NCBI GenBank assembly: GCA_964036195.1
Contig: OZ038459.1
Coordinates: 9,049,206 to 9,113,205 of the forward strand
Reading direction: 5' to 3'
Origin: Sphaerolaimus hirsutus
Lineage: Eukaryota; Nematoda; Chromadorea; Monhysterida; Sphaerolaimidae
Length of the DNA: 64,000 nt
Shown: positions 1 to 64,000 of the stretch, one piece after another
How positions within the stretch are numbered: position 1 is the first letter of the stretch
How the letters are laid out: the number at the start of each line of letters is the position of its first letter
Translations under genes and position numbers: made by a program
Notes under the pieces: generated by a model
The model's input: only the letters and a program-made list of their open reading frames with translations
What the model was told of the DNA's origin: nothing
Database searches by the model: none

Positions 1-2071
1 TGAAATACAATAACAATCTTTTGAATGCCCCTTCGACAAAGCTTGGCGCGTTATCGCTCAAAATGGCGCCGGGTACGCTAAATATGGGAAGAATGTGTAG
101 CAAGAATGCAAATGCTACAGTATCCTGCTGGATATCGGGTACCGGAACAGCGATACCAAATCGCGTGCACTGGTCAACGAAAACCAACACGTGTTTATGC
201 CCGCGCCGCGTGCGTGGCAGCGGGCCAACGGCGTCGACTGCGATGACATCGCCGGGAGATCGCGCGATTTTCCGGCACGCCATCAAAGTCTGCATCGACT
301 GCCTGAGTCCTTTTCGCGCACAACACAAAGGGCACGTGGCGACCCAATGCGCGCTTTCGGGGCGCATATTTGGGAACCACGCAAATTCCTGTAATCTTTC
401 GAACGTTTTCATTATTCCCAAATGTCCCGCAGTAGGATGATTGTGTGCTAGTTCGAATACTAGCGGGCACAGTGAGGCTGGAATACACACAGGATCATAC
501 AACTTGATCCCCGGTACTATTGAAGCCTCAGCCCTTTTTCGCATGATTCCATATTGATCAATGAAAAACGGTGGCACACATTGTCCCGGTGCATCCTTAC
601 AAACTTCCATCAAATTCACTATATACGCTTCTTGCATCTGCAAGCGCTTCAATTCAATTATGGGGACAAACGGGGGCAAAACGTGATCAGTGTGAAAACC
701 GTTGACGCGCACTTCGGTGGCCGCGGGGCCACCAGCCATTGTTTGTGGACCTACGGTAGTGAGTCCGGTAATTGGCTCCACCCCATTGTTCGTCGGCTGT
801 CGCGTGTCCATTGTCCCAGGGATGTGGTCACGCGCCGCAGACTCCGCCCTCGCACGCGCGCGTGTCCTCATTGGTTCCTTGATAGGCGCGCGTCTGGAAA
901 CAGTAGCTACCGTATCCCACGGGTCAATTGCGGTCTGCGTCGCGACAGTTTTGTTGTGCGATATTTTAATGAGTGCAAATTGCTCAAATGCCTCGTCAAG
1001 TTCCAATTTCTCGTCGAAAGTTATTGGCGCATCACGCCTTCGGGACAGAGCATCTGCGAGCTCGTTGCATTTTCCTTTCAAATGCTTGAATGTAATTTGA
1101 TACGGGGCAATGGCCAATGCAAACTTATGCAATGCGGCGTGTGGTGTAGCCTCCAAATTGGGGTTCTTCACCCAAGGGATACTTTTGGCATCAGTCCACA
1201 CTTCAAAGGGGCGTCCCGCCAAGTAGCAATGCCAATTTCGGACGCTCTCAAAAATTGCGTAAGCCTCTAGAGTGATGGCGGGCCATCTGCTCTGAACCTC
1301 AGTCAACTTCCGGCTGTAGAACGCGCACGCATGCAGTCCAGACTTTTCGTCGGCTCGCTGCACCAGCACTCCAGCGACCGCAATTTGTGACGCGTCTGTA
1401 ATTACGATGAACGTTTTATTTGGGTTCGGGTATTGCAAACAGGGGCTGTGTAACAGTATTTCTTTTAATTGGAAGAAGGCTCTCAGAGCCTCAGGATTGT
1501 CGTTGAGATCTACCGGCGCGTTTCCATCGTAGTTCTCGCGCGGACCGGTGCGTGTCAAATTCGATAGCGGCACTGCTATTTCGGCGCACCTGTGTATCAT
1601 GCGTCTGAAAAATCCCACTGCTCCCAAAAACCCTTTGACTTCCTTGACAGTTTTCGGGAGGGGCCAGTCTGAGATAATATTGCGTTTGTCCATGGGAATG
1701 CAAATGCCCTCACGGCCGATCATGAAGCCCAGAAATTTTACCGCGGTAATGCGTGCGAAAAAACACTTACGGGGACTAATTTTGAAATTGTTTTTGATCA
1801 ATCGATCCAAAATTTGGCCGATGTCACTCAAATGGGTTCTCCAGTCCTGACTGTAAATTAGCAGGTCGTCAATGTACAATAGCACATTGCGATGGATCAG
1901 TCCCGCCATTGCAAGCTCAAAACACCTTTGTGCCAAACTTGGTGAGCATTTTAATCCCATAGGTAATCTCTTTAATTGGAATTGACCAAAAATATTACGG
2001 AACGAAGTGATGTGTCTGTCGTCGGGATGCAGTGCAATGTTATAGAAAGCCTGATTAATGTCGGCACTGCT
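1..2071 (-). pseudogene. Gypsy Pol, 3' part: RT core, RNase H, integrase (frame-broken, edge-truncated)
   Basis: The minus strand stays open from about 2071 to the window edge. RT motif B-like residues lie near 1960, the catalytic YIDD near 1868-1880, and RNase H TDAS near 1396-1410. A linker follows, then an integrase zinc finger (HPTAGH near 420-440 and CPLCC near 320-335), the first catalytic Asp in DAVGPL near 220, and the second in SDNAPSF near 50. The catalytic Glu is beyond the edge. It is separated from the upstream RT segment by a +1 change at an A7 run on the plus strand (2072-2078), which gives an immediate TAG at 2070-2072. Apart from that I see no stop, so decay is slight. Confidence 0.8.
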
Positions 2072-2886
2072 AAAAAAACTTGCAGTTGCTGAGTGCATCC
2101 ACGGTGTCATCCAGCCTCGGCAATGGGAATTGCGGCGCATGCAAAACCAAATTTAATCGCCTGTAATCAATGACCATGCGTTTAGAACCATCAGGTTTAG
2201 AAACAACTAATGTGGGAGCGCAGTATGGGCTAGTGCTTGTTTCAATTATGTCGTGTTCAATTAGACAGCGCAGGTGCTTTTCCAAGTATTGCTGGTCATC
2301 CAGGCTCAACCGATACATGCGGCACGCAATCGGTTTTCGATCAGTCAATTGCAGTCGATAATCGACTAATTCACTGTACCCTATGTCGTACTTATGTCTC
2401 GCAAAGGCGCCTTTGTGCTTCAAAAGTACGGCTGCAAGTTCCTTGCGCTCATTTTCCGACAATGTTTGGGGCACAGAAAATTCCATTTCATGTCCATCTG
2501 GACATTTCACATGCAATGGCTCACCTAATTGGTCTTCAATTACCTTCTCTGGAACGCTTGAAGATACCGGCTCTGTCGCTTCGTTGGCGCGGCACTGCCG
2601 TATCCATTCCTCCGGGGGGTCGCCGGCTTTGACTTTCAGAACACAATCGACGGGCTCAACCAAGCCGATTTTTTGTTCCATCTGCAAGGTAATCGGTTGA
2701 TCACGCACGTTTGCGACCCTCATTAGAAACACCTCGTCACTTGTTTCATATGCGGCAGATGCGGCAACTACCCCATCCTTCAAGTTTACGGATTCCAGCC
2801 CAGTGACCGTAAATGTGCGATAGCTAACTGGAGCTGATAGGCGCACCGGCACCATTGCTTCATGCCTTGCCTTGATTTCGGTAGCC
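2070..2886 (-). pseudogene. Gypsy Pol, middle part: protease-RT linker and start of RT
   Basis: This minus ORF resumes directly after the hAT-like insertion. It carries the region between protease and RT and the first RT blocks: a KPDGSKRMVIDYRRLN stretch near 2140-2190 and the PLPRLDDTVD block near 2100, both typical of Gypsy RT. It ends at a TAG created by the T7 run at 2072-2078; the next frame continues with normal RT sequence. In the uninterrupted element it belonged to the same reading frame as Gag-Env-Protease. A separate start at 2855 has no support beyond being the first Met-type codon. Confidence 0.78.
2072..2078 (-). other. T7 homopolymer frame change inside RT
   Basis: The plus strand has A7, read as T7 in the coding strand just after codons for N-C-K-F-F. 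Seven T residues lead to TAG, whereas six would stay in frame with the rest of RT. A slippage mutation, an assembly error or, less likely, programmed frameshifting could explain it. Confidence 0.6.
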
Positions 2887-2894
2887 GCCGTGAC

Positions 2895-3556
2895 TAGGGT
2901 GTCAAAAAAATTTTTTTACGGAAAACGGAAACGGAAACGGAAAAAAATTTTCAGTGGCCGGAAAACGGAACGGAAAACGGAAAAAAATTTGCACTTGGCG
3001 GAAAACGGAAACGGAAACGGAAAACAAATTTCAGCGGCCGGAAAACGGAAAAAGAGGCCGGAAAAACGGAAACGGAAACATCAAATTTGCACGGAAATGG
3101 GAAAAACTTGCTGGAATTTTGCTGGAAATCGGATAAAATTTGCTTAATTTTTGCTGGAAGTGGAAAAAATTTGCAGTAATTTTGCTGGAAACAGAATTTT
3201 TTTTACATCATTGACAATCTGCATGAATTTTTGCCAGTTTGGCTGATCAGAAGACCGAAAGTTGAGCCAGAAAAAGGTAAAATGAGGTGGAAAAATGGAA
3301 AATTGAGGCGGAAAATGGAAAAAAGGCAGAAAAACTGGAAATTGAGGCGGAAAATGGAAAAAAGGCAGAAAAACTGAAAATTTAGCCGGAAAACGGAAAA
3401 TGAGCCGGAAAAACGGAAACGGAAAAAAATGTTGCCGGAAAATGGAACGGAAAACGGAAAAAAAATTTCAGCAGCCGGAAAACGGAATGGAAAACGGAAA
3501 AAATTTGCCTGCGGAAAACGGAAACGGAAAACGGAAAACGGAAATTTGACACCCTA
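2895..3556. mobile_element. hAT-like non-autonomous element, copy 1 (in Gypsy polyprotein)
   Basis: The element is 662 bp with termini TAGGGTGTCAAA and TTTGACACCCTA, and a perfect 8-bp target-site duplication GCCGTGAC at 2887-2894 and 3557-3564. Eight-base duplications and a TAGGG-type terminus are characteristic of the hAT superfamily. The interior has no transposase; it consists of degenerate GGAAAACGGAAACGG-type units, so one strand is almost pure purine. It interrupts the Gypsy ORF between protease and RT and supplies about 60 phenylalanine-rich codons before a stop near 3382. Copies at 24408-24970 and 33590-34238 share termini and composition. Confidence 0.9.
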
Positions 3557-6500
3557 GCCGTGACTAATGCAAACACTGCCCGAATCTGCACGTCCGGCTT
3601 GTGGTTATCAAAAGGAATGCTGACGCCTACTGAGGGGATTTTTAAGAGGCGCGCGGGCATATCAATTATCATGTGCCGCAGCACATCCGCGCCCAAAATT
3701 ATATTGTCAACCAGGCCATCGATGGCTTGAAAAACAACACGAAACGTGTGTCCCCCTATCTCAATGGGCATTTCCAACTGACCAATTATCATTAGCTTGG
3801 AATCCGCAGCGCATCGCATGTGAGAAATGGGAGAAGTTTCTTCAACGGCGTCATGTCCATGTCGATGCTCCTGGAACACGTCTCTGCTGCATAACGAGCG
3901 CATGGCGCCGGTGTCCAGCAAACATCGGTGGTACATGATGCCGTCCATGCACACGGGCACTGCAGGACTATAGTAGACATGCACAGGCCCGTTCCGCCTC
4001 GCGACGACAGACTTTATATTTTCCTGTTCATCTTTTGATAGCGTAATCATTCTGATTCTATCCACCGATGGGCTCATGGAAATTTCCGCCATTTCTAATT
4101 GGTGATTATATTCAATTGATGGAAACATCTGTACCGTTACCGTGTCACCTGATGCGCGCTCGGACGCATCTGTTGTCGGATTCAACACGGTCAATCGGCC
4201 ATCATAACTTTTCATAAAGCTACGCTTACCTGCGTCTCTGTGTCTGGTAATTAGCGGTCTCGACTCCCGTCGCAGTCGTCGGCGCGCTCGTTCAATTAGC
4301 GTCGTAGCTGCCGGGGGCGCGGCGGCTAACAGAGCTGCTAATAAATACTGGCAAGTCACTATGGCGCACACCAGGTAAATCCATATCTGCAGCCATGACC
4401 TTAAGGCGTCAAAATCCCAAAATCCCACGCTTACCATTGACCTGGCCATTAATCGATGCGATTGTAAACTGCCATCAACCGCATGCGTCGGCATTCCATG
4501 CACGCGCCGCACAATCGCGTATGAGTGCCACACGTCGTTCAGCGTGGTAGTCGGCAGCAGCTCAGACAAATTGTACATTGTCGTTGCGGCAAAGATCTGA
4601 TGGTGCACATCCGTCGGTCGTTCGAGTTGCCACCTGTGTGGGAAACTGTGGGTGTTGTAAACGGGGATATGTTCCAGGGCGCCTTTCTCAGGTAAATACT
4701 TGTACCACTGCCCATGCAATTTCAATACACGGTTGTGGCGATTTGTGCACGTTCCCATAACCGGCTGGAACAGAAGGGCATTTGTAATTGTATCCAAATG
4801 TAGGGTCACATTCTGTCCATGTAATTTCATTCGTATGGGGACCGTAGCGTGGCACGCGCCTTTACCTGTTTCGGTGCCCAACTGATAAGTCTTTACCGCA
4901 AAGCACTTATGCACTAGAAATCCGTCTGGCGCCGCCTTGGCCAAAATCTCATTGTCGCGCATGTACCAGCGCGCCGTGGTCGTCGGGTGCTCGGTCATAG
5001 CTAGGCGGAGAAGTTCCTGAAAATGTTGCACATGCCTACAAGTAGACACGGCCTGTGCACGCATAGTTTGCTCAGATGTCTCGTACACCGCTTGCATCGC
5101 TGCGGCCAAGTGACCGGTGTCCACTACGCCAAATCCGGGGCGTGCTGCGCGACGCTTCTCCCGCACATACCTAATTGGGGGGATTTCGAACGGTGCCACA
5201 ACAATATCCTGGTCTGATTTCCATAGTTTTTTACCACATGAAATGATTTCTTCTTTTGCTCGAAATGACAATGCCAAAGTGTGATCACGCGCGAGCCAAA
5301 TATCTTGTCTAATTAACCCAGCTATTTCTTGCCATTTCTCATAGGGGCATTCAGCCTTTGGGTTGGGTTTCCAGACTAATTGGCTACCGTCGGGTAGGGT
5401 ACAGGTGCCCTCCTCGTAATTACACTTTGACACTTCTCCTAACGTACTTTGCATGATCTTGGCGCCGTAGCGCATGCGTACATCTCCCTTAAACAACCCA
5501 CACTGCGGGGTCTTGGTAATTAACCAGCTGCAACAGTACAGCCCGTGCCCCGAGTAACTCACGTTTGTCGGGTATTGAGTATCCCATGCGTTGCTCAGCT
5601 CGTCCACTGGCTGAAGCGCGCCGTCGTTGCACTTATGGTACTTCATCATGCTCTCACACTCCGAGGGATCTACCGCACGTGGCTGCGAGTCAAAATGTTC
5701 CAAAGTGACGTCACCCCAGAAGTTCTGGTATGTATGAGCCGACCGCGTGGCCGCTACACATCGATACGCAGTGGCGCGATACTCTACCATATTGCGTTTG
5801 TAAATAGTAAGTTTCAGGGGAACCGGTTTAGTCAACGACACAGCAGAATCGACTAACGCGGTGCAGTTAGGCAGGTCGGGGTAGGTGTACAAGTCGTAAT
5901 GATCGGTCAGGTCGCTGCACAGCAGTGGCGTGTCCGGCATCGTCGTGGCCCCCGCCAACGACATCAAGCTCAAGCACGCCATCACCACGGCGATGGTGAA
6001 AACTGTAAACAAAGCGCCAAAGACTTGATTATTATATGGTGGCTCAGAATACGCTCGCTGGCGAGGCACTGCGGACGTTTTGTCTCTAAATTCGGCCATT
6101 TTATCAACGCATGTGCTCGAAAACGTACGCGGGGACAAAATCACAGGGGGCTCATTTAGGAATGGGTCTAATGGGGCGTCACGCAAAACCCTCCACTCGA
6201 TTCTAGTAAGCGTATCATTGTGGTCGTCATGCGGGCGACAGTCTGGGAGCACCACGCAATCTTCATCCTTCAGATCATGCATTGCAGTGCGCCGCAGATA
6301 ATCTAACCAACTGGTACGAAATAGGATTGACGTGGCTTCGCGTTGATACGCCCAGTGGCTAATCCACTGTTCCCTATCTACCATGAGCGCGTGCATTTTA
6401 CACTGAAGGCTAGCTACAGGTTGCTCCTCCATCTCCTCCTCCTTGTCAGGGGCTTCCGGTTCCAGCCCTTGCAATGCCAATAGTTGATCATGATGGAAGA

Positions 6501-9249
6501 GAATTCTAGCATAAGACGGCGATGACTCGGTCACGGCCTTGTAAGTGCATTCACCCACCTGTGTCACTGTCGTCGGGTTCAACAGCGGCACGCTGCTGCT
6601 CTGGCCTTGCTGCGATTCCAACGGCCGTTGTGCCGGTTGTGGCTGCGGGTGCCATCCGATGGCCGCGGGCTGCTGGCTCTGAACGTACACAGGCTGCATC
6701 ATCTGCGAGGAAGGCACGGTCATAGGTTGACTTAATTGCATCGGTACCCATCCACCTGGATACCCAAAGTTTTGTGGATATTGTCCTCCCTGTCCACGGC
6801 CTCGCCCTCGGCCGCCACCTCTACCGCGCGCACGAAAGTCGCCTCCGCGGCCACGCTGATTGCTATCGTTGCCGGCAGATGGCTCGGGAGGGGGCTTATT
6901 TGGACATTGGTAGCGAAAGTGATCAGGAGATCCACATTCCCAACATCCATTTTCAAACCTTTTGGGCGGCAACTCACGCCTCGGGCGCGGTGCGCCCATC
7001 ATCTTAGCTTCCTGGGCGTCGAGTTTTTTCTGTCGTTCGTCGAGCGCCCGTTCCTTGGCCTTGAGCTTCGCATTCTCGGCACTCTCTGCCTCCATCGACT
7101 GGACCGAGGGGTGCAAGTTCATGGCCATGATGCGCTCCATGACCTGGTTCGACGTCTCGGCGACGATCTCGCTGGCCGACTTCGCATGTTCCTTCTGAAC
7201 GGTTTCAAGGTTTTTGTAGCTTTCTTGCATGCGCGCATTATCAACTAATTCCTTCCAGCTTATATTGGCGTGCACCGCCAGGTTGCGCCTAATGTCCTTG
7301 TCCAACCCCTGGTGAAACTTAGTGATGCACATGCCTTCCCTTTGGGCGGAATGCAGCATTGGATACGCACGCTTTACTGCACGTTCCAATCTAGTTGCCC
7401 AATCCAGCACAGATTCAGTGGGACTTTGAGTTGACTCAATAAACTCGCGCTGTGCATGATGCTGGGCGTTGGGGTTTGCAAACAATTCTTCCAAACGATC
7501 CATCATGGCTTTGTAATCAAGTGCGCGCAGTTCCCGCCTTCTAGCTACAAAGATAGAATTGGCATTCTTTTGTAAAAAGATAGGCAGCAACTTTTGCCTA
7601 GAGCGCATTGAAACACCTAGCGCATCACACAAAATATCCCACTTACGTCTCCAATCCTTGAAACTCTTGTCAGCCCTTCCAGTGAATGCATCGCACTGCG
7701 TAGCCAGGGCGGTCAGCGTAGCAGCCGTGCCGTGCGGCACCTGGTGCTGCGCCAGATAGTCTGGATCCGTAGGATTAGGTGCAGGTGAGAGCGATCCTGA
7801 CGATCCTGGGGAGGAGGGACCCGGCTGTCCCGCCAAATTGATTACACTGGTAGCTGGTTGAGCCGTAGCGTTTGCAGGCGCAGGTGCCGCTCCACTGCCA
7901 CCCGCTGATCCGCTTACACTCGCCGGCGGGGGCACAGTCTGCGCGGTTGTGTTCCCAGGGGCCGTTCCCGCGCCCAAGGTAGCATTAGCTGCCGATGCTA
8001 TGGGTGGAATTAATCCCCTGTTAGAACAAAATGCCAAAAATTGAGTAGTGGCCTGCTCCAGCGCGCTGGGGTTACCTACGCTGGTGTACATACTTAAACC
8101 TAGCCTAATGGCCTGTAGCTTATTTTTATCTGCTGCAGAAGCATTGACTGAAATCGCCGCTGGTCCCGCGCGGTTAAGTTCCCCAGACCACTGGTGCAAT
8201 AGCTGTATCATGCCCGGGAAGGTCCAACCTTCTCTAGTGTACCCAGTGGTCTCCCTGCCCGGGTCCGCCGCGGTCGCCGCCGTCAGGATCTGGCCCGGCG
8301 TCACTTGGTTGGCCGCCGCCGGGGTGGTCGTCACCGTTGTGAGCGTGGCCGGCGCGGTCGTCACACTCGAACCTGGGGGTGGGGTGCTGGTCATTCTACT
8401 TTGATTTATGGGAGACGGTCCTACAATTCTGCGCCGTGCTCTATTCGAAGAGACACAGCTTTCAATCGAGCCTTGCGCGGACGCAAGCTCGCGTGGTGTG
8501 GATGAGCTTCGCGGGGCACTTAATTGAAGCTCCCCCAATGAATTTTCCGCCTCTTCGAGCTCTTCGGCTAACGAGGGAAATTCAATATTTATATCTGGGA
8601 TCGCTACTGGGGTGTCAATTAGATTTACGGAAGTCTCACCACTTCTACGCTGGTATGCAGACGAACTCACGGGCTCGTCTTCACCAGCGTACCCTGCTGA
8701 ATCAGCCTGTGATCCAGACCCTGTCGACACCGGGGAGCTACGGCCGCTTTTTCCCCACGGTCGTCGAAATAAACCCCACTTACTTGATTTCCGCTGCTCT
8801 CGCCCGGGCTCAGCACTTACTGGCCTGTCGGGTCGCAGGAGCGGACTATCTGGTGGGCGTTCTGTTTCTGTGCCTCCACTGGACGCTCGTCGAGCCGCCC
8901 CAGTCGGTAGCGCACCTGGCGCGCAAGCCGGCGTATCCCAACGGCTGCCGCCTGTTCCTGCATGTGCAATTCCAAATTGCAGCACTGGCCGGACGACGGG
9001 AGTGCTATCCTCTGTGCGTCTGGTCCAAGTCGCTGCTTCCTGTGCGCGCTCGGCTTCCGCTTCCGCTTCCTGCGCACCTGCTTCAACTCTTACCTGTTCA
9101 ACCTCAGCGTCCTGCGCGTCCGCAGTCTGCTGTGCCCTGCGCAACGCCGCTTCTCGGCGCGTGCGCTTCTGTAGCTGTTCTGCAGCTCTCCACACTTCCT
9201 CAACTGACCCTGGGATCGACGCTGGCCCTCCTGACCGCAGCGTTTCCAC
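3382..9249 (-). CDS. Gag-Env-Protease part of Gypsy polyprotein (C-terminal 60 codons from inserted element)
   Basis: This is a 1955-codon open frame. Residues 1-770 are Gag: a charged N-terminus, a Pro/Thr/Ala-rich stretch, a capsid-like region around 500-690, and one CCHC knuckle (C-x2-C-x4-H-x4-C) near 768-781 followed by an RG-rich tract. A linker leads to a hydrophobic segment near 1075-1100, a cysteine-rich ectodomain of about 520 residues, and a second hydrophobic segment near 1620-1645. A retropepsin-like protease follows with LLDTGA (Asp near 1779). Residues after about 1895 come from the hAT-like insert. The first codon listed is GTG; an in-frame stop lies just upstream and the first ATG is near residue 285, so the true start is unclear (non-AUG start, splicing, or later ATG). 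Membrane segments in a Gag-Pol chain are very unusual; the predicted topology puts Gag and protease on the same side of the membrane. Confidence 0.85.
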   Translation of the reverse strand: METLRSGGPASIPGSVEEVWRAAEQLQKRTRREAALRRAQQTADAQDAEVEQVRVEAGAQEAEAEAERAQEAATWTRRTEDSTPVVRPVLQFGIAHAGTGGSRWDTPACAPGALPTGAARRASSGGTETERPPDSPLLRPDRPVSAEPGREQRKSSKWGLFRRPWGKSGRSSPVSTGSGSQADSAGYAGEDEPVSSSAYQRRSGETSVNLIDTPVAIPDINIEFPSLAEELEEAENSLGELQLSAPRSSSTPRELASAQGSIESCVSSNRARRRIVGPSPINQSRMTSTPPPGSSVTTAPATLTTVTTTPAAANQVTPGQILTAATAADPGRETTGYTREGWTFPGMIQLLHQWSGELNRAGPAAISVNASAADKNKLQAIRLGLSMYTSVGNPSALEQATTQFLAFCSNRGLIPPIASAANATLGAGTAPGNTTAQTVPPPASVSGSAGGSGAAPAPANATAQPATSVINLAGQPGPSSPGSSGSLSPAPNPTDPDYLAQHQVPHGTAATLTALATQCDAFTGRADKSFKDWRRKWDILCDALGVSMRSRQKLLPIFLQKNANSIFVARRRELRALDYKAMMDRLEELFANPNAQHHAQREFIESTQSPTESVLDWATRLERAVKRAYPMLHSAQREGMCITKFHQGLDKDIRRNLAVHANISWKELVDNARMQESYKNLETVQKEHAKSASEIVAETSNQVMERIMAMNLHPSVQSMEAESAENAKLKAKERALDERQKKLDAQEAKMMGAPRPRRELPPKRFENGCWECGSPDHFRYQCPNKPPPEPSAGNDSNQRGRGGDFRARGRGGGRGRGRGQGGQYPQNFGYPGGWVPMQLSQPMTVPSSQMMQPVYVQSQQPAAIGWHPQPQPAQRPLESQQGQSSSVPLLNPTTVTQVGECTYKAVTESSPSYARILFHHDQLLALQGLEPEAPDKEEEMEEQPVASLQCKMHALMVDREQWISHWAYQREATSILFRTSWLDYLRRTAMHDLKDEDCVVLPDCRPHDDHNDTLTRIEWRVLRDAPLDPFLNEPPVILSPRTFSSTCVDKMAEFRDKTSAVPRQRAYSEPPYNNQVFGALFTVFTIAVVMACLSLMSLAGATTMPDTPLLCSDLTDHYDLYTYPDLPNCTALVDSAVSLTKPVPLKLTIYKRNMVEYRATAYRCVAATRSAHTYQNFWGDVTLEHFDSQPRAVDPSECESMMKYHKCNDGALQPVDELSNAWDTQYPTNVSYSGHGLYCCSWLITKTPQCGLFKGDVRMRYGAKIMQSTLGEVSKCNYEEGTCTLPDGSQLVWKPNPKAECPYEKWQEIAGLIRQDIWLARDHTLALSFRAKEEIISCGKKLWKSDQDIVVAPFEIPPIRYVREKRRAARPGFGVVDTGHLAAAMQAVYETSEQTMRAQAVSTCRHVQHFQELLRLAMTEHPTTTARWYMRDNEILAKAAPDGFLVHKCFAVKTYQLGTETGKGACHATVPIRMKLHGQNVTLHLDTITNALLFQPVMGTCTNRHNRVLKLHGQWYKYLPEKGALEHIPVYNTHSFPHRWQLERPTDVHHQIFAATTMYNLSELLPTTTLNDVWHSYAIVRRVHGMPTHAVDGSLQSHRLMARSMVSVGFWDFDALRSWLQIWIYLVCAIVTCQYLLAALLAAAPPAATTLIERARRRLRRESRPLITRHRDAGKRSFMKSYDGRLTVLNPTTDASERASGDTVTVQMFPSIEYNHQLEMAEISMSPSVDRIRMITLSKDEQENIKSVVARRNGPVHVYYSPAVPVCMDGIMYHRCLLDTGAMRSLCSRDVFQEHRHGHDAVEETSPISHMRCAADSKLMIIGQLEMPIEIGGHTFRVVFQAIDGLVDNIILGADVLRHMIIDMPARLLKIPSVGVSIPFDNHKPDVQIRAVFALVTARVSNFRFPFSVSVFRRQIFSVFHSVFRLLKFFFRFPFHFPATFFSVSVFPAHFPFSG
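4315..6027 (-). other. Envelope-like glycoprotein domain embedded between Gag and protease
   Basis: It begins with a hydrophobic signal or anchor (5950-6027, ending SLAGA), then about 520 residues with many cysteines and N-glycosylation sequons. A CN-x3-G-x-C motif near residue 1276 is followed by DG-x2-L-x-W. A basic furin-like site (REKRRAAR) lies at about 5131-5172, and a hydrophobic anchor at about 4315-4390. The Cys/Gly/Trp motif order matches the envelope in the BEL element at 47638-50550. By recall it resembles the fusion glycoproteins of chuviruses and other mononegavirus relatives; a profile search is needed to fix the family. It is in frame with Gag before it and protease after it. 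Confidence 0.7.
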
Positions 9250-9337
9250 CCGGCGCGACAGATCGTTTGTTACTTATCACTTAACGGCTTGGCGTTGATC
9301 AGGCGCCGCACCGTTCACTGAAGTGAATTAAGCTAAC

Positions 9338-9355
9338 CACTCGCGTCTGCTACCA
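9338..9355 (-). promoter_or_regulatory. candidate primer binding site of the Gypsy element
   Basis: On the minus strand TTGGTAGCAGACGCGAG occurs about 100 bp upstream of Gag. TTGGTAGCAGA-type sequences are common at the LTR/leader junction of Gypsy elements, where a tRNA 3' end primes reverse transcription. I cannot confirm the junction because the other LTR is outside the window. Confidence 0.35.
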
Positions 9356-9356
9356 A

Positions 9357-10400
9357 GTTGTCATGAATCCGTGTATTCAGCTGTTTTTCGATTACACGAT
9401 TCACGAGGTTTTTTAGCGCACTTTTCCCTCTATTCCCACTTCACCGGCCGCTTACCGCTGCAGTGCACTGCACTGGGCCCGGAGGTCCAGATTATAAATG
9501 CGTGTTGTAAATTTTAAGGAAACGTGTCCGAAGACGGTAGGTTTTTCAGAACGTGCGATGAACCACTCGGTGGCTCACGCTGTTCCGTTTCCCGCAGCAC
9601 GCACAGCACTTACACTCAGCGTAAGCAGCGCGGTAATTAGAGCAGTTGTTAATTAGCTAACTAAGGGAAAAAGTTAGTACTTAGTGCCAATACAAAAAGG
9701 GGGTCCAAGTTGGGTTGAGAAGAGAGTTTATTTTTTGGGCGATGGAAGAACAGTAGCGGCAGAGTAGAAGCAAAATTAGCTTACGTCGCATCGACGAAGT
9801 TGGGGAAAAAGACAATTTCGGCTACTTATAAGGCAATCAAGACTACCATAATTGACTTGAATAAAAAGCAAAAAGAACATAACATTGCGAAGTTACAAAA
9901 TCACTTTCAAATCACATAAGCTCTGATGTAAGCACTTAGTAAAATCGTACGTAACGCAGCTGCTTACAAAAAGAGTACTAATTAATATCAGCTAACAAAA
10001 GTAACTAAAAAGCTTCATGCGACATGGGGCTAAGTCTATAAATTACAAGCTTACTTAATACGACAATTACTCACTTCCATAATTACCTACAAATCCCTAC
10101 TTAACATAAAACGACCTAAAACAAATAACAATGCAGTGCAACGCATTTTTACAAAGACAGAATGAACAAAGTATGTACAAAGGCAATTACGGCATCATAA
10201 TCCAACACAGCAATTTAAGCTAAATAATTAGACAGCTAACACAAGCTTACAATTAATGTTAATTAATTAAGATACAGAACGATTAATTAAGCTCGTGGGA
10301 ATGAAAGGCATTGGCGTGAAACGATCTGTACAATAGTTTCTACATGTCACATGGAAACTTTGCTTGGGGGTTTTGTATTCATTAATTACGGTAGCTAGAG
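9357..10400 (-). repeat. probable 5' LTR of the Gypsy element (outer limit unknown)
   Basis: No ORF is visible. On the minus strand an AATAAA-type polyadenylation signal lies at about 9727-9737, as expected in the R region of an LTR, and the inner edge would abut the candidate primer site. The rest is AT-rich with many TAATTA words. The right boundary is a guess: with the 3' LTR missing there is nothing to align it to. Confidence 0.35.
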
Positions 10401-11500
10401 AATGCTCGCGGGCGCGAAGTGCTTATCACCTCCAGTCCCGCGACCCACTATTGTGACTATCCGGTCAGCTAGCGCCCGTGAGAAAGGTTTCAGCCCGATG
10501 GCCACACCCTTCCGAGCGCGAGGAAATATTTATGCTAGGGCGGCGGAAAAGTATTTTTTTTTGGACTGCGACTTGTCACTTGGGGCATTATCAGAAGCTG
10601 TTCCTACCACCCACCGATACTAGATGACGCACGACAATCTAGTCAACATGGGGAGGAACGCGGAACAGTGCTTTTGTATTTTTTTGAGTGAAATTCATTG
10701 TTCCTGGCTTCCGGTCGCCACCTACCTATCAGCCGTCAGTCTCCGCCTCTGCCCAAAGATAAGTAAAGGGTAGAATGTGCTTTAGACCGCCCAGAGAGTC
10801 ACAACAGTGTGCCGGCGAGCCCAAAGGCGGCCACACGCCGCGCCGCGGCATTTCAAAGTGAAAAATGTGAAATTCCCCTCTCACCTTATGCCATGTGGAA
10901 TGCAGTTACACCTAAGTTAGACATAACCTAGCTAAGTTGACTTAAATAGATTTGGCGCACGAAAATAGTAATTAAAATTGGGGGGTAAGGAAACGAAATT
11001 GTGCAGAGCACTACAACCACTATAAAACAAGGCGAACTCGGTCAGCCCAGGTAGCGGCGTCGATCTTGCGATGCAGTGCTCTGACGGGGTACTGCGCAGC
11101 CCACTGCAGGGCTGTGCATGCCATGCAGTCCCCGTTGCCGTCGAAAAGCCGCCGTAATGTCTGAGAAAGTTTGCCCAAATTTAGTTTACAAAATACATAG
11201 TAGTTTACGTTCCGTGAATTATTATTGCATTTGTTTGTCTAAAATTTTGTGGGGTGGTGTTTTTCCCATCGTAAAAACGCTCTTACACATCCCTAGTTTT
11301 GACTCAAGACTTTTGACACTTTGCATGATATTTGAAATTTTACAGGGACTGGGACTGGCACCAGGCAAGTGGTTTCGGTCGCCGCGGCACCGCAGCAATT
11401 GAATCAGCTGTTTTGTGACTTAATGAGGTGGTTTTCTTCTTTTTTGAGCTGTTTTTAATGTAACGGCGCGACTACTGAATTTTTAGCTGACAAACTTGTA
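10400..11500. other. intergenic sequence, no recognised feature
   Basis: It is GC-richer than most of the window, with short open frames only (for example 10402-10623 and 11118-11402) that show no recognisable domain. A TATAAAA box-like string lies at about 11022. It may be the outer part of the Gypsy LTR or host DNA. Confidence 0.3.
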
Positions 11501-11504
11501 TCTA

Positions 11505-11657
11505 CCGTATTTTCTTGAATAATTCCCCTGGGGAATGATTATTTCGTCAAACTTTTTGAGGGTGGAATCATCATCCGAGGGGATCATCCCTCTAAGTTTA
11601 ACAGGGGGGATTATTCGAGAGGGGGTTTATCCAAGGGACGCGACTTATCAAATACGG
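11505..11657. mobile_element. CCGTATTT-family MITE, 153 bp
   Basis: Inverted termini start CCGTATTTTCTTGAATAAT and end AAATACGG, flanked by TA on both sides. A TA duplication is typical of Tc1/mariner-like insertion. The interior repeats GGGGGATTATTCGAG-like words. Confidence 0.7.
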
Positions 11658-11680
11658 TAACTTGTAAGCTTGTTTGTAAG

Positions 11681-12327
11681 TAGGGATGGCCAGCGCTTTT
11701 TTTTAAGCGCTTTTTTTTTAAAAAACGCCGCTTTTTAAAAAAAAAAACGCAAGGGTCCCAGCGCTTTTTTTTAAAAAAGAGCGCTGGCAAATTTTTTTGT
11801 ACCTATGCACTAGGTATTTTGTAATTTTTTTGCGCGCAAGCGCGCAATTTCACCATTACATTACCACTGGTGGTTGTTTTCATTGGTTTTGTGTATTTTT
11901 AGTGTCATTCTTGCATGCTATCCTATAATAATAAGCTGTGATATGTAAGTGTAGTATATAATATCCAGCCAATGTGGTTCCACATACTTCTACAGTAGGA
12001 AACGCCAGTCTCAATGTATTAGCCTTCTTTTATAACCTTATTTAAGCACTATTTCATGCCTAATTTCTTTGGAACTCACAAACATTTGACAAATAGCAAT
12101 TTACATAACGAGTCAACATAAAAAGTGGATTTTTTTGCATAAAACCCCACCTGTATTACTATCCCATGGCTACAAAGCCATTCTATGACTATATATCATC
12201 ACAAGTACTGCCACTTGTTTGACTTAGAACCATATTTGGGAGCTTTCTAGGAAATGTCTTGACATTTTTTGAAAAAAAGCGAAAAAAGCGCGTTTTTTTA
12301 AAAAAGAGCGCTTTTTTTCCATCCCTA
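11681..12327. mobile_element. hAT-like non-autonomous element B, copy 1
   Basis: The element is 647 bp with termini TAGGGATGG and CCATCCCTA and a perfect 8-bp duplication TTTGTAAG at 11673-11680 and 12328-12335. The subterminal regions are runs of AGCGCTTTTTTTTAAAAAA-type palindromes; the centre is unique AT-rich sequence without a transposase. The second copy (17619-18325) lies in inverted orientation. Confidence 0.88.
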
Positions 12328-12624
12328 TTTGTAAGTAAACTTGTAAATAACACAATATTTCGTTACCAAGGTCACTTTGAAGCGAAAATAGTGTTAAGTA
12401 AAATTGTAAGTGGTAGGTCAAGTCACCCGTTCAAATAGCCCCCCCCCCCGGTTGGAATAAAAGTGGAAATAGAAAACCCCGATTTGAATGGCGCCCCATC
12501 TGACTTCATGTGCTCACATTCGCAGTTATCGACACGAGGACAGGGCCGTGCTGTAATGTTGGCGCACTAGTTTACTGCCAGTAAGTCCGGAATTTGTGAA
12601 ACTCATTAATCAGCTTTGAACGTA

Positions 12625-13016
12625 CCGTATATCCTCGAGTAAGTCCCCTGGGGAGTTATTTTGTTGTCAGAAGTTTTTGAGGGGGAGTTACTTAGGATTT
12701 ATTTACTCGTCAGAATTTTCAGTAAAATGTATAATTAGTTTACTGCTCAAATGGGGTAATATTGGTAACATAAATCATTTGTAGGAATACAAAATTCACA
12801 GTTGAAGCAGTGAAATCAATATTTTTGAACTCTAGCTGCAAAATTATACATATATTTACATATTAAATACATAAAACATTTTTTGTAAATGTGATATGTT
12901 GCGAAATGTTTTCTACCCATAAAGTGGGGGCTTTATTCGAGGGGGGACTTATTTTTTCCTTACACTCACAACAGGGGGACTTATTCGAGAGGGGAATCTT
13001 AGTCGAGGATATACGG
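12625..13016. mobile_element. CCGTATTT-family MITE, about 392 bp
   Basis: Termini CCGTATATCCTCGAGTAAG and GTCGAGGATATACGG are flanked by TA on both sides. Internal GGGGGACTTATTCGAG units lie near both ends. Confidence 0.72.
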
Positions 13017-13326
13017 TATTTGAGTTTGCCAGAATGACGTGTCTGTCAACTGCAGTAAACTCAAATACGTTTAAAGCTGATTCACAAGCACCCAATTTCA
13101 GTTTATTTCGTTCAGTAAGCTAGTGTGTGTCGCAACGTTAGTGTGTGCTGCAACGTTGAATGACAATTTACGTTGCGGGAAGGCTTGAATATTTTGGTTA
13201 AATGTTTGTTTTTTGAATATATTTGTTTCGTGGTGTAGATATCCTACGATTACCTGAAACCCGTGAAATTTGATATTTGTGAAATTTTGAAGAATTTGCT
13301 CCAGATATATATTTGGGTTGTGTAGA

Positions 13327-13633
13327 TAGGGTTCAAACTGGATTGACTTTTTGGGATCGGGATCGGGATTCACTTTTTCATATTTTGGGATCGGGATTGG
13401 GGTTTCGGGATCGGGATTGGGGTTTCGGGATCGGGATTGGGGTTTCGGGATCGGGATTGGTTTTTTGAGATTTCGGGATCGGAATTGGTATTTTTGGATA
13501 TCGGGATCGGGATTGGGGTTTCGGGATCGGGATTGGGGTTTCGGGATCGGGATCAGGATTGGGGTTTCGGGATCGGGATCGGGACTGGTAAATCCCGGAA
13601 TTTCACGGGATTCGGGATCCCGTTTGAACCCTA
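13327..13633. mobile_element. hAT-like element C with internal GGGATCGGGATTGG minisatellite
   Basis: The element is 307 bp with termini TAGGGTTCAAAC and GTTTGAACCCTA and a perfect 8-bp duplication TGTGTAGA at 13319-13326 and 13634-13641. The interior is a tandem array whose unit is about 20 bp (GGGATCGGGATTGGGGTTTC). The reading frames through it are repeat translations, not genes. The clustered G runs could form G-quadruplexes. Confidence 0.88.
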
Positions 13634-13880
13634 TGTGTAGATTGCTGGAACATTTTTTTTTGTGGTACCCCGCACTACACCCTAGTTTCCAAATGTGTCA
13701 GGTGCCTTTATTCATAAAATTATGCTAATATTCTATTTAAATGAAAAGCATGCGGTCCGCATGTAAATATATCACTTATGTACATTCGCTTTTTATTGTG
13801 TATTCATCAGCTAATGATGTCAATTCATCAGGTGTTTGTGTGTCTCAATCTGGTTAACATTATCTTACTCTAGTAGCAAG

Positions 13881-13989
13881 TAGTGGTGGAATGGCGCCAT
13901 GGCGCTGGCGCCATTTGAGTGCGCCGAGGGTCGCCACGCCATGGCGCTATTGGTGCTTGGCGCTTATTTCTGAAGCTTTTCCATCACTC
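13881..13989. mobile_element. GGCGCC-palindrome hAT-like MITE, 109 bp
   Basis: It starts TAGTGGTGGAATGGCGCC and ends TTTTCCATCACTC. The flanks GTAGCAAG and CTAGCAAG are an 8-bp duplication with one mismatch. The interior is a chain of TGGCGCCA-like words. Confidence 0.65.
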
Positions 13990-14184
13990 CTAGCAAGTGA
14001 AGCACCTATTTATCATCCGTAAGCGCGTTTGGGTGTTCGAAGTGTGCTTATTTATTACATTTATGACATTCATAAATATATGTTTTCCGGTGTAAAACTT
14101 TTTAAGCCCATGTTTAGAAATGTCCTGAATTCCAACAAAAAAATCTAGAACAATTAGAGTGTCCCGTTTTTTCACTGTTGTGGT

Positions 14185-14690
14185 TCTGTATACACCGGGG
14201 GTATTCTAGATTTTGACCCTCCGGGGGTTTGATAGTTAGCTGGGCGCTGGGCGGCCACCGAGATAGATAGCTGGAAAAAATGGGGGGGTTGCGGGGGTTC
14301 GATATATGAGCTTTTTCGAGGTGTATGAGGAAGAAAAGGGATACAAATCGCTAAAGTAGGTGAAAAATGGTTAAAATGGGTATAAAAGCACATATAGAAC
14401 TAAAAATAGCTGAAAATAGGCAGTTAGACACATGAACTAGTGATTTTGGGGGTGCAAATCTATAAAAAAATATGAAAAATAGCGATTTTGAGCGAAAATT
14501 GAGGTATAGTTCCCCAAAAATCGCTACAGATGGGTAGATAGCTGGCCGAATGGGGGGGGGTGTTAGGGGATAGTAGCCCAAAATTTTGCCTCCGAGATAG
14601 ATAGATATCTGAGGGGCCTCCGGGCTAGATAGATAGCTGGGCGGTTCGGGGGGGGGGCACCCCCCCAATCCCCCATTTTCTTACCCCTGA
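14185..14690. repeat. GATAGATAGCTGG / poly-G repeat element
   Basis: This is a block of GATAGATAGCTGG motifs, G runs and a conserved AT-rich centre. Related blocks lie at 36020-36595, 36985-37180 and 54780-54930. The ends resemble each other in inverse (GGGGGTA and TACCCCTG), so it is probably a MITE family. I could not confirm a target duplication. Confidence 0.5.
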
Positions 14691-14699
14691 TATACACTA

Positions 14700-15690
14700 A
14701 AATTCTGAACTTGGACCTTATAAATAGTGACTTGCTGTCACCATAGATACTATTTATTAAAAAATTAATGGTTGTAATACTGCACTTTTTATGAAACAGT
14801 TTGCCTGGGCTCTGGAGAACATCTGTTCGATACACATCAAATTAAAGTTATTTCTTTCATTTCATTGATCCATGAAAATTCTAGTCACGTGTGATGCACT
14901 TTAATATGTCTTGGGATTTATGTATTTTTTTAATTCGACCATTTTGTCAGATTTTAAAGATTATTGTGTGTTGTGATTGCACTGTGAACTGGGTGATTTT
15001 TTACTGCTTCCCAGTTTCCACCCACTACTGTGTTTCCAATAAAACTTTTTAGATTTAACGATTCTTCTATTTTTTCACCTTTTTACCTATGGTTTGTATG
15101 CAAAAATTATGATAAATATGTAGAGTTCATAGGGCGGTCAATTTTCGGCCGGAATGTTGTCCAAGATGTGTGTAAAATGTTTTACTTCATGTTTTCATCT
15201 TTCGAGTGTGTTAAACAGCAGCATATTTAAAAACATCTGGGAACTTGAGCCGTCAACGCTTTACTCCGAAAATTCACAATGAAAAATAATCTTCCACTGA
15301 AAGCGTTGCTTTACATCGTTATAAAAATAAAATCAGGTGTACTCACTTGACATCACACTTAGTATTGAAACCATCCATAACTCATCTGAATAATGAACCA
15401 GAAATTATACGTTTTTTATCATAATAGTTCGTTTTTACTATGGAATAATTAATTACGAAATTTATCACAAGGTTTGATTCAGTAAATTATGGTAGGATTC
15501 TACGCATACTTTGTGGTCCGCCGAGTACACCTATACGAACTTGTTGAGGAATTTCGAATAGGACTTGAAAATGACGGCAAACGAAAAACCACAGCTGAGA
15601 ATTATTAAATAAACTAAAACTGAATCACTCGCATTCCAAATTGTAATTTTTTTAGTACGCCACTAGTTAGGCAATCGTATTTGTGCAGTC
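14700..15690. other. AT-rich interval with one interspersed repeat
   Basis: No gene is visible. 15340-15545 is, in reverse complement, a copy of sequence also found at 23800-23995 and around 61770-61970 and 62180-62220 (shared words near ATAATTTTTGGTTCAT and GATGTCCGCCGA). Confidence 0.5.
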
Positions 15691-15695
15691 TCATC

Positions 15696-17121
15696 TAGTG
15701 ATGGAAATCAGAGTTGTTCAAATACTGGTATTTTTGGAAAACATAAACGTACACGTAAATACCTTTTCCAAATTTAAAGTATAAATACTAAAACGTAAGG
15801 TATTTTTAAAATACCAAGGAATACGTAAAAAAAACAAACGTAAACGTAAAAATTTCAAGAAGTACCCCATAAAAGCAGAGCTTCTGACAAGATCATTTGT
15901 TGTGACATTTGCAACAATGTATACATGATTTCCATCCACATTTTTCACTTTTTCGCGTTTCATAGCAAACAAAAAATCTTTTTCTAATTTTTGTCTATTT
16001 GTTAATTGGTGTGTATGGCCTCACAGTTTAGGAAACTGAAGGATTAGCACGCACTTCTTCATCAAAAATTACATTATAGCAAGACATCAGCAGGTTATAG
16101 ATGAAACAAAACAGTGGAAGATTGTATACTGTAAATGCCATATTAGGATGACCCCCTCCAATAAAGCAACCTCTCCAATAATACGACCCCCTTTGGCACA
16201 TTGTGTACATATAAAGTGACCCTCTCCAATAAAGCAACCCCTCCAATAGTGTGACCTCCAAAAATGTGCTGAAAACAATAAACTGACAGTCACCTTATTG
16301 TCCCTACACACTACTTTTCACCGTGACTCGTGTGAAAACTGAAATGGCAACATGGCGACATTCAGCCTACTCTTTTTGTATGCTATATGTGTTTTAGTTT
16401 TCAAATTTTCAATTTTTAACTTTCATTAATTTAATTTCTAATTTAAATAAAATAAAATCATTCAACCATGTTCATTAAATTTCATTTGAAAAAATTCCAT
16501 TTCACACAAAGTCACGGTGAAAACTAGTGTGTGTGTAGGCACAATGGAGCATTTACGGTAATGCGCAACACAAATACATTCCATTTTTCTGCTTGTATTT
16601 GTTGCTAACACATTCCTTCACACTGTTTACATTACACAATTGACACATTGATTACATTTACAATTGCTTGATTACACATTTATTCACGAAATTTCCACTG
16701 TCAAAAAGACAATTTAACAACAACACAATTGGCATTACATCCAATTGGTATAACTATTTACACAAAATCAATGTGTGAATGTAGTAATGGAGCAATTTGG
16801 CAGACCAAATTTGGTTTTGTATAGCTGGATTTTTACGTTTTCTCTGGTACCCGGGTAATTGTGCCAGGAAAACGTAACAAAACGTAATGGTATTTTTGGA
16901 AAACGTAAATGTAAACGTAAGTATAAATACCCGAATAACCGGGTATTTCAGGTAAACGTAAATACATTTTTCCAACTCTGATGGAAATGTGCCTGGACAA
17001 TGGCGCCAGACGCCAAATTTTTGCCAGAATAATGGCATAATGGCGCTATTCAAAATAACTGTGCCTAACGCCAGGTGGCGTAATAAAAGGGCGCCAGCGC
17101 CATGGCGTCATTCCATCACTA
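15696..17121. mobile_element. GGCGCC-palindrome hAT-like MITE, split by a nested element
   Basis: The outer element starts TAGTGATGGAAAT, ends ATTCCATCACTA, and is flanked by a perfect 8-bp duplication GTCTCATC at 15688-15695 and 17122-17129. Its own length is only about 146 bp; the rest is a 1272-bp element inserted 13 bp from its left end. Confidence 0.85.
15709..16980. mobile_element. hAT-like element D (CAGAGTTGTT termini), 1272 bp, with internal insertions
   Basis: The termini are CAGAGTTGTTC and CCAACTCTG, with a perfect 8-bp duplication ATGGAAAT at 15701-15708 and 16981-16988. Ends are made of AACGTAAACGTAAATAC-like units. The centre contains CCTCCAATAAAGC repeats (16140-16260) and a separate inverted repeat at about 16303-16550 (CCTACACACTA ... 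TAGTGTGTGTGTAGG), both probably later insertions. Confidence 0.85.
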
Positions 17122-17618
17122 GTCTCATCTCATGCAGAAAAAAGTGAAAAGAAATACCTTTCTTCAAATGCCAGGTGCCAATTCCACTTGACCAAATCCC
17201 TGCTAGGCTACAGGTATATCACATAACTACCGCATTACCTCCAAGGGTTCTATACTCCAATACCCTCTGATAAGGGGCAGTTTTGGCTTTTTGCATGTGA
17301 CAATAGTTTAATTTTATTTTTTTAACGCTAATTCGGTTTAATGATAAGATGGTTGATATGGTTTCTCATTAATTCCATCACAATGTATCACTATCACCCT
17401 AATTCTGCTCAAGGCAGTTTTCCCAAGTCCACGAAAATTCAATTAACTTTCGAAAAGTGGTAATTGTGCCGCACACCAATAAGCTGAAAGCGAATGAAAA
17501 GTGAAACGAAATCGTGCATCACTGGCCGCTCAATGGCTGAGCTATTTATCAGCCAGTGTTTAGTAGCATTGTCGTGGTTGGCCTGAAATATAGCGGCAAG
17601 TTCCTGTAGCGGGGTGAT
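17122..17618. repeat. interspersed repeat E (left part)
   Basis: From about 17335 the sequence matches blocks at 21530-22130, 26290-26700 and 28970-29570 (shared words CGCACACCAATAAGCTGAAA and CCATTTTGTC...TAATTTTAGATG). It continues after the hAT-like insert at 18326-18450. It is non-coding and probably an old transposon copy. Confidence 0.55.
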
Positions 17619-18325
17619 TAGGGATGGAAAAAAGTGCTTTTTTTTAACGGCCCTGCTTTTTTTTTTAAAAGCGCTTTTTTTAAAAACGCGCTTTTTTCGC
17701 TTTTTTCAAAAAATGTCAAGACGTTACCTAAAAAGCTCCCAAATATGGTTCTGAGTCAATATATACAGGTATATCAGACAGGTAGCAGTACTTGTGATTA
17801 TATATAGCCATAGAATGGCACTGCAGTCATGGGATAGCATTATAAGTGCTGATTTCTGCGAAAAAAATCCACTTTTATGTCGACTCATTATGTATATTGC
17901 CGTTTGTTAATGTTTTGTGACTTCAAGTGAAGTTAGGCATGGAATAGTGCTCAAATAAGGTTATAAGAGAAGGCTAATACATTGAGACTGATGTTTCCAA
18001 CTGTGGAAAAGTGTGTGGAAGCACATTGGCTGGATATTATATACTACACTGGCATATCACAACTTATTACTACATAATAGCATGCAGGAATAGAAGGAAT
18101 GCCACTAAAAATGCTTCAAAACCAATGAAAACCATCACCAATGTTAACATGCATGCGAAATTGCGCGGTTGCGCGCAAAAACTTGCAAAATACCGAGTGC
18201 ATAAGTACTAAAATTTTTGCCAGCGCTTTTTTTTAAAAAAAAGCGCTGGGATCCTTGCGCTTTTTTTAAAAAAAAAGCGGCGTTTTAAAAAAAAAGCGCT
18301 TGAAAAAAAGCGCTGGCCATCCTTA
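17619..18325. mobile_element. hAT-like non-autonomous element B, copy 2
   Basis: The element is 707 bp with termini TAGGGATGG and CCATCCTTA and a perfect 8-bp duplication GGGGTGAT at 17611-17618 and 18326-18333. It is in inverse orientation to the copy at 11681-12327, with a recognisable shared centre (GCGCGCAA, the TCAAGACATT/AATGTCAAGAC region). Confidence 0.88.
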
Positions 18326-18597
18326 GGGGTGATCGTGTCCCCTCTTTATCGTGCTAATTGTGCCAACGTCCATTTTGTCGATGTAATTTTAGATGGGGAT
18401 TTATTCAGGTATTCTGCAATGAGTGGTTTAAAAAATATAATCCGAGGTATATCCGATGAAACACAAAGTTACCGGTTGTGATTTGTGGTGAGTAAAAAAA
18501 TACTTGACACTCACATATACTTTTCAAAAAGTTTAGTTATTCTAACAACTCTGGTAGATAAAGCACTGTGTTCTTTCAAGATTTTCATTTGAAATTA

Positions 18598-19019
18598 CCG
18601 TAAATCCTCGAATAAGTCCCCGGGGGAGTTTTTTTTTCGTCAGAATTTTTTGAGGGGGGACTTATTCGAGGGGGGGAGTTATTCGAGGGGGGAGTTATTT
18701 TTTCGTCGGAATATTGAGTAAAAAGCATGATCAATATATTATCTAAATGGGGTTAAGTAGGTTGCATTAACGTGTAAGCCAGTATAGAAATCCCGTAATT
18801 CATGCAATGAAATCAATGTTAGTGTGCATCAATGCAAAATAAAGCATAATTTTAATGAACATATACATAAATACGTTTTTTATACATGGACTTCTTTTTC
18901 ACCCATAAAAGAGGGGGGAGTTATTCGAGGGGGGGAGTAATTTTTTCCTCAGTCAGCTTACAGGGGGGAGTTATTCGAGGGGGAGTTATTCGAGGGGGGA
19001 CTTATTCGAGGATTTACGG
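18598..19019. mobile_element. CCGTATTT-family MITE, 422 bp
   Basis: Termini CCGTAAATCCTCGAATAAG and CGAGGATTTACGG are flanked by TA. Several TTATTCGAGGGGGG units lie at both ends. Confidence 0.72.
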
Positions 19020-20295
19020 TAAGGTGTGATTTCTCAAAGTTAAAAGTTTCCATCGTAACATGATGATGCAAAAGTATGTCCGTAAAATATACGGACATAT
19101 AAATATAATAAAATATAAAATAACAGGGGAATGGATGCAGATGCAGCGTTGTAATTTCAGTCAAACTGTTTTATTATACTGATGTTTATTGTGTACAGAG
19201 CACATGAGTTGTGATGGAAAAGCGCCATGGCGCTGGCGCCAGAGCAAAAAGCGCCATGACGCTTTGGCGCTTGACGCAATTTTGCTGTGGCGCCATAGGC
19301 GCGCCTCGCATGGCGCTTTTGCCGCTTGGCGCTATTTTTATGTGGCACCATTTACAAAACGCCTGGCGCTGGCGCCATTTTGCGAAGCGAATAGTTGAGT
19401 AGTAGTGCAAATTTTTTAAAATTTGCACTAAACTTTGTACCTTCTGCCTTCTAGTACAATTAAAATAAGCTCATGTGCTTTGGGCATCTGCATATGCGCT
19501 TTCTTTGCCTGATACTGCTACTTTGACTGAAACCGTATTTTGCATTACATTTGACACGACTTTACACTTTACAGGGGGCGAGACTGCCACATGGTGAGTT
19601 TCATTAAGAAAAATGCATATCTAGCGGTCCGCGTATTATACCTATTATTAGCAAAGTTGTTAAAAGTCCTGAGCCTTTTCCAACGTAAACGTAAAGCATT
19701 TTTGTTTTACTCACCCCTCAGTACAGAAAACGTATAGTAAAAATCTTTTACTTTTACATTGCGTAAAAGATAAGTACAATACTTTTTACGGAGAAAACGT
19801 TAAAGTGGATATTTTTTATCACATAAAATGTAAAACTGAGTATTTTTCTTACAGAAAATGTAAACGTGATTATTTTTCATGCCAATTTTCACGGTCATCA
19901 CGTTATCCATACTAACGTTGTCAATTTTTGGCGAAATAAAATTTTTGCATTATTCCATTATTGCTGGCCACATTTGACCACTCTTTAATTTTTTTAGGTA
20001 CTTGTTTCTGGCACGCTGCCAGCTGTGCCTATACTTTTTGGAGGACTGCTATTATTTATTCCATCATATCTAAGAAAACCACAATTGCACCTCTTACTGG
20101 AGCTTACCTATTGGATCAACACGGTATCATTGGACACCAAAATGTGTTTGCATCATCTTGATTGTTTGGTAATTGTCGATCATCCAGGCTTTGGAACTTC
20201 AAGAACAATAATATCACCTGGCCAAATTTCCACTTTCCGTCATGTTTACCATTCATTTTCCGTTACATATAAGGTTATCACTGAAAATCAATCAA
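19020..20295. repeat. mixed repeats: GGCGCC palindrome block and AACGTAAA tract
   Basis: 19205-19390 is a GGCGCC-word element (TGATGGAAAAGCGCCATGG...). 19645-19880 is a fragment rich in AACGTAAA words with a GTTGTTAAAAG end, related to hAT-like element D. 19985-20060 resembles the sequence flanking the element at 23198. No gene is seen. Confidence 0.5.
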
Positions 20296-20556
20296 CCGTA
20301 TTTCCTCGAATTCCCCCCCCCCCGGGGGGTTTATTTTTTCAGAGTGGAAATTTTGAGAGAAAAACGTGAAAAATGCAACAATAACCACCATTTATAAGTT
20401 TTTACAACCTTATATAAGGATGTAGATGGTATAAACAATGTTCTAACGTAACACGGTATTTAAGTGTTTTGAACGTCTGTTATGCATTTCCCGGACCGCA
20501 AATTCATAGTGAGGGGGGTATTTCGAGGGGGGGGGGGGTATTTCGAGGAAATACGG
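20296..20556. mobile_element. CCGTATTT-family MITE, about 261 bp
   Basis: Termini CCGTATTTCCTCGAATTCC and CGAGGAAATACGG with long C and G runs. The flanks are AA and AA rather than TA, so the boundary or target differs slightly. Confidence 0.62.
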
Positions 20557-20715
20557 AATATTGAATGGTTTTATGGAGAGATTTGTCTCAAGAATATATC
20601 AGCTGATTTCTGAAAGAAAACTCACTCAAGGTTTGAATACAAACACGATTTCTAATGTGAACTTTAGAGAGATGGCTGATGGATGCCACCAATGGCCATA
20701 CCGATAATATCACTA

Positions 20716-20908
20716 CCGTATTTCTTCTAATAGAACGCCATACCTCTAATAGAACGGCACCTCCGACAGAACGGCAGGTTTTGGCACTTTGTTGCATTCA
20801 CGAAATTAATAAAACGGCAGCCTACAATAGAACGGCACCTCTAATAGAACGGCAGGAAAAAAAGTTGACGAAAAATAGAACGGCGCTCTTCTATTAGAAG
20901 AAATACGG
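20716..20908. mobile_element. CCGTATTT-family MITE with AATAGAACGGCA units, 193 bp
   Basis: Termini CCGTATTTCTTCTAATAG and CTATTAGAAGAAATACGG are flanked by TA. Internal units read CTAATAGAACGGCA. Part of it is repeated in the duplication at 28200. Confidence 0.7.
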
Positions 20909-23160
20909 TAATACACTGATCGGTCTGAAAATTGGAGTCGCGGTATTCTCCAACGGTGTGAGCGGTTTTCTTCTAGCTAATGACAAGTTATTTGAGCTTT
21001 AATTTCCGCATTTTACTGTCTCGCGTATGCGTGGGTCGCTTGCGCCCTCTCTCAGCAGCGAGGGTGGGTGCTGTGATTTAGTGGCTTTGGTCCACTGATT
21101 TTGTGCTATTTTAACATCAAATATTTATCGTCGTCCAAATGAAATTTATGAATCATCATTATGTGAATCGTCTGTGACCTAACACTTTGAAAAGTCTTGG
21201 CAGATCGCAAAAAATGGTTGAAAGAAGGGCGAAAAAATAGAAAGGCGGTCTCCGATAGGAGGGTGTCTCTAATACAAGGGTAGGTAAAAACTTTGATGAA
21301 AAAATAGAAGGGCGTCCTTCTATAAGAAGAAATACGGTAGATGTATAAATTAAACGCGTCTACACATTCAGTCGTGATTTTGTAATGTTTGATTATCAAA
21401 TATCTTTAAGTTCTACCATTTTATTTTGCCACCTTCAAATAGGACAATACCATAAATAACAGGATAAATATCAAGCCACTAAAGTCTTTATCTTGTTCAG
21501 TTAAATAAGCTGGCTGATCAGGTGTTTATCACTAGTTCCATTACTATCACCCTAATTCTGCTAGGCGGTTTCCAAACTCCTTAAAAAGGTAATCAACTTT
21601 CGAAATCGGAAATTGTGCCGCACACCAATAAGCTGAAAGCGAATAAAAAGCGAAACGAAATCCTGCATCACTGGCCGCTCAATGGCTATCAGCAAGCGCC
21701 ACTCCCAGACCCTGTAAAACGCCCTGTGAAATGTAAAATGTCATGCAAAGTGTCAAATGTCATGTAAAATGGTCTGAAAACTGACAAAATTCATTTGTTT
21801 GTTTGAGGTGAAGTTTGCCAGTTTACAGGGCATTTTACATTACTTATGCCACTTAGCATGACATCTAAAAATTTCACAGGGCATTTTACAGTGTCAAGGA
21901 GTAGCACCCGGTGTCCAGTCAGGTAAATAAATTGCATCGTTGAGGTTTAGCGTCGATAGACACCTGCACCCGATTATCGCAAAATGCTTTTAAATCTTTT
22001 GTTTTTTCTGGAAATAGTTGTTTGACGTGATTCCAGGCATTCTGCGATGGTTTCGCGCTTTCTGATCGTGCTCATTGCGGCAAATTCCATTTTGTCAATG
22101 TAATTTTAGATGGGGAATATCTGGCGTGTTTTTTCTGAAGTGAAACGAAAACGATTTTACTTAATGCAAGATATATTTTAGCTAGTGATGGATAGCGGAA
22201 AGATAATCGTTCAGCACTTCTGTGATATTGTTGACCACATTTGGCTACTGTTCTTCTTCAAACTTTTTCCTATACCGTATTTCCTCGAAATACTCCTTAG
22301 GGGGTTTACTATTTCGCTACCAAATTTTGAGGGGGGCTTATTCAAGGGAAGTTTCATCATTTCGTCAGAAAATTTCGTGAAGGATCATAGTAAAGAATAG
22401 GTTAAAACATACGCAAAACTGGTAAGAAATGAGATGAAACAGGGTTATTTGGACATATTCAGGTATGTAGGGGTGTACGTCAATTCTCTATTTTTGCAAC
22501 ACCCCTCCAATAAAGCGACCCCTTCAATAGTGCGACCCACTTGGGCACGTTCTAAGCAGGGTTGGCAAAACTCAGAAAAAAATAAATTCAAATGGAAAAT
22601 TGAAGAATAAAATTAAAATCAAATGGAATATTGAAGAAAAAAAATAGAATACAATTTTTATACAATTTTACTACAATTGTAGTAAAAAGAATTTTACTAA
22701 AACCAACCCTGGTTGTGAGTAGCGATGGAATGGCGCCATTGGCGCTTGGCGCCATTTTCTGTGGCGCTATTCGGCGCCTGGCACCCTTATTTCGAATGGC
22801 GCCACGGCGCCCTTGGCGATTGGCGCCATTTTCGCTGGCGCCAATTTGGCACATTCAACTGCCTTTTCTGCTGAATATATTTAGTCATTTAGGTGATATT
22901 AAACACACTCACCTTTGTAATTTTTTGCCAGCATTGCAAGTTTGGATTTACGTTGATGGTTTTATGCCGCATAAACAGCAAAAGTTCACATAAACAACTG
23001 GAAAAATGTTAATCTAAAATGATTTTTTCACAGCCCCTACATAATTGATTACCCACCTGTATTTGCATGAAAAGCCATGGGGGGGGATTTCTTTCCCCAG
23101 CTTGCTCAGACCTGGGGTATTTTGAGGGTGTGGGGTTAATTCAAGGGGCATAATTCGAGG
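20770..23160 (+). repeat. segmental duplication 1, copy A
   Basis: Matches 28200-30408 in direct orientation with only scattered differences seen over long stretches. The copies differ by a diverged patch near 21920-21990, an extra block in copy B (about 29995-30250), and a block present only in copy A (about 22690-23090). It contains a TGTAAAATG-rich hAT-like fragment (about 21700-21910), repeat E, and a CCGTATTT element from 22275 to 23168. No gene is present. Confidence 0.75.
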
Positions 23161-23197
23161 AAATACGGTACATGTTTTTTGCACGCTGCCAGCTGTG

Positions 23198-23690
23198 CAC
23201 ATTTGTTAAAATGTACGTACATTTACTCGAAAAATACGCGTACGCGAGTACGCGGTAAATACATTTACATATACTTTTTCACAAAGTAATGTACTTACTT
23301 TTACGCGTACATTTTAAAAATACACGTGTACAGAGTTTATGTATTTTTGTTGCTAAAATCACAATTTTCTGTTGCTAAAATAAGACAGTTTTGAAGAAAT
23401 CATACATATCATTTTTCTAAAAAGACAAAATAATCACTAAAAAATAAACATATATTGTGTTTTTCAGTGTAAAACTCACTCTCACATGTAAAAATTAGTG
23501 TAAAAATACATTTTCCAGGGAAAAGTACTCACTTTTACATTTTCCTTGGGGAAAAGTATTTTACTCACATTTACGCATGAGTACGAGTAAAAAAAGTATT
23601 TTACATTTTCTATACTTTGTGGTGAGTAAAAATAAAATACTTACATTTACATATACTTTTGAAAAAAGTTCAGTGATTCTAACAACTCTG
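23198..23690. mobile_element. hAT-like element D, 493 bp
   Basis: Termini CACATTTGTTAAAA and CTAACAACTCTG, with a perfect 8-bp duplication CAGCTGTG at 23190-23197 and 23691-23698. The interior is made of TACGTACATTTAC/GTAAAAGTA words. There is no transposase. Confidence 0.82.
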
Positions 23691-23698
23691 CAGCTGTG

Positions 23699-24399
23699 CA
23701 TCTTATTGGGGTATACTTATAGAGATATACTTATTGGACTTAAACATTACATTACAATAATAAAAATGTCACTTGGCCAAATTTCTCTTTTCAGCCATTT
23801 TCACACTTGGCGGACGGTAAAGTATGCGCACAATCCTACCATAATTTAATGAATAAAATTTTGTGATTGATTATTCCATAGTAAAAACGAAATATTATGA
23901 TGAAAAACTGTATAATTTTTGGTTCATGAGTCAGATGGATTATGGACTAATGTTATGTTTCCATACTAAGTGTGATGTCCGCCGAATATACCTTCCACCT
24001 TTTTAAACTGCCCCATACCAGATTAAAATACCATTTAAAATCAATAAACATTGAATATCTTATGGACAGATTTTTCCCAAGAATTTCATCAGCTGATTTC
24101 TGAAAGAAAATCTCACTCAAGCTTTGGAAGGGTTTCTTAAGAGAAATGGCTGATGGATGCCACCATAATGGTGCATACCCATAATAATGGAAGAAATTAA
24201 AATACTAATGCACAGTGAGCGGCGAGACACCCCAACCGATGTCACTGCCATATAATTAGTGGTCTCTGTTGGACAAAATATAGGAGAAAAACTCAATTAC
24301 GATTCGGCCGCATTTTACAGCTACGGCGACATTACACCGTTGTAATAAATATTTATATCAGGTTCTAACTAGTGACAGAAAAGCGCCAGGAAAAAATGC
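23699..24399. other. intergenic, one interspersed repeat
   Basis: 23800-23995 belongs to the repeat also seen inverted at 15340-15545. A GGCGCC-type element begins near 24369 and is split by the next hAT-like insertion. Nothing else is recognised. Confidence 0.45.
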
Positions 24400-24407
24400 G
24401 TCAGGTC

Positions 24408-24970
24408 TAGGGTGTCAACTTTCCGTTTTCCATTTCCGCTTTCTGCAGGCAAATGTTTTTCCGTTTCTGTTTCCGTTTTCCGGCTGCTAAATTTTTTTTC
24501 TGTTTCCGTTTCCGTTTTTCCGGCTCATTTTCCATTTTCCGGCTAAATTTTTGGTTTTTCCGCTTTTTTTCTGTTTTCCGGTTCAATATCTGTTTTTCGA
24601 ACTTTTTTCACTTTCCAGCTCATTTTTTTGTTTTCTGTTTCAGCCAAACTGGTAAACATGCATGCAGGCTCTCAATTATGTGAATTTTTCCCATTTTCAG
24701 CAAAATTTCTGCAAATTTTTTTATTTCTGGATAAATTTCTGCAATTTTTTTTCCGTTTCCGGCAATATTTCAACAAATTTTTTCCATTTCCGGCATATAT
24801 TTGGCAAATTTTTCCGTTTCCGTTTTCGTTTTCCGGCCTTTCATTTTTCCGTTTTCCGTTTTCCGGCAAGTGTAAAAATTTTTCCGTTTCCGTTTCCGTT
24901 TTCCGGCAAGTGCAAAAATTTTTCCGTTTCCGTTTCCGTTTTCCGCCAAAAAGTTTTTGTTGACACCCTA
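24408..24970. mobile_element. hAT-like polypurine/polypyrimidine element, copy 2
   Basis: The element is 563 bp with termini TAGGGTGTCAA and TTGACACCCTA and a perfect 8-bp duplication GTCAGGTC at 24400-24407 and 24971-24978. The plus strand is pyrimidine-rich (TTTCCGTTTTCCGG units), the reverse of the copy at 2895. Confidence 0.9.
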
Positions 24971-25029
24971 GTCAGGTCCCATATCCAGAAAAAATGGCAC
25001 TGGGAGTTGTGCGCAGTGCTTTTTGAAAA

Positions 25030-25447
25030 ATGGGACAACACCACAGGGCGCCAAATATAATAGCGCGAGGCGCCAACAATTTAATGTTACTATTTAAGCA
25101 TTACTATTTGTCAATCAGAAACATTTATAGGTATTTTCATTTTCATATATTTTATTATATTTTCTTGCGTTGCACTTTATTCAGATGCAAGTGTTTCAAG
25201 AGAGGTTTCAACTTCACAAGAAACATGATCCATTTTGATGAATTGTCACATATTTATATTGTCTGGCTGGAGCAACAATGGAGTTGCAACACGTTAATTA
25301 CAGAAACTCATTGTTTTACACAAAAACACAGAAACTAGCAAATTTTGAACAACTCAAAACTCAAATGAGCTTTTATTGGAGAACACGAAAACATGGAAAA
25401 GTGATTTTGAGGGGGTTTTCATTGAAATCAATGAATACTATGCGTGC
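25030..25447. other. AT-rich interval with ACAGAAACTCA repeats
   Basis: 25290-25420 shares AAACACAGAAACTCAAATGAG-like words with 62585-63540. No gene is seen. Confidence 0.4.
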
Positions 25448-26145
25448 GACAACATTCAGGGCATCACCAAGCCGGCCATCCGGCGGCTGGCGCGGCGCGG
25501 CGACGGGGCTCATCTACGAGGAGACCAGGGGCCATTTCCTCAAGTTAAAAGTAGAGTGTAAAAATTGGAGAGTAGAATAAAACGGCAAGTGGCAAGTAAA
25601 GAGTAGTGTAAAAATCGAAGAGTGAAGTAAAAATTTAAGAGTAAAGTAAGCAGTAGAGTAAAAATTGAAAAGTAGAGTAAAAAATAAAAAAGTGCCAATA
25701 TGTGTTAAGTAAAGTGTAAAGTAAAGTGTCAATTCTGTATCTAAGTCTTATTTTTTCGTATCCAAATCTTATGTTTTTGTATCCAAATGTTACTTTTCGA
25801 CAAGATTTCAATACAAAAACATAAGATTTGGATACGGAAATAAGATTTGGATACACAATTGACACTTTACTTTACATTTGGCACTTTTTTTACTCTTCTT
25901 TTCAATTTTTACTCTACTTTTCAATTTTTACTCTACTCTTTACTTGCCACTTGCCGTTTACTCTACTCTCCAATTTTTACTCTCTACTTTTAACTTGCGG
26001 AACTGGCCCCAGGGGCGTGCTCAAGGTGTTCCTGGAGAACGCGGTCACCTGCTGCGAGCACGCCAAGCGCGAGACCGTCACCGCCATGCACGTGCTCTAC
26101 GCGTTGAAGAGGCAGGCACGCACTGTGTACGGCTTCGGCGGCTGA
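25448..26145 (+). pseudogene. histone H4 pseudogene split by a foldback element
   Basis: Left part 25448-25528 matches H4 from DNIQGITKP to about EETR; right part 26010-26145 matches from about GVLKVFLEN to YGFGG and a TGA stop. The first 23 codons are missing, about 16 bases are deleted around the GVKRIS region with loss of frame, and several normally invariant residues are changed (ECC for the DAVTYTEH region, H for D in TAMDV). H4 tolerates almost no change in animals, so this copy is very unlikely to be functional. The 481-bp insert sits between the codons for R and G-V. Confidence 0.85.
25529..26009. mobile_element. foldback element at a CAG target, copy in H4
   Basis: The 481-bp insert has long inverted arms (GGGCCATTTCCTCAAGTTAA left; GGGCCAGTTCCGCAAGTTAA as the reverse complement of the right end), flanked by CAG at 25526-25528 and 26010-26012. 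The unoccupied site is known from the H4 coding sequence and holds one CAG, so insertion made a 3-bp duplication. Arms consist of AAAGTAGAGTAAAAATTG-like units. The centre is itself an inverted repeat (GTATCCAAATCTTATG). A truncated copy is at 54384-54653. Confidence 0.82.
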
Positions 26146-27284
26146 ATGTGCCTTCTGTGGCTAAATGCTGAAGGGAAAAACGTGTGCTTTCTGCGGTGTG
26201 TATTTTACGATTTGCTTGATGCCGAGTCGACATCACACTTTTCACCTGAATAAATATTGCGACGCTAAAATCGTTTCATCTAATTAGTTCGTTTAATGGT
26301 TTAATGATAAGTTCGTTAAAAATGTTTCGCACTAGTTCTATCACGATGTATCACCATCACCGTACTGTTGCTAAAAAAATGTTTCACACCAAATCCTTAA
26401 AAAAGCAATTTAACTTTCGATAGGCAGAAATTGTATCGCGCACCAAAAAGATATCAGCGATAAAAAAGCATAACAAATTACTGCATCACTGGCTATCCTC
26501 TCAGCCGGCATTTAGTTGGAAGCGTGGCACATTTCCTCAGTCGTCCCATCCGGCAGCGTATGATTGTGGCAAAACCCCCACGGCTCAGTCCGCTTTGCGA
26601 TCGTGCTCAATGCGCCAACGTCCATTTTGTCGGGGTAATTTTAGATGAGGGAATATTTGGTGTGTATTTGTATTCTGCGGAGACTGAATTAAAAACGATA
26701 TAGGTTACCTAATGCGAGATAGAAATATTTAGCTTATGATGGAAACGCAAAGATGTCGGTTCGGTATGTGTGATTTCGATAGTGCCCCTTGGGCGATTCC
26801 CGCACCCTGTAAAACGATGCAAAAAATTGTAAGCATCAAGTAAATTTTGTCCAACATGTTCCTATTTACAGGGGGTACGGTTCTGGCACTCGGTATCAGT
26901 GCACCCATATTTTCCAGTCCTTTTCCATCGCTAGGTGACGATAATCTTCATATGGGGTACTTAGGTATATACATACTTTACAGACTAAAGTTATTTAGTA
27001 GAAGTAGATAGAATCATTCACAAAATTCGTAGATACAGGCGCAATACTGAGTGGTGATGCCAACAAATACCTGTAAAGTTCAACACCAACAGTCATGCGA
27101 CGGTTCATGGATGCCGAAAATCAAATGCACCGTGAGCGAGAAGACATCCCAGAAGATAAACTCAATTACGGTTCCGTGGATGACGCGCAATTTTTCTGTC
27201 GCGATTTACCGCTATGGCAATTTTACACCGTTGTGTAGTGTTTCTGTTTAGTTGATTGAACTTACCACAAAATCATTGTGTATA
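26146..27284. other. intergenic with repeat E copy
   Basis: 26290-26700 matches repeat E (see 17335). A fragment with CCTGTAAAACG and TTTACAGGGGG lies at 26800-26885. No gene is seen. Confidence 0.45.
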
Positions 27285-27738
27285 CCGTATTTCCTCGAAA
27301 TACCCCCGGGGGGTTTATTGTTTCAGAGTGAGAATTTTGAGGGGGGGGGTTAAACGAGGGGGGGGGGGTATTTCGAGGGGGGGGGTTTATTATTTCGCCA
27401 GAAATTTTTTGAAATCCCAGTACTAAAATGTCGTCTGAAACGTACGCAGACGTCGAAAAATGCAACAAAAATCGCCATTTATAAGACTCTAAAGACATTT
27501 ATAAGTGTGTAGACGTACAAACACTGTTCTCACATAACAGAGTCATCGTTTTTAACGTGTGTTCTGCATTGTCGGGATGACAAATCGCAGCCTTTGTCAT
27601 TTACGTTCTCTATACACTAAATTTGGGGGGGGGGGTATTTCGAGGGGGGGGTTTATAAGTTCATAGTGTCCATTTTGAGGGGGGGTATTTCGAGGGGGGG
27701 GGGTATTTCGAGGGGGGGGGTATTTCGAGGAAATACGG
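27285..27738. mobile_element. CCGTATTT-family MITE, 454 bp, young copy 1
   Basis: Termini CCGTATTTCCTCGAAATACC and CGAGGAAATACGG with TA on both sides. It is nearly identical to 57203-57650. It contains several GGTATTTCGAGGGGGGG units near both ends, which look like repeated binding sites. Confidence 0.8.
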
Positions 27739-28199
27739 TATACGTATTGACATATTTACGAACCACTGTGCACCGTTTTCTACCGTATTTAAGATGTATC
27801 GCACTTCGCTGTTCAGTAAGATGTTGAATTTCATTGACGCTCAGCGAAGCGAAACATAATTGGACCAAACCTGTATAATATCATGTCTGTCGAGTTTACT
27901 AAGTTCAATCAACTATTACTACAGTTGCAATAAACATACCGATTTCCTCGAATTACCCGGTGCAATAAACTACAGTTGCAATAAACATACCTTTTTCGTC
28001 AACTTTTTTACCCCCCCCCCCTTCTATTGGAGATGCCATGATTATTTTTAGCGAATTTTTTCAAGTTCAAGAAAATTTTTAATAAACACCTTCCCGGTCA
28101 CGTCCGGCACCCATTTTTTTTCATTTCTTACATCCTATACCCAGTTCTAGGGCGCCCCAGAGGCTGAAATATAGGGGAGATATTGGCGCAACCCCCCTC
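27739..28199. other. intergenic, fragments only
   Basis: TACAGTTGCAATAAACATACC occurs twice (about 27920 and 27970) near C runs, probably remnants of another MITE. No gene is seen. Confidence 0.35.
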
Positions 28200-30408
28200 A
28201 CGGCAGGTTTTGGCACTTTGTTGCATTCACGAAATTAATAAAACGGCAGCCTACAATAGAACGGCACCTCTAATAGAACGGCAGGAAAAAAAGTTGACGA
28301 AAAATAGAACGGCGCTCTTCTATTAGAAGAAATACGGTAATACACTGATCGGTCTGAAAATTGGAGTCGCGGTATTCTCCAACGGTGTGAGCGGTTTTCT
28401 TCTAGCTAATGACAAGTTATTTGAGCTTTAATTTCCGCATTTTACTGTCTCGCGTATGCGTGGGTCGCTTGCGCCCTCTCTCAGCAGCGAGGGTGGGTGC
28501 TGTGATTTAGTGGCTTTGGTCCACTGATTTTGTGCTATTTTAACATCAAATATTTATCGTCGTCCAAATGAAATTTATGAATCATCATTATGTGAATCGT
28601 CTGTGACCTAACACTTTGAAAAGTCTTGGCAGATCGCAAAAAATGGTCGAAAGAAGGGCGAAAAAATAGAAAGGCGGTCTCCGATAGGAGGGTGTCTCTA
28701 ATACAAGGGTAGGTAAAAACTTTGATGAAAAAATAGAAGGGCGTCCTTCTATAAAGAAGAAATACGGTAGATGTATAAATTATACGCGTCTACACATTCA
28801 GTCGTGATTTTGTAATGTTTGATTATCAAATATCTTTAAGTTCTACCATTTTATTTTGCCACCTTCAAATAGGACAATACCATAAATAACAGGATAAATA
28901 TCAAGCCACTAAAGTCTTTATCTTGTTCAGTTAAATAAGCTGGTTGATCAGGTGTTTATCACTAGTTCCATTACTATCACCCTAATTCTGCTAGGCGGTT
29001 TCCAAAGTCCTTAAAAAGGTAATCAACTTTCGAAATCGGAAATTGTGCCGCACACCAATAAGCTGAAAGCGAATAAAAAGCGAAACGAAATCCTGCATCA
29101 CTGGCCGCTCAATGGCTATCAGCAAGCGCCACTCCCAGACTCTGTAAAACGCCCTGTGAAATGTAAAATGTCATGCAAAGTGTCAAATGTCATGTAAAAT
29201 GGTCTGAAAACTGACAAAATTCATTTGTTTGTTTGAGGTGAAGTTTGCCAGTTTACAGGGCATTTTACATTACTTATGCCACTTAGCATGACATCTAAAA
29301 ATTTCACAGGGCATTTTACAGTGTCAAGGAGTAGCACCCGGTGTGGACACCGTAAATCAAATTGCATCGTTCAGGTCTATCGCCCATAAACAGCACCGGA
29401 TTATCGCACACTGCTTTTATATCTTCCAATTTTTCTTTCCAGGTATTCTGGTCGTTGGTTTCGCGCTTTCTGATCGTGCTCATTGCGGCAAATTCCATTT
29501 TGTCAATGTAATTTTAGATGGGGAATATCTGGCGTGTTTTTTCTGAAGTGAAACGAAAACGATTTTACTTAATGCAAGATATATTTTAGCTAGTGATGGA
29601 TAGCGGAAAGATAATCGTTCGGCACTTCTGTGATATTGTTGACCACATTTGGCTACTGTTCTTCTTCAAACTTTTTCCTATACCGTATTTCCTCGAAATA
29701 CTCCTCAGGGGGTTTACTATTTCGCTACCAAATTTTGAGGGGGGCTTATTCAAGGGAAGTTTCATCATTTCGTCAGAAAATTTGGTGAAGGATCATAGTA
29801 AAGAATAGGTTAAAACATACGCAAAACTGGTAAGAAATGAGATGAAACAGGGTTATTTGGACATATTCAGGTATGTAGGGGTGTACATCAATTCTCTATT
29901 TTTGCAACACCCCTCCAATAAAGCGACCCCTCCAATAGTGCGACCCCTTTGGGCACGTTCTAAGCAGGGTTGGCAAAACTCAGAAAAAAATAAATTGCAG
30001 GAAAACGTGGTCGTCGATGCAGGAAAACGTGGTCGTCGATGCAGGAAAACGTGGTCGTCGACGGTCCAGAGATGTCCTGAGAAACAGGATGGAAACGATT
30101 ACATGATATTATTTAAATTTGTGAAAAACATATGTGATCTTATAGACTTGTGGGTAGAACTCGTACAACCACCAGCGCAAGCTGGTGGGAAGTTCCTGCA
30201 CTTTTGGTTACTTTTTTCCATCTAGTGCGAAACCCAATGAACAACAATTCATTCAAATTCAAATGGAAAATTGAAGAATAAAATTAAAATCAAATGGAAT
30301 ATTGAAGAAAAAAAATAGAATACAATTTTTATACTTTTATATTCCCCAGCTTGCTCAGACCTGGGGTATTTTGAGGGTGTGGGGTTAATTCAAGGGGCAT
30401 AATTCGAG
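28200..30408 (+). repeat. segmental duplication 1, copy B
   Basis: Direct repeat of 20770-23160. An extra block near 29995-30250 contains three tandem copies of a 22-bp unit (GCAGGAAAACGTGGTCGTCG plus two bases) at 29997-30062. The right end joins directly to segmental duplication 2 at about 30408. Confidence 0.75.
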
Positions 30409-30409
30409 G

Positions 30410-31553
30410 CTCTGCGAACGAAAATTCTGGGGGCTCTGCGAACGAAAATTCTGGGGGCTCTGCGAACGAAAATTCTGGGGGCTCTGCGAACAAAAATTCT
30501 GGCAAATTGCACTATAACACGAGATCGAATCTCGTTCGAATCACACTAGGGATCGAATCTCATTCAAATCACTAAAGGGATCGAATCCCGTTCAAATCCT
30601 TAGAGGGATTGAATCTCGTTCGCTCTCATCGGTAAATGAGGTAAATACAGCCAAAAAGTGTACATTTTTATAAATTTTTCTCAAAAGTGACAAATTTAAC
30701 ATTTTTGGGAAAAAATGCCAAAAATTTGGGCAAGAAGTCAACAAGTCCACTTAGTTTTGGGCTGAAAGTCGACAAGTCCACCTTGTGTAGCCTCAGTTTA
30801 TAGGAAAAAAATGCAAGAAATGTGATAAGTCCATCATGGACACCAATTTCAAACAGTCGACAAGTCCATAAATTTCCCATAAGGCAGGCTCAACCTGGGC
30901 GGGAACAAAAATGTTCTCGAGTGCAAGAAGTCGACAAGTGCATTTTCCTCCCCAAAACAGTTTTGTGCGGTCCGAGTAGAATTTTATATACACCCAATTT
31001 TTCCATTATACAGCGACAGCAGGGGCTGAAAATTTGACACTTTATTGCTAACACTTGGAACTTAACGTTGAGCATGAGAGAGCCCCATTGGACACGCACC
31101 TCGGACCTGGAATTGGAAATGAAACTTAAAATATGATTTACTCAAAATCGTATTTTGTGGACTTGTCAACTTTTAGAATTAGACGCCTCAATTACATCAT
31201 TATTGCAGTGTGTGCTACTTACTAACTCTGTGACAAAATGTGCGAGGCCCCAGAATGTGCGAGGCCCCAAAATGTACATGATCCAGAATTTCAAAATGTG
31301 CGAGACCTCGAAAATGTGCGAGGCCTCGAAAATGTGCGAGGCTTCAAAAATGTGCAAGGCCTCGAAAATGTGCGAGCCTCGAAATGTGCAAGGCATCAAA
31401 ATGTGCGAGGTCTCAAAATGTGCGAGCCTCGAAATGTGCAAGGCATTTTAACCCTCGTTTAACCACGCACCCCCCCCCCCTCTTGGGAGCACTATGAAAC
31501 AATCACCCCCGGGGGGGTATTTCGAGGAAATATTTACGGTATGACATTTTACT
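30410..31553 (+). repeat. segmental duplication 2, copy A
   Basis: Almost identical to about 59333-60474. It begins with four copies of a 24-bp unit (GGCTCTGCGAACGAAAATTC plus TGGG), then GGGATCGAATCTCGTTC-type repeats (30525-30625), GTCGACAAGTCCA repeats, and an AATGTGCGAGGCCTCGAA array (31230-31450), and ends in a CCGTATTT terminus. Reading frames through it translate repeats. Confidence 0.75.
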
Positions 31554-31634
31554 ATACTCCAATAACCTCTGACATTCGCATTTGTTTCAGATCTTTTACA
31601 CAGCGATGTGAGAATATTGATGGTCGTTTTGCAG

Positions 31635-31692
31635 GACTCCACCGCCTGGCTACACGAGCACCACGTTTCCGTTATCTATCTTGATGTGAATC
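31635..31692 (+). CDS. candidate host exon, kinesin-3-like gene (exon n)
   Basis: This 58-bp exon candidate follows TTTTGCAG and precedes GTGAGT. It encodes 19 codons plus one base (starting D-S-T-A-W-L). The leftover base matches the phase of the next candidate exon at 32147, which supports real splicing. Confidence 0.4.
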
Positions 31693-31865
31693 GTGAGTTT
31701 TGATTGTAACACAATCTTTTAACGTGTTCCCATTCTAAGAAAGCAAGAGTGATCGGGGTGGACATGCAGCTGCCAATCCGTTGCACTGTATTTTGTCCAC
31801 AAACAGTCATTCGTCTGTAGTGCAACTAGGGTTCGGTCTATATGACCTTTGACAGCCCACACGCT

Positions 31866-32055
31866 AGTTGACACATGTGTCAACTGGTCTGTGTTAACTC
31901 TGATTTCGGTTTCACGTGTCGCACAGCGATCTTCCAATGCACTTGCCGTGAGATTTTCACTTTTCAATATTGTCGCATGTGCATTTGGTTATCGGTCTGC
32001 GACAAGTGAAGTCGAAATCTGAGTTGACACAAACCAGTTGACACACATGCGTCAA
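31866..32055. mobile_element. inverted-repeat MITE (GTTGACACATGTGTCAACTGG ends) in intron
   Basis: An imperfect palindrome with arms of roughly 60 bp around GATTTCGG...TCACGTGTCGCA and its complement. A related copy spans 52741-52903 and continues at 53762, where the CAG-target foldback element has inserted. Confidence 0.55.
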
Positions 32056-32146
32056 CCGTGCGTCAATAGTGTGCAGGCCGCCATTGACCGGGTCTTTATT
32101 TCGATGCGCTCTGTGGTCACATGCCAAAAAAAAACAATTGCCGCAG

Positions 32147-32403
32147 CGCACGACATGTCCACCCCCGCGGACCCCCTGTCCCCCTCGCTGGCGACCCCCT
32201 CGGTACCCATCGCGGGCATGCACTCGATCGTGCCCAAAGAGCACACCGGGAGAATGTTCTCGCTGCCGGTGGTGAAACGAATGGACGGGGACGAGTGCAC
32301 GGCCATTGCGAGCTGGGACAGCAGCTTGCACGAGCACCCGGCTCTGTTGAGACCTACGCCTGGTTGGTTGGGTGGTTGGGTTGAAGGTTGTGGGAAAATG
32401 TGA
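32147..32403 (+). CDS. candidate host exon, kinesin-3-like (DUF3694 region)
   Basis: The exon candidate follows CCGCAG. It encodes a GC-rich, conserved-looking stretch including VVKRMDGDECTAIASWDSSLH then a TP. By recall this resembles the region of kinesin-3 motors (KIF1/KIF13 group) with the WDSS-x-H signature, a cargo-proximal domain downstream of the motor. It may splice at about 32364 (CCTG/GTTGGT) or run to the TGA at 32401-32403. The phase agrees with the exon at 31635. The assignment rests on a short motif. Confidence 0.45.
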
Positions 32404-32668
32404 GAGGGGGTTTGTTGGGTGTCGGGTGTTTATAGTGTGAATTGCCAGGTTGAATGCAACATAATTTTGGTGACATTTTACAGGGTGCGGGACTGGTTTT
32501 TATTGATAGACTGAAGACATAGTTTATAATGTATAATTTTTGGAGTATGATTGTATGTACACATATTGCATAGGTAATTGATTTGGTACACATAAACAAA
32601 AAGGGTAGATCATTCCGAATGAGTATATGTATGTTATCGCAAATATCACGTTCACGTAAACCCGCAAA
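32404..32668. other. interval between convergent host genes
   Basis: Contains a TTTACAGGGTGCGGGACTGG fragment at about 32476 and otherwise AT-rich sequence. It presumably includes the 3' end or 3' UTR of the channel gene on the minus strand. Confidence 0.35.
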
Positions 32669-32848
32669 TCACACTTGTTTCACAATGTATCCACCCTGTT
32701 TATCGATTCTAGCGCGCTTGAAAGATTTGCTGCACCATAGAATTATTTGAAAAAGGGTGAGCACCGACGCCCCCAGCCACAAACCGACTGTGCCTCCAAT
32801 AGCGCTCATTAAATCAACCACCGATTTTGTCATGTGCAAAGTTTTGAC
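32669..32848 (-). CDS. DEG/ENaC terminal exon with TM2 and stop
   Basis: The acceptor is TTTACGCAG; the exon has 59 codons and a TGA. It holds the hallmark TM2 block SAIGGTVGLWLGASVLTLF, including the G-x-S selectivity region of DEG/ENaC channels, then a short basic cytoplasmic tail. This is the strongest evidence for the gene. Confidence 0.85.
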   Translation of the reverse strand, partial: VKTLHMTKSVVDLMSAIGGTVGLWLGASVLTLFQIILWCSKSFKRARIDKQGGYIVKQV

Positions 32849-35800
32849 CTGCGTAAAACGTAGTCATTTTGACCACTTGACAGCGTCGTGTCTACCATAG
32901 TTGTTAAAACGTATTTACTTTTACTCGATAAATACGTATATTCGAGTACAGAGTGAATACGTTTACGTTTCCTCCGAAAAAAGTTCTGGTACACGCTTTT
33001 ACGTATACTTTTCGAAAGTACTCGAGTACAGAAAACGTATTTTAGATCGTCTTTTATATAGGTTTTTAAAGGCATAGAAGGAAAAAGGGAGAAAATGAGC
33101 TAAAAATATCGTAAACTAGTCGAAAATGAGTATAGAACCAAAAATATAGTCAAAAATTTCATAAGATAGGTAAAAAGTTATGAAAATGATTGTTTTTGAG
33201 CGACATTTCTCAAAAATTTTGGCGACATCTTGGCATGGCAAGAAGCTTGGCTTCTCTCAAATTTTGGCAAAAATCTCAAAAGTACTCAAATTACGTTTTC
33301 TGTGGGGAAAAGTACGTTTACTCACGTTTACTCATGAGTAAAAGTAAAAATATTTTACTTTACGTTTTGTGTACTCAAGGGGTGAGTAAAAACCAAATAC
33401 TTTACGTTTATGTATACTTTGAAAAAATTTTCGGTACTTTTAACAACTCTGGTGTCTACTTGAATTAACCCCCATTAAAATATGTGTTTGATTACCTGTT
33501 CAGGACATTCAAGGTGCCGCCGCAATTGTATGCGTTGACATAGGTAGTTTTCAGCTGACAAAATTTTGTCTTTGAAATTCAGCAATAACTAGGGTGTCAA
33601 ATTTCCGTTTTCCGTTTTCCGTTTCCGTTTTCCGCAGGCAAATTTTTTTCCGTTTTCCGTTCCGTTTTCCGGCTGCTGAAATTTTTTTTCCGTTTTCCGT
33701 TCCGTTTTCCGGCAACTTTTTTTCCCGTTTCCGTTTTTCCGGCTCATTTTCCGTTTTCCGGCTAAATTTTCAGTTTTTCCGCCTTTTTTCCGTTTTCCGC
33801 CTCAATTTCCAGTTTTTCCACTTTTTTCCATTTTCCACCTCAATTTTCCATTTTTCAGCCTCATTTTACCTTTTTCTGGCTCAACTTTCTGTTTTCTGAT
33901 CAGCCAAACTGGTAAAAATTCATGCAGATTGTCAATGATGTGAAAAAATTTCTGTTTCCAGCAAAATTACTGCAAATTTTTTCCACTTCCAGCAAAATTT
34001 CAGCAAATTTTACCTGTTTTCCAGCAAAATTTCAGCATGTTTTTCCATTTCTGTGCAAATTTGATTTTTCCGTTTCCGTTTTTCCGGCCTCTTTTTCCGT
34101 TTTCCGGCCGCTGAAATTTTTTTTCCGTTTCCGTTTCCGTTTTCCGCCACATGCAAATTTTTTTCCGTTTTCCGGCCGCTGAAAAAAATTTTCCGTTTCC
34201 GTTTCCGTTTTCTGTAAAAAAAAATTTTTGACACCCTAGCAATAACTGAATTCGCGACTAAAACTTGTCAAGGTAAAACCAAGGTGGAAAAGTTTTTTTT
34301 AACATCACGGGTCAAGGTTTAACATCACCAAACCTGGTGATGTTAAAATGTTACGTGATGGCGTGATTAAAAAAACACATTTACTTCGAAGCACAATAGC
34401 CAATTTATTACACCTAAATACCTCAATTGCTGTGTTGCCGAAGAAAGCTTGCAGCACTGACACACGCCGTCGAATTGTTTCTGGGTCTGTCTCGTTCAAA
34501 CCCCAAAAATGCGCCGCCGCCAGTGCCTGTGAAATAAAATTCATTATCAAAAAACCGAAATTCTACGGCTGTTGTGCGTGGAGCTGTGCTGTCAGTTTAC
34601 CCTTCAGTAAACGTAAATACAAAATCACTAAAATCACAATAAACGTATAAAATACTGGATTTTTTCATATTTTCCAGTTTAAAATTTTTTTGTTTGAGCT
34701 AAGAAACGCCTAAATTTATTTATCATTTATTTAGTTGTTAAATCAGCCAGTTCTGTATAGGGTATCAAAAAATGATTATCCTGAAATCGGAAAATCAGGA
34801 GTGGAAATTTTCAGCTGTCTGAAAATTTCTACTTCTTATAAATCGTGAATCGGGAAAATGAAATTACCGGAACCTTACCACGAAATAAAAAATTGCTGAA
34901 ATTTTACTGGAAAATGAAGAACTTCCCATAATTTAACATGCTCGGCTCAACTGCCGTTTGAACTATCCATGTGAAATTGAAAACATCTTTCTGAACATTG
35001 AAACCACAAACTCGATTTGTAAGCGCAAGCGCTCATTTCCCCACCCATTTTCGCACAATATCTATTCATTCATAAAACCCAATACTTTCAGAAATCCTGA
35101 GCACGTCGTGCCTGCATGCTAGTTCTCACCCTTCAGTTAAAAAAGCATCATCTTTAAGACAAACGTTGACAAAATCTTGTCGGCAAACGATGTGTCTGTC
35201 AGGTTTGTCACAATCGTTCTAGAAATTGAACCCAAATATTAAAATTAACAAAAAAAATTGTCGCACCTGTCCACCAGGGAGGATCTTGTTAGTCATACTT
35301 TTCGTAATTTGCACATAGCGTATTTCGCAAAGCTTCCGGCATTTTCTCATGCATGCATTGTTATGTGGCCTTTGTGTATAGGAATCATGTTTACATTGTT
35401 ACATAGGAATCATTTTTACACCGCGTAAATCGTGAGTAAAATACTTTTTCCAGAGAAAAGGTAAAAACAAGATTTTTCTGGGAAAACGTAAAAAGGGGCA
35501 TTTTTTCTCTCATAGAAAACGTAAACGTGAGTATTTTTTATCACAGAATAAGTATTTTTTCAATTTTGTCACTTTCTGTTTGGCAAAATGACATTTTTTA
35601 TACCTTAAAAATACGTTTTCTATACTCACGTGCTTTCTACGTTCTAAATCTACGTGAGTAAGTGAGTACCGTTGTTTTTGTCGCGAGGAAACGTAAACAT
35701 ATTTACGCAGTACTCGGGCTACGTTTTTTTCGAGTAAATGTAAATACGTTTTAACAACCATGAATTTTTGTGAAACATGATCACTGACCTGTCAACTTCT

Positions 35801-38800
35801 CCCAGTACAAAGTCGAGTGAGTTTTTACATTGGACCACTCCAGCAATTTGGGATACATTATTTTTCAGTCTGTGAATTGTTAGTTGCTTTGGCTCACATT
35901 TTGCAGCTTGCACTCTTTCCCGCAGGGAACAGTCTCTTTCACAGTTTTGTGGTGTGTATTCTTCGGCTGTGTATGAATAGGAAATAGACCAAAACTCACT
36001 TGAATAATGACCTCAAAAACAGGGGTTTTGTACATTTGAACCCCCGCGGGGGTTCATATAGATGGTAAATCGCTCCTCCTGAGGGATAGATCGCTGAAAA
36101 TGTTTGTTTTTAGGGAGGGGGGTTTCGCGGGGGTTCAATATATAGGCTTTTCTAAGGTATAGAAGGAGAAAAAAAGAAAAAATCGCTAAAAGTAGGTGAA
36201 AAATGGGTATGTAAGCATCTATAGTATACAAATAGCTGAAAATAGGCAATGAAACACATGATATAGCGAATTTGAAGGTGAAAAACAAGTTTGAGGTAAA
36301 AATACTAGGTAAACATACTACTAGGTATACTAGCTTAAAAGGTACGAAAATTAGCGATTTTGAGCGAAAATTGGGGCAAAATTTCTCAAAAATCGCTTCA
36401 GATAGATAGATAGCTGGCCGATTTGGGGGGGGCGTTAGGGGATAGTAGCCCAAAATTTTGCATACGGGATAGATAGATAGCTGAGCGGCCTCTGGGATAG
36501 ATAGATAGCTGAGCGGCCTCCGGGAAAGATAGATAGCTGGTGGATTTGGGGGTGTAACCCCGTCCCCCAAGCCCCCCCCCCCCTAGTAAACCCCTGTCGT
36601 GTCACCCAGCACGGGATAGTTTTGAACGAAATTTGTAAAACAATATATTCGTGAAATTATGTAATATTCTGAGTAAAGCTTGCGGTTCGCTTGGTTATAC
36701 ATCAAAGCCAATATGACTCACGTGTAAAATACAACATCTGTACTGGCTTGTTCAAGCATGGTGCCTCTTTGGAAAAAAGTTCATCAATGAGATTTGGCTC
36801 GCTAAATCTCTCCTCAACCGGTTGTAGCCTGGAATATGTTTTATCAAATACGTGAAAGCTATGATTGTTTCCGCACACACTACTTTACTAACTGGAGTAA
36901 GCTCAAATTGGGTCCTCATAAATCAGCTTTGAATGTAAATATTTGAGTTTACCGGAATGAGTTACTTTAAATTTTCTGCAACCAGGGGTCTCGAATGGGG
37001 GGGTTTGGGGGTGGGTTACCCCCCCCCCCCCCGCCAAACCGCTCAGCTATCTATCTATCTTGGAGGCAAAATTTTGGGCTACTACCCCCTAACCCCCCGC
37101 CCCTAAATCGCTCAGCTATCTACCTAACTGGAGCGATTTTTGAGGAACTATACCCCAATTTTCGCTCAAAATCGCTATTTTTCATACCGTTTTGTATATT
37201 TTCACTTCCAAATTGTTTTTGTTCCTATTTACATATTTTCAGCTATTTTATGTACTATATGCTCCTGTATACCCATTTTGAGCTATTTTTACACCTACTT
37301 TTAGCGATTTTTCTCCATTTTTTTCCTTTTGCTCGCTGAAATAGCCTACCGTATTTACTCGAATAATTCCCCCCACTTGAATAATCCCCCCACTCGAATA
37401 ATTCCCCCCTGTTAGGCGAGTGAGGAAAATATAATTCCCCCACTTGAATAATCCCCCCCCCAATGATGGAAGGTAGTGAATGCACATTTATTAAAAAACA
37501 ATCGATGAAGTCAACCCAAGCAAAAGAGCTGTGTGTGGTTTGATTCACTAAATGCATGCAGTATTTACATCTGGTGTTCAAAGATGCAATGTATTGTGCA
37601 CTACCAATGGAAACAGGATGTGTATTTAGTGTGATAGAAACATGGCTAAAAATTTTGACGAAATAATAATCCCCCCACTCGAATAATTCCCCCCCCTTGA
37701 ATAGTTCCCCCCTCAAAAATGTCTGATGAAAAAATAATCCCCCAGGGGAATTATTCGAGTAAATACGGTATATATCGAACCACCACAATGGCTGCAGTTG
37801 CATTAAAAGTTGAAAAAATTTAAAAGTTAGAAATAATTTGAGTTAGTCAATAGAAAAAATAAGTTTATATGACAAAGCAATGCCTTCTTCCCGACTGACC
37901 AGACGGTCTTGACAATTCCTTGTGCCACTGTATCCCACTCCTCCAACCCTGCGCCTGTGTTCAGAAATGTATAAATTTTTTAGTTTAATTTTCCAGTTTT
38001 CAGTTTTTCAGTGAAACAAAATTAGCAGGCATCATAACTCACTGGTCAAATCACCATAACCATGGGTATTTAACTGAATTAGCACCCCTCCCTGATTGTA
38101 GTTGTTCTTTACCAGCGGAATTGTTGCTTTATGGTTATTTGCATAAATAATTACAATGCTCTGTTTTCCTGTCACGTGAGCCATCAATATGATGTAAATA
38201 TTTAAATATATTTATCTTGAGTAAATATTCACTGAAAAGAACTAGGTATATACCTTTTTCGAAATTCTCATGCACTGGCGCCATTGTGACCTTACAGCAT
38301 GATCCCATGCCCAGTTTAAAACCGTCGTATGATTTCACTTTCACCCTGCGATGTATTTGTGAACATTTATCAATTGATCAACTGATATTTATTAGATAAA
38401 AATACAGCTAATATAATACACCGTATTCGCTCGAATTATTCCCTTGGGGAATTCTTTTTGAGAGGGAAACTTTTCAAGGGGGAATTATTATTTCGTCTAA
38501 ATTTTCAAAGATGTTTCTATCAACTCACTTCATGAAACATGCTTGATCAACAACATAACATGTCACTTTGTTCAACTTATACACTACTTATTTATCACAT
38601 GCCTAGAGGGGGGGAATTAGTCGAGGGGGACTATTTTTTCCTCACTGCATAACATGGGGGGATTATTCAAGCAAATATGGTATATCATAGTGCAATATTG
38701 TGGAACTATATTTATATCAAGTAAAATAGTTAGACCAACCATGACGCGTTGTACATGCTTGCGGTGCAAAGATTCTGCGACGAAATTAAATTAGTTCGGT

Positions 38801-41800
38801 TCGGACTCTTTCTCGGTCAGCCCTATTCATCGTACCGCACATGGGGGGGGGGGTGCTGGGGCCCCTTTTAACCGGGTTCCGTATACAATCCCCGGTGAAA
38901 AAATTAAAAATCCTTGATTCTCTGATTCAGTCAACAAATATTTAGTCCCAAACGTAGGCACATAAAAAAATCAATATTTACATTGATCAGGTTAATTTTT
39001 TGTCATTGTTTATTTCTGATAAGCGAATCGGGCTGCCCGAAAAAGTTTATCATTCTGGGCGAATTTCTAACCTGGTCATAGAACTTTTTCTCATTGCACG
39101 CAATCTCTCTTTTATACACTATCTGAATTATCATGTCATCACATGTTAAATGTCCAATATTTTCACCATCGGCAAAAAGCGGTGGCAGTTTGCCAAGCCG
39201 CTCCTTCGCTTGTACAGAAGCATTTTCTTTCGAATTCTGTGGAAACCACGTTTCGTATAAAGCAGCGATGAATTCCGATGTGTCATCCTCGGTGTATCCA
39301 TTGACTTTCATTTTTTCATAGCTGAACGTGTGCAAAGTGCACGCCGTGACTGTCGGCATTTTAGCTGTGACCATTTCCGTTTCATCGCCTGTGCAAAAAT
39401 TTTGTCGACATCAGAAGTTTTTCGCCAGGTGATCATTCCGCAAGAGGACATGTGTAACATTATCGTAAAATGTAAAAACCTATAATATTTAAGTTAACTT
39501 TCTTATGTTCTCTTTTATATTCAATTAATTCAACTCGTCAAGATTTCATTCATATTTACATTCCCATTTTAACATCTTCACCTTCACCAATTAATATCTC
39601 AAGCGATGTTGTTTACAACATGCGCTTCACATCGTTCACATATTTAGATCTTAGTCATTGCTCACATTCCGCCACATTTCCTTGACAAGCAGCACGCATA
39701 TACGCCGTCATGTTTATGTTAAGCGGCGGGCCCGCCCCGAGCAGGGCGCCGGGCCCGCGCGCCATTTCAAATGCCGTCTGGCTTGTCTCACATTTTCACT
39801 ATCTTGCCAGTTTAGCTCGCTTTTCATCGGAGAAGCGAGCGGGCAAGGATTGAACTTTCACAATTGGAAATGTTGGGTAAAAATCGGAGATTAGAGCCGA
39901 CCGATTGGCGCCAAACCAATCGCCATCGGTCGGCCCTTAAAAGCCGATTTCACAGCTACAATCGGCAGTGTTTGCAACCTCGTCAACTTCACACGAATCT
40001 CTTCCTAGGATCTAAATAAGCGCCGTAGTCACTTTATTAAGTCGCTTGTTTTTGGTGCTAAGTTTAACGCTTGGTGCTCTAAGTCACCTCAGTGCTTTAT
40101 TTCACACCAGCGCTGTTTGAGGTGCTTTATTCACAACCGCGCCACTTAATTCTCGCCTTTTGTCGTAATTAAGTGCCTTCTTTTAATTGCCTTATTTCTC
40201 CGGTAATTAGAGCTTCTTTTACGTTTTATTTAAGTAATTAATTTAGTTGTAAATTAATTCCTTTGTTTACGTATATTTTATATATATTTTATTTACATTT
40301 AATTCTTTGTATTTAATCGCCTAAATAAAAACGTTCGTCAAAACCTTTGGTAAACAATCTAAATTTGCTTCACACTAACTCACGTCAATTCACTTCAACT
40401 CAACTAATCACATTTGATAAAATAACGGAACGTCAATTAGAGACGACGCTTCACGTCAACTTTCACTTGTTCACATTTGTCCTCTTCCTCGGTTAGGAAT
40501 AGGAGCTGGTTCACAAGTCACTTCAACAAGTTCCGTATTATTTTACATGGCGCAGCGAGCAGGGTGACTAATTAAAACTAATTGGTCACTCTAATTAAGT
40601 CGTCTCGCGCGAAATTTCATTGGAAATTGCTTTTCACAGTTTGAGTCACACGCACGGGGTTACGGTAATACGGTTTTGGATGCAAAATCGTTAGTAGCGC
40701 GTGCATAAATACTTACGATTTTACAAGTACAAGTCACAAGATTCGAAATATTTATTTTATTATTTTATTTCGTTCACAGCTAGCTACCACTTTGCTAATA
40801 AGCAATAAATTGATCAAACTTTGCTATGGCCGACGAACGCATACGCGCTCAGCGCGCCGCCGCCGCCGCAGCTATGCCTGCGAGCAACGTTGAGGAGTTC
40901 GACACAGCTCATCCGTTGACTCAGCATAGCCGGGCGCTGACCGGAGTGCGCAACGGAGTGCTACGATTCACATCCAAACCGATTCCTAAAATCGTCAAGG
41001 ACGAGTCACAACCCGCCGCCGTCAACATACGGGCGGCGGAGGAAGTATTAGAACTACTTCAGGCCTACGGCTACCAGGCCGAGATGAAACGCTCGGACCT
41101 GTCTACGGCTATGGACAAATTCACAACCACTGTCCAAGATTACATCATAAGCCTAGACAGAGACGAAGACGGAGCGGCCGAGGAGATAAAGAGCGCCAAC
41201 GCAAAATTGGATCGCGCGCTCTACTCTGGCTCGAACAACGCGATGATGCTCATGGATGAGCTGGAATCGAGGATTGCGTCCGCCCAAGCGCACATCAAAT
41301 CCGCGGAAAGGTTGATACTTTCCTTGAAAGGTCAGTCCCCTGTTGATTTAACTACTCAACCCCTTTCACAACCCCCTTACAACAATGTCAATATGGGAAG
41401 TAGTTCTCAACCTTCACAACCGGAAACTTTGTTAAAGTTACCAAAAATCGAGCTTGCTAAATATAGCGGTGATCCGTTAGAATGGGCAGCTTGGTGGGAG
41501 ATTTTTCGAGCTCAAATTCACGACCGAGCTAATTTGTCAATGGGTATGAAATATACATACCTCAAGCTCAGCCTTACCGGTCCAGCAGCAGAACTGCTAG
41601 CCGGATTAAAAGGTGATGGTCGAGATTACATCACAGCGGTCACCATGTTACAATCAAATTTTGGTGAAACGCATCGGGTACAAGCAGCCCTTTGGGATAA
41701 ATTGTATTCACTTGAAAAACCTTCGTCAAGAGGAGACTCTCTCACAAATTTCACACGAACCCTTTTGTCAACTCTCAATCAACTTAAAGAAAGAGGTGAA

Positions 41801-44800
41801 AGTGTCGATTCTGGTGCAGTGTTAAGAATAATTCGTGGTTATCTTCCCGATAATATTGTTCTTGCCGTCACAGAAGAACACCGGAATTCGATGCGCACCG
41901 CTGTAACCGGCGACACCGAACTCACAGTCGTCAGGTTTGTCGATGCATTAACTACCATTGCTCGTGCTCGGTTAGACGCGATGAAAACTGAACAACAAAG
42001 TTCACAATCTTCAACTGTTGTTCAGAAATCACAAAATTCATCGGTAAAAAAGCCACAAAATGGAGGAGGTTGGCAACAGCAAAAGAAAAAGGGAAATAAA
42101 TCACAAAATACCTTTTCAAAACCAAAACCTATTCACAATACGGTTGCTTTTGCTGGTACCAACGCTAACGCTGGTAAATCACAAGGAAAAAATAAAAATT
42201 CCACTCAACCTCCCAGAACTCCGGCGATCGGAGCGATTAGTCAAAAGCAGCCCTCACAACCTGCTGCTAACTATCGCCAGCCGAAATTCGAGTGCTTGTT
42301 CTGCGGCGTCAAAGAGCACTACACAACCGATTGCCCTCAATACGTCACACCGAGAGAGCGCACTGAACGGTTGCGAGCTTTGGGCGACGTGTGCACGCGC
42401 TGCACGCGCAGAGGCCACCAAGCGGCACAGTGCACTCAACAATTGAGTTGCTACTACTGTCGCCAGATTGGTCAGCATCACGGGGCGTTCTGTCCTACCA
42501 GACAGGCACCCGCCAGGCGTCAGGTAAACAATTCACAAAATAAAGCCTTTGTCAAAGCAATGAGCGCTAATTTTGTCAACGCTCAGGTAATCACAACGGG
42601 CGCGGCGTCGTCACATGCACCGCCATCGTATCCGCCTTCACAAACGGAACCGATGAGCGTGTGTGTCATCCCACCGGATGAAAACGATTTCCGGTGGAGA
42701 CAGAGTACGCTGTACCAGCTGGACATGGACGGCCCGCTCGACATGGGCGAATGGCCGAGGCCCGCTAACGCACAACAGGCGAAAGCTCAGGAGGAAGCCC
42801 GCAAATATCACAGCGAGAACGAGCTGTGGACGATGCTCCGTGCCAACCTCATCCAGGAAGGCACAGATATGGAGAACGTCGAGGCCAAAATCCGCGGCTT
42901 CCAGCAGAAACGGTACGAGGTGTACCCACACCTCAACCCGAATCAAATGTCATCGTCGGTGCCACTTCAACCTAGTCACAGGCCCACGGTGGAGGTGCTG
43001 AGCGCACAGGCGGGTTACGGTAACCCCAACCCGCTACCAGGCAGCAGGCCGAACAAGAATGTGAGTTCGATTTTGCACCTATTGTTCGTTTGCAAGTGGC
43101 CCAGGCTTCATTAATTAATAAAGACGCTGAATTAAATCGAGTCACAGACCCTTTGTTAATATTCTTTGACACTGGATGCGAATATTCATACATTAAAGCA
43201 TCCGTGGCAAATGAGTATAACTTTGAAAACAAAGGAGATGTTGTTCTTCAAATGAACGTGTTTGCGACAAAAACGCCTGTCACAGTCAATACGTTTTTGG
43301 TCGAGGCTGTCATGCCTATTTACAAACACGTCGACAATAAGGGCAATATGTTACAAATTCCGCTCACCTTACGTGCAGTGGATAATTTAGCAACATATGC
43401 ATGCCCACCTCCTTTGTCACAAGACGACAAAACAGTCATTTATATTGTGTACGGTGAACATGCACAAGAACAATTCGCGGAACCGCTTGAATTGACCGAA
43501 ATGACTGATGAGTTTTGTCACAAACTATGTCAACCAGATGTAGTCATTGGTCAAGACTATTATTGGAAGTTCGATATTCGACCAACAGAAATCGAACTCC
43601 CATCTGGCTTGATCATAGTCGAATCAATACTTGGGTTGATGTTAGGCGGAAATGCGTCCTCACAATCATTCGTCACAACACCCGACATTTCCCCACATCA
43701 ATTCATGGTTTCATGCAGTTCACATGCTTCATCAGCTGTTGCTGTTGGCCAAGAGACATTATTTCAATTTCACAGTCTCGAGTCAATAGGTATCACAGAT
43801 GATCCCTTATCACATGATGACGACATAGCTGAACAGTTAATTCTGGAGTCAATTACTCTTGATCCAGAAACTGGTCGCTATAGCGTGGATTGGCCATTCA
43901 AATCAACCATTCAAGAATTGCCAACTAACAATGCAGAAGCATTTCGTCGCTTTCTGTCACTGTTGAAACGGTTTCGAAAAGATCCCGATTTATTCGCTAC
44001 ATATGCGAAAGTCATCTCAGATCAACTTCACAAGGGGGTCATCGAAACCGTCTATGGTTCACAAGATGGTCTGCAAGAACACATCTTACCTCACCAACCT
44101 GTCCTCACACCTGGCAGATCGACAACATGTCGAATAGTGTATGATGGTTCTGCAGGTAAACCAAGTCTCAATAATTGCTTATTTCGAGGCCCAGTTCTCA
44201 CACCACTGGCGCTCGGATTAATGCTTCGCTTCAGAGCTGGAAAAGTGGTGTTATTAGCGGATATTGAAAAAGCATTTTTACAAATTGCTCTTCACCCAAA
44301 ATCACGCGCCTTCACAAAATTTTACTGGCTGCGTGATGACACCATTCCGTCACATGAAGACAATATTCAAATGATGCAATTCACAAGGGTGCTGTTTGGC
44401 CTCACATGCAGTCCATCCATTTTGTCAACCGTCATCAAATATCACCTAGAAGAGGAATTAGCTCACATGCATCCCGCTGAAACCAATGAACGAATGAAAT
44501 TGGAGCTGTTGCTCAACAGCATTTACGTTGATAATTTAGTTATCAGCGTAGATGATGACAACTATGCAATACAGCTCTATCGTTTAATTAAAGCTGTTTT
44601 TGCCAGAGCAAATTTCAACATGCGCGAATGGATGACAAATTCGCCTATGGTCTCGGAAAAAATCAAACCCGATGACCTCAACCCGAAAAAGTCACAATAC
44701 ATCAAAGTAATGGGTCTCGTTTACGATCACATTGAAGACACCATTGCAGTGCCAGCTCCCAAAAAAGATTTCACGCTCATTGTCACAGCCACTCGCCGCA

Positions 44801-47800
44801 ATTTAAATAAATTGCTGGCTTCGACATACGATCCTATTGGCGTCACAGCACCCGCGTTATTTCGGTTGAAATTTCGCGTGTCACAAATAATTCAAAGGTG
44901 CAACATCACAACCTGGGATGAACTCATTGAAGACCCAGAGGCGGATGACTTACTGGACGATTTAAAACGACATCTTTCGTCCATAAGTCAAATCAAATTC
45001 CCGCGATCATTTCACTCTTTTGGCATCGATGTCAAAGCTGTCACAAGACCATTAGAATTACATGTGTTTTGCGATGCCTCAAAAGATGGATACGCCGTTT
45101 GCGCTTATTTGCGTCAACAAGCGATTTCACCTGACGAATACGGTTATGAAGATGACCGATATTTTAGTGGTTTTCTCACAGCTCGCACAAAACTAGCCCC
45201 ACTTCCGTCAAAACAAGGTCAACCCCTCACAATCACACGCTTGGAGTTGCTAGGTGTCACAATTGGTGCACAGCTCATCGATTATTTACATCATGAACTC
45301 GTTGAGCTGGGTGGATGGAAAATTCACAGTAATTTCCTCTGGACCGATAGTACCGTTGTCATCGGCTGGCTGTATACAGCAAAGCCGCTGGCTACTTTTG
45401 TCAACAATCGGGTCACAAAAATCCACTCACTAATGTCAAAACATTGCATTCAAATTTGCAAGGTTGCTACAAAAGACAACCCAGCCGACATCGCGTCACG
45501 GGGTTGCACTTTTGATCAACTGATGATCGAAACAATGTGGTTCACCGGACCCACATTTTTAGCTGAACCTCTCACATCAACCATGCTTGACATTTCACAA
45601 TATCAAGCGCAACCTGTCACCGAAGAGCTTGCGAAAGGCGACATTCACATCAGTCGACCTTTATATGCTGGAGCAGTAACTTCACAGCCCGTTTCACAGC
45701 CTGATTCACAGCCAGCTAATGCTCTTGCACAGCAAGTACCCGTCAACTTGGACCCCAATTTGTCACAAAATGTCACACCTCAAAATCCGTTTGTCGAAAG
45801 TCGACAACGTCACATCCCTTCAAATCCATTCGAAATCGACATTCGACGATTTTCAACACTGTCAAAATTGTTGCGTACTGTCGTATATTTGCTTCGTGTC
45901 AAAACATATTGGCTAAATCGCTCCATGCATAAAGCTGCAAAGCGCGAAAGCGAATATTTATCAAAACCCATCACACAAGCTGATTTGAACGAAGCATTTC
46001 GACATGTATTGCGCATTTCACAGGCAGAGGAATGTGCCAGTTGCATTTCACAAGCGCAACTTGGCAAACACCACATGCTCAAATGGGACGCGTGGAATAA
46101 TTTATTATATTGTGTCACGCGTGTGTCTCACAAAGAACATCGAAACCCTTCGTTGTTTTACTACCTGCCAAAGACAGGGTGGTTAACAACGCTAGTGGTT
46201 ACTCATTTTCATGAGCTTGCTGGTCACAGTGGCATGCTTCACACTTTAGCAGATTTACGCGAACACTGCTGGTTGTCAAGTGCCAAGCAGGTAGTTGCAA
46301 AAATTTTGCGAAAATGTGTCACATGCCGCAAAGCGGAAGGAGGTCCATTCACATTACCTGATTTTCACACATTACCTGTCACTCGAACTCAATCACAAAT
46401 CAAGCCATTTCAACATATTGGCATTGATTATATGGGACCGTTAGTTTATTCACAGAACGGAACCCGTCACAGTCAACACATTTTGTTGCTAACATGCTTC
46501 AGTACACGCGCCATCCATTTAGAGTCAACTAATAGTGTCTCGACAGCTGACACAATTATGGCTCTAAATCGTTTTATTTCACGTCGAGGCATGCCGGACA
46601 CAATTTGGTCCGACAATGCCCCAGCATTCAAAAATTGCGTCAAAATGCTGCCGGACGTAAAATGGCATTTTATCACAGCCAATAGTCCTTGGCAGGGCGG
46701 CGTGTATGAACGCATGGTAGGTTTAGTCAAACGCTTGCTCAAAAAAGCATGCGGACGACGTTGTCTCACATGGCATGAATTTCTCACAGTCATGCTAGAC
46801 GTCGAATTCTCCGTCAATACGCGACCATTGTCATACTTGTCAAACACAGACATTGGTGCAGCGATACTGCGCCCAATACATTTTCTTTGGGGCACCCCAC
46901 CACCATGTTACATGGATGAAAAACGTGAGTTGGAACTCGATTCCACCACGATTGAACCCATGCGAAAAATTCCAAAAGAGGAATGGGAAAGAATGACGGA
47001 TGGATCTTTCAACCTCACACCCTCACAAATCGAAAAAACCTACACACTCACACCCCCACGTGTCAATGACGTCAACTGCATCGACGAAATTGCACTCAAT
47101 TCTGTGCCTGAAAAGGACAGAGATGACATCACATTACTTTGGGACCAAATTCGTCACAATCGGGAAGTGCTTTGGTATGAGTGGTCACGTCAATACATTG
47201 ACCTACTCAAAGATCGAGCAAAAAATCAACGCTTGAAAAGAGGCACAATCAACAAAGCTCCCAAACGTGGCCAAGTGGTGTTAATCACAGACGATAAACA
47301 ACCACGCGGCATGTGGCAAATGGGCCGCGTTCACGAAATACACGTGTCAAGCGATGGCAAAATACGTGCAGTCACAGTATTGTCAAGTAACGGTCGTCGC
47401 ACACGTAGATCTCCATCTAACCTAGTACCTCTTGAAATCGACACAGAGGACGGTGTTGAATATAAAATCGACACTGAGGTAAAGGATGATGATAATTCAC
47501 AGCCTTCACCTGATAAGGGTGATGATTCACAAACTGATAAATCACATCAACAATCACAATCTTCACAGCAAGATGCAAGACGCGCAAACCCACGTCGAAC
47601 ATGTCGCTACACTGGCACATATTCGTTCTGGGGAAACGTGTCGCATTTAATGGCACTTTCGTTGCTAATACAATCAAAATTAGCCAACGCGCTCACATGG
47701 ACAGATCAATATCACAAAACTTTTAATCTGTGCCATAAAACACGCACTGGGCACGCAATACAACTTCTGGAAAAAGTAACATGTCACTTTCCTCAAGTCA

Positions 47801-50800
47801 CAGCCATAGAGGATATTGTGGTATCCATATGGACGTTGCGTGTTCAGCCGCAAACAACACCAATTTATAGATGCTTTCAACAAGAGCATACTATAGTCAC
47901 GTATATGAGTCTGGTGGGCGGAAAAGCTATGCTGCCACCAGAAATCATTAAAAATCACAGAGTCACAACCTACGATTGCATGATCGCCTACCAAAATAAA
48001 ACTTGGAAAGGCGAACCCTTAATAAAAATCGGTCATGCATTGTGGAGCACTAACAAATCACTTCACATCGATTATTGTTACTTTTGTCACAATCTGAGTA
48101 ACACAGTAATGAACTTTCACATAGAGGAAGGTGTGGTCGCAAGTCTTGATGGAAAGAAAATAGTTTCCGAAATCCAAGATCTGTCACATTGCAACCCACA
48201 AGCCGGCTATTGTTATGACAGCGACAATGGCGTTTCTTTATGGAATGCTACCGCATTTAACAAGCAGTGTGCATTCCAAGAGATTGGTCAATTTGATGCG
48301 CAATATTCACAAAATCATTACATAGTGGAAAAATTGCAAGCTGCATTTTCAGTCACATGGAGATCACAACAATTCCCAAATAATGCAGAATGCGTGCCAA
48401 AAGATGCAAAATATATTGACCAGGGCTCGGCATTTATTCAATTTCTTCGATATCAACTCAAGAAATTGAAAAAGCCTCCAACCGAAAAAGCTCCTCTTCA
48501 TTTCAAACTCGCACCAAATCTTGATGTTGGTGTGTTTCACTTGCTCACAGCCCGTCAACAATACGAAGTTGACAAAATTGCACATCTAGAACAAAAACAA
48601 TTTGGATCTATCTGGCAACAATTATGTCACATCCGTCAGACCCAACTAGATATAATTCATGCAATTGTCACATTCAATCCCACACTTGGCTTGCGAGCAT
48701 TGCTAGGACGTCAAAATCTCTATGCTGAATGGCATGGAGATATATTAATGTTCTGGGATTGTAAACCAGTCACAGCAGAAATTATTTATTTTCAACACGA
48801 ATATAACAATACTTGTTATAAATTTCTGCCGGTCAAAGTCACAAATCACCCACATATTATGTTCGTTGCTCCAGGCACCAATGATCTGATCACACATTCA
48901 CCAATAGATCATTGTCTCATGAAAGATCACAAATATTATCAATTAAATGATAATTCATGGGCCAACGAAAATGGACCAACGAATTTACACGTCACAAAAC
49001 TCCCAATCGAATTAATTTGGGCTGGCTCGTGGAAACCATTCACACTAAATGTTTCCGGGTCACCAGGTGTAAGCATGACTGACATTGCATTCAGTATCAT
49101 GGCTGCACATCATCACTTTCAAAATTTGCAACGACTCGAACAACAAGTCACACGTTCAGTCGATTATATTGCAACAAAATCCAACGATCCTAAAGCAGTG
49201 CAAGCATATATTGCTGGCATCGGCCAAGGGGTTGGTGCATATTTTGAAGGTGTAGGAAAAGAATTGGGTCACATCATTCACGGTAGTGTCACAGGTGGTG
49301 CGTCAGCATTAGATACGTTACTTACTGGGCCACTTCAAACAGCTGTGAACATTATACTCATTATTCTCACAATTGCTTGTATTGGGTATATTGGTTATGT
49401 TTACATGCAGTGGCGGCTCGTAACCGGCAGGGGTATGCTGCCAGACATCAAGGGCTTTTTCCGAAGAAAGGGCAGAAAGGACAAAAACCCAAACAAATGG
49501 GAGCCCCGCCCGTTCAACAAGGAAAAATCGGTAAGCGACGGCGACGTAACCGCCAGAAGAAGCCGGCAAGCGGTTTCAACAAACCCGCTTTGTCAAACCA
49601 AATCGTCACACAATCGTCACAATCGTCAAGTTCGTCACAGTTACCTTCAAAGTTTGTCACACCCCTCAAACGAGTTTCTCCATTCAAACGGCTTTCAGGA
49701 CGCACGGTACAGCCTAGATCGGATCCCCCGATCGGTTATAGTACCGAACGCGCCGAAGAAATCGAAATGGAGACGGGGGCGCGCCGGGTCACAAAACCTG
49801 CACCCTCCTGCGAGTCACAACCGCAGAGCTCGTCACCAAACGCCAGACTCACAGTCACCGAGCCTGTCACAACGGAAGTCACAATGGAAGACGCGATCCC
49901 TGACCGCGAGCCCTTGCAAAAGCGACTCAAGAGATTCGCTGGAGTCGCAGGGCTCCCAGGTGAGCAGAAATTGTCACACAAAACATTTTCCTTTATACCC
50001 CAAACTTTTCACAAATTCAATAACATCAATCAAAAACTGGTCAAATCAAAAGTTAAACGATCTAAAAAGATCTGTGACCTTCCTCAGACAAACACCTTCA
50101 CAATCCGACATAGAGCTCGGAGAGATGGAAGAAAGTCACGATCAAGAACTAGATCCCCCACCGTACCATTTGACCAATTCAACTCAATCACTTCACAGTG
50201 TACGACCTCATTCACAACCTCCCATGTCCCCTTGCTATCAAGCCAACCGCTTGCAGCATCGGAGCAATGGCAGCCCACCGAGCCGTCGAGGGCGATCGTC
50301 GACGAGACCGACGCGCTCCGACAAGCCTTCGAGAGGCTCGCCGAGGAATCTGAGAAGCTCCCCAACTGGCCGGGACGACCAGCGGGGGCCCCAGAAGACC
50401 AGGCGCCCGGACACGGGGAGGGCAGCCAGCCTGAGGAGGATGCCGTCAAACCCATGGACGAGCATCATGAGGAGGGCCGGGAAAATGCCGGCGTCGAAGA
50501 CGCCGACGATCTGCTACCACAGGAGTGATGAGAGTATCACAGGCGTTTGATTTTGATTATGTTTCACATCAATTTGCCGAGATTGGCTGAGATAAAATTA
50601 AATTAAATTTAATTTTTATTCTAGTTTCGGGAGTGTGTAACATTATCGTAAAATGTAAAAACCTATAATATTTAAGTTAACTTTCTTATGTTCTCTTTTA
50701 TATTCAATTAATTCAACTCGTCAAGATTTCATTCATATTTACATTCCCATTTTAACATCTTCACCTTCACCAATTAATATCTCAAGCGATGTTGTTTACA

Positions 50801-53800
50801 ACGTGCGCTTCACATCGTTCACATATTTAGATCTTAGTCATTGCTCACATTCCGCCACATTTCCTTGACAAGCAGCACGCATATACGCCGTCATGTTTAT
50901 GTTAAGCGGCGGGCCCGCCCCGAGCAGGGCGCCGGGCCCGCGCGCCATTTCAAATGCCGTCTGGCTTGTCTCACATTTTCACTATCTTGCCAGTTTAGCT
51001 CGCTTTTCATCGGAGAAGCGAGCGGGCAAGGATTGAACTTTCACAATTGGAAATGTTGGGTAAAAATCGGAGATTAGAGCCGACCGATTGGCGCCAAACC
51101 AATCGCCATTGGTCGGCCCTTAAAAGCCGATTTCACAGCTACAATCGGCAGTGTTTGCAACCTCGTCAACTTCACACGAATCTCTTCCTAGGATCTAAAT
51201 AAGCGCCGTAGTCACTTTATTAAGTCGCTTGTTTTTGGTGCTAAGTTTAACGCTTGGTGCTCTAAGTCACCTCAGTGCTTTATTTCACACCAGCGCTGTT
51301 TGAGGTGCTTTATTCACAACCGCGCCACTTAATTCTCGCCTTTTGTCGTAATTAAGTGCCTTCTTTTAATTGCCTTATTTCTCCGGTAATTAGAGCTTCT
51401 TTTACGTTTTATTTAAGTAATTAATTTAGTTGTAAATTAATTCCTTTGTTTACGTATATTTTATATATATTTTATTTACATTTAATTCTTTGTATTTAAT
51501 CGCCTAAATAAAAACGTTCGTCAAAACCTTTGGTAAACAATCTAAATTTGCTTCACACTAACTCACGTCAATTCACTTCAACTCAACTAATCACATTTGA
51601 TAAAATAACGGAACGTCAATTAGAGACGACGCTTCACGTCAACTTTCACTTGTTCACATTTGTCCTCTTCCTCGGTTAGGAATAGGAGCTGGTTCACAAG
51701 TCACTTCAACAAGTTCCGTATTATTTTACAGGACAGGTGAAAATACAAGTCATAATTGGTGGGCCATAATTGGTCATAATTGCTGAATGATGTCATTTAG
51801 GTGATATTTAACACTTTCACATTTGGAATTTTTCGCCAGCATTGCAAGTTTGGGTTCATGTTGATTCTTTTATATCACATAAACTGCAAATATGTATTAA
51901 AATATGACAATTAGAAAGATGTCAATCTTAAATGATTTTTCACAGGCATTACATAATTGATTACCTATTAACAATGCACTGTAAACCTGGGGGTATTTTT
52001 TATTTCCACAGTCTTGCTTAGCCCTGGGGGTATTTCGAGGGGGCTTATTCGAGGGGGGTTTCATCATTTCGTCAGAAACTTTCATGAAATTCATAGTAGG
52101 AGTACGCTTTTGTATACCCAAAATCGGCAATCAATGTGTTCAAATAGGGTGTATGTGGGCGGACGTTACAACGTACATCACTACACAAACTAGTAATAGG
52201 TTGTCAACTAAGTAACCTTAATTAATGTGTGATCGCAAAAAATTAATGTTACTTAGTTGACAACCTAATATTTACATTTATGTTAGCTGCAATGAAAACT
52301 GCGAGCAATATATTTACCTATAAGATGCACATTGCATACATGATGTACATTATTCCAGACGGGGAGTATTTCGAGGGGGGTTATTTTCCCTCAACTCAAA
52401 AACACCTGCGGGTATTTCGAGAGGGTATTTTCAAAATACTATTTTGAGGAAATTCGGTAGGTAAGATTCATGATAAGGTGATTTTCATGGCTTGAGTCAC
52501 CATCAGAAAAATGGTACTGCTCGTTGCTCTTCTCTGAATGCTTCTGTGATGATTTACAGGCTAAAATAGTGAATTTTATTGTTGGGCGCCCTTTGGCGCC
52601 CGGCGCCATTATTTGAGACGACGCCATGGCGCCATTGGCGCCTGGCGCCATTTTCTGTCGCGCCCTTTGGCGTCCGGCGCCAATTTTTTGAATGGCGCCA
52701 TTGGCGCTTGGCGCCATTTTTCCTGGCGCTTTTCCATCACTAAGTCAATGTCAACTTAGACTTCACGTGTCGTAGAGCGATCTTCAAATGCACATGCGGC
52801 AGTGTTGAAAAATAAATATTACGGCGAGTGCATTGGAAGATCGCTCTGCGACTCGTGAAGCCGAAATATTAGTTGACACATACCAGGTGCCGGTTCCGCA
52901 AGTGGACAAGTTAAGAGTTAAAAGTTAAGAGTTGAGTAAAAAGACAAATGGCGAGTTAAGAGTAAAGTTAAAGTTTAAGAGAAAAGTTAAAGTTTAAGAG
53001 AAAAGTTAAAATTTAAGAGAAAAGTTAAAAGTTGAGTTAAAGGTTAAGAGTTGAGTTAAAGGTTAAAAGTTGAGTTAAGAGTTAAAAGTTGAGTTAAGAG
53101 TTGAGTTAAGAGACAAGTGGAAAATGAAGGTAAAAAAATATAAAAAAATAAAAATATGAAATTGGTATCAATACGGCTGTTCGCTGGCATGGTGCCAATG
53201 TTGTATGCACGTCATTTGAAAAAAACGTATCCAAAAAAATTATCGCTAAAAAAAGAAAAAATCGCCGAACGTTGTTTCAAAATGGCCATGCGGGGACAAA
53301 ATATGATTGAAGATCAGCGTATCGCGCTTCTGCAACGAATGACCCATTTGTCTTTTAAATCAACTTTTAACTCAACTTTTAACCTTTAACTCTACTTTCA
53401 ACCTTTAACTTAACTCTTAACATTTAACTCAACTTTTGACTCAACTTTTAACCTTTAACTCAACTCTTAACTTTTAACTCAACTTTTGACTCAACTTTTA
53501 ACCTTTAACTCAACTCTTAACTTTTAACTCAACTTTTGACTCAACTTTTAACCTTTAACTCAACTCTTAACTTTTAACTCAACTTTTGACTCAACTTTTA
53601 ACCTTTAACTCAACTCTTAACTTTTAACTCAACTTTTGACTCAACTTTTAACCTTTAACTCAACTCTTAACTTTTAACTCAACTTTTGACTCAACTTTTA
53701 ACCTTTAACTCAACTCTTAACTTTTAACTCTTAACTTGTCTACTTGCGGAACTGGCCCCAGTTGACACATATTTATGTATGTGTTAGCCAGTGTATGGGC

Positions 53801-54126
53801 CGCCATTGGTGAAAGTAAATCCATGAGTGGCAAGTCAAGTCAAGAAGTTGTCAGTTAAGTCACAAGTCAAGTATTGTTGTAAGCTAAAAGTTGTAACTAC
53901 AAAATGGTGCCATTTTTATCTTTGTTATTTTATGATGTGAACGTTCTGATTATCTTTGTGAACTTGATGTTGAGCGCTTTTGAATTTAAAATATCAAAAA
54001 AATATGTCACCTGTTGCGATTTTGGTTTCACTTGTGTAGCCCCATACAGATTGTTCATTGAATGAGTTAATCAACTGTTTGGCTTGATACACTGTCCAAA
54101 CGGAAAGCACTGACACAATAATCGAC
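32669..54126 (-). CDS. DEG/ENaC-family sodium channel gene, partial exon set across large introns
   Basis: Degenerin/ENaC channels are trimeric, usually amiloride-sensitive Na+ channels with two membrane helices and a Cys-rich extracellular domain. Minus-strand exons recognised in order: TM1 end (54011-54126), first extracellular exon with a PTVTACTL block (39072-39388), 38254-38345, about 38043-38087, 36722-36828, 35789-35966, perhaps 35130-35218, 34422-34526, and the last exon with TM2 (32669-32848). Phases agree for TM1 to the next exon, 36722 to 35789, and 34422 to 32669. They disagree at some other junctions, so one or more exons are missing or misplaced, or the gene is damaged. The N-terminal cytoplasmic exon was not found. 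A 12.3-kb BEL element occupies the intron after the TM1 exon. Confidence 0.68.
32896..33451. mobile_element. hAT-like element D, 556 bp, in channel intron
   Basis: Termini CATAGTTGTTAAAA and TTTTAACAACTCTG, with a perfect 8-bp duplication GTGTCTAC at 32888-32895 and 33452-33459. The interior is made of ACGTAAA/TTTACGT words and a central AT-rich part. Confidence 0.87.
33590..34238. mobile_element. hAT-like polypurine/polypyrimidine element, copy 3
   Basis: The element is 649 bp with termini TAGGGTGTCAAA and TTTGACACCCTA and a perfect 8-bp duplication GCAATAAC at 33582-33589 and 34239-34246. It is nearly the reverse complement of the copy in the Gypsy element (2895-3556). It lies in an intron of the channel gene. 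Confidence 0.9.
34422..34526 (-). CDS. DEG/ENaC candidate exon before TM2 exon
   Basis: The exon is 105 bp, in phase with the terminal exon, with acceptor TTTTATTTCACAG and donor GAG/GTATTT. It encodes 35 residues with ETIRRRVSVLQAFF, the position where DEG/ENaC proteins have their pre-TM2 strand. Confidence 0.55.
34527..35788 (-). other. channel intron with AACGTAAA repeat and a possible exon (35130-35218)
   Basis: 35390-35758 is a fragment of hAT-like element D (AAACGTAAA words, right end TTTTAACAACCATG). 35130-35218 has a plausible acceptor (TTTCTAG) and donor (GG/GTGAGA) and a Cys-containing reading (C-D-K-P ... V-C-R-Q), but its phase does not join cleanly to its neighbours. Confidence 0.35.
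35789..35966 (-). CDS. DEG/ENaC candidate exon, Cys-rich domain start
   Basis: The exon is 178 bp with acceptor TTCATACACAG and donor GACAG/GTCAGT. It encodes YTPQNCERDC followed by further Cys residues, matching the YT-x2-NC-x3-C block of DEG/ENaC extracellular domains. Its phase joins to 36722-36828. Confidence 0.62.
36020..36595. repeat. GATAGATAGCTGG / poly-G repeat element
   Basis: Ends CAGGGGTTTT and AAACCCCTG are inverted. The interior shares the GATAGATAGCTG units and AT-rich centre of 14185-14690. It lies in a channel intron. Confidence 0.55.
36722..36828 (-). CDS. DEG/ENaC candidate exon, extracellular
   Basis: The exon is 107 bp with acceptor ATATTCCAG and donor ACAC/GTGAGT. The open frame includes EAPCLNKPVQMLYFT, which leads in phase into the YTPQNC block of the next exon, as expected just before the Cys-rich domain. 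Confidence 0.55.
36985..37180. repeat. GATAGATAG-family fragment (inverse orientation)
   Basis: CCCCCC-CGCC then CAGCTATCTATCTATC and a shared AT-rich tail (ATTTTCGCTCAAAATCGC). It is one half of the family seen at 14185 and 36020. Confidence 0.5.
37349..37768. mobile_element. CCGTATTT-family MITE, 420 bp
   Basis: Termini CCGTATTTACTCGAATAATT and TTCGAGTAAATACGG are flanked by TA. Several ATAATTCCCCCCACTCGA units lie at both ends. Confidence 0.75.
37769..38042 (-). other. channel intron, no further feature
   Basis: AT-rich sequence without a recognisable element or exon. Confidence 0.35.
38043..38087 (-). CDS. DEG/ENaC candidate mini-exon
   Basis: A 45-bp reading VLIQLNTHGYGDLT fits the position of the G-L-x-L-x-L-N strand of DEG/ENaC. 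The acceptor GGGAG at 38088 gives a phase match with 38254-38345; an alternative acceptor lies four bases upstream. The donor is ACCA/GTGAGT. Short, therefore uncertain. Confidence 0.4.
38254..38345 (-). CDS. DEG/ENaC candidate exon, extracellular
   Basis: The exon is 92 bp with acceptor CATCGCAG and donor AAAAAG/GTATAT. It encodes a block with GMGSCCKVTM, in the place of the G-x-C-[FY]-x-F segment of DEG/ENaC. Confidence 0.42.
38421..38680. mobile_element. CCGTATTT-family MITE, diverged, about 260 bp
   Basis: Termini CCGTATTCGCTCGAATTATT and ATTCAAGCAAATATGG; imperfect inverted repeat. It lies in a channel intron. Confidence 0.6.
39072..39388 (-). CDS. DEG/ENaC exon, start of extracellular domain
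   Basis: The exon is 317 bp with acceptor TTTTTGCACAG and donor GACCAG/GTTAG. It encodes KMPTVTACTLHTFSYEKMK, equivalent to the conserved FPAVTIC block that follows TM1. Its phase joins to the TM1 exon at 54011-54126. The BEL element starts 57 bp upstream of this exon in gene direction, so the branch point and polypyrimidine region are squeezed between exon and transposon. Confidence 0.72.
39451..40547 (+). repeat. 5' LTR of BEL element
   Basis: Starts TGTGTAACATT, ends ATTATTTTACA. It contains a GC-rich stretch (39724-39765, GGGCCCGCC and GCCGGGCCCGCG), a hairpin with arms GCCGACCGAT and ATCGGTCGGC (about 39896-39935), and an AT-rich TATATTTTATATATATT run near 40270. A 78-codon ORF (39658-39894) is present in both LTRs but shows no domain. 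Confidence 0.95.
40548..40565 (+). promoter_or_regulatory. primer binding site of BEL element
   Basis: TGGCGCAGCGAGCAGGG follows the LTR end directly. A TGG start immediately after the 5' LTR is the expected tRNA 3' CCA pairing site. I cannot name the tRNA with certainty. Confidence 0.7.
40826..43114 (+). CDS. gag: BEL/Pao Gag
   Basis: A 762-residue protein starting at ATG 279 bp after the LTR. Residues 1-180 are helical and charged with an Ala run. A DUF1759-type capsid region follows (YSGDPLEWAAWWEIF near 211-226 and SLTGPAAELLAGL near 250-262). A Gln/Ser/Lys-rich linker leads to three zinc knuckles of the C-x2-C-x4/5-H-x4-C type (CLFCGVKEHYTTDC, CTRCTRRGHQAAQC, CYYCRQIGQHHGAFC, around 490-555). 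An acidic C-terminal region ends at a TAA. Gag packages element RNA into virus-like particles. The Pol frame is -1 relative to Gag and overlaps its end, so Pol is probably made by -1 frameshifting; I did not identify a convincing slippery site. Confidence 0.93.
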   Translation: MADERIRAQRAAAAAAMPASNVEEFDTAHPLTQHSRALTGVRNGVLRFTSKPIPKIVKDESQPAAVNIRAAEEVLELLQAYGYQAEMKRSDLSTAMDKFTTTVQDYIISLDRDEDGAAEEIKSANAKLDRALYSGSNNAMMLMDELESRIASAQAHIKSAERLILSLKGQSPVDLTTQPLSQPPYNNVNMGSSSQPSQPETLLKLPKIELAKYSGDPLEWAAWWEIFRAQIHDRANLSMGMKYTYLKLSLTGPAAELLAGLKGDGRDYITAVTMLQSNFGETHRVQAALWDKLYSLEKPSSRGDSLTNFTRTLLSTLNQLKERGESVDSGAVLRIIRGYLPDNIVLAVTEEHRNSMRTAVTGDTELTVVRFVDALTTIARARLDAMKTEQQSSQSSTVVQKSQNSSVKKPQNGGGWQQQKKKGNKSQNTFSKPKPIHNTVAFAGTNANAGKSQGKNKNSTQPPRTPAIGAISQKQPSQPAANYRQPKFECLFCGVKEHYTTDCPQYVTPRERTERLRALGDVCTRCTRRGHQAAQCTQQLSCYYCRQIGQHHGAFCPTRQAPARRQVNNSQNKAFVKAMSANFVNAQVITTGAASSHAPPSYPPSQTEPMSVCVIPPDENDFRWRQSTLYQLDMDGPLDMGEWPRPANAQQAKAQEEARKYHSENELWTMLRANLIQEGTDMENVEAKIRGFQQKRYEVYPHLNPNQMSSSVPLQPSHRPTVEVLSAQAGYGNPNPLPGSRPNKNVSSILHLLFVCKWPRLH
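43090..50550 (+). CDS. pol: BEL/Pao Pol-Env polyprotein
   Basis: 2486 codons counted from an in-frame TTG at 43090; the frame is open further upstream inside Gag, so this is not a true start. Order: aspartic protease (FFDTGCE, Asp near 27); RT with LLADIEKAFLQ (Asp near 391) and a YVDN catalytic box (479-482, not YVDD); RNase H (FCDAS near 660, LWTDST, and DNPADIASRG); integrase zinc finger (GHSGMLH, CVTCRK near 1045-1080) and core (IGIDYMGPL near 1112, WSDNAP near 1175, GGVYER near 1207); a DUF5641-type C-terminal module; a low-complexity Gln/Ser stretch; then an envelope-like glycoprotein from about 1517. No cleavage sites are evident between integrase and Env. All catalytic residues expected of BEL/Pao elements are present, so the frame looks functional. 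Confidence 0.94.
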   Translation: MQVAQASLINKDAELNRVTDPLLIFFDTGCEYSYIKASVANEYNFENKGDVVLQMNVFATKTPVTVNTFLVEAVMPIYKHVDNKGNMLQIPLTLRAVDNLATYACPPPLSQDDKTVIYIVYGEHAQEQFAEPLELTEMTDEFCHKLCQPDVVIGQDYYWKFDIRPTEIELPSGLIIVESILGLMLGGNASSQSFVTTPDISPHQFMVSCSSHASSAVAVGQETLFQFHSLESIGITDDPLSHDDDIAEQLILESITLDPETGRYSVDWPFKSTIQELPTNNAEAFRRFLSLLKRFRKDPDLFATYAKVISDQLHKGVIETVYGSQDGLQEHILPHQPVLTPGRSTTCRIVYDGSAGKPSLNNCLFRGPVLTPLALGLMLRFRAGKVVLLADIEKAFLQIALHPKSRAFTKFYWLRDDTIPSHEDNIQMMQFTRVLFGLTCSPSILSTVIKYHLEEELAHMHPAETNERMKLELLLNSIYVDNLVISVDDDNYAIQLYRLIKAVFARANFNMREWMTNSPMVSEKIKPDDLNPKKSQYIKVMGLVYDHIEDTIAVPAPKKDFTLIVTATRRNLNKLLASTYDPIGVTAPALFRLKFRVSQIIQRCNITTWDELIEDPEADDLLDDLKRHLSSISQIKFPRSFHSFGIDVKAVTRPLELHVFCDASKDGYAVCAYLRQQAISPDEYGYEDDRYFSGFLTARTKLAPLPSKQGQPLTITRLELLGVTIGAQLIDYLHHELVELGGWKIHSNFLWTDSTVVIGWLYTAKPLATFVNNRVTKIHSLMSKHCIQICKVATKDNPADIASRGCTFDQLMIETMWFTGPTFLAEPLTSTMLDISQYQAQPVTEELAKGDIHISRPLYAGAVTSQPVSQPDSQPANALAQQVPVNLDPNLSQNVTPQNPFVESRQRHIPSNPFEIDIRRFSTLSKLLRTVVYLLRVKTYWLNRSMHKAAKRESEYLSKPITQADLNEAFRHVLRISQAEECASCISQAQLGKHHMLKWDAWNNLLYCVTRVSHKEHRNPSLFYYLPKTGWLTTLVVTHFHELAGHSGMLHTLADLREHCWLSSAKQVVAKILRKCVTCRKAEGGPFTLPDFHTLPVTRTQSQIKPFQHIGIDYMGPLVYSQNGTRHSQHILLLTCFSTRAIHLESTNSVSTADTIMALNRFISRRGMPDTIWSDNAPAFKNCVKMLPDVKWHFITANSPWQGGVYERMVGLVKRLLKKACGRRCLTWHEFLTVMLDVEFSVNTRPLSYLSNTDIGAAILRPIHFLWGTPPPCYMDEKRELELDSTTIEPMRKIPKEEWERMTDGSFNLTPSQIEKTYTLTPPRVNDVNCIDEIALNSVPEKDRDDITLLWDQIRHNREVLWYEWSRQYIDLLKDRAKNQRLKRGTINKAPKRGQVVLITDDKQPRGMWQMGRVHEIHVSSDGKIRAVTVLSSNGRRTRRSPSNLVPLEIDTEDGVEYKIDTEVKDDDNSQPSPDKGDDSQTDKSHQQSQSSQQDARRANPRRTCRYTGTYSFWGNVSHLMALSLLIQSKLANALTWTDQYHKTFNLCHKTRTGHAIQLLEKVTCHFPQVTAIEDIVVSIWTLRVQPQTTPIYRCFQQEHTIVTYMSLVGGKAMLPPEIIKNHRVTTYDCMIAYQNKTWKGEPLIKIGHALWSTNKSLHIDYCYFCHNLSNTVMNFHIEEGVVASLDGKKIVSEIQDLSHCNPQAGYCYDSDNGVSLWNATAFNKQCAFQEIGQFDAQYSQNHYIVEKLQAAFSVTWRSQQFPNNAECVPKDAKYIDQGSAFIQFLRYQLKKLKKPPTEKAPLHFKLAPNLDVGVFHLLTARQQYEVDKIAHLEQKQFGSIWQQLCHIRQTQLDIIHAIVTFNPTLGLRALLGRQNLYAEWHGDILMFWDCKPVTAEIIYFQHEYNNTCYKFLPVKVTNHPHIMFVAPGTNDLITHSPIDHCLMKDHKYYQLNDNSWANENGPTNLHVTKLPIELIWAGSWKPFTLNVSGSPGVSMTDIAFSIMAAHHHFQNLQRLEQQVTRSVDYIATKSNDPKAVQAYIAGIGQGVGAYFEGVGKELGHIIHGSVTGGASALDTLLTGPLQTAVNIILIILTIACIGYIGYVYMQWRLVTGRGMLPDIKGFFRRKGRKDKNPNKWEPRPFNKEKSVSDGDVTARRSRQAVSTNPLCQTKSSHNRHNRQVRHSYLQSLSHPSNEFLHSNGFQDARYSLDRIPRSVIVPNAPKKSKWRRGRAGSQNLHPPASHNRRARHQTPDSQSPSLSQRKSQWKTRSLTASPCKSDSRDSLESQGSQVSRNCHTKHFPLYPKLFTNSITSIKNWSNQKLNDLKRSVTFLRQTPSQSDIELGEMEESHDQELDPPPYHLTNSTQSLHSVRPHSQPPMSPCYQANRLQHRSNGSPPSRRGRSSTRPTRSDKPSRGSPRNLRSSPTGRDDQRGPQKTRRPDTGRAASLRRMPSNPWTSIMRRAGKMPASKTPTICYHRSDESITGV
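47638..50550 (+). other. env: envelope-like glycoprotein domain at the C terminus of BEL Pol
   Basis: It begins with a hydrophobic leader (SHLMALSLLIQSKLANALT), followed by about 560 residues with Cys pairs and N-glycosylation sequons. A CN-x3-G-x-C motif near residue 1701 leads into N-G-x2-L-W. A hydrophobic anchor (IILIILTIACIGYIGYVYM) lies at about 2087-2108, then a basic Ser/Arg-rich tail of about 375 residues containing DPPPYH near 2356. By recall the ectodomain resembles chuvirus-type glycoproteins, which are known to have been captured by BEL/Pao elements of invertebrates. Role if active: membrane fusion and spread of particles between cells. Confidence 0.75.
49377..50528 (+). CDS. overlapping ORF beneath the Env tail, 383 codons
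   Basis: This ORF lies in a different frame from Pol-Env, begins with an ATG within the Env membrane anchor coding region, and ends 22 bp before the Pol-Env stop. The product starts hydrophobic, then has a strongly basic stretch (KRRRRNRQKK), Ser/Gln/Pro-rich segments, and an acidic end (DALRQAFERLAEESEKL helix, then many D/E). No family recognised. An 1152-base open frame opposite a second open frame is unlikely by chance, but composition bias (CA- and GC-rich words, few TA) lowers that argument. It could be an accessory protein made from a spliced or subgenomic RNA. Confidence 0.45.
   Translation: MYWVYWLCLHAVAARNRQGYAARHQGLFPKKGQKGQKPKQMGAPPVQQGKIGKRRRRNRQKKPASGFNKPALSNQIVTQSSQSSSSSQLPSKFVTPLKRVSPFKRLSGRTVQPRSDPPIGYSTERAEEIEMETGARRVTKPAPSCESQPQSSSPNARLTVTEPVTTEVTMEDAIPDREPLQKRLKRFAGVAGLPGEQKLSHKTFSFIPQTFHKFNNINQKLVKSKVKRSKKICDLPQTNTFTIRHRARRDGRKSRSRTRSPTVPFDQFNSITSQCTTSFTTSHVPLLSSQPLAASEQWQPTEPSRAIVDETDALRQAFERLAEESEKLPNWPGRPAGAPEDQAPGHGEGSQPEEDAVKPMDEHHEEGRENAGVEDADDLLPQE
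50634..51730 (+). repeat. 3' LTR of BEL element
   Basis: The same length as the 5' LTR, with two visible substitutions. One falls in the hairpin arm (ATCGGTCGGC to ATTGGTCGGC) and would keep a G-U pair in RNA. The sequence just upstream (CTAGTTTCGGGAG) is a weak polypurine tract. Confidence 0.95.
51736..52583. repeat. repeat interval with CCGTATTT-type remnants
   Basis: 51990-52460 holds TATTTCGAGGGGG words and ends CGAGGAAATACGG-like (GAGGAAATTCGG), a degraded MITE. It contains a nested inverted repeat around 52196-52270 (GTTGTCAACTAAGTAAC ... GTTACTTAGTTGACAAC). No exon is recognised. Confidence 0.45.
52584..52741. mobile_element. GGCGCC-palindrome MITE
   Basis: A dense chain of GGCGCC words ending CTTTTCCATCACTA, the family terminus. 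The left end is not resolved. Confidence 0.55.
52907..53758. mobile_element. foldback element at a CAG target, 852 bp, with a captured centre
   Basis: Ends GTGCCGGTTCCGCAAGT and, in reverse complement, GGGCCAGTTCCGCAAGT, flanked by CAG at 52904-52906 and 53759-53761. It sits inside a copy of the MITE at 31866-32055, whose uninterrupted version has a single CAG there. Arms consist of AGTTAAGAGTTAAA-type heptads; the right arm has a roughly 60-bp unit repeated about six times. The centre (about 53156-53345) is different: a non-repetitive, coding-like segment. Confidence 0.8.
53156..53345 (+). other. unrecognised coding-like segment inside the foldback element
   Basis: An open frame of about 64 codons starting ATGAAATTGGTATCAATACG, basic and non-repetitive (contains AERCFKMAMRGQNMIEDQR), before it runs into the repeat arm. 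Its composition differs from the arms. It may be a captured fragment of a gene. No family recognised. Confidence 0.3.
54011..54126 (-). CDS. DEG/ENaC exon with end of TM1
   Basis: The exon is 116 bp with acceptor TTTTTTTCCAG and donor CAACAG/GTGACA. It encodes SIIVSVLSVWTVYQAKQLI and the following linker, matching the C-terminal half of TM1 and the wrist of DEG/ENaC proteins. One leftover base joins in phase with the exon at 39388. The BEL element lies between the two. Confidence 0.62.
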
Positions 54127-54383
54127 CTGGAAAAAAATGTTGAGTATTCTGATAAAAATACTTAGGCGTGTCTTGAACATTAACTGAAGAAGGATTAAAA
54201 ACGTAAAAGTACAGTACCAAAGTATTTTATCCGGTTTCCACACTGAGAGCATCTTTTTTCAACACATCTGTACTGTCTTTTTCATGCTGGAGAAATTAGG
54301 GACTTAAGAAACACCCGCAGAGTGGTAAAAGAAAAGCGTCTATGATTTGTGGTGGCTGTCGCCTTGCGCCAATGGTTACAGAT

Positions 54384-54653
54384 CTGTCAATTCTGTATTT
54401 AAGTCTTATTTTTTCGTATCCAAATCTTATGTTTTTGTATCCAAATATTACTTTTCGACAAGATTTGAATACAAAAACATAAGATTTGGATATGGAAATC
54501 AGATTTGGATACACAATTGACACTTTACTTTACATTTGGCACTTTTTTTTTACTCTACTTTTCAATTTTTACTCTACTTATTACTTTACTCTTCAATTTT
54601 TACTTCACTCTTCAATTTTTACTCTACTCTTTACTTGCCACTTGCCGTTTACT
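54384..54653. repeat. truncated copy of the CAG-target foldback element
   Basis: Matches the centre and right arm of 25529-26009 (from GTCAATTCTGTAT to CTTGCCGTTTACTC) and stops before the terminus, where a hAT-like element D end (CCAGAGTTGTTAGAATT) begins. Confidence 0.65.
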
Positions 54654-57202
54654 CCAGAGTTGTTAGAATTACTGAACTTTTTTAAAAGTATATGTAAATG
54701 TAAAGTATTTTTATTTTACTCACCACAAAGTATGGAAAACGTAAAAAACTTTTTTTTACTCGTACTTACGCGTAAACATGGGTACCCCCCCAAACCGTCC
54801 AGCTATCTATCTATCTATCCCGGAGGCTGCTCAGCTATCTATCTATCCCGGGGGCAAAGTTTTGGGCTACTATCCCCTAATCCCCCCCCCCCAAATAGGC
54901 CAGCTATCTACCTATCTGGAGCGATTAATTACACGAAAGGTTGAACCCCCTGGCGACCCTCCTGAGGGTGGACCGCTCGAAAATAAACTGATTTTTTTTG
55001 AAAATTCACTGTCCAGGTTTGGCACTGTACAGCAAAAATAAAAATTACATTAGAAAGTCCCCTAGAAAGTCCCCTAGAAAATTTTCAAAAGAAACTGCAT
55101 CATTCATGCATCATTTTTATGGTTCACTACATATGCACACAATAGTCAGCCCTAGTAGTTCGATTTTTTACCAACCCTAGCTGTATACCTATGTTGACTC
55201 ATAATTAGTGATGTTTAATTTTTATTTTAAGTGATAATTTTTAAAAATGGTGCTTTTGTGCTGAATGGGTCAAAGGTGTCTATGCCTTATGACCAACTCA
55301 GCACCCCATATATGTGTTAGTGTGTGCACGAAAATTGTACCTTCCGCAGTCGTCGCAGGGTTCGACGCTGTTTAGTACTAGAGAGAACGTAGTGCACATA
55401 TTTGGACAGACTTTTTTCATCGCTGAAATTGTGAATATCATTGACAAATTCTTTCATTTCCCATAACATTTTATTCACTTTTCAATGTAATAAATATTTC
55501 AAATATATCAAAATTTTAAAGAAATAGGGCATTCCTTTATTGAATTCATCGTTTTACATGACATACAGATATCGGTATTTTAGTTGCGGTGGGGTGCTTT
55601 AATTTCTTAAATATTATATTAGATTTTGGTATTTTAGTTTTAGTTACTTTTTACACTGCATAAGAGGTAAGTAAAATACTATTTTGCCCAGAGACAACGT
55701 AAAATAAAGTATTTAATCCAGGGAAAACGTATTTAAGTAGCAGAGAAAATGTAAAAATATATATTTTTCCTCACAGAAAAATTAAATGTGAGTTTTTTTC
55801 TCACAAAAATAATGCAAAAATCAGTGTTTTTTTCTCCAATTCTTACTATGAAATACATCACAAAATGTGTTTTTCGCTCCTGATAAGTATCCCCAGAAAA
55901 AAAGAACAGTGGGTATTTTTCCAGAGTTGTTAAAATACCAGTATTTTTGGAAAGTGTAAGTGTAAGTGTAAATACATTTTTCAAATTAGTATATACAAAC
56001 TTAGTATATGTAAACATAAAGTATTTATATAAATAGGTATTTATCCGTCGAGAATAGGTATTTATCCGTCGAGAAAATGTATTTTTGAGAATTTTTGGTC
56101 AATTTTCACTCAAAATCACTCATTTTTTACCATTTTGATCATTGTGACGTTTAAATTCACTAGTTCGTGTGTTTTTTGCCTGTTTTTTGCCTTTTTTTCA
56201 ACTTTTTCCAATTTTTAGCTTTTCTCTCCATTTTCTTCCCATCTATGCCTTGAAAAAGCATATACTGTATTTCCTCAATGCAGTGTTAGCGAAAAAAAAA
56301 ATTTCATCGCTGTTTTCGCTAATCAAATCTCTTTGTGTTACGCCCCCTCGGTTGTCGGTTGAGCTTGTATTTACGTATTTACCTTTATTTACTTTCCATT
56401 TTCATTTCCCCCACCAGGTGCCACTCCCAGACGCTGCAAAAATCCCTGTGTCAAAAAGTGTCAGAAGTCATGGTAAATGCTCTGTAAAATGGCAGTGGCA
56501 TCAATTTGGTGCCAGTACTGAGCCCTGAAAGTGTAATTTGAAGCGTAAAATGTCCTGTAAAATGTCAATTATAAATAAAAAGGAGAATTTTTTTGTCGGA
56601 AATTTTGACACTATGTATGACAATTGACAATTTCTTAGGACAGGAATCTAGATGAATGTTGACACTTGCCCCTGCACGTAGCTAAATATTATTTACACTG
56701 GCAGCAGTCCCCGCTAGCTGTTCACCATTTATGCCATGCGGTTTACACTATGCTCATTAGAGCCTACATTTTTCTGGAGGTAACACTCGATCATGACATC
56801 ATAACCACAGTCGGCAGTGAACTTACGGCTGACTAAACCGGTTTCGAGTCGGCATGAACTGCAGTGCAGTGGGGGTCGGATCATAAGTTTTCGGTTGTCT
56901 GTCTAATCATACAAAAGACAATCGAAGACACAAATCATATATATTTGTAGAGTATCATGCTGAGCCATGATGGCCAGCTGAGTTTGGTAATGCAGTACAC
57001 ACAGAGTACCCGAGGTTGGCGCGCAGACAGCTGAGTCCAGCTGTTGGATGCATTATTGATTGCCCATGTTTGTGTGGCTTTTGTTATCAGCACCCTGCAA
57101 ACTGTATTTTGATTTTTCCACATGTTACTTTTGTTGTATGTAAATAAACATGTTTTTGGCGGATATTTATGTTACCCAATTTGATTTTCTATCACTAATT
57201 TA
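54654..57202. repeat. repeat-rich interval, no gene
   Basis: 54655-54775 is an element D fragment; 54780-54930 a GATAGATAG-family fragment; 55660-56060 contains AACGTAAA-type words with an internal CCAGAGTTGTTAAAATACC end at 55921; 56410-56580 has CACTCCCAGACGCTG/TGTAAAATG remnants like those at 21700. The upstream exon(s) of the DEG/ENaC gene could lie here but none is recognisable. Confidence 0.45.
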
Positions 57203-57650
57203 CCGTATTTCCTCGAAATACCCCCGGGGGGTTTATTGTTTCAGAGTGAGAATTTTGAGGGGGGGTTAAACGAGGGGGGGGGGTATTTCGAGGGGGGGGG
57301 GTTTATTATTTCGCCAGAAATTTTTTGAAAACCAAGTACTAAATTGTCGTCTGAAACGTACGCAGACGTCGAAAATGCAACAAAAATCGCCATTTATAAG
57401 ACTCTAAAGACTTGTATAAGTGTGTAGACGTATAATCACTGTTCTCACATAACAGAGTCATCGTTTTTAACGTGTGTTTTGCATTACCCAGATGACAAAC
57501 CGCAGCCTTTGTCATTTACGTTCTCTATACACTAAATATGGGGGGGGGGTATTTCGAGGGGGGGGTTTATAAGTTCATAGTGTCCATTTTGAGGGGGGGT
57601 ATTTCGAGGGGGGGGTATTTCGAGGGGGGGGGTATTTCGAGGAAATACGG
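57203..57650. mobile_element. CCGTATTT-family MITE, 448 bp, young copy 2
   Basis: Nearly identical to 27285-27738, with TA on both sides; the main differences are lengths of G runs. This indicates recent mobility of the family. Confidence 0.8.
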
Positions 57651-57782
57651 TAAGTCAATCTAATTAAATCAATTCAATTTATTTTGTTTGTTGTTGTTGT
57701 TGTTTGCAATTTTTAGTGTCTATGGATATTGTGTTACACTGTAAGCTGCTTGTTCGAAAGTTCAAATTTTTTTGAATTTTGC

Positions 57783-59150
57783 AAACAAATTTATTGTGCT
57801 ACATTTCTACACAATGGCAAAATGTTTGCAAAATACAAAAAAATGCTGGCGCCAAGGCTACTTTTGTTCAAAAATGTTCCATAACATGTTTTACAATGCT
57901 TTTGTGCAAAAAAAATACCAACAAAAAATATAAATATTCTAAACGATTGCAGTCTTAATTGTCTACGAGAAAATACTGGAACATTTTCAAGTAAATGTGG
58001 CCTTGGCACAAGCATTCTTGTTACTGTTTTCTTGAAAACTTAAAGAAACCACAATTGATAAAAATATATAATTTTTATCTACCTATTTTTTGTTGTCTGT
58101 TTTTTTCTCAAAAGCATTGAAAATCATGTCATAGTACATTTCCAAGCAAAAGTAGACTTGGCGCCAGCATGTTTATGAGTATTTTCTTCAAGACAGAAAG
58201 AAGTGGCAGTTGACTAAAATATTTATATTTATTTTTGATGTCTGTTTTTTTGCACAAAAGCATTGAAAAACATGTCATGAAAGATTTCCAAGCTAAACTA
58301 AATTTGGCGCCAGCATTTTTGTGTGCATTTTCTTTAAGTCGGGAAGAAACACCAATCTGACTAAAATAATTATATCTACTTTTTGTTTTCTGTTGGGTTT
58401 TTTTCACAAAAGCATTGAAAAACATGTTATTGAACATTTCTGAGCAAAAGTAGACTTGGTGCCAACAGTTGTGTAATTATTTTCCAAACAAATTTATTGT
58501 GCTACATTTCCACACAATGGCAAAATGTTTGCAAAATACAAAAAAAATGCTGGCGCCAAGGCTACTTTTGTTCAAAAATGTTCCATAACATGTTTTACAA
58601 TGCTTTTGTGCAAAAAAAAAAACCAACAAAAAAATATAAATATTCTAAACAATTGCAGTTTTAGTATGTTTTAAAGAAAATACTGGAACATTTTCAAGTA
58701 AATGTGGCCTTGGCACCAGCATTTTTGTTACTGTTTTCTTGAAAACTTAAAGAAACCACAATTGATAAAAATATATAATTTTTATCTACCTATTTTTTGT
58801 TGTCTGTTTTTTTTTCTCAAACGCATTGAAAATCATGTCATAGTACATTTCCAAGCAAAAGTAGACTTGGCGCCAGCATGTTTATGAGTATATTCTTCAA
58901 GACAGAAAGAAATGGCAGTTGACTAAAATATTTATATTTATTTTTGATGTCAGTTTTTTGCACAAAATTAAGTTGTGTAATTATTTTCCAAACAAATTTA
59001 TTGTGCTACATTTCCACACAATGGCAAAATGTTTGCAAAATACAAAAAAATGCTGGCGCCAAGGCTACTTTTAACCAAAAATGTTCCATAACATGTTTTA
59101 CAATGCTTTTGTGCAAAAAAAAGACAACAAAAAATATATAAATATTCTAG
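57783..59150. repeat. alternating inverted repeats with TTGGCGCCA words
   Basis: A block beginning CAAACAAATTTATTGTGCTAC occurs at 57783, 58488 and 58988. Between them lie inverted versions of its second half (AAAAGCATTGAAAAACATG against CATGTTTTACAATGCTTTT). Each half carries a CTGGCGCCA core. No coding capacity. Confidence 0.65.
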
Positions 59151-59256
59151 ATGATTGCGATTTCTTTCCGTCTTGAAGAAAGTTCTCACATTTTTTTCAC
59201 ATTGCTCACATAGCATTTGCGATCAAAAATACAGGCAATTGCAAAGGAAAATGAAG

Positions 59257-59425
59257 GGGCACTGCGAACGAAAATTCTGGGGGCTCTGCGAACGAAAATT
59301 CTGGGGGCTCTGCGAACGAAAATTCTGGGGGCTCTGCGAACGAAAATTCTGGGGGCTCTGCGAACGAAAATTCTGGGGGCTCTGCGAACGAAAATTCTGG
59401 GGGCTCTGCGAACAAAAATTCTGGC
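59257..59425 (+). repeat. 24-bp minisatellite, seven copies
   Basis: Unit GGCTCTGCGAACGAAAATTC plus TGGG, seven copies here against four in the duplicate at 30410. The 8-residue repeats in all reading frames are a consequence of the array. Confidence 0.85.
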
Positions 59426-60474
59426 AAATTGCACTATAACACGAGATCGAATCTCGTTCGAATCACACTAGGGATCGAATCTCATTCAAATCACTAAAGG
59501 GATCGAATCCCGTTCAAATCCTTAGAGGGATTGAATCTCGTTCGCTCTCATCGGTAAATGAGGTAAATACAGCCAAAAAGTGTACATTTTTTATAAATTT
59601 TTCTCAAAAGTGACAAATTTAACATTTTTGGGAAAAAATGCCAAAAATTTGGGCAAGAAGTCAACAAGTCCACTTAGTTTTGGGCTGAAAGTCGACAAGT
59701 CCACCTTGTGTAGCCTCAGTTTAAAGGAAAAAAATGCAAGAAATGTGATAAGTCCATCATGGACACCAATTTCAAACAGTCGACAAGTCCATAAATTTCC
59801 CATAAGGCAGGCTCAACCTGGGCGGGAACAAAAATGTTCTCGAGTGCAAGAAGTCGACAAGTGCATTTTCCTCCCCAAAACAGTTTTGTGCGGTCCGAGT
59901 AGAATTTTATATACACCCAATTTTTCCATTATACAGCGACAGCAGGGGCTGAAAATTTGACACTTTATTGCTAACACTTGGAACTTAACGTTGAGCATGA
60001 GAGAGCCCCATTGGACACGCACCTCGGACCTGGAATTGGAAATGAAACTTAAAATATGATTTACTCAAAATCGTATTTTGTGGACTTGTCAACTTTTAGA
60101 ATTAGACGCCTCAATTACATCATTATTGCAGTGTGTGCTACTTACTAACTCTGTGACAAAATGTGCGAGGCCCCAGAATGTGCGAGGCCCCAAAATGTAC
60201 ATGATCCAGAATTTCAAAATGTGCGAGACCTCGAAAATGTGCGAGGCCTCGAAAATGTGCGAGGCTTCAAAAATGTGCAAGGCCTCGAAAATGTGCGAGC
60301 CTCGAAATGTGCAAGGCATCAAAATGTGCGAGGTCTCAAAATGTGCGAGCCTCGAAATGTGCAAGGCATTTTAACCCTCGTTTAACCCCGCCCCCCCCCC
60401 CCTCTTGGGAGCACTATGAAACAATCACCCCCGGGGGGGTATTTCGAGGAAATATTTACGGTATGACATTTTAC
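59333..60474 (+). repeat. segmental duplication 2, copy B
   Basis: Almost identical to 30410-31553. Ends at GTATGACATTTTAC, after which this copy continues with three TTTTACAGGGTCT-type repeats and a second minisatellite. Confidence 0.75.
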
Positions 60475-60619
60475 AGGGTCTTTCACACATTACAGGGTTC
60501 AACCAACACTTTACAGGGTCTATTACATGACATTTTACAGGGTCTTTTGCAAGATCTGAGAGTGCCCCTTGGTGTCTTGTGACACATTGCACAGCCAATA
60601 GCAATTGCGATCGAAAACG

Positions 60620-60925
60620 TGGCTCTGCGAACGAAAATTCAGGGGGGCTCTGCGAACGAAAATTCAGAGGCATTGCGAACGAAAATTCAGAGGCATTGCG
60701 AACGAAAATTCAGAGGCATTGCGAACGAAAATTCAGGGGGGGGGCTCTGCGAACGAAAATTCTGAGGCATTGCGAACAAAAATTCAGGGGGGGGGGGCTC
60801 TGCGAACGAAAATTCAGAGGCATTGCGAACGAAAATTCAGAGGCATTGCGAACGAAAGATCAGAGGCATTGCGAACAAAAATTCAGGGGGGGGGGCTCTG
60901 CGAACGAAAATTCAGCGGAGCTGCG
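60620..60925 (+). repeat. GCGAACGAAAATTCAG minisatellite
   Basis: About a dozen units of GAGGCATTGCGAACGAAAATTC and GGGGGGCTCTGCGAACG variants, related to the 24-bp array at 59257. Confidence 0.8.
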
Positions 60926-60931
60926 TAGAAC

Positions 60932-61566
60932 GCGGGATCGAATCCCGTTTGAACCACTAGTGGGATCGAATCTCGTTCGAATCACTGGTGGGATCGAATC
61001 TCGTTTGAACCACTAGTGGGATCGAATCTCGTTTGAACCAGTAGTGGGATCGAATCTCATTCGAATCACTGGTGGGATCGAATCTCGTTTGAATCACTGG
61101 TGGGATCGAATCTCGTTTGAACCACTAGTGGGATCGAATCTCGTTCGAATCACTGGTGGGATCGAATCTCGTTTGAACCACTAGTGGGATCGAATCTCAT
61201 TCGAATCACTGGTGGGATCGAATCTCGTTTGAACCACTAGTGGGATCGAATCCCGTTTGAACCACTAGTGGGATCGAATCTCGTTTGAACCACTAGTGGG
61301 ATCGAATCTCGTTTGAATCACTGGTGGGATCGAATCTCGTTCGAATCACTGGTGGGATCAAATCTCGTCTGAACCACTAGTCGGATCGAATCTTGTTTGA
61401 ACCACTAGTGGGATCGAATCTCGTTCGAATCACTGGTGGGATCGAATCTCGTTTGAACCACTAGTGGGATCGAATCTCGTTTGAACCACTGGTGGGATCG
61501 AAACTCGTTTGAACCACTGGTGGGATCGAATCTCGTTTGAATCACTGGTGGGATCGAATCTCGTTC
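60932..61566 (+). repeat. 28-bp satellite, 23 copies
   Basis: The unit begins GGGATCGAATCTCGTTTGAA and ends CCACTAGT, at a 28-bp period. Alternating variants are GTTCGAATCACTGGT and GTTTGAACCACTAGT. There are no unique spacers, so this is not a CRISPR array. On the minus strand each unit carries two sequences close to the tRNA-type B box (GGTTCAAAC and GATTCGATCCC). Diverged units also lie at 30525-30625 and 59441-59547. Confidence 0.88.
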
Positions 61567-62290
61567 ACGTCACTGGCACGCGCGATCGAAATGGGATCGA
61601 AACGCAGTGAGTTTTGCCGGGAATAGGAACTGCAATCGGAACGGAGTCACGGCCAAAAAAGGGTATAACTTCAGCGACATTACACCTTAGAATGAAAACT
61701 ACCATATTTCATCTGAATAAAAGAACAAACATGAAAAATCATGATGTCTATCAAATTGCTTCTACTTTGGGTGAATTTGGCATACTCGGCAGACTGCAAA
61801 GTATGTGCAGAATCCTACGATAATTTAATGAATAAAATCTGGTTATAAATTTCTCAAGTAATTTTTCCATAGTAAAAACGAAATATCATGATGAAAAACT
61901 GTGTAATTTTTGGTTCATTGTTCAGGTGGGTTACGGTAGGTTTCCATACTATACTCGGCGGACATGATACTCTACCCTCGCACTGATTTATGTCTTGTGT
62001 TGGAAGCGTGCCAATGAGTATTAAATCATGTGATTTCCGTAAAAAGATGAAAAAATTCGTCGATGTCAATATGTTAATGAATAACATTATGACAAAAATC
62101 AATTTTGTCATCTTGTTATGAAACTAGCACGTGTTAATCATCGTTGGCACACTTCCAGCGGGAACCACCGGTGGAAGGTGTAAAGTAACCGGAGTATAAG
62201 TGTGATGTCCGTCCAGTATACAGTTTTTCATGTGATTTTATTCATCAAAAATTGGTATCATTCATTGTATGGCGATCTGTCCATTTCGCA
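61567..62290. other. interspersed repeat, no gene
   Basis: 61770-61970 and 62180-62220 match the repeat family at 15340 and 23800. No exon is recognised. Confidence 0.45.
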
Positions 62291-64000
62291 AAGTTGTTAA
62301 AAGTTGCATACGTTTACTCTAAAAATACGCGTACGCGAGTAAGCGGTAAATACATTTACACTACTGCCGTTCTATTGGAGGCTGCCGTTCTATTTTTTCA
62401 CCAATTTTTACACACATTTCTCATGTGAAACTTACCTAGTCTTATAGTGTGAGCAACATTTTAATATCAGAGCATCAATTTGACATTTAGGTAATTTCTA
62501 TTTAAATGCTCAAAACGTTCTCCTTCATTCATATTTTATTCATTTTTCAGTTTTTGCAGTTGGCACCAACGATGGCAAAAACACACATATTAAATACGGA
62601 AACTCATTGAGTTTCCATGTTTTTGTTTAACACAGTAACACAGAAACTCAACAATTTTGAAAAACACAGAAACTCAAATGAGTTCTTTTTTGGAGAACAC
62701 GGAAACACGGAAACACAGAAAATACGGAAATGTTTTTTGAGTTTTTTATTCAAGCAATTGAAGGCACAAGATTTGAACTGAACAATGTGTGTATGTGCAT
62801 ACATAAGGTATGCATGTATGTATAGTGTGTAAATATGTGCATAGTATCCAAGTTTAACGATGAAATAAATATCCAAAAATAACGGTGTCCACAGCTCCTG
62901 GTGGTTTCGACAATATTATGGACTGTGATCATAGGCGGCGCAAGGTCCCAATTTGTGCTTGTGACATTCACAATCACATTGGCCAAAATTTGACCTTGTG
63001 ACACTTTTTTCTAGGTAAACTGGGTATTTCTGCTTGTGACACCGAAAATTCCGCTTGTGACATTCACAAGCGCACAAGCACTGACACCGCCTATGACTGT
63101 GATCGATCAAAGTGTTGAGGAGTGTCCACCAGGGTCTGCTACCTCACACAATTGAGCTGAGGGCTCCTCACCTCCCAAGCTGTCAAAAGTATTGGTCACC
63201 TATTTGTAACTACCTCCAGTGAACTAATGAAAATTTTCCAATACATGACAAAACGTATGCAAAACCAATATTTGATAAGAAAACCACTGTTTCAACAGTA
63301 AAATGCTGTAAAATGCAACTTTTTGTAAAACAATTTGAGTTTTTACCAAAAAAAACTTGAGTTTTCACTAAAAAACTTGAGTTTTTATTAAAAAACTTGA
63401 GTTTTTACCAAAAAACTCAAGTTTTTTCAAAAAACACAGAAATAAAACACAGAAACTCAAATTTTTTTCGTGAAAAAAACTCAAAACACAGATATTCATT
63501 TTTGAAAAACTCAAAATACAGAAAGTGTTTTTATTTTGAGAACTCACCCATCGTTGGTTGGCACACACCCAACATAATTTTTACCTGCCGCTCTATTGGA
63601 GGGTGCCGTTCTATCTTTCATACAGTTCCGACTCTTGAGTGAGATTTATTAAATGAGCCATTTCACCTACATCTTTTCATATTTTTTTCCAAAAAAATTT
63701 GGCTAATCAAAGTAGAGAAATTTTTTCACCCAATGCATTTAAATCTTACATTTTAAAAGAAAGTGCATCATTTATGCATCATTTTTACTGTTCACTACAT
63801 ATGCACATAATGGCCCTGCACACGCTAGTTTTCAACTGAAATTTTAAAAAAACTCAAAATCGGTCTCGAATGCATTACAGTTGTTTTTTTTTAAATGAGA
63901 TGATTGCCAACTACAGTTGACAGAGGTTAAAAATGACTAATTCTTGGAAACATGCATGCATTGAAGGCGGGTTATTATTGCTAAAAATTTTGTCTGAAAA
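62290..64000. repeat. repeat-rich right end
   Basis: 62290-62360 is a fragment of the ACGTAAA family. GCCGTTCTATTGGAGG (62366) and its near copy (63590) may bracket an element rich in ACAGAAACTCA and ACTTGAGTTTTT words (62585-63540). 62940-63080 has CTTGTGACATTCACAAGCG inverted words. No gene is recognised up to the edge. Confidence 0.45.

What the first reader, a model, noticed from the sequence alone, without database searches (positions are those of the whole stretch)
3564..9249. Envelope glycoprotein inserted between Gag and protease in a Gypsy-like polyprotein
The sequence shows one open frame holding a CCHC knuckle, then a hydrophobic leader, a Cys-rich ectodomain and a membrane anchor, then the LLDTGA protease; the RT frame follows once the hAT insert is discounted. 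Env in known metaviruses and retroviruses normally follows Pol, usually via a spliced RNA. Here two membrane spans would put an ectodomain in the lumen and leave Gag and Pol both in the cytoplasm, so every polyprotein could be membrane-tethered. I know of no described element with a Gag-Env-Pro-Pol order.
Basis: partly seen in the sequence, partly recalled or inferred. Interest (0 to 1): 0.9.

Follow-up and report, generated by a model that had tools for sequence, protein, structure and literature searches.

The report
Retroelement with envelope inside its polyprotein
A recently mobile, roughly 18-kilobase virus-like jumping gene carries its membrane-fusion (envelope) protein in the middle of its main protein, between capsid and enzymes, an order reported before in flatworm Burro elements, and adds a helicase gene and a reading-frame change inside its copying enzyme.

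Summary
In detail: one 1963-codon minus-strand frame reads Gag CCHC, TM, Cys-rich ectodomain, TM, aspartic protease. The middle domain is a viral fusion glycoprotein, class III (gB/nyamivirus/chuvirus) kind. It is no one-off: of 74 rows found in the same assembly, 69 are 92-100% identical, 36 of the 74 lie in frames of 2175-2178 codons, and 5 belong to a second subfamily at 69-70%. Between subfamilies Env keeps 16 of 16 ectodomain cysteines and changes less at amino-acid sites than Gag or protease, silent sites being saturated. The element spans 18.7 kb; two other copies have identical LTR pairs. New here: a conserved TTT-TAG-C point inside RT where the frame moves +1, and a UPF1-like helicase ORF between integrase and 3' LTR. 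The claim that no described element has this order is wrong: planarian Burro was reported with env in frame between gag and pol (PMC6431247). Verdict: new variant of a known kind. Host, transcripts and protein products are unknown.

The parts
9359..11287 (-). 5' LTR (TG...CA), 1929 bp; its partner lies outside the window at C15:9041761-9043688
   Evidence: 99.84% over 1929 aligned columns, 2 mismatches and 1 gap; 4-bp target-site repeats read by eye
9337..9355 (-). primer-binding-site-like stretch TGGTAGC... just inside the 5' LTR
   Evidence: sequence; the tRNA was not identified
3557..9273 (-). open frame Gag-Env-Pro up to the hAT insert (the whole stop-to-stop frame is 3382-9273, 1963 codons)
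8395..9273 (-). first 293 codons of the frame, without any ATG; homologous in subfamily 2 (39% aa identity)
6484..7713 (-). Gag capsid and nucleocapsid piece; CCHC at 6904-6945
   Evidence: PNMA 3e-5, Retrotrans_gag 7.9e-4, zf-CCHC 9.5e-3, all below Pfam cut-offs
4264..6051 (-). Env domain (596 aa piece)
   Evidence: PF24664 Monjiviricetes_fusion 6.2e-8, 31.5 bits, cut-off 27; profile, fold and family evidence
5956..6024 (-). TM1, inferred internal signal/leader
   Evidence: hydropathy; conserved in subfamily 2
5149..5163 (-). basic site REKRR (subfamily 2 has RQKR), inferred furin-type cleavage
4318..4404 (-). TM2, followed by a basic stretch
3604..3993 (-). aspartic protease, LLDTGA at 3921
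   Evidence: gag-asp_proteas 1.1e-4 and Asp_protease_2 2.8e-4, both below Pfam cut-offs
2895..3556 (.). hAT-type non-autonomous insert in this copy, 8-bp target-site repeats at 2887-2894 and 3557-3564; not part of the element itself
2072..2886 (-). N-terminal part of RT, same frame as Gag-Env-Pro in other copies
2069..2078 (-). TTT-TTT-TAG-C: frame end and inferred +1 recoding site, just before RT motif A
1..2071 (-). rest of RT, RNase H and the start of integrase, in the +1 frame; runs off the window (931 codons in 43 of 62 rows without stops). Helicase ORF L009:94-4104 (= C15:9044299-9048309) and 3' LTR lie outside the window
   Evidence: RVT_1 8.9e-22, RT_RNaseH_2 3.5e-28, Integrase_H2C2 4.1e-15, rve 4.4e-7 (below cut-off)

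Best explanation
A Metaviridae-like (Gypsy) LTR element, a probable endogenous enveloped virus, in which a class III fusion glycoprotein is part of the main polyprotein: Gag, internal signal/TM1, Env ectodomain, TM2, protease, RT N-terminus. Proposed working, in steps. (1) Shown by sequence only: one frame encodes all these parts. (2) Inferred: TM1 threads the ectodomain into the ER lumen while Gag stays cytosolic, and TM2 with its basic tail stops transfer, so protease and RT are cytosolic. (3) Inferred: signal peptidase near the conserved GATTMP cuts Gag from Env, a furin-type enzyme cuts at RxKR, and the element's protease cuts Env from itself, so that Gag, Env and protease are made one to one at the same membrane. 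This is the logic of capsid-glycoprotein polyproteins of plus-strand RNA viruses (recalled). (4) Inferred from a conserved site: ribosomes move +1 at TTT-TAG-C inside RT to make the rest of RT, RNase H and integrase, lowering enzyme supply. (5) A separate downstream ORF gives a UPF1-like helicase that may help copy or protect a long RNA.
For: Order and frame: 15 of 15 plus-strand loci read had CCHC, cleavage site and LLDTGA in one frame, 14 of 15 also RT fingers (the other is cut by a contig end; 15 minus-strand loci were mis-oriented by that script); 36 of 74 rows in frames of 2175-2178 codons. Spacing: of the 66 longest of 103 gag rows, 58 have env downstream, 55 at 430-436 bp; two of the other eight hold env in broken frames. 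Selection: env pN 0.20 at pS 0.84, against gag capsid 0.35 and protease 0.29; 16 of 16 ectodomain Cys and 4 of 4 sequons kept. Fusogen class: PF24664 in 8 of 8 family members, herpes gB family in 6 of 8; 50 of 50 PDB matches of the family profile are gB (best 1.3e-8); Foldseek PDB best 3.7e-17, all 50 listed gB; viral library best matches are nyamivirus-like glycoproteins. Frame change. Helicase in both subfamilies. Recent mobility: LTR pairs identical over 1914 and 1890 bp compared.
Against: No transcript, protein or cleavage product was seen. The focal Env alone matches only PF24664, at modest score, found no PDB chain by single-sequence search and no relative among 7989 scored candidates; gB matches rest on a profile of 8 divergent family members. 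The model is weak (mean pLDDT 55, pTM 0.32) and Foldseek TM-scores in the PDB list are about 0.2-0.28 with large rmsd, so the match is of local structure. Silent sites are saturated, so pN/pS is rough. Neither subfamily has an ATG in the first 293 or 321 codons, so how translation starts is open. In the one subfamily-2 helicase read, motif II is DKAS rather than DEAS, which may spoil ATPase activity.
Confidence: 0.68

Rival explanations
1. The frame is continuous, but Env is mainly made separately, from a spliced RNA or an internal start in the Gag-Env junction, and the in-frame layout is a relic of how env was captured.
For: Retroviral and errantiviral Env usually comes from its own RNA (recalled). 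Met codons lie near TM1 (aa 1059, 1098). A T-rich AG stretch at the RT site could also act as a splice acceptor.
Against: The junction stays open in 36 of 74 rows and in subfamily 2 despite saturated silent sites; an element that did not need the fusion would be expected to gain a stop or shift there. Env-before-protease also occurs in a second, distant RT lineage here.
Confidence: 0.2
2. The glycoprotein no longer serves entry; it is kept as a membrane anchor that sorts Gag and Pol to a membrane within the cell.
For: The two-span topology would tether the whole polyprotein; both TMs are conserved.
Against: The strongest conservation is in the ectodomain (77% in the part before the cleavage site, against 70% for the piece), with all cysteines, sequons and a basic cleavage site kept.
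Confidence: 0.1
3. One-off rearrangement or assembly error.
For: The focal copy has a hAT insert and an RT frame change, which look like damage in isolation.
Against: Many copies on separate contigs share order, spacing and frame; the RT frame change is in 14 of 14 other copies and in subfamily 2.
Confidence: 0.02

Closest known systems
Burro giant Gypsy-like elements of planarians (PMC6431247, section 7 read)
   Same: LTR/Gypsy-like; env in frame between gag and protease; env resembling fusion glycoproteins of mononegaviruses; large size.
   Different: Burro: total over 30 kb, one ORF1 of 4873-5140 aa with BCL2, BIR, MATH and dUTPase-like domains. Here: 18.7 kb including the insert, none of those domains found by Pfam in the pieces scanned, frame split inside RT, and a UPF1-like helicase ORF after integrase.
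Anakin (BEL-Pao with chuvirus glycoprotein, PMC7642597, passages)
   Same: LTR element that captured a negative-strand-virus class of glycoprotein.
   Different: Its introduction places env-like proteins of BEL-Pao elements downstream of the polyprotein; this is Gypsy-like with env before protease. PMC10084718 (Results and Discussion read) found no clear evidence of capture by Gypsy or Copia.
Atlas virus, hookworm belpaovirus (PMC9094657, passages)
   Same: Envelope fused in one polyprotein with Gag and Pol.
   Different: Order Gag-Pol-Env, class II phlebovirus-like fusogen, BEL-Pao.
Herpesvirus gB and nyamivirus/chuvirus glycoproteins
   Same: Family profile and predicted fold.
   Different: Those are free viral genes; sequence identity in the structural matches is 9-19%.
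Viral SF1 helicase domains in insect retrotransposons (PMC5563155, passages)
   Same: A retroelement with an SF1 helicase.
   Different: Mostly LINEs, with virga-like helicases; two Ty1/Copia fusions are mentioned. Here the helicase is UPF1/IGHMBP2-like, a separate ORF of an 18-kb Gypsy-like element, and kept in two subfamilies.
TelKA of bdelloid rotifers (PMC5408684, passages)
   Same: LTR element with a fusion glycoprotein from a negative-strand virus group.
   Different: Env is a separate ORF3 after pol and class I.

Membership tests
Metaviridae / Gypsy LTR elements | two LTRs with TG...CA ends and short target-site repeats | tested here: met
   4-bp repeats in three copies, read by eye
Metaviridae / Gypsy LTR elements | enzyme order PR-RT-RNase H-IN | tested here: met
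   PR and rve matches are below Pfam cut-offs
Metaviridae / Gypsy LTR elements | RT groups with Gypsy in a tree | not tested
   no reference RT set was at hand; the Gypsy label rests on domain order and RT_RNaseH matches
Burro-like elements | env in frame between gag and protease | tested here: met
Burro-like elements | single ORF through gag, env and pol | tested here: not met
   frame ends inside RT in 14 of 14 other copies and in subfamily 2
Burro-like elements | BCL2/BIR/MATH and dUTPase-like domains | tested here: not met
   no such Pfam match in the pieces scanned; Pfam alone may miss diverged domains
Class III viral fusion glycoproteins | sequence profile similarity | tested here: met
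Class III viral fusion glycoproteins | fold | tested here: inconclusive
   Foldseek E 3.7e-17 but a weak model and low TM-scores
Class III viral fusion glycoproteins | membrane fusion activity | not testable with these tools
   needs a bench test
UPF1-like SF1 helicases | motifs I, II, III, V, VI | tested here: met
   all five in the focal copy; subfamily 2 has DKAS for DEAS in motif II
Programmed +1 frameshift sites | conserved site with homology continuing in the +1 frame | tested here: met
Programmed +1 frameshift sites | measured frameshifting | not testable with these tools
   reporter or ribosome profiling needed

The most novel reading that the evidence does not exclude
A retroelement lineage that has rebuilt itself on the plan of a plus-strand RNA virus: capsid, signal, class III glycoprotein, anchor and enzymes cut from one membrane-threaded polyprotein; a +1 recoding site placed within the RT domain itself; and a UPF1-like helicase that lets an 18-kb retro-genome be copied or escape RNA decay. 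Env-before-protease would then be a recurrent architecture in this genome, since a second, distant RT lineage (30% RT identity) shows it in a 5836-codon frame, while a BEL/Pao element in the same window keeps a related Env after integrase.
Probability: 0.35. Interest if true: 0.88.

Novelty: new variant of a known kind. Interest (0 to 1): 0.68.

Why it matters
It shows that Env inside the Gag-Pro-Pol polyprotein, reported for Burro, is an evolutionarily maintained layout and not a curiosity: it recurs in many copies, two subfamilies and a second RT lineage of one genome. It makes testable how a reverse-transcribing element handles equal amounts of Gag, Env and protease, how RT can be interrupted by a recoding site, and whether a UPF1-like helicase serves long retro-genomes. 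PMC10084718 reported no clear Gypsy capture of Jingchuvirales glycoproteins; this is a Gypsy-like element with a glycoprotein of that broad class.

Tried and rejected
Protein look-ups outside this genome gave nothing: env (7989 candidates scored), helicase (7998 scored), IMG/VR scans for env, pol and the BEL env, NCBIfam for both envs, PDB for the focal env alone. Single-sequence folding failed (pLDDT 38). Host identity was not found: a search by assembly size and chromosome number gave no paper. A splice-acceptor reading of the RT site was considered; RT homology continues across the site without gap in the +1 frame, so recoding is preferred, but splicing was not excluded. A decayed-copy reading of the RT frame change was rejected. 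Whether the helicase occurs elsewhere in the genome is unknown: that search did not complete. Six of the eight gag rows without a listed env were not examined by sequence.

No print record of a UPF1-like helicase in a Gypsy element turned up, which cover open-licence papers only.

Full report
What is there. The minus-strand frame 9273..3382 is open for 1963 codons and carries, in order, a capsid-like piece and CCHC knuckle, a hydrophobic span, a Cys-rich region with a basic cleavage-like site, a second hydrophobic span and an LLDTGA protease. Pfam finds weak Gag matches (PNMA 3e-5, Retrotrans_gag 7.9e-4, below cut-off), a viral fusion glycoprotein (PF24664, 6.2e-8, 31.5 bits against a cut-off of 27) and weak retropepsin matches (1.1e-4). 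A 662-bp hAT-type insert with 8-bp target-site repeats separates protease from RT in this copy.

The whole element. The host assembly is held, unnamed, with 348 Mb in 762 contigs. The LTRs are window 9359-11287 and C15:9041761-9043688, 99.84% identical over 1929 aligned columns, so the element spans 18,732 bp including the insert. Ends are TG...CA with 4-bp target-site repeats in the three copies read. Two other copies have LTR pairs identical over the 1914 and 1890 bp compared, so the family moved very recently.

Other copies. A search with the Env piece returned 74 rows (73 candidates scored, a lower bound): 69 rows at 92-100% identity, two of them pieces of one copy, and 5 rows at 69-70%. 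Frames of 2175-2178 codons hold 36 of the 74 rows; 4 of the 5 subfamily-2 rows sit in frames of 2223-2227. Of 30 loci fetched, 15 on the plus strand were read: 15 of 15 have CCHC, cleavage site and LLDTGA in one frame, 14 of 15 also the RT fingers; the 15 minus-strand loci were mis-oriented by the script and tell nothing there. A Gag search gave 103 rows; I paired the 66 longest with the Env rows: 58 of 66 have Env downstream, 55 at 430-436 bp as in the focal copy. Of the eight without, two were fetched and both hold Env in broken frames; six were not examined. Of 62 pol rows, 52 have Env upstream.

Selection. Against subfamily 2 (locus L055) silent sites are saturated (pS about 0.8-0.9), so ratios are rough, but amino-acid change differs by domain: Env pN 0.20 (70% identity), capsid 0.35 (45%), protease 0.29 (57%), RT N-part 0.19 (73%), pol after the frame change 0.11 (85%). 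Env keeps 16 of 16 ectodomain cysteines, 4 of 4 sequons, both spans and an RxKR site. Twelve of those cysteines are invariant in an alignment of eight Env proteins from this genome.

What kind of Env. PF24664 matches 8 of 8 of these proteins and the herpesvirus gB family 6 of 8. A profile of the eight matches 50 PDB sequences at E up to 1, all 50 herpesvirus gB under its various names (best 1.3e-8; that BALF4, GP110, ORF8 and UL27 mean gB is recalled). A model from the alignment is weak (mean pLDDT 55), yet Foldseek gives gB at 3.7e-17 with all 50 listed matches gB (117 at E up to 1e-3), though TM-scores are only about 0.2-0.28. In the viral library the best are nyamivirus-like glycoproteins, with chuvirus-like ones and gB further down. 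So it is class III by sequence profile and local structure; the exact donor is open.

Frame change in RT. The Gag-Env-Pro-RT frame ends at TTT-TTT-TAG-C just before RT motif A, and RT continues in the +1 frame. Fourteen of 14 other copies keep it; subfamily 2 has TAT-TTT-TAG-C at the same place. The pol frame is 931 codons without stops in 43 of 62 rows. I read this as programmed +1 recoding; no measurement exists.

Helicase. Between integrase and the 3' LTR lies a 1337-codon ORF (L009:94-4104) with AAA_12 at 2.8e-23, IGHMBP2-type 6.9e-10, far below that model's cut-off, and UPF1 as five of six PDB matches (best 8.3e-5). A second copy has it at 99.7%, subfamily 2 at 44% over 1218 columns; core pN/pS is about 0.5. 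Motif II is DEAS here but DKAS in the one subfamily-2 copy read, a point against activity there. Role is inferred only.

Recurrence. A second family has Env in a 5836-codon frame; downstream of Env in the same frame lie protease, RT and RNase H, and its RT is 30% identical to the focal one over 348 columns. Its upstream 1332 codons match no Pfam family, so Gag there is not shown. In contrast the BEL/Pao element at 40814-50550 of the window has its related Env after integrase.

Compared with what is known. [quoted passage not shown] This element meets that feature but differs in size, in lacking the extra Burro domains (by Pfam), in the split RT and in the helicase. Atlas virus fuses Env at the end (PMC9094657, passages). 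PMC10084718 saw no clear Gypsy capture. Helicases in retroelements are reported mainly for LINEs, with two Copia fusions (PMC5563155, passages). Troyka elements encode no envelope (PMC12440569, passages).

Verdict. The combination is a new variant of a known kind.

Noticed in passing
40814-50550 (+): A BEL/Pao element (Gag 40814-43114, Pol-Env frame 43024-50550) with a related class III-type Env after integrase: PF24664 2.1e-11, BDV_G 6.8e-5, herpes gB 1.6e-4.
   Followed up: partly
L009:94-4104, outside the window: UPF1-like helicase ORF inside the LTRs of the focal element; subfamily 2 has DKAS in motif II.
   Followed up: partly
2069-2078 (-): Conserved TTT-TAG-C frame change within RT.
   Followed up: yes
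8395-9273 (-): 293 codons of conserved open frame without an ATG (321 in subfamily 2), so the start of translation is unexplained.
   Followed up: partly
L065, L066, L067, L070, L071: Env in frames of 5073-6806 codons elsewhere in the genome; in the one case checked Env precedes protease and RT.
   Followed up: partly
2895-3556, 33589-34239, 24509-24974: Copies of a hAT-type non-autonomous repeat rich in CGGAAAACGGAA units.
   Followed up: partly
60205-61016: Tandem-repeat-like open frames (KCARPR and ANENS units) on the plus strand.
   Followed up: no
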